In this document: piece after piece, positions 1 to 32,094 of the stretch
Position numbering within the stretch: the first letter of the stretch is position 1
Layout of the letters: each line of letters starts with the position of its first letter
Origin: Alphaproteobacteria bacterium
Lineage (GTDB): Bacteria; Pseudomonadota; Alphaproteobacteria; Elsterales; Elsteraceae
DNA length: 32,094 bases
NCBI GenBank assembly: GCA_013298565.1
Contig: JAAFIC010000035.1
Coordinates: 1-32,094 of the forward strand
Reading direction: 5' to 3'
Translations under genes and position numbers: made by a program
The notes under the pieces: generated by a model
Databases searched by the model: none
What the model saw: the letters and a program-made list of their open reading frames with translations, nothing else
Told to the model about the DNA's origin: nothing

Positions 1-537
1 CGTGATGAAGGTGGAAGCGGTTCCGGCTAAAACGGTGGTCGCCGGCACTTTGATCGGCTGCAAGCCATTGATAGAGCCAACCCCGCCCGTAGCATCCCCC
101 GTGGTTGCGGTTCCGGCGGGAATGCCCAGCAGGGCAAAGCCCTTGGCATTCACCAGAAACCCATTCTTATCCACCGAAAAATCGCCAGCGCGCGTTACCA
201 GCCGTTCGGCGGTATTGGCAATCTGGCCCGTCGTGCCGTTAACGGCAGAGGCGACCGGAAAAAACCCGCGCCCTGAAATAGCGAAGTTGGTCGTGGTAAC
301 GGAGGCCGAGAGAATGCCCTGCTGATCAATGCGGCTGAACTGCGAAAAGGTAACGCCGCTGCCCACATCGTTATTCGAGGATTTTCCGCCCGCCACCAAA
401 TCGGCAAAGCGCGCATCGGAGTCCTTGAACCCTACCGTCCGGGAATTGGCGATGTTGTTGGAGAGCACGCCCATAGCGCTGCTCTGCGCGTTCATCGCGG
501 TTACGCCGGTAATAAGCGCTTTGCTGAAACCCATCAT
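1..537 (-). CDS. Flagellar hook protein FlgE-like paralogue, 5' part only
   Basis: The gene runs off the left edge, so only the first 179 codons are present, without a stop. The N-terminus carries the axial-protein signature NNIANSRTVGFK, followed by RIDQQG and a FAISGRGFF motif and then LVTRAGDFSVDKNGFLVN. These are the D0/D1 elements of the FlgE/FlgF/FlgG family. FlgE-type proteins polymerise into the hook that joins rod and filament outside the cell. It lies 69 bp downstream of a full-length flgE in the same direction and would be a tandem hook paralogue. Two ATGs adjoin (537 and 534), and the AAAGG upstream suits either. FlgF or another rod protein cannot be excluded without the C-terminus. 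Confidence 0.8.
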   Translation of the reverse strand, partial: MMGFSKALITGVTAMNAQSSAMGVLSNNIANSRTVGFKDSDARFADLVAGGKSSNNDVGSGVTFSQFSRIDQQGILSASVTTTNFAISGRGFFPVASAVNGTTGQIANTAERLVTRAGDFSVDKNGFLVNAKGFALLGIPAGTATTGDATGGVGSINGLQPIKVPATTVLAGTASTFIT

Positions 538-567
538 GGCACCTTTACGCTTCGGTCACGGGAGAAA

Positions 568-597
568 CCCCTCCCCGTGCCAAAGCACCGGGAGGGG
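568..597 (-). other. GC-rich hairpin between the two hook-protein genes
   Basis: CCCCTCCC-C-GTGC, a CAAA loop, then GCAC-C-GGGAGGGG forms a 12-bp stem broken by one C:C mismatch. It sits between the flgE stop codon and the start of the next flgE-like gene. In the minus-strand transcript it is followed only by a short T-run (TTTCTCC), so it is a weak intrinsic terminator at best. It could lower expression of the second paralogue or protect the flgE mRNA 3' end (inference). Confidence 0.5.
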
Positions 598-606
598 GTA
601 TTAGCG

Positions 607-2544
607 TTAACGCTTCAGGTTAATGATTTCCTGAAGCATTTCGTCGGACGTGGTGATCGTGCGGGAGTTGGCGCTATAGTTGCGCTGCGTCACAATCATA
701 TCGGTAAACTCTTCGGCCAGATCGACCGTGGAGTTTTCCAAAGCGTTGCTCTGAACCTGACCCGCGCCGCCGATACCGGAGAAGTTGGTTGTCGGCGATC
801 CCGAAGCATCGGTCTGGGCGTAGAGATTGCCGGAACGCGCGTCGAGACGGTTCGGATCGGCAAACGTCGTGATCGCCACGCGGGCAACGGGAAGCCGCTG
901 ACCATTATCGAACACCGCCCGCACCACGCCTTCTTTATCAACTGCAACGCCTGTTTTATAGCCGAAGCGCACGCCGTCTTGATTGATGAAGGAGGTTGCG
1001 AAAGCATCCGACTGCTGAGTCACGCCGTTTTTGGTGCCGACGGTACCGAAGTTGATGACGGGATTGAGAAGTGCTGCACCCGTGGAAGTTGGGAGAGAGA
1101 GATTCACACCAGAGGTAGCAACCGAACTATTCAAGCGAGCGGTCGCATTCGCACTAAATCCTTTTATAGAACCATTTTCGTTGAACGCCAATGAACCAAG
1201 GCGACTTGTAGGGCGTAAACGTCCAGGTACAGCTTCTGCAACAGTCGCTATATCCGCACCTGCGGCGACCGCGTTACCATCATACACCCAAGAATTTTGA
1301 GTCGTTCCAGTGATTGAGTCGACCGGGTTCCCGCTAGGGTCAGTCCGACCAATCATTGTCATCTTGGTGACGTAAACATCCCAAGTATTTGTCGCAGTTT
1401 TTATATAGGCCAGTTGCACATTATGACCCACCCCTAAGCTATCATAAAGGGTAACGTCGGATGTATAACCGGATTGAATGCCGCTACCGCCCGTTCCCGT
1501 CGCCAAATCGAGAGCAGCGCCCGTGCTGGTGGACGGGGTGCCTGTCGGCCCCGCCATACGAACAGCATATTGGCTATCGAGAACAGATGTTGGTGCGGGC
1601 GTGAGCGCAGCACCAGCCGCAAAAGAGCCTTTAATTTTGAATGACAACTGACCACCAGTGTTACCGGTGAACGGAAGCGTTGTACTGCTACCAGCTATGG
1701 TTGCATTGAAATCAAGTGTACCAGCAGAGCTTACATAACCTAATTGTACGATAGTAGTCGTTGGGGTTGTGTTGAGTTCAAGCTCCACATTGTAACCGTT
1801 CCCAACGGTAGCCCCAGGGCCGTTAACACCAGCGTCGCGAAATCTAACGATCGCATTGTAGTTGACGGCTGTCCCTGTTGGATCAACAGCGGGGTCGGTA
1901 ACGACAACAGCAGGAAAGATAACGTCTGCGGTTGACGGGAATGGAACCGCCGAAGTGGCGCCGAGGGTTACGGTATATGCGTTCGTCGGCGGTGCGCTGG
2001 TTGCAGGCAAATTCGCGCCAATCGAAACCGTTGCTGTCGCCTTCGCACTGCCCGTGATCGAGCCGACATTGATGGCACGCAACTGATCGACTGGCAAAGT
2101 TGCCGTTGGAATATTACCAGCCGCATCCGCCGGAACGCCCAGCAGATACTCACCGCTGGACGAGGTGAGGAAGCCTTCGGAGTTGGTTTTGAACGAACCC
2201 GCGCGGGTGTAAAGCCGTTCAGTCCCGGTCGGGACCGAACCGTTGGCGCTAACAGCCGTGGAAACAGCGAAGAAGCCGCGCCCGGCAATCGCGATGTCGG
2301 TCGTCGAGGCCGAGGCGTTGATAAGGCCCTGCTGGTCGATTAGCGCAACCGAATTGGCGCGCACGCCGCCGGGGGCATAGGAGCCAGTTGAGCCGGAGCG
2401 CGTTACCAGCGTTTCGAAATCCGCCACACTGCGCTTATAACCAATGGTATTGGCGTTCGCGATATTGTCCGAAATCATCGCCATGCTCGAGGCTTGCGAC
2501 TTCAGACCCGTTACACCCGCCTTCAGGGAGCCGTAGATGCTCAT
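607..2544 (-). CDS. flgE: Flagellar hook protein FlgE
   Basis: This 645-aa protein is the main candidate hook subunit, exported by the flagellar type III system and polymerised under the FlgD cap. The N-terminus has the axial motif ISDNIANANTIGYK and then GRGFFAVS and YTRAGSFKTNSEGFL. The C-terminus ends in TVDLAEEFTDMIVTQRNYSANS, the coiled D0 segment typical of FlgE. It is clearly longer than the roughly 400 residues of enterobacterial FlgE. The extra length is a Thr/Ser/Ala/Gly-rich middle (about residues 170-440), as expected for surface-exposed hook domains. The start at 2544 has an AGGAGAG ribosome-binding site 6 nt upstream. It lies 41 bp downstream of flgD and shares the fliK-flgD-flgE operon. 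Confidence 0.93.
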   Translation of the reverse strand: MSIYGSLKAGVTGLKSQASSMAMISDNIANANTIGYKRSVADFETLVTRSGSTGSYAPGGVRANSVALIDQQGLINASASTTDIAIAGRGFFAVSTAVSANGSVPTGTERLYTRAGSFKTNSEGFLTSSSGEYLLGVPADAAGNIPTATLPVDQLRAINVGSITGSAKATATVSIGANLPATSAPPTNAYTVTLGATSAVPFPSTADVIFPAVVVTDPAVDPTGTAVNYNAIVRFRDAGVNGPGATVGNGYNVELELNTTPTTTIVQLGYVSSAGTLDFNATIAGSSTTLPFTGNTGGQLSFKIKGSFAAGAALTPAPTSVLDSQYAVRMAGPTGTPSTSTGAALDLATGTGGSGIQSGYTSDVTLYDSLGVGHNVQLAYIKTATNTWDVYVTKMTMIGRTDPSGNPVDSITGTTQNSWVYDGNAVAAGADIATVAEAVPGRLRPTSRLGSLAFNENGSIKGFSANATARLNSSVATSGVNLSLPTSTGAALLNPVINFGTVGTKNGVTQQSDAFATSFINQDGVRFGYKTGVAVDKEGVVRAVFDNGQRLPVARVAITTFADPNRLDARSGNLYAQTDASGSPTTNFSGIGGAGQVQSNALENSTVDLAEEFTDMIVTQRNYSANSRTITTSDEMLQEIINLKR

Positions 2545-2585
2545 GATTCTCTCCTAGCCTCGAATGCTGCGATAAGTTCTGTGAA

Positions 2586-3554
2586 TTAGCCGCGAACGGC
2601 CACGATTTTGTCGAGTTTAATGTAAGCGTCTTGGCCGACTTGAAGCTGAACGCCGTCTTCCGTGCTACCAATGTCTTTCACGCGGTTCACGGTGGTCAGC
2701 TTGGCGTTGATCGGGTTGCTCTTTTCATCTGTAATCAGCTTGTCGTTAGCATCGTAGCCCAAGATCGACACACTGTAGGAGCCGGGGGTGACGGGGGCGT
2801 TCTTTTCGTCGCGCCCATCCCACACCACCGACTTGCGGCCTGCACCCGATTCGATCTTCAGCACGCGCACCAACGCGCCATCGGGGCTAAAGATACGCGC
2901 TTCGGCCCGGTTTACGGCGTTCTCGAACGTGTAACCAAAGCGCGGCTTCGCGGTTTCCGTCAGCGTGATCTTGCTGGTGGGCAGGTCAATCCCCACCGCC
3001 GCGCCCTGGGCATCGACCGCGCTCATGACCAGATTGTAGGTGCCAACGGGCAGCAGCGTGCCATCGTCCTTACGGCCATCCCAGGCAATTGTGTGGCTGC
3101 CCGATTTACCGTCTGCCGCAAGAGTACGAACAGTATTGCCGTTCGAATCCTTCAGCAACGCCGTAACCGTGCTAGCGTCTTTAGTCATCCAATAGCTAAT
3201 GCTGGCGGGCGATTCGACCGTTAGGGTGGAGCCTTCTGCTTCGACATTCTTGCCGATGTAGTTGGAGGCTTGCAAAACCTGCGCCGCTTGGTTGGAGGTC
3301 AGCAGCTTATCAAACTTAGCGTTCAAGTTGATTTGCTGTTCGACCTGGCTGAACTGCACCAACTGATTGGTGAACTCGCTCGAATCCGTCGGGTCCAACG
3401 GGTCTTGGTTTTTAAGCTGCGTGGTGAGCAGCTTCAGGAAATTATCGTAGGTCGAGGCCACCGAGTTACGCGAATCGATGGTTTTTTGCGATGCGCCCGT
3501 AAGCTCACTCGTGTTGGTGAACAGGCCCGCCGTTGTGCTGTTGGTGGTTGCCAT
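2586..3554 (-). CDS. flgD: Flagellar hook assembly (cap) protein FlgD with duplicated Ig-like module
   Basis: FlgD caps the growing hook and allows FlgE to polymerise; it is discarded when the hook is complete. The conserved N-terminal part is present: YDNFLKLLTTQLKNQDPLDP (residues 36-55) followed by SEFTNQLVQFSQVEQQ. The C-terminal part normally has one FlgD Ig-like domain within a tudor-like fold. Here two similar modules follow each other, marked by WDGRKDDGTLLPVGTYNL (158-175) and WDGRDEKNAPVTPGSYSV (245-262). This explains the 322 aa against about 230 in enterobacteria. The end (GVQLQVGQDAYIKLDKIVAV) fits the closing tudor-like strand. The gene is 29 bp downstream of fliK and 41 bp upstream of flgE. 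Confidence 0.93.
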   Translation of the reverse strand: MATTNSTTAGLFTNTSELTGASQKTIDSRNSVASTYDNFLKLLTTQLKNQDPLDPTDSSEFTNQLVQFSQVEQQINLNAKFDKLLTSNQAAQVLQASNYIGKNVEAEGSTLTVESPASISYWMTKDASTVTALLKDSNGNTVRTLAADGKSGSHTIAWDGRKDDGTLLPVGTYNLVMSAVDAQGAAVGIDLPTSKITLTETAKPRFGYTFENAVNRAEARIFSPDGALVRVLKIESGAGRKSVVWDGRDEKNAPVTPGSYSVSILGYDANDKLITDEKSNPINAKLTTVNRVKDIGSTEDGVQLQVGQDAYIKLDKIVAVRG

Positions 3555-3583
3555 GATGCTTCCTCTATTCCCCGACGGTCCCG

Positions 3584-5485
3584 TTAAATCCGAATATCAA
3601 TCACGCCCAAGCCGGGCACGACGCTTTGTTTAATCTGGGGCGCTATTTCGGGTTCTGCCGCAGCATCCCCCTCGTCGCGCCCATTGCCCCGGCCTTGGCG
3701 GCCTTCGCGGGCAAAGCGGTTATTTTCTTGCGCCTGCTCGCGCAGGGCGAAGTTCAGCGAATTCTGCTCCGGGTTCAGCCCGGCATCGCGCAACGCCTGT
3801 TCCAACTGCCCGGCATCGCGGCGCAATTGGTCTAGCGCTTCGGGATTATCGACCAGAACCATTGCCGTCATGCGGCCATCATCCCGCACGTTCACATCAA
3901 TCGTCACCCGGCCCAAATGTTCGGGGCGCAGGTCCATAATCACGCGGCCCCCGCCATTGGCAGCGGTTTCAACCAGGCGCGTGCCAACCTGCTGGATGAT
4001 GGGGGTTTGATAGACCGGCGCATTCGGGCGCGCGGCGGTTTTGGCGGCAGCGGAGGCCCCTTCGGTCGCCCCTGCCGCGTTGAACACTGCCGCTGTGGCC
4101 GCGCTTGGCGCGGTAGGCTTCGGCGCATCCGGCTGGCTGGCGACGGCGCTGGTGAGCGCTTCGGCAGCGGCGGCTTTCCCCATTACGGCCTTAAACGCCT
4201 GCATGGGGCCGGACAGCGAGGCTTCGTCCCGGATTAGGGAAACTTGAGTATCGGCAAAGCGCGCGGCCAACCGCTCGCCTGCCTGGGAGCGCTCTTGCGC
4301 CCGTTCGCGGCCCCGATCTGCGGGAGATTGGTCTTGGCGCGATTGCTCTTGCCCGGTGTCGGCATCCGGCGCGGGCGCAACATCGGCAGTCGGCAAGGCA
4401 GCCAGCGTGTCGGCATCCTGCTGCGTTGCTGTATCGGCCTGCGGCTTGGGGGCGGCGGGTTTGGCTTTAGACTGCGCGTCCACCACAACCGGGGCCACGG
4501 CGGCGGTTTGCGCTTCGGCGGAGGGTTGCGCGCTTTGCGCCGTCGTCGCGTCCGTCGCCTGCTGTGCGGGGGCCGTTTCGGCAGCGGCTTGCGCCACCGT
4601 TGCAACCGTTTCAGCCTTCGGCGTTACCACCGTGAGCGCTTCGATGACCGCATTGGCGGCAGGCTGCGCCGGGGTGGCTGCTTGTGGGGCCGGGGTTTGC
4701 GGGGCCGGGGTTTGCGCCGGGGCCGGGGCTTCAGTTTGCGGGGCTGCGGTCTTCGCTTGATCCGGCGTCATCGTCGCGACAGCAGCGACAAGGGCCTCCT
4801 CCATCAGCGCGGGCGGCAGGATAACCGGGTCTTGCTGCGAAAGGTCCACATCCACCGGAACCGCTTGAACGGACCCCGCCTGCGGTGCCGGGGCGGCTTG
4901 AGGCGCAACGAGGGTTTCAACCGGGAGCGGCAGCACGGGCAGCGGCGTTGCAACAACGACCGGGGCCTCGGGCGCGCTCTCTGTCTGGGTGTTCTCTGTT
5001 GGCGCGCTCTCAGCAGTTTCTTCCGGCACCTCGGTGGATGCGGCGGTGTCGCTCATCTCGGTCGGCGTTACTGAAGCGGCGGCAGGCGTTTCGTCAGGCT
5101 TAGGCGCGGCCTCAGTCCCGGCAATATTTGCCGCCTGTTCAGGGCGGGCGGACCCTTGCGGGTTCGCAGCAGGCTTATCGTTCGGCGCTTTCGATGGTTC
5201 AGCCGCAGCGGACGCCTCTTGCTGAGGCGTCGTCGGTTCTGCTGCCGTATCCCGAACATCGGCACTCGGGTTCTTGGGCGCGTCAGGGGCGCGGTTAGCG
5301 GCCTTCGGTGCAGGCTTCTCGGCGGGGGCGGCGCGGTTGGTCGCCTCTAGCAACGACTCGAAATGACGCACAGACTCGGGCGCGGCCCGGCCTTTCACCT
5401 TCGTCGCATCGGTGCTTGCGGAAACCCCCGCGAAGCCCAGTCCTAAGCGATCTACCTGCGATGTCTTAACCGGCGTGGAAGCCAT
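3584..5485 (-). CDS. fliK: Flagellar hook-length control protein FliK
   Basis: FliK is a secreted ruler that measures hook length and switches the export apparatus from hook to filament substrates. This 633-aa protein has a long low-complexity region rich in Ala, Pro, Gln and Thr (about residues 40-480), as in other FliK proteins. A conserved C-terminal Flg_hook domain follows (about 500-584), containing GGGRVIMDLRPEHLGRVTID and then LDQLRRDAGQLEQALRDAGL. The last 49 residues are charged and Arg/Glu-rich. The strong Ala/Pro bias creates many long open frames on other strands that are not genes. It is the first gene of the hook operon, and a sigma-54 promoter lies 35 bp upstream of its start. 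Confidence 0.9.
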   Translation of the reverse strand: MASTPVKTSQVDRLGLGFAGVSASTDATKVKGRAAPESVRHFESLLEATNRAAPAEKPAPKAANRAPDAPKNPSADVRDTAAEPTTPQQEASAAAEPSKAPNDKPAANPQGSARPEQAANIAGTEAAPKPDETPAAASVTPTEMSDTAASTEVPEETAESAPTENTQTESAPEAPVVVATPLPVLPLPVETLVAPQAAPAPQAGSVQAVPVDVDLSQQDPVILPPALMEEALVAAVATMTPDQAKTAAPQTEAPAPAQTPAPQTPAPQAATPAQPAANAVIEALTVVTPKAETVATVAQAAAETAPAQQATDATTAQSAQPSAEAQTAAVAPVVVDAQSKAKPAAPKPQADTATQQDADTLAALPTADVAPAPDADTGQEQSRQDQSPADRGRERAQERSQAGERLAARFADTQVSLIRDEASLSGPMQAFKAVMGKAAAAEALTSAVASQPDAPKPTAPSAATAAVFNAAGATEGASAAAKTAARPNAPVYQTPIIQQVGTRLVETAANGGGRVIMDLRPEHLGRVTIDVNVRDDGRMTAMVLVDNPEALDQLRRDAGQLEQALRDAGLNPEQNSLNFALREQAQENNRFAREGRQGRGNGRDEGDAAAEPEIAPQIKQSVVPGLGVIDIRI

Positions 5486-5519
5486 GATCTGCCATCTCCA
5501 TCAGCGTTGCCCCTAGCAC

Positions 5520-5536
5520 TGCATGTTGCGTGCCAA
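5520..5536 (-). promoter_or_regulatory. Sigma-54 (RpoN) promoter of the fliK-flgD-flgE operon
   Basis: Read on the minus strand the site is TTGGCACGCAACATGCA. It matches the TTGGCACG-N4-TTGCA consensus at every fixed position but one (ATGCA for TTGCA), with GG and GC separated by exactly 10 nt. Transcription would start about 12 nt past the GC, inside the short leader before fliK at 5485. RpoN control of hook genes, with an enhancer-binding activator such as FlbD, is established in other alphaproteobacteria. I did not identify the activator site. Confidence 0.85.
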
Positions 5537-5690
5537 TCTGAACAAAGCCTCTGATCCATCTGATAAATAACAGATAATTATGAGATGCGCGAGGGGAAAT
5601 TAGAGAGGCGGTCTCGAAAATCCGCCGCGCGGACCGGAATCCCCCTGGCGTAACAGGCGATTCGGGAACTTCTTGCCCAGTGGAATTGTG

Positions 5691-6248
5691 CTAAGGCGTT
5701 GACATAAACGCTGGGGAGGGGTTGAGCAGGCCCAAAATGATATGATCGACCCACGCATCATCAAGCCGCCAATAGCGCGGCAACCGCGCTTCCACCGCCC
5801 ACCCGGCCTTGATGAACGCCCGCACCGAGCCGTCATTCCCGCCGTAGCAGCCTGCATATAAACGGTTGAGGCGAAGGGTTTCAAAAGCATAGCGGGTGAG
5901 GGCGGTAATCGCTTCGGTGGCAAGCCCGCGCCCCCACACGGTTTTATCGCCAATGAGCAAGCCAATATCGCCGCGCGCGTGCTCCCGACTCACGGGGCCG
6001 AGCTTGATATTGCCAACGTGCCGCCGGTCTTCTTTCAAAAACATGCCGAGCAGCAGCGCATCGGGGTTGTCGTTCATGCTGCGAATGAAGCCCGCTAGGC
6101 TTTCCGGCGTGTGCTGCCCGAAGCGCGCTTCAAGAAACCGCAGGATTTCGGCATCCTGCATCCAGCTTAAATAGGGGCCACTGGCGGCGGTTTCATCGAG
6201 CACGCGCAGCCAGAGTTGCGGAGTTTCGAGAGCGCCCGTGACCATCAT
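5691..6248 (-). CDS. GNAT-family N-acetyltransferase (RimJ/RimL type)
   Basis: A 185-aa acetyl-CoA-dependent acetyltransferase. It opens with LETPQLWLRVLDETAASGPY, has HVGNIKLGPVSREHARGDIG in the middle, and carries the acetyl-CoA pyrophosphate-binding loop VWGRGLATEAI. It ends with an AFETLRLNRL...GNDGSVRAFIKAGW segment typical of the RimJ/RimL branch. The frame is open further upstream, but ATG 6248 is preferred because it lies just after the HisF-like stop and has AGGA about 9 nt upstream. It is the last gene of the amidotransferase-hisH-hisF unit, so a sugar amino group is a plausible substrate (inference). PseH function is possible but not shown, since another PseH-like domain exists at 28127-29593. 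Confidence 0.8.
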   Translation of the reverse strand: MMVTGALETPQLWLRVLDETAASGPYLSWMQDAEILRFLEARFGQHTPESLAGFIRSMNDNPDALLLGMFLKEDRRHVGNIKLGPVSREHARGDIGLLIGDKTVWGRGLATEAITALTRYAFETLRLNRLYAGCYGGNDGSVRAFIKAGWAVEARLPRYWRLDDAWVDHIILGLLNPSPAFMSTP

Positions 6249-6258
6249 CGCCGTTATC

Positions 6259-7017
6259 CTATCGCCGCAACACATGGCCGCAGCCCAGCAGATACTGGCG
6301 CAGCTTTACGATATTATTATCGGAGAAAACCAGCATCGTGCCTAGCCCCAGCGCCTCCACTCCCGCCGCCATTGCGGCATCGAGGTGATCGAGGGTTCCG
6401 GCCCCGCCTTCCAGAATAATCGGCACCGACACGGCATCGGCAATCGTGCGATATAGCTCAAGATCGAAGCCCGCCCGCGTGCCTTCCCGGTGAACCGCCA
6501 TCAGCCGAATTTCGCCCGCGCCGCGATCCACCGCTTCCTTCACCCACGCGACCGGGGTTCGATCTGCCACGATCCCGCCCGTCCGGTAATCATAGAGAGC
6601 GTAAGTGCCGCTCTCATCCTGGGTTACATCCAACCCCAGCACCACGGCTTGCGCGCCAAAGCGGCGGGCGACGGTATCGAGCAACGCGGGCGTATCGAGC
6701 GCAGGGGCGCAGAAAGCCAGCTTATCGGCCCCCGTGTGCATCGCTTTTTGGGCGATATCGAAGCTCGTAAGCCCGCCGCCCAACGTAAGCGGCATCGTGC
6801 ATTCTTCGGCGACTTTGGCGAACGCGATAAAATCTGGCGCGCGGCCTTCGCGGCTGGCGTCGATATCGACCAGCAACACTTCGTCGGCATCTTGGGCGGC
6901 GTGCGCGCGGGTAATGCTGGGTGGGTTGCCCGCGTCCCGATGCTCGCCATAGCGAACGCCTTTCACAAGGCGGCCCTGGCGCAGCAGCAACGTGGGGATT
7001 AGGCGGCGGGTGAGCAT
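6259..7017 (-). CDS. HisF-like synthase subunit, non-histidine type (HisF2 family)
   Basis: A 252-aa (beta/alpha)8 barrel of the HisF family. Asp130 (VVLGLDVTQ) is conserved at the exact canonical number. Position 11 of the barrel, normally the catalytic Asp of imidazole-glycerol-phosphate synthase, is Leu (TLLLRQGRLVKG), and position 176, normally Asp, is His (MAVHREGT). This argues against a role in histidine synthesis. In Pseudomonas O-antigen loci a HisH2/HisF2 pair works beside the amidotransferase WbpG, with HisH supplying ammonia. Here HisH-like and WbpG-like genes lie immediately upstream. The likely role is therefore ammonia delivery for making an acetamidino group on a sugar. Start ATG 7017 lies 7 bp after the hisH-like stop; a longer in-frame extension overlapping hisH is less likely. 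Confidence 0.85.
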   Translation of the reverse strand: MLTRRLIPTLLLRQGRLVKGVRYGEHRDAGNPPSITRAHAAQDADEVLLVDIDASREGRAPDFIAFAKVAEECTMPLTLGGGLTSFDIAQKAMHTGADKLAFCAPALDTPALLDTVARRFGAQAVVLGLDVTQDESGTYALYDYRTGGIVADRTPVAWVKEAVDRGAGEIRLMAVHREGTRAGFDLELYRTIADAVSVPIILEGGAGTLDHLDAAMAAGVEALGLGTMLVFSDNNIVKLRQYLLGCGHVLRR

Positions 7018-7024
7018 GAAGCGG

Positions 7025-7651
7025 CTAAACTTTCCAGCGCATGAAATGAGCGATGAGCTTTTCGCCCTCAACCTGGCTTTTTTCCGGGTGAAACTGCGTG
7101 GCGAACACGGTTTCGGTGCGAATGGCGGCAGGCACCAAGCCCTCGTACTCGGCTTCCCCCGCGATAACCGCCGGATCAAGCCCGCTCATTTCATAGGAAT
7201 GCGCGAAATAATAGAAGGTGTCGCGGTCCAGAATGCCCGGCGGCGGCGCGGCCCCGCCTGCGGGCTTATGCACCTTGTTCCAGCCCATATGCGGCACCCG
7301 GCGGCCCGGTTTTTCTTCCAGCCGCGTGACTTTGCCCGCCACCCAGCCAAGGCCCTGGTGAACGCCATATTCGTGCAGTTCTTCCGCGAGAAGCTGCATG
7401 CCAACGCAGATGCACAGCATGGGGGCACCGCGTTTGCGCACGGCTTCGTTCAGCGCTTCCACATAGCCGCCCGCGCGCAAGCGGTCCATTGCGGTGCCAG
7501 CAGCACCAACGCCGGGCAGCAGAATACGATCCGCCTGAAGCAAATCCTCCGGCCCCCGGCTAAGATCGGCATCCCAGCCCGCCCGCCACACGGCTTGCTT
7601 TACCGAGGCGATATTGCCCGCGCCATAATCGACGATAATAAGGTCACTCAT
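7025..7651 (-). CDS. HisH-like glutamine amidotransferase subunit (HisH2 family)
   Basis: A 208-aa class I glutamine amidotransferase that would release ammonia from glutamine and pass it to the HisF-like partner. It starts with IIVDYGAGNIASVKQA. It has the nucleophile elbow CICVGMQLL, with Cys82 as the predicted nucleophile and Cys80 where Gly is usual. The rest of the triad is His188 and Glu190 in TQFHPEKSQ. LLPGVGAAGTAMDRL matches the HisH oxyanion region. It sits 27 bp downstream of the sugar amidotransferase and 7 bp before the HisF-like gene. The pairing with a HisF copy lacking Asp11 and with a PseA/WbpG homologue points to sugar modification, not histidine synthesis. Confidence 0.88.
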   Translation of the reverse strand: MSDLIIVDYGAGNIASVKQAVWRAGWDADLSRGPEDLLQADRILLPGVGAAGTAMDRLRAGGYVEALNEAVRKRGAPMLCICVGMQLLAEELHEYGVHQGLGWVAGKVTRLEEKPGRRVPHMGWNKVHKPAGGAAPPPGILDRDTFYYFAHSYEMSGLDPAVIAGEAEYEGLVPAAIRTETVFATQFHPEKSQVEGEKLIAHFMRWKV

Positions 7652-7678
7652 CGGCTGGGTTCTCCGGGAAAGAGGGCG

Positions 7679-8869
7679 CTATTTTGCCGCTTCCGGCAGT
7701 TTGCCCATCGCCACGGCCTCTTGCCAACGGCCATAATCCCACGGAACGTCGGTATTGCAGTTGCTCTGGCAACTCTCGCAACTCGGCATCACGCGGGGGG
7801 CCACCACGTGCGGTTCCACGAGATCCATGAAATGCTGTTCGTCGATACCCAGAATATCGAGGAAAATATCAAGGGCGGCGGGGCGCTTGCCATCATACTC
7901 CGCCACCAGCTTTTCAGCGGTTTCCCGGTCCATCCGGTGATTGCGAATATCAATGGAGGTTACGTGGGTGGTGCGCCCGAACCCGCGCTTCAGCCACTTT
8001 ATATAATCGCGCACGCCCTGCACGAAGCACTCGATTTTCTCGTAATCATACTCCGGCGGCACGCCTTCTACCTGATCGCCCTTCCAATCCAACTCCCGCT
8101 TGATGATATCGACTTGGCGACGCACGTCCCACGGCACAAAATGCCCCAAGAAGACCGACTTCACCCCAAGCTTCCGCAAATCGCGCGCCGGGGGGAAGGT
8201 GAAGGGCTTCAGGTCGCGCAACGTCACCGGATAGTCCGAAACGCTATTATCCAGCATCCCCAGCATATCTTCGGCATTGATGCCCAGGTTGATAACGCGG
8301 TTAAAGCGGCGCTCGTCGTGCTCTTCCACGTCATGATAGCCGTAGAAGGAGCTATATTCCGAACTCGGCTCGCCCCAAAACACCAGCGGCACTTGGTGGC
8401 GCAGGGCTTCCCACATGGGGAAGGAGAAAATGCCCGTGTGGCAGTGCCAGCAAAAATCGCCTCGGCGCTTCAGCGCCTCATACATCAGCTTGCGGACGAC
8501 CTGCCAGTTGGGCGTGAATTTAACGATGTCACAGCCCAGGCGGCGCAGCGCCTTTAGGCAATTCTCTTCAATGGTGGGGCGCATGAAGCCGTGATCGAAC
8601 CGCACCACGAGGCACTTCAGTTTTTTAACCGTCACCAAATACCACAGCGTAAACGCCGAATCCTTCCCGCCAGAGAACGGTACGATGCAGTCGTAATCAT
8701 GCTTGCCACGGTATTGCTCGATCAGCGTATCGAGATCCTGGCCGCGTTGGCCCCAATCAATCTCATCCTGCTTCACTTCGATCTGACGGCAGACGGAACA
8801 GACGCCCTGTTCGTCAAAGCCCAAGGTTTCGGCGGTTTCGGGCATTACGCAGCGGCTGCAATAACGCAT
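7679..8869 (-). CDS. pseA: N-acetyl sugar amidotransferase (PseA/WbpG family)
   Basis: A 396-aa ATP-dependent amidotransferase of the family that includes Campylobacter PseA and Pseudomonas WbpG. These convert an acetamido group of a nonulosonic or uronic sugar to an acetamidino group using ammonia. The PP-loop motif FSGGKDSAF (SGGKDS at 66-71) shows the ATP-pyrophosphatase fold. Cysteine pairs CSRC near residue 4 and CSVC near 24, with CESCQSNC near the C-terminus, suggest a metal site. The central part has HCHTGIFSFPMWEAL and WGEPSSEYSSFYGY. It leads a unit with hisH-like, hisF-like and GNAT genes. With the Pse operon in the same window, 7-acetamidino pseudaminic acid is the likeliest product, but the exact sugar is inferred. 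Confidence 0.88.
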   Translation of the reverse strand: MRYCSRCVMPETAETLGFDEQGVCSVCRQIEVKQDEIDWGQRGQDLDTLIEQYRGKHDYDCIVPFSGGKDSAFTLWYLVTVKKLKCLVVRFDHGFMRPTIEENCLKALRRLGCDIVKFTPNWQVVRKLMYEALKRRGDFCWHCHTGIFSFPMWEALRHQVPLVFWGEPSSEYSSFYGYHDVEEHDERRFNRVINLGINAEDMLGMLDNSVSDYPVTLRDLKPFTFPPARDLRKLGVKSVFLGHFVPWDVRRQVDIIKRELDWKGDQVEGVPPEYDYEKIECFVQGVRDYIKWLKRGFGRTTHVTSIDIRNHRMDRETAEKLVAEYDGKRPAALDIFLDILGIDEQHFMDLVEPHVVAPRVMPSCESCQSNCNTDVPWDYGRWQEAVAMGKLPEAAK

Positions 8870-8889
8870 GGGTCTAGCAACTCCCTTAT

Positions 8890-8910
8890 CCGATACGGAA
8901 GGCGTATCGG
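8890..8910 (-). other. Leader hairpin upstream of the sugar amidotransferase gene
   Basis: CCGATACG and CGTATCGG form a perfect 8-bp stem around a 5-nt loop, 20 nt upstream of the amidotransferase ATG. In the minus-strand transcript it ends just before the GATAAGGGAG ribosome-binding region. No T-run follows, so it is not an obvious terminator. It may affect translation or mark the boundary with the FlaG-like gene (inference). Confidence 0.4.
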
Positions 8911-8970
8911 CTTCGCACTCCCCATCTAGCGGGCAGGGGGGCGGGAAGGCAAGGGGTGCAATACGCCCCG

Positions 8971-9324
8971 TTAGGTTCTTTGATCTAAACGCAGCTCTCG
9001 GCTGGCCTTTATATCGGCATCTTTGGGCGCGGGATCACCCTTACCCGCAGCCTTCGCAATCTGCTGGGCGTAGCTGGCCGCTGCCTGCGACGGAAACTGC
9101 ACGATCAACGCCCCGCTAGATGTATCGAGAATCGTCACGAAAAACCGCCGCAAATCAGGATCGAACCGCCCCTGCACTGTTACGCCAAAATCATCCGGCT
9201 TGGGTTCTGGGGCTGCGCTCTTCTTCTTCTCGGCCTCCTGGCTTGCAGGGGCAGGGCGGGCGGCGGCGCGCGTCGAATTTTCCGGTCGAGACGATGCCGT
9301 TGTCGATGTCGTTGCCGAATCCAT
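8971..9324 (-). CDS. Small FlaG-like protein
   Basis: A 117-aa protein whose first half is a low-complexity Ser/Thr/Ala/Pro/Lys linker. The second half reads FDPDLRRFFVTILDTSSGALIVQFPSQ and resembles the FlaG pattern of a beta-hairpin with D-x-x-T/S-G-x-x-I-x-Q-x-P. FlaG proteins are short flagellar proteins often encoded next to flagellin and thought to influence filament length. The gene lies divergent from flagellin, 311 bp away. ATG 9324 is chosen because AGGAGG sits 8 nt upstream; a TTG six bases earlier would be too close to that site. Family assignment rests on one short motif and context, so it is tentative. Confidence 0.6.
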   Translation of the reverse strand: MDSATTSTTASSRPENSTRAAARPAPASQEAEKKKSAAPEPKPDDFGVTVQGRFDPDLRRFFVTILDTSSGALIVQFPSQAAASYAQQIAKAAGKGDPAPKDADIKASRELRLDQRT

Positions 9325-9635
9325 TGCCAAACCCTCCTAAAGCATTACAGCCAACCGCCGAAGACCGTCTCCTCAACACCCCCGCCAATCATTTCATCAG
9401 CATGTCACAGTCGCAATTTACATCAAATTCGCGCTTTTGCGAAGGGGTATATATAAGGTGTAGGGATTCGCGGAAATATGCCATTTTCTGCCATCCAGCC
9501 ATCCAGGAAAAATACCCCAAGCACAACACCACGGTAAAATTTACCTATTGAATCGGCCTAAAACTAAGGTAGTGTGAAACCAGCATCGCAAAAAGCGGTG
9601 TTATCCATCTCTAGTCTCCAGAAGGGGAAGATACT
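9325..9635. other. Divergent intergenic region between flaG-like gene and flagellin
   Basis: About 311 bp without a gene, A+T-richer toward flagellin. It must hold the flagellin promoter, but I see no sigma-54 site (no GG-N10-GC on the plus strand from about 9480 on) and no clear sigma-28 site. TAAA at 9536 followed by GGCCTAAA is only a half match. A near-perfect inverted repeat, GGTAAA-A-TTTACC at 9533-9545, about 90 bp upstream of the flagellin start, could be an operator. An AAGGGGAAG ribosome-binding site precedes the flagellin ATG. Confidence 0.5.
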
Positions 9636-10835
9636 ATGGCTTATTCGACCAATGTCACGCTGAGCACCTCCGTTCGCACCAACCTGCGCGCTCTGCAAAA
9701 CACTCAAGCGGCTGTGGACGTTACAAACAATCGCCTGAACACTGGTAAGAAGGTCAATACGGTCGTTGACGATGCCGTTGCCTTCTTCTCAGCGAAGGCT
9801 TTGGATGATCGCGCTTCCGATTTCAATGATCGTAAGGCCAACATCGATCAATCTATCAGCACTGTTAACGCTGCTTTGACGGCTACGGCGGCCATCGACT
9901 CGCTGATTAAGCAGTTGAAGGGTATTGTTACTTCGGCAAAGTCGGCAACGGCTACCGAACGCGGTACATTCCAAACGCAGTATAACACTGTCAAAACGCA
10001 GATCGATCAGCTCGTTACGGATGCGACCTACCAAGGTCTGAATCTCGTCAGCAATTCGACATCGAAGCTGACGACGCAGTTCTCTGATCGTTCGGCTAGT
10101 CGTTTGGATATTACTGCCCAGCGTTTGACGACCTATGGTGTTCAATCGGCTCAGCAGCTTTTGACCGGTGCTGCTGCATCGATTGCTTCTAACATCATTC
10201 TGGGCGGTGCTGCTGGCCTCTATCAGGTCACGATCGTGAGTACGGGAACCTCGACGACTCAGTTTGCCAAGTACGGTAACTTCAGCATTGCTGCCGCCGC
10301 GACCAGCGTTCAGTTCAGTAACGCTAACATTTCGCAGACGTTCAATGCTTCGATTACCCGTTCTACAAATGTGCAGTTTACGAACACGTTCCTTGATGTG
10401 TCGGGTCTGAACATTTTTGCAGGGTCGAACATCTTCATCTTCGTTGACTCGCAAACGACGGGTTCCAACGCTGTTACGACGATCTCGACTGGTACGCAGT
10501 GGTCGGCTGCCGCCTTTGATCCCAGTGCGGGTTTGGCTAACGATCAGTTCACGCAGGCCCTCGACTATCTTCTGTCCAGCCTCGATACTTCGATCTCGCA
10601 GAATAACTCGGCTTCGAAGGCATTGGGTACGAGCGTTGCTATCCTGAGCACGCGCCTTGAGTTCACGAAAGAATACGTGAATAACCAGAAGGAAGGCGCT
10701 GGTAAGCTGACATTGGCCGAGACGAACGAAGAAGGTGCGAACCTTGTTTCGTTGCAGACCCGCCAGCAGCTTGGTATTCAGGCTCTGTCCTTTGCTGGTC
10801 AGTCTGAGCAGTCTGTTCTGCGTCTGTTCGGCTAG
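9636..10835 (+). CDS. fla: Flagellin
   Basis: A 399-aa flagellin, the filament subunit exported through the hook. The N-terminal D0/D1 region shows TNLRALQNTQAAVDVTNNRLNTGKKV and VVDDAVAFFSAKAL. The C-terminal region shows LGTSVAILSTRLEFTKEYVNN, LAETNEEGANLVSLQTRQQLG and a terminal QSEQSVLRLFG. The middle (about residues 140-300) is rich in Ser, Thr and Asn, contains no Cys, and is the natural target for O-linked sugars. It is the only flagellin in the window. Translation has a good ribosome-binding site, and a strong terminator follows the stop. The genes after it encode three glycosyltransferase candidates plus FlbT and FlaF, which in other alphaproteobacteria regulate flagellin mRNA and secretion. 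Confidence 0.96.
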   Translation: MAYSTNVTLSTSVRTNLRALQNTQAAVDVTNNRLNTGKKVNTVVDDAVAFFSAKALDDRASDFNDRKANIDQSISTVNAALTATAAIDSLIKQLKGIVTSAKSATATERGTFQTQYNTVKTQIDQLVTDATYQGLNLVSNSTSKLTTQFSDRSASRLDITAQRLTTYGVQSAQQLLTGAAASIASNIILGGAAGLYQVTIVSTGTSTTQFAKYGNFSIAAAATSVQFSNANISQTFNASITRSTNVQFTNTFLDVSGLNIFAGSNIFIFVDSQTTGSNAVTTISTGTQWSAAAFDPSAGLANDQFTQALDYLLSSLDTSISQNNSASKALGTSVAILSTRLEFTKEYVNNQKEGAGKLTLAETNEEGANLVSLQTRQQLGIQALSFAGQSEQSVLRLFG

Positions 10836-10861
10836 TCTTCAGCGTAAAACTAAAGTGTATT

Positions 10862-10895
10862 GGAAAGGGAAGCTTGCTTCCCTTTCCTTTTTTTT
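10862..10895 (+). terminator. Intrinsic terminator of the flagellin gene
   Basis: GGAAAGGGAAGC and GCTTCCCTTTCC form a perfect 12-bp stem with almost no loop (in practice 11 bp with a CTTG loop), followed immediately by eight T. It starts 27 nt after the flagellin stop and ends 11 nt before the maf start. Flagellin mRNA should mostly end here, so maf and later genes need readthrough or their own promoter. Confidence 0.93.
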
Positions 10896-10906
10896 GAGAG
10901 ATAATC

Positions 10907-12907
10907 ATGAAATTTTTAACGACTGAAAAAAAACTCTATAATAAAAATAGAAAGATTTTACTTAAATACTACCCTGGATTGATTGATATTCTGAGCCGTG
11001 AATTTCCGTCAAATATAGATCTGTTTAGACAAGACGATCAAATTGACGTTTTGGTAAATGGCGCGCGTTTCTATGGTGTCGATTATCGCGTTTTTGCGAG
11101 CGATCAAATGGAAACATTCATTGCTAGCCCAAGTTACGGTGAAGGTGGAAAGCCAGAGTCCTCTAAGGAACGCACGCCTACCTATGAAAAAATATTCTCT
11201 AAATTTTATAAAGCTCTCGCATCCGCTGATTTAACGTTGAATGAAAACCGCGAGCGTCCCGACGCTTCGACCGCATTTATTTTTGGTCTTGGGCTAGGTG
11301 ATCATTTACACCAAATCTATATTCAAACACAGTGCCGCTATCTTGTTGTTTTTGAACCCGAACCTTTTTTATTGAAATTATCAATGTACTTTACGGATTG
11401 GACCCGCATTCTCAAGATAGCAGAAGATCGGATTTTTTTCTTTTTCCAAACGAATCCCGAGATTGCTTTCAATGAAACACGTATTATTTTACGCGGCTTA
11501 AATATTGGTTTGCAAGTTTTAATTTATAAATATCAGCATTATACATCGACACATCTATCGGCGATAAGAAAATATTTTGATGATAAGGTTCATACATTAT
11601 ATGACGGGCTGGGATTTTATGACGATGAGAAGGTAATGCTACGAAATCATCTTCTTAATGCGTATGGCGATGAGTGGAAGCTTTGTACTCAAGCCAAAAA
11701 AGGGCATTTAATTGGTGCTGTTATCGTTGGTGCTGGGCCTTCTCTTAATAATGATATTGAGTGGCTTTTAGAAAACAAAAATAAACTTGTCATTTTTTCT
11801 GGAGGTTCAGCCCTTCCATCCTTATTAAAGCATAATATTGTCCCCGATTTTCATGTTGAGATTGAAAATATAGCGATGAATTATGAACTTCTTGAACCTT
11901 TGGCGAGGGAGTATGATTTACGTGATGTTATTTTAGTATCATCTTCAACGATGGACACTAAATCCACTCGCCTATTTACACGGCGGTTATGGTTCATGCG
12001 TGAAGGTGTTATGGCGTCACAGGTGTTCAGGCCCGATCAAGAAACCCTGATATGGCAAAATCCGACTGTTGTTAACACAGCTCTTTCGGCGGCTTTGGCG
12101 TTCGGCTTCAGAAATATTTTGATGTTAGGGGCTGATTTCGGTACGCGTGACCGTAATGTCCATCATTCAAAGGGAACAGCCTATGAGTCTCATAAAGACC
12201 TAAAGAAGGTTGAGTTTAAGTTTCCAGATGTTATTTCTGCAAACTTTGGTGGCCAAGCCTATACAAATATACATTATATAAACGGTATATTGGCTATAGC
12301 TATTCTTCTTAAGCATTATCGCCAAGCCCGCACATTCAACGGCTCTGATGGTGCCTTAGTGGAAGGATGCTTCCCGGTTCGTGCAAAGCGCTTCAAAACG
12401 AACCTAGATGTATCAGATAAAAAACAGATAACAGAATGGATCTATGAGAAATCTGGAACAGTTGATTGGTCTCAAAAATACGATCAAGATTTGATTGAAT
12501 TTTTAGAAAATAATTTTGAAGATTATTTCAAAAAACTTATGCTGGGATATAAAAAGTCTTTGAACAAAGGTAAAAAAGATTTTTTAATATTTCTTTCGGA
12601 GATTTATTTAGAAACGGGTCGCATTGAGCAACCCTTCTCTTTATTTAACCCTATGATAAATGGAAGTATTAATACTTTTACAATGCTTCAAATGTATTAT
12701 TGGAGTCGCGTGCCTATTGAGCAAAAGCATCAGTATGAACGGATTTGCCGCCGTCAGTGGCGTAGCTTCTTCAATATCATCAGGAAGGATTTTTTAGAGT
12801 TACTAAAGTCTATTCGGCAAGAATTGCCCCTTGTGCGGCCGGAGTTGTTTGACGATAAAGGCATTCTGATTGTTGAAGCCAAATCGAGCGCGCAAAATGC
12901 TGAATGA
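10907..12907 (+). CDS. maf: Maf-type flagellin glycosyltransferase (DUF115/MptE-like)
   Basis: A 666-aa protein of the motility accessory factor family, which transfers nonulosonic acids such as pseudaminic acid to Ser/Thr of flagellin in the cytoplasm. The central DUF115 domain (about residues 240-440) has GAVIVGAGPSLNNDIEWL, VIFSGGSALPSLLKHNIVPD, QNPTVVNTALSAALAFGF and NILMLGADFGTRD. These resemble sialyltransferase-like folds. The flanking N- and C-terminal parts are family-typical. The gene is visibly A+T-richer than pseB or the Pse operon, mostly through A/T third positions. It follows the flagellin terminator with a GAGAG ribosome-binding site, and its end overlaps pseB by 11 nt. Maf beside flagellin and pseB is a well-known arrangement. 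Confidence 0.88.
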   Translation: MKFLTTEKKLYNKNRKILLKYYPGLIDILSREFPSNIDLFRQDDQIDVLVNGARFYGVDYRVFASDQMETFIASPSYGEGGKPESSKERTPTYEKIFSKFYKALASADLTLNENRERPDASTAFIFGLGLGDHLHQIYIQTQCRYLVVFEPEPFLLKLSMYFTDWTRILKIAEDRIFFFFQTNPEIAFNETRIILRGLNIGLQVLIYKYQHYTSTHLSAIRKYFDDKVHTLYDGLGFYDDEKVMLRNHLLNAYGDEWKLCTQAKKGHLIGAVIVGAGPSLNNDIEWLLENKNKLVIFSGGSALPSLLKHNIVPDFHVEIENIAMNYELLEPLAREYDLRDVILVSSSTMDTKSTRLFTRRLWFMREGVMASQVFRPDQETLIWQNPTVVNTALSAALAFGFRNILMLGADFGTRDRNVHHSKGTAYESHKDLKKVEFKFPDVISANFGGQAYTNIHYINGILAIAILLKHYRQARTFNGSDGALVEGCFPVRAKRFKTNLDVSDKKQITEWIYEKSGTVDWSQKYDQDLIEFLENNFEDYFKKLMLGYKKSLNKGKKDFLIFLSEIYLETGRIEQPFSLFNPMINGSINTFTMLQMYYWSRVPIEQKHQYERICRRQWRSFFNIIRKDFLELLKSIRQELPLVRPELFDDKGILIVEAKSSAQNAE

Positions 12908-13904
12908 TAAGTCGATCCTGGTCACGGGCGGTACGGGTTCCTTCGGGAAGCGTTTGGTTCGCACCATCCTGTCGCGTTACAAGCCGCGCCGCCTGATTGT
13001 GTTCAGCCGCGATGAGCTGAAACAGTTCGAGATGCAACAGAGCTTCCCCGATAGCCGCTTCGATTGTATGCGCTATTTTCTGGGAGACGTGCGCGATAAG
13101 GATCGGTTGTACCGCGCCTTCGATGGTGTCGATGTGGTTATTCATGCCGCCGCCCTTAAGCAGGTGCCAGCGGCGGAATATAACCCAATCGAGGCGATCC
13201 GCACCAATGTGCTCGGGGCCGCCAACGTGATTGATGCGGCCATTGATAAGGGCGTACAGCGGGTCGTGGCGTTGAGCACCGATAAGGCGGCGAACCCGAT
13301 TAACCTGTATGGGGCCACCAAGCTCTGTTCCGATAAGCTGTTCATCGCGGCGCGTTCATACTCGAATGACCGCACGCGCTTCTGCGTGGTGCGTTACGGC
13401 AATGTGATCGGCAGTCGCGGCAGTGTCGTTCCGGTGTTCTTGCGCCAGAAGGAAGCCGGGTCCGTAACCATCACCGACGAGCGGATGACGCGCTTTGTGA
13501 TTACGCTGGATCAAGGCGTTCAGTTCGTGATCGACTCGTTGGAGCGGATGCAGGGCGGCGAGATTTTTGTGCCGAAGATTCCCAGCGTCGGCATTAACGA
13601 TATTGCCGAAGCCATTGCGCCCGGCTGCCCGCGCCACACCGTTGGCATTCGCCCCGGCGAAAAGCTGCACGAAGTGATGGTTGCGGAAGATGATGCGCGC
13701 AACACAATCGAATTCGCCAATCATTTTTCGATTTTGCCGGATGCTGCCGCGCTGGAAAACCCGGTTTTCACGCAAAATGGCCTCGGCATTCGCTGTGCGG
13801 AAGATTTCCGCTACTCAAGTGATCGAAATGATGTTTGGGTAGATGCCCCTGGCTTCGATCGCTTGTGGCAAGACGAGCAGAATAGCGAAGCGCAGTCGCT
13901 TTAA
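12897..13904 (+). CDS. pseB: UDP-GlcNAc 4,6-dehydratase (inverting) PseB
   Basis: PseB makes the first step of pseudaminic acid synthesis: UDP-GlcNAc is dehydrated and epimerised to a UDP-4-keto-6-deoxy-L-arabino sugar. The 335-aa protein has the NADP-binding motif VTGGTGSFGKRL and GDVRDKDRL. Catalytic residues Asp129, Lys130 and Tyr138 (STDKAANPINLYGATK) match the inverting-dehydratase set of Helicobacter FlaA1 with a three-residue offset. ATG 12897 is chosen over an upstream in-frame ATG because the fold begins there; it overlaps the end of maf by 11 nt, suggesting coupled translation. The other Pse genes are about 12 kb away on the opposite strand, so pseB may be controlled with flagellin modification. 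The Caulobacter counterpart is FlmA. Confidence 0.93.
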   Translation: MLNDKSILVTGGTGSFGKRLVRTILSRYKPRRLIVFSRDELKQFEMQQSFPDSRFDCMRYFLGDVRDKDRLYRAFDGVDVVIHAAALKQVPAAEYNPIEAIRTNVLGAANVIDAAIDKGVQRVVALSTDKAANPINLYGATKLCSDKLFIAARSYSNDRTRFCVVRYGNVIGSRGSVVPVFLRQKEAGSVTITDERMTRFVITLDQGVQFVIDSLERMQGGEIFVPKIPSVGINDIAEAIAPGCPRHTVGIRPGEKLHEVMVAEDDARNTIEFANHFSILPDAAALENPVFTQNGLGIRCAEDFRYSSDRNDVWVDAPGFDRLWQDEQNSEAQSL

Positions 13905-13918
13905 GCTGGAGAACGATG

Positions 13919-14401
13919 ATGCCGCTTAAGATGACGCTAAAACCCGGCGAACGCATTATTGTGAATGGTGCCGTGTTGGAAAATGGCGGCCATGAAGCGC
14001 ATCTGGTGTTTCTGAACGATGCCGCTTTCATGCGGGAGAAAGATATACTCAGCGAGGCCGATGCTTCAACACCGGCTGCCCGTGTTTATTTCGCGCTTCA
14101 ATGTGTGTATATTTTCTCTGAGCGGCGCGAGCATTACAGTGCTCTCCTGGCAGAGTTTCTGGCCGATTATTTGGCGGCAGCGCCAAGTTCCTTGGAATTG
14201 ATCGAGCGTATTCAAAAACTCGTTGAACAGGGCGACTATTATCAAGCCCTTAAGACCGTGCGTGCGCTGATCGCGCATGAAAGAGAGAGGTTGGAGCATG
14301 TCAGTGCCACCGTCGAAAGCCTATCCAACCCGCCCCCCGGCGGGGAACCCCGTACAGACGCTGGCCTGGGGGTTGATCCAAGCCGCGAAGCGACTGGATG
14401 A
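13919..14401 (+). CDS. flbT: Flagellin regulator FlbT
   Basis: A 160-aa FlbT protein. In Caulobacter FlbT binds the 5' leader of flagellin mRNA and promotes its decay when the hook is incomplete, linking filament synthesis to assembly. The start MPLKMTLKPGERIIVNGAV is the family signature, followed by FMREKDILSEADASTPAARV and a YYQALKTVRALIAHE helix. ATG 13919 is preferred over the adjacent ATG 13916 because GGAG then lies 7 nt upstream and the family begins with MPLK. After the conserved part a tail of about 34 residues (rich in Pro, Gly, Glu) is encoded in DNA that also encodes the start of FlaF in another frame. It lies 14 bp after pseB. Confidence 0.92.
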   Translation: MPLKMTLKPGERIIVNGAVLENGGHEAHLVFLNDAAFMREKDILSEADASTPAARVYFALQCVYIFSERREHYSALLAEFLADYLAAAPSSLELIERIQKLVEQGDYYQALKTVRALIAHERERLEHVSATVESLSNPPPGGEPRTDAGLGVDPSREATG

Positions 14402-14750
14402 CGCTCAACGGCAGCCCGACGATAAAGACGGATTGCTGGCCGCCGCGCGGTTGAATTGGAAGCTCTGGACCATCATTCAGGCCGATGTGCTGGATGACGA
14501 GAGTTTGTTGCCGCTTGACGTGCGCCAAAACCTTCTAAACCTCTCCAATTTTATTGATAAGCATACGATTGGCTTTATTACTGAGCCAGACGCGCAGAAA
14601 ATACCAACCCTGATCGAGATTAACAAAAATATCGCGGCAGGGCTGTTCGACTCGCTGCGATTAAAGCCTGAAGCTGTGCCAGAAACCGAACAATCGGGGG
14701 CGCAACCTGCCGCTATCCCGACAAATGAAAAAATAAGCACTAGTGCTTAA
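14298..14750 (+). CDS. flaF: Flagellin regulator/secretion factor FlaF
   Basis: A 150-aa FlaF protein. FlaF is an alphaproteobacterial factor that works with FlbT, promoting flagellin production and secretion; direct flagellin binding is known in Caulobacter. The family pattern is seen in KAYPTRPPAGNPVQTLAWGL, RLNWKLWTIIQADVLDDES, LPLDVRQNLLNLSNFIDKHT and PTLIEINKNIAAGL. ATG 14298 has TTGGAG just upstream; an in-frame ATG at 14277 adds seven unlikely residues. The first 104 nt overlap the end of flbT in a different frame. The last 30 residues after the conserved core are Pro/Ser/Thr-rich and probably disordered. The OGT-like gene follows after 21 bp. Confidence 0.9.
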   Translation: MSVPPSKAYPTRPPAGNPVQTLAWGLIQAAKRLDDAQRQPDDKDGLLAAARLNWKLWTIIQADVLDDESLLPLDVRQNLLNLSNFIDKHTIGFITEPDAQKIPTLIEINKNIAAGLFDSLRLKPEAVPETEQSGAQPAAIPTNEKISTSA

Positions 14751-14771
14751 AAGTTTCAGAAAGACGATATC

Positions 14772-16712
14772 ATGACCGTGATTGAAACCGTTTCGACCGA
14801 CCAGGAAGCCGCTCTGCTACAGCACCTGCGAACGGCGATGGATGCTTTGCGCGCGGGCGATATCGTTTTAGCGGCAAACGAAGCGGATAGTGCGCGCGTT
14901 CTAGGGCAATCTGCGCGGGTGCTCATGGTTTTCGCGGCGATTTCTCATGCTGTTGGTAGAGATGCCGATGCTTTGGCGATGCTTGATCAAGCAATGACTC
15001 TAGAGCCGAGCGTTGGCAACTATCCTGACGCTATGGCGGCGATTTATTTGAAGTTAGGCCGTAAAGCCGATGGTCTGTTTAATCTGAAACTTGGCACGCA
15101 TTTATCACCCGACCCGATTTTAAGTGAAATTTTTGGCGATTATTTCGGATCAATCAAATCTATATTTGATAGTTTTATTGAAAATAGACCCCTCAAAACG
15201 GCAAAACTGCTGATAGACCAAGGAATGTATTCTGCTGCGCTTAGACAGCTAGAAACCTTTATTGCTGTATCTGGCGGTGATATTGACAGCTTCGCGCTCA
15301 CGGCAGAATCGGCGCTTCGATTGGGCAATACCCGCGATGCCGAAGTGGCGCTAGAAGCGCTACGCGCCCTAAATGAGGAAGACGAGCGCTTGCTCGATCT
15401 GGAGTTTAGGTTGTCTGTATTGAAAGGCGATGAGGTTGATATAAGACAGAGTTTTTCTAAGCTCCCAGCAGGCGTGAATTTTCAACAATCCTATCTTCGG
15501 TCTCGGGCAATGGTGGCATCGCCTTATTTCGAGGTAGCCGATATTAAGAACATGCACCAGACAATTAGTAAGTTGGTGCCGTCTATTTCAGATCTTGATC
15601 CACCGAATTTTAATTCTTCTGCGGATTTGATGTCGATAGGTTTTTTTGTTTCTGGAATCGATCCTACCTTGGAGAGCTTGATTTTAGCCCTCAAGGATAG
15701 AGCTAAGATTAAGATTTATTGTCTTGGAACAGGGCACTCGCCCAGTCAGCAGCGCTTGAAAAACGCGATTGATGATTGGAGAGATGTTGCGTCGATTGAC
15801 GATGCAACGCTCACCGAAATGGTTCGGTATGACGATGTTTCGATATTGTTTGATTGTGCCATTCTGGGGCCATTTTCTCGCCCTGCTGTTGTTCGGGCGC
15901 GCGTCGCTCCTGTTCAGATTGTTTGGCAAACAGATGATGGTTATGATGACCCTGCCAGCTATGATTATCGCCTAACGGATAAGGCTTTGGAGCCGAAGGC
16001 TGATGGCGCGCGCGTTCTGCACCTCGACGCCTCTCTGCGCTACCCTTTGCCGCCCGCAGAATTGATGGGGCGGGTGACTGAGCTGCGTTTACAAAATACA
16101 AAGCGTGAGGAGGGTGGGGCTGGTCAAGTTCGTCTTCTCGCCCCCCATGCCCCTACAGCTATATCCCCGGCGCTGTTAGCGATATGGTTGGATATACTTG
16201 TATCCGTTCCAGAAGCGACATTAACATTCATTGCTCCGACAGATCTAAATGATGCTTTTGTTCAGCGCATTTTGATGGCTGCTGAGGAAAAATCGGTGGC
16301 CGATAGAGTGGATCTGATTGATCCATCCGTGTTTATGGCTTCCCGTCATGATGTTCTCTTGGACGCTGATCTTATCTTAGACAGTTTTCCGCGAAATAAC
16401 TTTGATGCAATGACAGAAGCACTGTGGATTGGGTGCCCGATTCTGACCATTGCGGGCGACCAGCCTTATAAATCTCTCTCGGCGTCCTTGGCGCAAAGCG
16501 CGGGCCTGCTAGAGTTGATTGCTCAGGATGAGGCCGATTACCGTGCGCGGGCAATTCGACTGGCAACGCAGTCTAAAGAGCGCAAAGCGCTGAAAACTAA
16601 ACTGAAGCAAATGCATCAAACTTTAACGCTCTCCGCCTATGAAAAAACGGCAGAGGAGCTGTTTCAAAAATTAGATGCGCTTTGGCGGGAATGGTGTAAG
16701 CTAACGTCTTAG
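14772..16712 (+). CDS. TPR-containing OGT-like (GT41/SPINDLY-related) protein
   Basis: A 646-aa protein with a helical, TPR-like N-terminal part (about residues 10-210, for example ADALAMLDQAMTLEPSVGNY) and a C-terminal part resembling bacterial O-GlcNAc transferase. The clearest match is ILDSFPRNNFDAMTEALW then IGCPILTIAGDQPYKSLSAS (about 535-570), equivalent to the LDT/SFPYN...EALWxGxPVVTLxGD segment of GT41. An OGT-like middle (about 310-400) is more divergent, and the two catalytic histidines cannot be placed with confidence. The position between flaF and other modification genes suggests protein O-glycosylation, perhaps of flagellin or another axial protein. It could instead be an inactive scaffold. 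The ribosome-binding site is weak (AGAAAGACG). Confidence 0.7.
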   Translation: MTVIETVSTDQEAALLQHLRTAMDALRAGDIVLAANEADSARVLGQSARVLMVFAAISHAVGRDADALAMLDQAMTLEPSVGNYPDAMAAIYLKLGRKADGLFNLKLGTHLSPDPILSEIFGDYFGSIKSIFDSFIENRPLKTAKLLIDQGMYSAALRQLETFIAVSGGDIDSFALTAESALRLGNTRDAEVALEALRALNEEDERLLDLEFRLSVLKGDEVDIRQSFSKLPAGVNFQQSYLRSRAMVASPYFEVADIKNMHQTISKLVPSISDLDPPNFNSSADLMSIGFFVSGIDPTLESLILALKDRAKIKIYCLGTGHSPSQQRLKNAIDDWRDVASIDDATLTEMVRYDDVSILFDCAILGPFSRPAVVRARVAPVQIVWQTDDGYDDPASYDYRLTDKALEPKADGARVLHLDASLRYPLPPAELMGRVTELRLQNTKREEGGAGQVRLLAPHAPTAISPALLAIWLDILVSVPEATLTFIAPTDLNDAFVQRILMAAEEKSVADRVDLIDPSVFMASRHDVLLDADLILDSFPRNNFDAMTEALWIGCPILTIAGDQPYKSLSASLAQSAGLLELIAQDEADYRARAIRLATQSKERKALKTKLKQMHQTLTLSAYEKTAEELFQKLDALWREWCKLTS

Positions 16713-16743
16713 GTATGTTATCAGCAGAAAGCTGGAGGCTGAA

Positions 16744-17679
16744 ATGGCAACGACACCCTTCTCGACGTTCACCTTCGGTGATGCAATGATCAGGCAGAGC
16801 CAGAATACGGCGCGCTTGTCTTTCGAGATACAGTTCCGGGCTGTAAAGCGGCGTCTTGACACTGAGACGAACGCTAAAAAAGAAATCTATAATAATATGG
16901 ATACGACAATTGAACCTCAGTTAGGGGATTTGCGTCGTCAGCGGAAGGCTGCTGAAGCTCAAAAAGTGAGCATGGAAGATTACCTGGGAAAATCTCGGAC
17001 GAATATTAAAAAATCAACAGATTTTCTTAATAAACTTTTGCCAAAACTAGCTGATGCATCCATAAGTGCCTCACCAACGGCTGAGGCGGAATTCAATAGT
17101 TTAAGAGATCAGCTCAACAACGCGCTGAAGACTTTTATTCCTAATAATAACTTCGAGAATAGTCTTCTCGATAAAACAACCAAGTTAAAATCATCTGCTA
17201 ACCCGTCTGGGATTGCTGATTACGCGAGCTTTGGCTCCTCTTTGGCGCGTCAACAAGCAGTTGGTGTTTTCGTTTCGACGAGTTCAGATGGTATCGAAGT
17301 CAACGTGGGTTTGTCGCGAGGGTTCGGTGAAACTCTAGGGTTGTTGCGGCAGAAATTGACCCAGGATTTTGACTTTGCCAAGGCAAAGCAAGTGCAAGCG
17401 GTCAGCAAAATGAAGGAGATAGATAAGGCGATTGATAAGAAAGTCGCTGTCGAGAAATTAGACGTGTTAAAAGATATTCAAAAGATGGAAAAAGATCAGA
17501 AAAATACCTTGAAATCGCTTTCCCTGAATTTTGAGTTTTCGCAGGCTAATTCTGAAATTCTGGCTGACCGAAATAGTTTCAACACTCCTGAAAGGGGTTC
17601 TGTTGTGAATCTTATTACGGGAGCACGAGCAAATCTCAATAAAATTAAAAAAGGCTCAATGATGAATATGTTTATTTAA
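16744..17679 (+). CDS. Uncharacterised 311-aa helical protein in flagellin operon
   Basis: I do not recognise this protein. It has a strong ribosome-binding site (GGAGG 6 nt before ATG) and follows the OGT-like gene by 31 bp, so it is a real gene of this operon. There is no signal peptide or membrane segment. It is rich in Lys, Asn, Ser and Gln, with charged, probably coiled-coil stretches at about residues 30-110 and 205-265 (FAKAKQVQAVSKMKEIDKAI, VLKDIQKMEKDQKNTLKSLS). The N-terminal MIRQSQNTARLSFEIQFRAV faintly recalls the first helix of flagellin (LQNTQAAVDVTNNRLNTG), but this is too weak for homology. A chaperone, an exported axial protein or a filament-associated protein are all open. 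DNA is A+T-richer than the neighbouring minus-strand genes. Confidence 0.75.
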   Translation: MATTPFSTFTFGDAMIRQSQNTARLSFEIQFRAVKRRLDTETNAKKEIYNNMDTTIEPQLGDLRRQRKAAEAQKVSMEDYLGKSRTNIKKSTDFLNKLLPKLADASISASPTAEAEFNSLRDQLNNALKTFIPNNNFENSLLDKTTKLKSSANPSGIADYASFGSSLARQQAVGVFVSTSSDGIEVNVGLSRGFGETLGLLRQKLTQDFDFAKAKQVQAVSKMKEIDKAIDKKVAVEKLDVLKDIQKMEKDQKNTLKSLSLNFEFSQANSEILADRNSFNTPERGSVVNLITGARANLNKIKKGSMMNMFI

Positions 17680-17897
17680 GGTAGATATTTTTAAGGTTTA
17701 ATTTGAACGTGTTTTACTAAACGTGTCTGTGTTCACCTAGTTTTCCGTTGTGCCACCATTTTTTCCGATGGCCTGGGAGTATGATACAGCTTGGTGCCTA
17801 TCGGGCATAAGATGTACACGCAATTGTTGTGTCCTGGGACTTCTAGGTCCATTTTCGTAATTTTCCCGCCACTCTCCTTAGTAACTGCGGGGTATAA
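17680..17897 (+). other. Intergenic region before the FlmG-like gene
   Basis: A 218-bp A+T-rich gap that probably separates two transcription units. There is no clear terminator. TTGGTGCC-TATC-GGGCA at 17791-17807 has the GG-N10-GC spacing of a sigma-54 promoter but a poor match elsewhere. A short imperfect stem around GGAC-TTCTAG-GTCC is near 17836-17851. Nothing else stands out. Confidence 0.4.
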
Positions 17898-19151
17898 ATG
17901 TTAGACTACGAAAAAAAAGTTGCTGAAGCGCTGGAAGCTAAAAATCCAGCACTCGCTCTTAAAATTCTTGAAAAAATAGATCCTTCAAATTTACCGCGAC
18001 AACTTTATTACTCTTTGCGCGGCGAGATTTTTACGCATCAAATATTGTTTGATCGCGCAGTCTTAGAATACCAAAAGGCCGTAGCATTTTCTCCTAACTT
18101 TGCCCCTGCCTACAATGGCTTAGGAAATGCCCTGATTGAACTTGCCGACTATGATCGCGCTTTAGCGGCATTCGATCAAGCGGTGCAATTGGCTCCCGAC
18201 GTTGGGGAGTTTGCTTTTAATCGCGGTCAGTTGCGGTTATTGCGCGGCGATTGGTCTGGTGCCAAGGCTGATTATGAGCGCCGCCTGCTAAGCCCCAGTT
18301 TTCAGGTCCATGCCGATATTGCGCGCCGTCCTGCGTGGGTTGGTTCTGCCGTCGCGGGGCAACGGGTGCTTCTCTATTGGGAGCAGGGCCACGGCGATAC
18401 GCTTCAGTTCGTGCGCTATGCTCACCGGCTAGAAGCCCTCGGTGCGCGGGTCATTATTGAGGCACAGAACCCGCTCTTGCGGCTGCTGCGGGTGAGTTTT
18501 CCTTCGGCTGAGGTTATTGGGAGCGGCGATGCGCTGCCTGAATTCGATCTTCGCGCGGCGATTCCGTCGTTGCCGTGGATTTTTGGAGAGCTACCGGGGG
18601 CAGTTTACGCGCCTACGCCTTATCTTACGGCTCCCGGCGAGGTCGCTCCCCTCGGTCTGGTTGCGGGGCGGCCCTGTGCGGTTGGTCTCGTCTGGGCCGG
18701 AAATCCGAATCATATCAATGACAAGCAGCGCTCTATGTCGCAAGAAACGATGCTAGAACTCACTAAAATCAGTGGTTTCACTTGGTATTCCCTGCAAGTG
18801 GGGGCGTCGGACAAGGCCAAACGGGCGCTGGCGCGGGCGAGTGCCACCGATCTTACACCGGGCCTTGCCGATTTCGCCGATACGGCAGCCGCCATTCTCG
18901 CGCTTGATCTGGTGATCACGGTTGATACGTCGGTCGCGCATCTCGCAGGCGCGCTCGGTAAGCCCGTATGGATTCTGCTGCCGTTTGTGCCAGATTGGCG
19001 TTGGCTGCTGGACCGATCCGACAGCCCTTGGTATCCGTCCGCGCGGCTATTCCGTCAGCCGAAGCGGGGGGATTGGGCCAGCGTGCTCAAGGAGGTTAAG
19101 CGGGCGCTGACCGAGTTTCGCGATCAGCGCGGCGCAAACAGCGCGGCGTAA
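17898..19151 (+). CDS. TPR-glycosyltransferase, FlmG-like flagellin-modification candidate
   Basis: A 417-aa two-part protein. Residues about 30-130 hold TPRs (AVLEYQKAVAFSPNFAPAYN, ALAAFDQAVQLAPDVGEFAF). Residues about 150-405 form a GT-B glycosyltransferase-like domain related to GT9, with LYWEQGHGDTLQFVRYAHRL, VGLVWAGNPNHINDKQRSM and DLVITVDTSVAHLAGALGKP followed by LLPFVPDWRWLLDRSDSPWY. This architecture recalls Caulobacter FlmG, whose TPRs bind flagellin and whose GT domain adds pseudaminic acid. I propose the same job, as context agrees; sequence alone does not prove orthology. Only a weak GCGGGG ribosome-binding site precedes ATG 17898. The 3' end overlaps the convergent GNAT gene by 28 nt. 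Confidence 0.75.
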   Translation: MLDYEKKVAEALEAKNPALALKILEKIDPSNLPRQLYYSLRGEIFTHQILFDRAVLEYQKAVAFSPNFAPAYNGLGNALIELADYDRALAAFDQAVQLAPDVGEFAFNRGQLRLLRGDWSGAKADYERRLLSPSFQVHADIARRPAWVGSAVAGQRVLLYWEQGHGDTLQFVRYAHRLEALGARVIIEAQNPLLRLLRVSFPSAEVIGSGDALPEFDLRAAIPSLPWIFGELPGAVYAPTPYLTAPGEVAPLGLVAGRPCAVGLVWAGNPNHINDKQRSMSQETMLELTKISGFTWYSLQVGASDKAKRALARASATDLTPGLADFADTAAAILALDLVITVDTSVAHLAGALGKPVWILLPFVPDWRWLLDRSDSPWYPSARLFRQPKRGDWASVLKEVKRALTEFRDQRGANSAA

Positions 19152-19657
19152 ACTATGTCCACTTCCGCTCCGGCATTGAGATACTGGCGCACGCGGCGAC
19201 CGTCTGGGACCATCCCCGATTTTTCCATGATGCGCTTCATGCCGATGTTAGTGTCGAGCGTGCCTGCGGTTACTTTCCGCAGCCCGGCCTCGGTGAGCAG
19301 CCAAACGCAAACGGCGTTCCAGGCTTCCAGCCCGTAACCGCCGCCCCAGCAGGAGTGCTCGCCAATCATAATGCCCACATCGGCCAGCTTATTCGGCGCG
19401 TCCACATAGGCGTTGATATTGCCGATATGTTGGCCGGTATCCTTCCGCAGAATGGCCCAGAGGTAGTTGGATGATCCCGCAAAGGAGGCCACATAGTCCG
19501 CACAGCCTTCCAGCGTGAAGGTGCGGTAGCGGTTCTCACTATATTTCACGACTTCGGGGTCGTTCAGCCAGCCCACATAGGCCGGCGTAACATAGGCTTG
19601 CGAATAGGGATCGACGATTAGGCGCTCGGTATCGAGGCGACGGGGCGGCACGCTCAT
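19124..19657 (-). CDS. GNAT-family N-acetyltransferase
   Basis: A 177-aa acetyltransferase with RLDTERLIVDPYSQAYVTPA at the start, WLNDPEVVKYSENRY, HIGNINAYVDAPNKLADVGI in the core, and the cofactor-binding region SCWGGGYGLEAWNAV. The C-terminal part (VTAGTLDTNIGMKRIMEKSG) is typical of RimJ/RimL-type enzymes. It is the last gene of the second sugar module, 12 bp after the GT-B-like gene. Its AGGAGAC ribosome-binding site lies directly before the upstream stop's end, a sign of coupling. It could N-acetylate the amino group made by the DegT enzyme at 22506-23783 (inference). Its 3' end is antisense to the last 28 nt of the TPR-glycosyltransferase gene. Confidence 0.8.
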   Translation of the reverse strand: MSVPPRRLDTERLIVDPYSQAYVTPAYVGWLNDPEVVKYSENRYRTFTLEGCADYVASFAGSSNYLWAILRKDTGQHIGNINAYVDAPNKLADVGIMIGEHSCWGGGYGLEAWNAVCVWLLTEAGLRKVTAGTLDTNIGMKRIMEKSGMVPDGRRVRQYLNAGAEVDIVYAALFAPR

Positions 19658-19669
19658 CGTGTCAGTCTC

Positions 19670-20734
19670 CTAAGAGGCGATCGTTTGGAGGAAGGCGAGG
19701 GCGCGGGGCAGTGAGGGTTCGGGGCGCAAATCATTGCCCTGGCCTGCGGTCAGCAGCGTTGGCAGCATCCTGCTAAGTGCCGGGCGCGTGATGGCGGCAG
19801 GGGTAACGCCGGAGGCAATCGTCGGCAACCACGCGCCTTCTGCCGCGCGTGGCAGAATCGCTAAAGTCGGGCGGCCCAGCAAGGCGGCTTCGTACAGCAG
19901 CATCGTCGTCATCCCGCACACAAGATCGCAGGCGAAAACCATTTCCAACGGCGTTCCGGCTTGGCTGATACCGTCGAATTCGTCCAGCAGCGGGCCAAAC
20001 TCCGCGCGCGTGTTCTTCGGGTGCAGGCGTAGTAGCCGATAGGGGCGCGGGTTCAGCGTGGCGCTTGCGTCCAGAAAGGCTTCGATAACGATGCCCGTGC
20101 GGTCGTCGCGCCCGCCGCGCCCGTCCAGGCTGTAGTCCGGCGACCAGCGGTACTGGTCCGGGTCGAGTCCGCCAGAGATTTCGGAGAGGAAGACCAGCAG
20201 TTTCTGGCCCTTCGGCACATCGGGCAGCAAGCGGCGGCGGACGGCGGCAACGCCCTCTTGCTCTAGTGTTGCGCGTAAGGCGAGGACGGTATCGAAATGC
20301 GGGTGGCCGACACGGCCAATCCTCTCGGGCGGAAAACCAAGCTCTTCATAATGCCGGGCGGTGCCATCGTCCGTTACCAGCAGCCAATCGGGCGCGTGGG
20401 CGAGTGGATCGCGCGTTTCGCCGCGAAAGCGGGCAGCGGCATTGGCGGGGAAGTCGATCATGCCGACGGACGGAATGTCGCGTACTTTGGCTTGACGCAC
20501 GAGATCATGGGCGGCGGTTTGCAGATTCTCGGAAGTGCCAATCAGCAGCACCTCGGTATCGTCGGGCAAGTCGGCGGTTGGCCCGTTAATCACCTGAGCG
20601 GGTTGAACCCCGCGTGCGTCCAGATAGGGCCGCAGGGCCGGGGCAGTCCATAGGGTTGCACCGAGCGGAGCCAGCAGGGGGAGCGCATAATTGGCCGCGC
20701 CGGGGTCTTCAACGAAAACCAACACTTTAGCCAT
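19670..20734 (-). CDS. GT-B-fold-like protein of sugar module
   Basis: A 354-aa protein I cannot assign to a named family. It begins MAKVLVFVEDPGAANYALPL, which looks like a Rossmann strand and turn. It has LLVTDDGTARHYEELGFPPE followed by RIGRVGHPHFD, and late in the sequence RLHPKNTRAEFGPLLDEF and VCGMTTMLLYEAALLGRPTL. The His-Pro-Lys and late E-A-A-L-x-G-R-P elements recall UDP-sugar-binding GT-B proteins such as 2-epimerases and glycosyltransferases. ATG 20734 overlaps the oxidoreductase stop by 8 nt and is preferred to a much longer in-frame extension of Arg-rich, gene-unlike sequence. A glycosyltransferase or a nucleotide-sugar hydrolase would both fit the module. Confidence 0.7.
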   Translation of the reverse strand: MAKVLVFVEDPGAANYALPLLAPLGATLWTAPALRPYLDARGVQPAQVINGPTADLPDDTEVLLIGTSENLQTAAHDLVRQAKVRDIPSVGMIDFPANAAARFRGETRDPLAHAPDWLLVTDDGTARHYEELGFPPERIGRVGHPHFDTVLALRATLEQEGVAAVRRRLLPDVPKGQKLLVFLSEISGGLDPDQYRWSPDYSLDGRGGRDDRTGIVIEAFLDASATLNPRPYRLLRLHPKNTRAEFGPLLDEFDGISQAGTPLEMVFACDLVCGMTTMLLYEAALLGRPTLAILPRAAEGAWLPTIASGVTPAAITRPALSRMLPTLLTAGQGNDLRPEPSLPRALAFLQTIAS

Positions 20735-21764
20735 GAGCCACCTCGATTGTTGCGCCACTTGCCGCAAGCGAGGTTTCGAGCGCGGCAACCACGCGCTCCA
20801 CCTGCACGGCACTGTCGCCCGGCGACCACAGCGGCGCGCGCCCCGCGACGGCTTCGGCAAGATTATCGTACACCTGCCAGAGGGCGTTTCCCACCGTGGT
20901 TGGTAGAAGCTCTGGCGCATCGCTGGCAATCTCCCGCTCGCCGCGCATGGCCCGATTGTCGCGGCGGGGGGCGAGGGCGAAGGTTAACCCCTCCTGCCAC
21001 ACGGACAAGCGGCCTTCGCTCCCCCAAAAATCGAAGCCATTCTCGCGGTAATCCCGGAAATCGACGGGTTGAGCCAACACGATTTCTCCGCCCGCAAGAA
21101 AGAGGGCAAAGCGCAGATCGAAGTCCCCCGGCAGTGGCAAATGCCGGCTAGGGATGGCGGGGCCAAGGGCCTGCACCGCCGTAACCTCCCCCAGCAGCAT
21201 CCGGGTGAGGTCAATCATATGAAAGCCATTATTATGCAGGCCATTGCCATAGATCAGCGTTGCCGCCTGCACGCGCCCGAGCTTCTCGGTAAGTAACCCG
21301 CCTGCCAAGCGGCGCAAGGTTTCATCGGCGCGGCGCCAGATGTTGACTTGTACGATCACGCTGCGGGCGCGCGCCATTGCTATCAAGGCGTCCCCTTCGG
21401 CCAGCGAGGGGCCGAGCGGCTTTTCAACGAGAATGGCTTTAACCGAAGGGAACGGCTCCAGGGCGGCAGCGCGTAGCGTGGGCGGCGTTGCGATTACGAG
21501 GCAGTCGGGGGCATAACCCGCAGCGGCGGCTTCGGTAACAGTGGCGAAGCTCTGCGAGATGCCCCAGCGTTCAGCGGCCCGCGCCCGTGCTTCGGCAGAC
21601 GGGTCGATCACACAATCCCAGGCGAAACCGGGGTGTTCGGCCAGAACCTGCGAATGGGCCGCATAGCGGTAGTACTGCGCCATAATCAAATCTTCGGCAT
21701 AGGTATCGGCCATTTTTCCGAAGCCGATGAGGGCCGTTCGCAACCTTGCCATCCGCAGGCTCAT
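20727..21764 (-). CDS. Gfo/Idh/MocA-family NAD(P)-dependent oxidoreductase
   Basis: A 345-aa sugar oxidoreductase. The N-terminal Rossmann motif is TALIGFGKMADTY (GxGxxA), followed by CLVIATPPTLRAAALE and the family's EKPLGPSLAEGDALI catalytic motif (EKP). The C-terminal substrate domain includes GNGLHNNGFHMIDLTRMLLG with the conserved His/Asp pair. Such enzymes oxidise or reduce hydroxyl or keto groups of nucleotide sugars. Start and stop overlap by 4 nt (ATGA) with the upstream cytidylyltransferase and 8 nt with the downstream gene, so all are one operon. With a DegT aminotransferase two genes upstream, it could supply the keto-sugar for amination (inference). Confidence 0.87.
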   Translation of the reverse strand: MSLRMARLRTALIGFGKMADTYAEDLIMAQYYRYAAHSQVLAEHPGFAWDCVIDPSAEARARAAERWGISQSFATVTEAAAAGYAPDCLVIATPPTLRAAALEPFPSVKAILVEKPLGPSLAEGDALIAMARARSVIVQVNIWRRADETLRRLAGGLLTEKLGRVQAATLIYGNGLHNNGFHMIDLTRMLLGEVTAVQALGPAIPSRHLPLPGDFDLRFALFLAGGEIVLAQPVDFRDYRENGFDFWGSEGRLSVWQEGLTFALAPRRDNRAMRGEREIASDAPELLPTTVGNALWQVYDNLAEAVAGRAPLWSPGDSAVQVERVVAALETSLAASGATIEVAHG

Positions 21765-22504
21765 CGCGCGGCTTTTTCGATGCAGTGGCGGTTGATTTCG
21801 GCCAACTCCGGCTTGCGCTTCAGCAAATCAATCAGCACGGGCAGGCCGAATACCGGGCCGTGCGTTGGCATAAGGTCGGCATAAACCGCGCGGATGAAGG
21901 CGAGGTCTTCGGCATAATCCAACTGGCAGCGCAGGCCGGGCCAGCGCACCGAGGCCGGGGCGAGCAAGTGGATACAGCGGTAAAGGTCTGGGTTTTCGTA
22001 GAAATAAAGCGTGACGTGCTCCCGCACAGCCGCATCTGTGATCCGCGCGGCAACGTCTTGCAAAGCGGTTAGGCGATAGACCTGAACGTCGGTGCCTGCC
22101 GGGTAGCTTTCGATGCGGGCGTTCGTAAGAATATCGCACGGATTAGCCAGAAAGCTCTCGACACCAAGGTCGATCACCTCCGGGTCGAGCAGCGGGCAGT
22201 CCCCCGTGATTTCGACGACAATATCGCTAGCAAGCGCGCTTTGCGCTTTCGCAACCCGGTCCAACACATCTTCTTCACTGCCGCGAAAGAGGGCAACGCC
22301 ATAGGCGCGCGCCCATTCGGCAATCGCATCATCGCGCGCGTCGGTGGAGGTGGCGACGACAATATCGGTCAGGGTTTTGCAGGCGCGCAAGCGGTCCACC
22401 AGCCGCGCGAGGGCGGGTTTACCGTGAATATCCATCAGCACTTTTCCCGGCAGCCGGGACGATCCCATACGGGCTTCGATGCTGGCAATAATGCGCGGGG
22501 TCAT
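21761..22504 (-). CDS. SpsF-type cytidylyltransferase (acylneuraminate CMP-transferase-like)
   Basis: A 247-aa nucleotidyltransferase of the SpsF family, related to CMP-nonulosonate synthetases. The signature IIASIEARMGSSRLPGKVL is at the N-terminus, then TDIVVATSTDARDDAIAEWA, LFRGSEEDVLDRVAKAQ and EITGDCPLLDPEVIDLG, which holds the metal- and nucleotide-binding acidic residues. CQLDYAEDLAFIRAVYADL follows near the end. It resembles the N-terminal half of the fusion at 29593-31650, so the window carries two of these domains. It may activate the sugar made by this module, or be the missing PseF for the Pse pathway; sequence alone does not decide. It starts 1 bp after the aminotransferase stop. 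Confidence 0.83.
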   Translation of the reverse strand: MTPRIIASIEARMGSSRLPGKVLMDIHGKPALARLVDRLRACKTLTDIVVATSTDARDDAIAEWARAYGVALFRGSEEDVLDRVAKAQSALASDIVVEITGDCPLLDPEVIDLGVESFLANPCDILTNARIESYPAGTDVQVYRLTALQDVAARITDAAVREHVTLYFYENPDLYRCIHLLAPASVRWPGLRCQLDYAEDLAFIRAVYADLMPTHGPVFGLPVLIDLLKRKPELAEINRHCIEKAAR

Positions 22505-22505
22505 C

Positions 22506-23783
22506 CTATTCGGCGGCTTGCTGAACGAGTTTGTGGCGTTGGCCGTGAACTTTTCGGATACCCGCGATGATAGCGTCGATATCAGCTTCGGTTAAATCGT
22601 GCGCGCAGGTCTCGAACGCCAGTAGCCGGGTGAAGTGCATCTCTTCCGCCACGGGGCATAGGCCTTTGCCATAGGACCGGTTGGTGAGGGTAAAGGGGAA
22701 ATGGTCGCGGCCCATCGCCATACGCTTTTGAAAAGCGGGCAGCAGGTACAGCGGGCGCACGTAGCCTTGATAGATTGGCACGCCTTCGGCAGCCAGCGCC
22801 TTCACCATCACCTCCCGCGACACGCCAAGGACGGCAGGATCAATCTTCGGTGTCCACACATAATAGACGTGGCGGGTGCCGGGGCGCTCCACGGGCGTGG
22901 TGAAGCCTTCCAGATTCTGCGTGCCTTCGGTGAGCCGATGGGCGATGTGAACGCGCTTGCCAATGAGTTGTTCCGCCCGCTCAAGCTGCACGATACCGAC
23001 GGCAGCCGACAGTTCGGTCATGCGGTAGTTGAAGCCGATCATGTTCGAGAGATCGTCATGCTGGATTGGTTCGACGATGTTTTCTGCGTGGTTACGGATC
23101 ATCTGCATCCGCAGCGCCAACCGATCATCGTCGGTCACGCACATGCCGCCTTCGCCGGTATGGATGTGCTTATGGTAGTTGAGACTGAACACACCAATAT
23201 GGCCGATAGTACCGGCAAACTTACCGTTTTCGGTCGCGAACGGCCCTTGGGCATTGTCTTCGATCAGAACAATGCCGTGTTTATCGGCCAGTGCGCGCAA
23301 GTCGTGCAGGCGGGCGGGGTGGCCGAACAGGTTTACCACCACGATGGCCTTGGTTTTCTCAGTAATATTGGCTTCAACCGAAGCGATATCGAGGCAAAAG
23401 GTCTCCGGTTCAATATCAGCGAACACGGGAATGCCGCCGTAGATCAGCGGGCCGACGGCGGAAGCCGACATGGTATAAGGCGGTACGATCACCTCGTCGC
23501 CCGGCGACAGGCCCACGGCCCCAAGGGCGGCGTAAAGCCCAGACGTGGCGGAGTTCACGGACACGCAGTGCTTGACCTCAAAGGCTTTCGCCCACGCGGC
23601 TTCAAATTCCTTAATCTTCGGCCCGCCCAAAAACTCATCGCCCCAGCTTCCGTAGAAGCCAGACAGGCAGTCGCTTTCCACGACGGCTTGAACAGCAGCA
23701 ACCTCCCCTGGCCCCATCGTGCGGAACGGCTTGAAGGGGGTGGAAATGCTGGGGCTGCCGCCCAAAAGTGCAAGCTCGGTCAT
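22506..23783 (-). CDS. DegT/DnrJ/EryC1-family PLP aminotransferase
   Basis: A 425-aa sugar aminotransferase. PLP-site features are GDEVIVPPYTMSASAVGPLI, VVVNLFGHPARLHDLRALAD, LIEDNAQGPFATENGK and the lysine Schiff-base region SLNYHKHIHTGEGG (Lys205). It begins with LALLGGSPSISTPFKPFRTM, as in AHBA-synthase/StrS-like members, and so differs from the PseC at 25904. The enzyme transfers an amino group to a keto-sugar, usually from glutamate. It is first in the module DegT > SpsF > oxidoreductase > GT-B-like > GNAT. A ribosome-binding AAGGA lies about 8 nt upstream, and a possible -10 box (TATAAT) is at 23808-23813 on the minus strand. Confidence 0.9.
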   Translation of the reverse strand: MTELALLGGSPSISTPFKPFRTMGPGEVAAVQAVVESDCLSGFYGSWGDEFLGGPKIKEFEAAWAKAFEVKHCVSVNSATSGLYAALGAVGLSPGDEVIVPPYTMSASAVGPLIYGGIPVFADIEPETFCLDIASVEANITEKTKAIVVVNLFGHPARLHDLRALADKHGIVLIEDNAQGPFATENGKFAGTIGHIGVFSLNYHKHIHTGEGGMCVTDDDRLALRMQMIRNHAENIVEPIQHDDLSNMIGFNYRMTELSAAVGIVQLERAEQLIGKRVHIAHRLTEGTQNLEGFTTPVERPGTRHVYYVWTPKIDPAVLGVSREVMVKALAAEGVPIYQGYVRPLYLLPAFQKRMAMGRDHFPFTLTNRSYGKGLCPVAEEMHFTRLLAFETCAHDLTEADIDAIIAGIRKVHGQRHKLVQQAAE

Positions 23784-24071
23784 GGTCGATCCTTAGCCCA
23801 GAACAGAATTATATTAAAAATCTAGCACGCGCGGCTGACCTGTCCAATGCAGGTGATACAGAATTTCGGAAACATCGCTTCTCCCGGCTATGTCAATGGC
23901 GCATGAGCTTACTTTAGGGAGCGTGTGCAAAGCCTGTGCTTAACCAGTGCAGCACTCTATCGGATATAGGAAAGTCGCAAATTTCATTAAAAGTTGTATT
24001 AAGATAATATTTTTCTTGACGCGCATTCGCATTCATGTCAATTTGTTTCTGTAAAAATTCGGAGATGCTTG
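23784..24071. promoter_or_regulatory. Divergent promoter region between sugar module and solute-binding protein
   Basis: A 288-bp A+T-rich region between divergent genes, which must hold promoters in both directions. On the minus strand a perfect TATAAT lies at 23808-23813, 25 bp before the aminotransferase start, but I find no convincing -35 box at standard spacing. On the plus strand TTGACG near 24015 is a possible -35 box whose -10 partner (CAATTT) is poor. GGAG at 24061-24064 is the ribosome-binding site of the downstream gene. No other structure stands out. Confidence 0.35.
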
Positions 24072-24821
24072 ATGTCAAAATTAGCCATTAATATGTTTGT
24101 TCTTGCTTTAGGCTCGCTTTATGTAGCCGAGAGTAGCAAGGCTGAGAGTTTTGAAATATTTACGGCCATCATCCCACCCTACACATCGTCTCTGCCGCTT
24201 GATGCAGCCCCAACAGGTGTTATGATCGAGATTGTCATGGCAGCATTTGCCGAACATAATTTACCCATTAAGACGCCTGTGCGAAATTTACCCTGGAGTC
24301 GTTCTCAGCAACTGGCTGCTGAAACGGCAAATAGTATTATTATTCCATTTGCGAGAACAGCCGCGCGCGATCCAAACTACAAATGGATTAGTATAATTCT
24401 GGATGAAAAAAACTACGTTTACACAAAAATTGATTTACCAGCTATTAACTCACTGGATGAATTGAAGCTAGTTAATAGAATTGGTGTTTTGGCAGGAAGT
24501 GCTCAGGATAGTATTTCAAAGCAACTTGGGCTTGAAGTGGCATTGCAGCCAGTTCCGTCAAATAAGCAAAATTTTGAAAAACTGGCACTTGGGCGGATTG
24601 ATGCAGCTTTTAGTCAAGGACTCATGGCGTTTGAGGCCCTTCAGGAGTTACCGGAGGACGTACGCAAAACTATTCAACGCGGGGCGCCAGTAGGAGATTT
24701 ACCGCTGTGGGCTGCAACATCGCTGAATACCTCCGATGCTGTTATCGAGCAGGCACGCGCGGCCTTAACGCCTTTCTTAAAAACTAAGCAATATCAAGAC
24801 ATTATAAAGAAATATCAATAA
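24072..24821 (+). CDS. Periplasmic solute-binding protein (SBP family 3-like)
   Basis: A 249-aa exported protein. Residues 1-24 are a Sec signal peptide (hydrophobic core INMFVLALGSLYVAE, cleavage likely after SSKA). The mature part fits the amino-acid-type periplasmic binding fold: FTAIIPPYTSSLPLD, GVMIEIVMAAFAEHNLPI, INSLDELKLVNRIGVLAGSA and LALGRIDAAFSQGLMAFEAL. No permease or ATPase gene is nearby, so it may be an orphan binder or sensor-type protein and not part of an ABC operon here. ATG 24072 is chosen because GGAG lies 7 nt upstream; a TTG three bases earlier is also in frame. The gene is A+T-richer than its flanks. It has no obvious link to glycosylation. Confidence 0.83.
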   Translation: MSKLAINMFVLALGSLYVAESSKAESFEIFTAIIPPYTSSLPLDAAPTGVMIEIVMAAFAEHNLPIKTPVRNLPWSRSQQLAAETANSIIIPFARTAARDPNYKWISIILDEKNYVYTKIDLPAINSLDELKLVNRIGVLAGSAQDSISKQLGLEVALQPVPSNKQNFEKLALGRIDAAFSQGLMAFEALQELPEDVRKTIQRGAPVGDLPLWAATSLNTSDAVIEQARAALTPFLKTKQYQDIIKKYQ

Positions 24822-24832
24822 TTATTGCACTT

Positions 24833-24870
24833 TAGAGCGTCTTGCGTAAAGGCTGACGCAAGACACTCTA
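24833..24870 (+). repeat. Palindromic repeat 1 (hairpin, terminator-like)
   Basis: TAGAGCGTCTTGCGT and its near-perfect complement ACGCAAGACACTCTA (one mismatch) form a 15-bp stem around an 8-nt loop. It begins 11 bp after the solute-binding gene stop and is followed by GTTTT, so it can act as that gene's terminator. It resembles repeat 2 (TAGAGC-TC-TGCGT core), which suggests two copies of one dispersed element. Confidence 0.75.
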
Positions 24871-24877
24871 GTTTTAT

Positions 24878-24919
24878 CTTAGAGCATCGTGCGTCAACTA
24901 TGACGCACGATGCTCTAAG
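24878..24919 (+). repeat. Palindromic repeat 2 (perfect 19-bp stem)
   Basis: CTTAGAGCATCGTGCGTCA is followed by an ACTA loop and its exact complement, giving a perfect 19-bp stem. It shares its core with repeat 1, seven bases upstream. It lies between convergent genes (solute-binding protein and aldo/keto reductase) and could stop transcription from both sides, although no T-run follows on the plus strand. A dispersed REP-like family is a likely origin (inference). Confidence 0.8.
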
Positions 24920-24971
24920 GCGCGCGGCTCTAAGGAATGGGTTGATGCCGTTGGCGCGCGGTTTACCCTCA

Positions 24972-25907
24972 TCAATGCAGCGCAGGCCAGCGGGCGGGGT
25001 TGAGCAAAGCGTCATCGGTTAGCCCGCACCCGTCGAGCTTGGTCATCAGCGCCATAGGGAGCGGCCCAAGGGCGAGGGCGGCAAGGGCGTCGCTCAATTC
25101 GGCTTCTGATTGCGCGCCGGTAAGCACGACCGAAACCGGCGCGCCGATCGACAAAACATAGCGCAGCGCCAAGGTTGGCAACGCTTCCCAAGCACAGTCC
25201 GCTAGCGTGCGAACTCGGTTAGCGGCGTCGGCCAGCGGGGCAAGTGCCGAGGGCAGAAAGCGGGCGCGGGGTGACAGGACGCCTTTCAGCAGAGCCGAGC
25301 GAACGACGAGGCCCACCCCAGCGGCTTCCGCCTGCGCGAAGACCATCCTACAGCGCTGATCGAGAACCGAGAAGGCAATCTGCACGCTGCTAAAGCCCGG
25401 TGTGGCGATCACAGCGGCGGCGTCTTCGGGACCATAGACGGAGGCTCCCAGGGCCGTGACGCGCCCGGCATCCATTTCCGCCCGCAAAGCCCCCAGCAAC
25501 ACCGGGTTTTGCATATCGGCGGCGGTTGCGTTGTGTATTTTAAGCATATCAAGCGTTTGGCGCTTCAATCGGCTTAGGCTCGTGCTTACCGAGGTCTGCA
25601 CGAAGGCGGCAAGCTCGGAGGTGCGTATATCCTTGGGCAGCAGGATTTTCGTGGCGATAACGGCCCCGGAATCGTCCCTTAACGCAACCCCCGTGCGGCG
25701 TTCGGCATCGCCATAGGCGGGCGCTGTGTCGAAGAAATCCACACCGCCCCTACGCGCGGCGTGCAGCGTTGCCAAGGCGTCGGCTTCCGGTGGCAATACC
25801 GCCTCTGGCCCAACGCCATAGGGCAGCCCCAAGGCCACCGTGCCAAGCCCTAACCGTCCAACCATCGGGCCACCGCGATACAGTGGCTGCGCGGCAAAAC
25901 CGCTCAT
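24972..25907 (-). CDS. Aldo/keto reductase of the pseudaminic acid operon
   Basis: A 311-aa NAD(P)H-dependent oxidoreductase with the AKR barrel signature. The catalytic tetrad is visible as Asp60 and Tyr65 (DFFDTAPAYGDAE), Lys87 (AVIATKILL) and His125 (DMLKIHNATA). RLGLGTVALGLPYGVG forms the first strand. ATG 25907 overlaps the PseC stop by 4 nt (ATGA), so it is translationally coupled; a second ATG at 25865 is possible. The in-frame extension upstream to 26300 lies within pseC and is not used. It is the last gene of the operon. No aldo/keto reductase is needed in the textbook Pse pathway, so it may act on a derivative or on an aldehyde linked to the upstream aminotransferase fusion (inference). 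Confidence 0.85.
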   Translation of the reverse strand: MSGFAAQPLYRGGPMVGRLGLGTVALGLPYGVGPEAVLPPEADALATLHAARRGGVDFFDTAPAYGDAERRTGVALRDDSGAVIATKILLPKDIRTSELAAFVQTSVSTSLSRLKRQTLDMLKIHNATAADMQNPVLLGALRAEMDAGRVTALGASVYGPEDAAAVIATPGFSSVQIAFSVLDQRCRMVFAQAEAAGVGLVVRSALLKGVLSPRARFLPSALAPLADAANRVRTLADCAWEALPTLALRYVLSIGAPVSVVLTGAQSEAELSDALAALALGPLPMALMTKLDGCGLTDDALLNPARWPALH

Positions 25908-27061
25908 GCCGCCGCTCGGCCACTGGTTTCTGCCCGCAGGGCTTCGATAACGCGATCCGCCTGCGCGTCGGTCATGTTCCCCCAGATCGGAATGGTTAGG
26001 ATTTGCGGCCACGCGGCTTCCGCCACTGGGCAATCGCCAAGCTTGGTGCCGAAGGTTGCTTGGTAATACGGCTGGGTATGCACCGGCTGATAATGCACGT
26101 TCACGCCCAACTGGTGCGTGTTCCGCAGAATTGGGAACAGGTCGTCCCGCGTTAGGCGCGAGCCTTCTGGGTCGATCCGCACGACGAACAGGTGATAGCC
26201 GTGCTGCGTGTGCGGCACTTCGGCAAGCGGGCGTACCGCGTTCATATCGGCAAAAGCGTCGCGATAACGCTTGGCGATAGCCCAACGGCGCTCCTGCCAC
26301 TGCGGCAGTTTCTTCAATTGCGACAGGCCCAGGGCCGATTGAAAATCGGTCAGGCGGTAGTTGTAGCCCAGCATGATCTGTTCATACGCGAACCCGCCGG
26401 AGGCCGCGCGGGTGCGCGGGTCCGAGGTAATGCCGTGGTTGCGAAACACGCGCATGGCTTGGGCGCGCTCGGGATCATCGGTCGTAATTAACCCGCCCTC
26501 GCCCGTGGTGAAATGCTTCACCGGATGCAGCGAGAAGGTGGAGAAATCAGCCAGCGTACCCACCGATTTACCGCGATAGGAACCACAAACGGCATGGCAG
26601 GCATCGGAAATCAGCTTCAGCCCGTGGGTTTCGCACAAGGCCCACAACGCATCGTAATCGCAGGGCTGGCCGCAATAATCGACCGCAACGATAGCTTTCG
26701 TCTTCGGCGTGATCTTGCGCGCCACATCGGCAGGGTCGATGGTCAGCGTGTCCGGCAGCACATCGGCGAAAACCGGGGTTGCGCCCATATACACGGCAGC
26801 ATTGGCTGAGGCGACGAAGGTCATCGTCGAAACAATCACCTCATCGCCCGGCCCAATTCCGGCCCCCAACATAGCGCAATGCAGGGCTGCGGTGCCGTTG
26901 GAAACCGCAACGGCTTCCGCAGCCCCCGTGAAGGCGGCAAAGGCTTTCTCGAACTCGCCGACCTTCGGACCAGTGGTGAGCCAGTCGGATTTCAGGGCGG
27001 CGACGACGGCGGCAATATCGTCTTCGTCGATTTCCTGACGGCCATAGGGAATGAAGCTCAT
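25904..27061 (-). CDS. pseC: UDP-4-keto-sugar aminotransferase PseC
   Basis: PseC aminates the 4-keto product of PseB with glutamate and PLP, giving UDP-4-amino-4,6-dideoxy-N-acetyl-L-altrosamine. The 385-aa protein opens with FIPYGRQEIDEDDIAAVV and SDWLTTGPKVGEFEKAF, the usual PseC start. PLP features include GDEVIVSTMTFVASANAAVY, LISDACHAVCGSY and the Schiff-base lysine Lys182 in SLHPVKHFTTGEGG, within one position of Helicobacter PseC. It lies 19 bp after pseI and overlaps the aldo/keto reductase by 4 nt. The other DegT enzyme in the window (22506-23783) lacks the PseC-type N-terminus, so this is the better PseC. AAGGA is 10 nt upstream of the start. Confidence 0.92.
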   Translation of the reverse strand: MSFIPYGRQEIDEDDIAAVVAALKSDWLTTGPKVGEFEKAFAAFTGAAEAVAVSNGTAALHCAMLGAGIGPGDEVIVSTMTFVASANAAVYMGATPVFADVLPDTLTIDPADVARKITPKTKAIVAVDYCGQPCDYDALWALCETHGLKLISDACHAVCGSYRGKSVGTLADFSTFSLHPVKHFTTGEGGLITTDDPERAQAMRVFRNHGITSDPRTRAASGGFAYEQIMLGYNYRLTDFQSALGLSQLKKLPQWQERRWAIAKRYRDAFADMNAVRPLAEVPHTQHGYHLFVVRIDPEGSRLTRDDLFPILRNTHQLGVNVHYQPVHTQPYYQATFGTKLGDCPVAEAAWPQILTIPIWGNMTDAQADRVIEALRAETSGRAAA

Positions 27062-27080
27062 AGGAAGATGATCCTTAAAA

Positions 27081-28130
27081 CTAGGCCAATAGGGTCCAAT
27101 CCAGCGGCGTGCCGCGCGGAATGTCAGCGCGGGCAGTCAGAGTGAGCACGCGCTCGTAGAACTTCGGCGCAAGACCGAAGCCGGGGCGGATAGAGCGGAC
27201 GTTGAGCGGCGTTAGCGGCTCGCCCGCTTTAATATCAGCCACGGCATAAAGCGAGCGGCGGAACTGGGCATTACCCTTCTCGCCTTCCTGCTGCTCGTAG
27301 GTGATATGGCCCTTGGCGGCCCACGCGGTGCGCGTATCGTCCACGAGGCGCTTAAGCTCGTCCGGCTCTAGGGAGAAAGCGGCATCCGGCCCGCCATCGG
27401 CCCGGCGCAGGGTAACGTGCTTTTCGATTACCGTCGCGCCGAGCACGGTCGCTGCCACAGGTACTGCCGTTCCCAGCGTATGATCGGACAGGCCGGGTTG
27501 CACGCCGAAGGCCGCGCCTAAATGCGCGATGGTCGCGAGGTTATAATCTTCGGCGGCGGCGGGGTAGGCAGACACGCAGTGCAGCAGGCAGAGTTGCGTA
27601 TTCCCGGCACCCTTGGCAGCGGCAACCGCTTCCGAAATCTCGCCAAGATTGGCAAGACCCGTCGAAATAATCATCGGCTTGCCCAAGCGCGCGACGTAGC
27701 GGATGAGCGGCAGATCAATCATCTCGAAGGAGGCGATTTTGAAAGCGGGCGCGTTCAGGCTTTCCAGCAGATCAACAGCCGTAAAATCGAACGGGGAGGA
27801 GAAGCAGGCAATGCCTTCGGCCTTGGCGTGATCGAACAGCGCGCCATGCCATTCCCACGGTGTATGGGCTTCGGCATAAAGATCGTGCAGCGTACGCCCG
27901 TCCCAAAGCCCGCCGGTGATGGTAAAACCAGGGCCGTTATGGTCGAGGGTGATCGTGTCGGCGGTGTAGGTTTGCAGCTTCACCGCATCAGCCCCGCAGG
28001 CTTTCGCCATCGAGATCAACTCTTTGGCGCGGGCAATCTCGCCATTATGGTTGCCGCTGATTTCCGCGATAATATAGGGCGGATGATCGGGGCCGATGGG
28101 GCGACCGGCAATCGCGAAACTCTGGGTCAT
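27081..28130 (-). CDS. pseI: Pseudaminic acid synthase PseI
   Basis: PseI condenses the free 6-deoxy-2,4-diacetamido sugar with phosphoenolpyruvate to form pseudaminic acid. The 349-aa protein has the NeuB-type barrel: YIIAEISGNHNGEIARAKEL, KACGADAVKLQTYTADTITL, FSSPFDFTAVDLLESL, PMIISTGLANLGEI and GLSDHTLGTAVPVAATVLGA followed by TVIEKHVTL. A C-terminal SAF/antifreeze-like domain follows (RSLYAVADIKAGEPLTPLNV to the end). ATG 28130 overlaps the PseG-PseH stop by 4 nt (ATGA). A longer in-frame extension lies inside that gene and is rejected. NeuB or LegI are alternatives, but adjacency to PseC and PseG favours PseI. Confidence 0.92.
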   Translation of the reverse strand: MTQSFAIAGRPIGPDHPPYIIAEISGNHNGEIARAKELISMAKACGADAVKLQTYTADTITLDHNGPGFTITGGLWDGRTLHDLYAEAHTPWEWHGALFDHAKAEGIACFSSPFDFTAVDLLESLNAPAFKIASFEMIDLPLIRYVARLGKPMIISTGLANLGEISEAVAAAKGAGNTQLCLLHCVSAYPAAAEDYNLATIAHLGAAFGVQPGLSDHTLGTAVPVAATVLGATVIEKHVTLRRADGGPDAAFSLEPDELKRLVDDTRTAWAAKGHITYEQQEGEKGNAQFRRSLYAVADIKAGEPLTPLNVRSIRPGFGLAPKFYERVLTLTARADIPRGTPLDWTLLA

Positions 28131-29593
28131 GCAACGCTTTCTGTCAGGCGGGGGCTGAGACGATACCAGTCTTCGGTGAACGGAAGGTACCCTGCGGCGC
28201 GGAATAGCCCGTGGGAGGCGTCGTTTTCCGGCAGCACATGGGCGAGGATAGCCTCGCGCGGAACAAGGGCCGAGGCGAGGCTGAGGGCGGCCCTGCCAAT
28301 CCCGCGTCGGTAATGGTCCGGCGCGGTGGCGATGGAAATTTCCCAACCCGGCACAGGCTCTGCCCGCCAATCGAGGCGAACGTAGCCGACGGGCTGCGGC
28401 CCCATCGGTGTTTCCTCCTGCACGAAGAACGGCAGGCGGTCTGGGTCTTCCAGCAAACGCCGATACCAAGCGGCATGTTCTGCCTCGGTGGGGGAGGCGG
28501 CAGAGCGCGCATAGCGCCGGGTTTCCGGGTGGCGTTGCCAGTCGAGCAACAAAGCCTCGTCGCGGGCTTCCATCAAGCGCAGCGACACGCGCCCATCGAG
28601 AATGGATTGCGATGGCATTAGTGGCAGCAGAATCCGATCAAGCCCGCGCCCGTCGATCAATGCCCGCCCGGCTTTAGCCAGTGCGGCGCGCGCGGTTGCA
28701 TCGGTCAGCAGGGCTGCGAAGCGTTCGGCAATCGCGCCCGAATCATCCTCCACCAGCCACGCGGCACCGGCTGCGGCAAGCCTTTCCGCGCCAGGGCGCT
28801 GGTTTTCGGCAATGATGAGTACCAGTGTTGGCAAGCCTAAGCAGCAACGCTCCCAGGAGGAGGTGCCGCCCGCGCCAATGGCAAGATCGCACCCCGCCAT
28901 CAGCCCGGCCATATCCGGCGGGGCGACGTGTAACTCGGCACCCGATATGGCCGCTACCTGCGTACGAACGCTCGGGAGATGCGCCGCGCTCGGCCCCATC
29001 ACCACGACGAAGCTGAGGGTGGGGGCGTGTTCGGCTAGAGCTGCCAAAGTCTTGCCCGTATGATTGAGCGGATCGGTGCCGCCAAACGAGACCAACACGC
29101 GCTGAACGGTCGCGTGAGGGGAGGTTTTCAGTTGATGCTCTCGTTCGGCCCGCGCGCGCCGGAAAGCCGGGCGGATCGGCACATAGGCGGCCCCGGCGAG
29201 AATGCAGGCGGCGGGCGCGACGTTGGCGTAATCGTCGCTATGCCGCCCCAGGGTCGAGTCCAGCAAAATATGCGCGTCATGCGGGCGCGTTGGCGCGTCG
29301 TCGATCACCAGCAGCTTCCGTCCGGCGCGGCGGAATTTTTGCTCAAGCTCGATGCCGAAATCATACCCATCGAGAATCACAAGGTCCGCAGGCGTCTCCA
29401 CGGCGTCTTCTGGGCGCAAGCGTGGCAAGGCCGCGAGGTCCGGCACGGCGGCATAGCCCCCGTCGGAAATCGCCACCGACACCCGCCACCCGGCTTGATG
29501 CAGTCGCCCTGCCAGGGCCGAGCAGCGCACGGCATGGCCGAGGCCCGTGGTTCCCCCGGCTTCGCACCGGATAATCGCCTGCGGTTGTTGCAT
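28127..29593 (-). CDS. pseG: PseG-PseH fusion: UDP-sugar hydrolase plus N-acetyltransferase
   Basis: One 488-aa frame joins two Pse enzymes. Residues 1 to about 325 are PseG, which removes UDP from UDP-2,4-diacetamido-2,4,6-trideoxy-altrose. They include IIRCEAGGTTGLGHAVRCSA with the GxGHxxR motif (His20), VLVSFGGTDPLNHTGKTLAA and MAGCDLAIGAGGTSSWERCC. Residues about 333-480 are a GNAT domain in the PseH position: VSLRLMEARDEALLLDWQRH, GWEISIATAPDHYRRGIGRA with the cofactor loop RRGIGR (429-434), and LPENDASHGLFRAAGY. PseH acetylates the 4-amino group just before PseG acts, so the fusion joins consecutive steps. The two parts are separate genes in Campylobacter and Helicobacter. It overlaps the upstream gene by 1 nt and pseI by 4 nt. 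Confidence 0.88.
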   Translation of the reverse strand: MQQPQAIIRCEAGGTTGLGHAVRCSALAGRLHQAGWRVSVAISDGGYAAVPDLAALPRLRPEDAVETPADLVILDGYDFGIELEQKFRRAGRKLLVIDDAPTRPHDAHILLDSTLGRHSDDYANVAPAACILAGAAYVPIRPAFRRARAEREHQLKTSPHATVQRVLVSFGGTDPLNHTGKTLAALAEHAPTLSFVVVMGPSAAHLPSVRTQVAAISGAELHVAPPDMAGLMAGCDLAIGAGGTSSWERCCLGLPTLVLIIAENQRPGAERLAAAGAAWLVEDDSGAIAERFAALLTDATARAALAKAGRALIDGRGLDRILLPLMPSQSILDGRVSLRLMEARDEALLLDWQRHPETRRYARSAASPTEAEHAAWYRRLLEDPDRLPFFVQEETPMGPQPVGYVRLDWRAEPVPGWEISIATAPDHYRRGIGRAALSLASALVPREAILAHVLPENDASHGLFRAAGYLPFTEDWYRLSPRLTESVA

Positions 29594-31650
29594 CAGCGCA
29601 CCTTGAAGATGGGTTCGATGATCGGGGCCTTCAGGTGCTCGATAAGCGTGCCGCCCGCGATTTCCTGCGCGACGATACCGAGCGCCCCATCCCAGGCTTG
29701 GCGCATCCGCGCCATATCGGTGGCATCATGCGCCCAACAAACATTGTGACTGGCGTTCATCAAAATGCCGCGTGCGAGCATTTCCGTCAGGAACAGCGTT
29801 TTGATCGCTTCTTTTCGCACCTTTGGGTGATCGTTGATCACCAGCAGCATCCAGGGCGCGGCCCCGGTGAGCGCGAAAATTCCGTCCAGCCCGTGTTTGG
29901 TAACAAGGCCGCGCACGTCCTTGGCGAGTTCCTCGCCCAGCGACCAGAGCTTCGGAATAACCGCTTCCCGCTTTAGCTTTTCAATCGTGGCGAGGGAGGC
30001 CGCCAACGATAAAGCCTCGCCGCCGAAAGTGCCGGAGATGAAGATTTTCTCCATCTCCATCATCACATCCCGCCGCCCAACAACGGCAGAAAGCGGCATC
30101 CCGTTCGCCATCGCCTTGCCGAAACAGGCCATATCCGGCGTCACGCCAAACAGGCTTTGCGCGCCGCCCAAGGCAAAGCGGAAGCCGGTAATGATCTCAT
30201 CAAATATCAACAAGGCACCGTGCTTATGGGCAAGGTCTTTAACGCCCTGAAGAAAGCCGGGTTTCGGTTCTGCCACGTTCATGATTTCCATGATGACGCA
30301 GGCAACTTCCCCTGGATGGGCCAGGAAGGCTTTTTCGAAAGCATCGAGATCGTTATACGGCACCATTGTAATCAGCTCTTGCACGGCAGTTGGCACGCCG
30401 CGCTTGCGGGCGGTGGCCCCAACGTACCAATCTTGCCAGCCGTGATAGCCGCAGGCGATAATCCGCTCCCGCCCAGTGAAACCGCGCGCCATGCGGATCG
30501 CTGCTGAAGTGGCGTCGGTGCCATTCTTGCCGAAGCGGACCATTTCGGCGGAGGGGATGATCTCCCGCAGCACGCGCGCCAATTCCTGCTCTAAGGCCGT
30601 GGCAAGACTAAAGCTGATACCGCGCGTAAGCTGGCGGCGAATGGCGTAGTCCACATCCGGGTCGCGGTAGCCGAGCACGATCGGCAGCAGACCGCTAACC
30701 ATATCGACATACTCGTTGCCATCGACATCCCAAACGCGCCCGCCCTGGCCGTGGGTTAGAAACAGCGGGGCCGCGCCGTTCGGAAGCTGAAGGTAGGATT
30801 TGCTGAAGGTTTGATTGCCAATAGGGATAATCTCCAGCGCGCTCTTCAGCAGCGCGTCCGACCGGGTGTAGCCGTAGGAGATGACGGGATCGAGGCTGAT
30901 TGAATCGACATAGCCCTCGTTGCGCTGCTGGCGCTTACCAACCTCGCGTAGTTGCGGGTTTTGGCGGAGAAGTTCTAACACCGCCCCGTAAGGCGGAATG
31001 CTATCGCTGCCGAGTTCCGCCACGATGCCGCGTAGGAAGGCTAAGTCTTCCGGCGTATCCAGCGTCCAGCGCTCACTGGTTTCGCCGGGAATTGGGTTGA
31101 CTAGAGCTTCGACCTTGAATCGCGAGCGGTTGGCGCGGATGAACGGGGTGACGTGTTCGCGCTCCGACGGGCGCGCGGCCTCGCGGTCGGCAATCAGCAG
31201 CGCCTGCCGCGTGAAGGCTTCGCAGTCCAACCCATCGGGCCAGGTGGCGGGATCGACGTTAGAGGCGTAATCGGCCTCCGTACTCTTCAGCAGGCGCAGC
31301 ACCATGCCGGCGATGGCGGGATCCAGCAGGGGGCAGTCGGCAGTGAGGCGCATCACAATATCCGCCCCATCCTGGCGGCTGGCATCGGCAAAGCGGCGCA
31401 ACACGTCTTGCTCAGACCCGCGATAAACAGGAATGCCTGATGTTTCGGCCCAGGCGACAATCGCATCGTCCGGCGCTTCGGTGGAGGTGGCAATGGCCAC
31501 GCGGTCAACACCGGGAATGGCTTGCGCCGCCCGCACTACCCAGGCCAAAACCGGGCGGTCGCCCAAGGTTTCCAGCACTTTGCCGGGCAGGCGCGTAGAT
31601 TTCTGGCGCGCTTGAATGAGCGCGAGTGTCGTCACAGGGGTAACGGCCAT
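29593..31650 (-). CDS. Fusion of SpsF-type cytidylyltransferase and class III aminotransferase
   Basis: A 685-aa two-enzyme protein that opens the Pse operon. Residues 6 to about 240 are an SpsF/CMP-transferase domain: ALIQARQKSTRLPGKVLETL, VYRGSEQDVLRRFADA, MRLTADCPLLDPAIAGMVL and RWTLDTPEDLAFLRGIV. Residues about 262-670 are a class III PLP aminotransferase close to glutamate-1-semialdehyde aminomutase: LTHGQGGRVWDVDGNEYVDM, VRFGKNGTDATSAAIRMARG, LIFDEIITGFRFALGGAQSL and the Schiff-base Lys512 in CFGKAMANGMPL. The C-terminal enzyme is probably not for tetrapyrroles; it may aminate a sugar, a side chain or an aldehyde. The N-terminal domain is the best PseF candidate by position. GAGG lies about 10 nt before ATG 31650. 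Confidence 0.85.
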   Translation of the reverse strand: MAVTPVTTLALIQARQKSTRLPGKVLETLGDRPVLAWVVRAAQAIPGVDRVAIATSTEAPDDAIVAWAETSGIPVYRGSEQDVLRRFADASRQDGADIVMRLTADCPLLDPAIAGMVLRLLKSTEADYASNVDPATWPDGLDCEAFTRQALLIADREAARPSEREHVTPFIRANRSRFKVEALVNPIPGETSERWTLDTPEDLAFLRGIVAELGSDSIPPYGAVLELLRQNPQLREVGKRQQRNEGYVDSISLDPVISYGYTRSDALLKSALEIIPIGNQTFSKSYLQLPNGAAPLFLTHGQGGRVWDVDGNEYVDMVSGLLPIVLGYRDPDVDYAIRRQLTRGISFSLATALEQELARVLREIIPSAEMVRFGKNGTDATSAAIRMARGFTGRERIIACGYHGWQDWYVGATARKRGVPTAVQELITMVPYNDLDAFEKAFLAHPGEVACVIMEIMNVAEPKPGFLQGVKDLAHKHGALLIFDEIITGFRFALGGAQSLFGVTPDMACFGKAMANGMPLSAVVGRRDVMMEMEKIFISGTFGGEALSLAASLATIEKLKREAVIPKLWSLGEELAKDVRGLVTKHGLDGIFALTGAAPWMLLVINDHPKVRKEAIKTLFLTEMLARGILMNASHNVCWAHDATDMARMRQAWDGALGIVAQEIAGGTLIEHLKAPIIEPIFKVR

Positions 31651-31818
31651 GAAGAAGCATCCTCAAGAAAAACGGCCAAGCCCTTTAGCGGGCGCATAAT
31701 TCTTACTTGATCTGCGTCCCGCGTCCAGCGTTCCATAGCGCGGGGCGGCCCTGCTACATTCGTATGAATGCTAAACAAGGCTTTTCCAGCATAGCGCACG
31801 CAGGTGAAGGAAATGTTC
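31651..31818. other. Divergent intergenic region at the head of the Pse operon
   Basis: A 168-bp gap between the divergent fusion gene and the partial plus-strand gene. It should hold the Pse operon promoter, but I see no consensus sigma-70, sigma-54 or sigma-28 box. A short inverted repeat, CATTC-GTAT-GAATG, lies at 31757-31770. AAGGA at 31807-31811 is the ribosome-binding site of the plus-strand gene. Confidence 0.4.
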
Positions 31819-32094
31819 ATGGACCTCGGATTGGCTTGGCCGCTCTCCACGCAAACCGGCTGGGGGCAAGTGGGTTTCAACATGGCCCTGCAAATGCTGC
31901 GCCTGGGGAAAACCCGACCGGTGCTGCTGGAGGCGCCGGAAGATCTCGCCATTCACGGATTGCATCTGTGGACTCTGCTGCCCTTAGAGCTTGAACGGCG
32001 GGAGCGCAGCGCGGGCGTGAACGGCAAAGGGGCTGATTGGCCGTTTCCGGTTATGCACCCGCTGGGCAATCATTTTAGTGGGACCGGCAGCCGC
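31819..32094 (+). CDS. Glycosyltransferase-like protein, 5' part only
   Basis: The frame is open to the right edge, so only 92 codons are seen and the product is uncertain. It reads MDLGLAWPLSTQTGWGQVGF, then NMALQMLRLGKTRPVLLEAP and VMHPLGNHFSG. A Gly-rich turn (TGWGQVGFNMA) after the first strand and a following helix resemble the N-terminus of GT-B glycosyltransferases. ATG 31819 is preferred because AAGGA is 7 nt upstream; ATG 31813, in frame, is only one base from that site. It is divergent from the Pse operon, and a role in glycan assembly is inferred from context only. Confidence 0.6.
   Translation, partial: MDLGLAWPLSTQTGWGQVGFNMALQMLRLGKTRPVLLEAPEDLAIHGLHLWTLLPLELERRERSAGVNGKGADWPFPVMHPLGNHFSGTGSR

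Follow-up and report, generated by a model that had tools for sequence, protein, structure and literature searches.

Sialic-acid-like bacterial sugars, the nonulosonic acids (NulOs), coat flagella and capsules and influence motility and recognition; to our knowledge, the known chemistry of such sugars goes no further than a pair of amino groups, with variation by epimers and acyl groups. Pseudaminic acid (Pse) is made in six canonical steps (PseB, PseC, PseH, PseG, PseI and PseF). The NeuB synthase is called SpsE in the Bacillus subtilis sps operon, GnnA and GnnB are Gfo/Idh and DegT enzymes, respectively, and KdnA and KdsB have their roles in the Kdo8N pathway. Several described systems, each represented here by the available part of its report, can be set beside the five-gene module that is the subject of this study (genes A to E, listed below). 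EpaA and EpaB convert Pse to 8-epi-Pse by acting at C8; like the module, they involve a pair of oxidoreductases together with a CTP_transf_3 domain of their own, but EpaB is an SDR, EpaA carries an aldo/keto reductase, and the available text gives the system no aminotransferase, Gfo/Idh enzyme or GT-B protein (PMC12053666). In the nab cluster of Vibrio sp. B9-25K2, an SpsF-like cytidylyltransferase within a Pse cluster is fused to an aldo/keto reductase, but the available text mentions no DegT/Gfo/GT-B core (PMC7371886). The sps legionaminic acid (Leg) operon of B. subtilis shares with the module an aminotransferase, an acetyltransferase and the SpsF cytidylyltransferase, but it uses SpsM, SpsE and SpsG, and no Gfo/Idh step is described in the portion available (PMC7439481). 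The Kdo8N pathway of Shewanella differs from the module in its substrate (Kdo), in acting at a primary carbon (C8) and in its oxidase, KdnB, which is iron-dependent (PMC5125639), whereas GnnA/GnnB, as far as the available text goes, makes a UDP-sugar (UDP-GlcNAc3N) for lipid A without a cytidylyltransferase (PMC7663294). The Gfo/Idh enzymes RgNanOx, which passes through a 4-keto sialic acid (PMC7535918), and YjhC, which oxidises C4 of sialic acid (PMC7315737), act on C4 of a NulO as we propose for C, but in these partial accounts they are catabolic, redox-neutral and without amination. No module like A to E is described in the available portions of the literature on Shewanella sfm and on Clostridium Pse, and a literature search found no Gfo/Idh enzyme paired with pseudaminic or nonulosonic acid.

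Genes A to E are the tail of a pseudaminic acid operon

The module lies in a flagellum-glycosylation region of the window, by which we mean the whole 32,094-nucleotide stretch of DNA that was analysed, and belongs to the same operon and region as genes of the Pse pathway. The features are as follows.

12870..13904, plus strand: PseB dehydratase (TIGR03589, 503.8 bits, cut-off 407.75)
19124..19657, minus strand: E, GNAT N-acetyltransferase (Pfam Acetyltransf_3, 1.7e-22)
19670..20734, minus strand: D, GT-B protein, probable CMP-nonulosonate transferase (model pLDDT 93; without a Pfam family)
20727..21764, minus strand: C, Gfo/Idh/MocA oxidoreductase (Pfam GFO_IDH_MocA, 5.9e-13; predicted fold, pLDDT 95)
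21761..22504, minus strand: B, SpsF-type cytidylyltransferase (Pfam CTP_transf_3, 3e-30; PDB 6oew, 4e-30)
22506..23783, minus strand: A, DegT/DnrJ/EryC1/StrS aminotransferase of a distinct subfamily (Pfam DegT_DnrJ_EryC1, 2.2e-82)
23860..24977, no strand: insertion of 1118 bp, 44% GC (alignment to the sister genome breaks at 23859 and 24978)
24069-24821, plus strand: solute-binding-like gene inside the insertion
24972..26030, minus strand: aldo/keto reductase (AKR), start uncertain (Pfam, 1.9e-29 on a longer ORF)
25904..27061, minus strand: PseC aminotransferase (TIGR03588, 434.7 bits, cut-off 423.5)
27081..28130, minus strand: PseI (NeuB) pseudaminic acid synthase, start approximate (TIGR03586, 495.8 bits, cut-off 340.25)
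28127..29593, minus strand: PseG hydrolase fused to a PseH-like GNAT (TIGR03590, 207 bits, cut-off 153.55)
29593..31650, minus strand: SpsF-type cytidylyltransferase fused to a class-III aminotransferase (Pfam and PDB matches)

An earlier note on this DNA had described A to E as five tightly packed genes on one strand. All five open reading frames were found, and their spacing is as tight as claimed: A and B are 1 nt apart, B and C overlap by 4 nt, C and D overlap by 8 nt, and D and E are 12 nt apart. (Note that the start of D, read from the DNA, is the ATG at 20734, and a longer ORF beginning at a TTG is unnecessary.) A sister genome (G164) keeps all five genes, with protein identities of 79-91% and dN/dS values of 0.04-0.15, and the arrangement is therefore more than chance. 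In that genome the gene order is CTP-AT3 (the cytidylyltransferase-aminotransferase fusion), PseGH, PseI, PseC, AKR, A, B, C, D, E, with the module beginning 78 nt after AKR. Genes A to E are the tail of the Pse operon, which in the window is split by the low-GC insertion of about 1.1 kb. The module is thus not the second, stand-alone unit that it had been taken for, since it forms one operon with the Pse genes in the sister genome and accompanies NeuB clusters in other phyla. Similarly, the claim that a dehydratase and a NeuB-type synthase are lacking is correct inside A to E, where a Pfam/NCBIfam scan found neither of these nor SpsG of the B. subtilis sps-type Leg pathway, but it does not extend to the window, where PseB, PseC, PseG and PseI all score above their NCBIfam cut-offs. 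The EpaA/EpaB type (a CTP_transf_3-aldo/keto reductase fusion with an SDR) was not found in A to E, and the AKR of the window is a separate gene.

Genes A, B, C and D fall outside the six canonical Pse steps. In particular, A scores 210.1 bits against the PseC model (cut-off 423.5) and B, which is weakly like PseF, 28.5 bits against the PseF model (cut-off 205.7), so neither is a canonical Pse enzyme. The genome itself has one NeuB only (PseI) as against two NulO-type cytidylyltransferase domains besides KdsB, in keeping with the suggestion of the earlier note that the product of the SpsF-type enzyme would be a CMP-sugar distinct from ordinary Pse. Also supported is its view of the set as one that can oxidise and aminate a sugar as well as acetylate and activate it.

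The module travels with nonulosonate synthases

We compared loci among the best 80 of 538 confirmed stretches, which comprise at least 28 A-orthologous loci and 52 other DegT loci, the divide between the two groups (450 versus 350 bits) having been placed after the gap had been seen. The first models of A, B, C and D were built from the window and from alphaproteobacterial genomes, and none of their sequences came from the 80 loci. Within these best 80 stretches, C (at least 100 bits) was found at 25 of the 28 A-orthologous loci and at 0 of the 52 others, D at 17 of 28 versus 0 of 52, and B at 14 of 28 versus 3 of 52. NeuB was found at 23/28 versus 6/52 loci of the same best 80; the Fisher values for these first counts assume independent loci. 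A NulO-type cytidylyltransferase (SpsF or PseF) was likewise found at 23/28 versus 6/52 loci. Note that three of the models (the second for D and those for NeuB and PseF) contain sequences from loci on which they were counted. What the gene set travels with in other genomes, a comparison that the earlier note had proposed, is therefore NeuB. Also among the best 80 of 538 stretches, a Gfo/Idh gene lies near A at 26 of the 28 orthologous loci and, in a later count, a GT-B gene at 21 of the 28; B or D is absent from some of them, and a GNAT gene, found within 200 nt of A at 8 of the 28, is a frequent, not constant, companion. (A search with the GNAT protein returned three weak matches only, two of which were aminoglycoside acetyltransferases.) The DegT, Gfo/Idh and GT-B genes form a mobile core that is present in many phyla. 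Carriers in culture include Thalassospira lucentensis (L045), Chitinimonas prasina (L040) and Azospirillum argentinense (L120).

A less biased sample gave a consistent picture: among 398 Pseudomonadota genomes, A is present in 8 and NeuB in 152, and all 8 genomes that carry A also carry NeuB. At locus L025, NeuB lies 23 nt before A, and at L048, B and C are fused in a protein of 573 aa. A PseF-type enzyme replaces B in seven loci scanned (six of the 28 plus a locus of another genome), and four of these seven enzymes score above the PseF cut-off. Counting against a NulO substrate, one genome with the module, a Lokiarchaeia MAG (L042, where the module contig is 6.7 kb), lacks NeuB, and L032, L033 and L035 have NeuB on another contig only. 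NeuB typing was mixed, with PseI above its cut-off in the window and in L028 and nine of ten divergent NeuBs scanned below both the Pse and the Leg cut-offs; the module is therefore not tied to one stereochemical series.

Family and fold assignments of A, C and D

A passes PF01041 (277.6 bits, cut-off 19.8) and remains below every NCBIfam equivalog cut-off, its best match there being PseC. Its orthologs form a clade of their own (35 rows, support 100/98, in a tree that included 18 of the 52 background rows), and its motif NYHKHxHxGEGG is invariant. C passes PF01408 (50 bits, cut-off 24), and its residues E114, K115 and P116 (EKP) and H182 are invariant in 21 rows. The Asp that in the usual Gfo/Idh motif stands four residues before the catalytic His is absent from C. 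The predicted structure of C matches Gfo/Idh enzymes with Z about 30. This search was discarded as a guide to the substrate, with WlbA, inositol dehydrogenase, anhydrofructose reductase and others tied, and C is no nearer NanOx or YjhC than it is to many other Gfo/Idh enzymes, which counts against a NulO substrate.

D, whose predicted fold is GT-B (mean pLDDT 93), is probably a CMP-sugar transferase, judging by the profile of its C-terminal half, which is the part that binds the nucleotide. All seven PDB matches of this profile up to E 10 are CMP-ulosonate transferases, although the matches are weak: KpsC is the best (E 0.0044), SiaD follows at E 0.32, and only two fall below E 0.01; for the N-terminal half no such likeness is reported. 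Counting against this role, UDP-GlcNAc 2-epimerases (E 3e-4) rank above KpsC with the full-length profile. These epimerases also come first in the structural ranking (5dld, Z 25.1, rmsd 3.5, 318 aligned), and the 50 rows of the re-ranked structural list include neither KpsC nor SiaD. UDP-GlcNAc 2-epimerases have catalytic acids and a histidine, which are not evident in D by a weak profile alignment (no Pfam family matched). A viral fold search returned generic GT-B proteins only.

A proposed route to triamino nonulosonic acids

We favour, at a probability of roughly 55%, the reading that A to E would be an addition to the Pse pathway that tailors a NulO by amination, activates it with CMP and transfers it. 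PseB, PseC, PseH, PseG and PseI would produce a Pse-type NulO, one free secondary hydroxyl of which C would oxidise to a ketone. A would transaminate this ketone, E would acylate the new amine, B would form the CMP-sugar, and D would attach this to an acceptor, either the flagellar glycan or a different one. What we observed is the gene content, the family folds, a single ancestral operon, the fusion of B with C and the linkage to NeuB and cytidylyltransferases; the substrate, step order, position, acyl group, acceptor and product are our inferences. The product would be a 4-amino-4-deoxy or 8-amino-8-deoxy, that is, a triamino, NulO. We favour C4 as the site of oxidation and amination, because a Pse- or Leg-type sugar has no other free hydroxyl on its ring and because NanOx and YjhC reportedly oxidise sialic acid at this carbon; the alternative would be C8. 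Together with EpaA/EpaB, which act on C8 of Pse, these two enzymes are precedents for the reading. Counting against this reading, a 4-ketone beside the 3-CH2 would invite elimination, which, according to the available part of its report, NanOx exploits (PMC7535918).

C and A could instead act as GnnA/GnnB or WlbA/WlbC do, oxidising and aminating C3 of a UDP-hexosamine (for example UDP-GlcNAc), with E acetylating a sugar that neighbours the NulO in the glycan and B serving the NulO. This pairing of oxidoreductase and aminotransferase follows the same logic (PMC7663294, in the part available), and WlbA ties with others for the best match of C both by structure (Z 30.3) and by profile. We nevertheless think it unlikely, in view of the B-C fusion in L048, the presence of PseF in place of B beside C or A, the failure of A to match any UDP-sugar equivalog above cut-off, and the linkage to NeuB and NulO cytidylyltransferases (28 loci among the best 80 of 538 stretches; 398 Pseudomonadota genomes). 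The earlier note had offered as one option that the module feeds the Pse pathway, making an unusual hexosamine ahead of the NeuB condensation, and the tight operon with PseC, PseG-PseH and PseI would suit this. In that condensation, hexose C3 becomes C6 and its oxygen closes the pyranose ring, and on the PseB/PseC route hexose C2 and C4 already bear nitrogen; no useful free hydroxyl is therefore left before NeuB, B and D would go unexplained, and we consider the option quite improbable, the likely direction being downstream of NeuB.

An outcome other than an amino sugar, namely a NulO stereoisomer or deoxy form, would follow if C were an oxidoreductase of the epimerase type and A resembled a PLP dehydrase. 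Some relatives of DegT, for example ColD, are dehydrases and are among the PDB matches of A. Aminotransferases keep the lysine of the GEGG motif, where ColD-type enzymes have a histidine, and A retains this residue (K205, which we take to be the PLP lysine) in all seven aligned rows. An acetyltransferase gene, moreover, often adjoins A (the 8 of 28 loci above, best 80 of 538 stretches). We regard this outcome as very improbable, even though C8 of Pse is altered through oxidation and reduction by EpaA/EpaB (PMC12053666, available part). The order of oxidation, amination, CMP-activation and transfer is also that of the Kdo8N pathway, A matches the Kdo8N transaminase 5k8b (1e-39, PDB search), and the best CMP-transferase match of D is the Kdo transferase KpsC, so that Kdo could be the sugar that is oxidised, aminated, activated by B and transferred by D. 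We give this the least credence: the module is linked to NeuB (best 80 of 538 stretches), and KdnB is, in the available text, an iron-dependent alcohol dehydrogenase and not a Gfo/Idh enzyme (PMC5125639). KdsA (Kdo-8-phosphate synthase) is above cut-off in three of five module genomes and missing from two, L041 and L025 (these are drafts and are to be read with care), and Kdo was rejected as a general substrate because of these two.

If NulO tailoring is correct, a cassette that brings its own CMP-synthetase and GT-B transferase would add a third amino group, giving a nonulosonic sugar apparently not described before. This could account for glycan masses of flagellin that match neither Pse nor Leg, and the A subfamily beside Gfo/Idh and NeuB genes would serve as an annotation marker. 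The 4-amino sialic acid group underlies the 4-modified sialidase inhibitors. Only tentatively do we go further, to a mobile cassette, present in more than 10 phyla, that would make natural 4-amino-4-deoxy nonulosonic acids (4,5,7-triamino-3,4,5,7,9-pentadeoxy-non-2-ulosonic acids) and would include both a CMP-synthetase and a new CMP-NulO glycosyltransferase family (D). A phage or plasmid origin was considered and set aside; the search turned up a single plasmid and a single, distant phage record.

On the p6 plasmid of Azospirillum argentinense, A has a C-terminal extension, and B, C, D and NeuB lie nearby.

The module continues a pseudaminic operon

The five open reading frames that an earlier note had proposed for this contig are present in the DNA, as follows.

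22506-23783, reverse strand: DegT aminotransferase (A)
21761-22504, reverse strand: SpsF-type cytidylyltransferase (B)
20727-21764, reverse strand: Gfo/Idh oxidoreductase (C)
19670-20734, reverse strand: GT-B protein (D)
19124-19657, reverse strand: GNAT (E)

A Pfam scan assigned A, B, C and E to DegT, CTP_transf_3, Gfo/Idh and GNAT, respectively, and gave no family for D. Judged by their dN/dS ratios (A 0.05, B 0.065, C 0.13, D 0.15, E 0.04), all five are under purifying selection. Note that the usual Gfo/Idh motif has an aspartate four residues ahead of the catalytic histidine; C retains the lysine and the histidine of the family without that aspartate.

The window is one complete contig of a 3.0-Mb draft genome. 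Besides the module it holds a flagellar region (FlgE, FlgD, FliK, flagellin, Maf, FlbT, FlaF), a GT41-like protein, PseB, PseC, PseI, a PseG-PseH fusion, and the following.

5691-8869: acetamidino-type set of WbuX amidotransferase, HisH and HisF with a GNAT, between flagellin and FliK
23860-24977: low-GC extra segment of 1118 bp, not in the sister genome G164 by alignment
24972-26030: aldo/keto reductase (AKR), near the next feature
29593-31650: SpsF-type cytidylyltransferase fused to a glutamate-semialdehyde-aminomutase-like class-III aminotransferase (CTP-AT3)

The earlier note had taken A-E for a second, separate module. In G164, CTP-AT3, PseGH, PseI, PseC, AKR, A, B, C, D and E lie in this order on a single strand, AKR and A being 78 nt apart. 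The alignment of the window to G164 ends at 23859 and picks up at 24978; the intervening segment has a GC content of 44% (62% in the module, 63% in the Pse part) and carries, on the opposite strand, a gene resembling those of solute-binding proteins. Because the run is uninterrupted in the metagenome-assembled genome (MAG) L025, with the nonulosonate synthase gene (NeuB) 23 nt ahead of A, the window more likely gained the segment by insertion than G164 lost it by deletion. Thus, the appearance of a second module is secondary: the operon is contiguous in G164 and is split in the window by the extra 1118 bp. (A cytidylyltransferase, class-III aminotransferase and AKR trio also lies behind PseB and PseC on a 6-kb contig, L089, on which no module was seen.)

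The module genes recur, mostly near NeuB

Within the class, D was found in 11 of 289 genomes, our own included. When the stretches around D were examined in seven others (G164, G044, G067, G120, G008, G093 and G160), six had all four of A, B, C and D, arranged A-B-C-D or B-C-A-D; the G067 contigs are not long enough to reveal A and B. The profile of A was then searched against 84,980 species, each represented by a single genome. Of the 538 confirmed stretches, the best 80 were kept as loci, and their scores fell into two groups, 28 A orthologs with at least 450 bits and 52 other DegT loci with at most 350 bits. Among these best 80, C (at least 100 bits) lies near 25 of the 28 orthologs, NeuB near 23, D near 17, B near 14 and GNAT near 10; the corresponding counts for the 52 other loci were 0, 6, 0, 3 and 0. 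Wider models, some of them built in part from the loci they were counted on, gave C at 26 of the 28, D at 21, NeuB at 23 and an SpsF- or PseF-type cytidylyltransferase at 23.

Five A-ortholog loci lack a nearby NeuB; four of these genomes have NeuB elsewhere, and none was found in the genome of a Lokiarchaeia MAG (L042). Among 398 Pseudomonadota genomes, A is present in 8 and NeuB in 152, and all eight genomes with A have NeuB. A rough calculation (~0.38^8) puts the probability of this by chance near 4 in 10,000; when our own genome is left out, the count is 7 of 7. Some NeuBs at module loci are PseI-like and others fall between PseI and NeuB_NnaB; the module should therefore target something that the two series share.

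The A subfamily forms one side of a branch with support 100/98. Because its members span Pseudomonadota, Verrucomicrobiota, Bacteroidota, Spirochaetota, Cyanobacteriota, Bacillota, Chloroflexota, Nitrospirota, Campylobacterota, Bdellovibrionota, Omnitrophota and one Asgard archaeal MAG, the tree suggests that it has passed widely between lineages. (B, C, D, A and GNAT all lie on the L042 contig, with D in two frames; this may reflect contamination or a real transfer.) The A protein of Azospirillum argentinense plasmid p6 (L120, 16001-18343) is longer by ~360 residues at its C terminus, and this extension resembles a methyltransferase in sequence.

Grounds for a proposed CMP-nonulosonate

Four observations point to a CMP-nonulosonate. 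Our genome has one NeuB and two cytidylyltransferase domains of the nonulosonic acid (NulO) type, B and that of CTP-AT3; a separate gene is read from its sequence as KdsB. At L048, B and C form one 573-aa protein. Clusters that lack an SpsF-type B have a PseF-type enzyme in its place, and 4 of the 7 such enzymes scanned score above the PseF cut-off; this gene immediately precedes C at L029, L031 and L039, whereas at L046 it is the one next after A. The fourth observation concerns D.

The predicted model of D (pLDDT 93) is closest in fold to UDP-GlcNAc 2-epimerases (Z 25), which also come first when the full-length profile is compared with the PDB (E 3e-4). In GT-B enzymes the nucleotide site lies in the C-terminal half. 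The profile of that half of D matched, up to E 10, only seven PDB sequences, five KpsC (two at E 0.004-0.007) and two SiaD (both 0.32), enzymes that use CMP-Kdo and CMP-Neu5Ac. Each match is weak and the set is uniform, all seven being CMP-ulosonate transferases. We propose, with moderate confidence, that D is a CMP-NulO transferase.

Proposed route and alternatives

C would oxidize a free secondary hydroxyl of the NulO made by PseI, A would transaminate the resulting ketone, and E would acylate the new amine (at 8 of the 28 loci among the best 80 of 538, A has a GNAT gene no more than 200 nt away). B would make the CMP-sugar that D would use; loci with a single cytidylyltransferase allow oxidation before or after CMP transfer. 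The route predicts mass shifts of -0.984 and +41.027 Da. Two secondary hydroxyls are free in a Pse- or Leg-type sugar, that of C4 in the ring and that of C8 in the side chain, and Gfo/Idh enzymes most often act on pyranoses. Two such enzymes, RgNanOx (PMC7535918) and YjhC (PMC7315737), are reported to work via 4-keto sialic acid. On both grounds we favor C4, with EpaA/EpaB a likely precedent for C8 oxidation (PMC12053666).

C and A can alternatively be read as acting on UDP-GlcNAc, like GnnA/GnnB, an oxidoreductase and aminotransferase pair described as acting on that substrate (PMC7663294); the fold of C is compatible with either UDP-GlcNAc or a NulO. Another possible cause of the NeuB clustering is that the module sugar merely adjoins a NulO in the same glycan, and here the B-C fusion and the replacement of B by PseF are the main counter-evidence.

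A literature search, with most subscription journals outside it, returned no report pairing Gfo/Idh with pseudaminic or nonulosonic, nor any joining triamino with nonulosonic. The NulO cluster of Leptospira interrogans is reported to include an extra aminotransferase without an assigned role (PMC3438082); a Leptospirales MAG (L049) has an A ortholog.

Neighboring genes

The module at L021 and at L022 has beside it a second set of Gfo/Idh, DegT, cytidylyltransferase and epimerase-like genes, which is perhaps another tailoring cassette related to the first. An acetamidino-type set resembling that of the window lies near the module at L022, L026, L038, L045 and L047. Maf-type and GT41 (FlmG-like) proteins (10907-12907 and 14772-16712) both lie near flagellin; they share 48-49% identity with their sister-genome counterparts, as against 73-93% for the sugar enzymes, and so the flagellin-near transferases diverge much faster.
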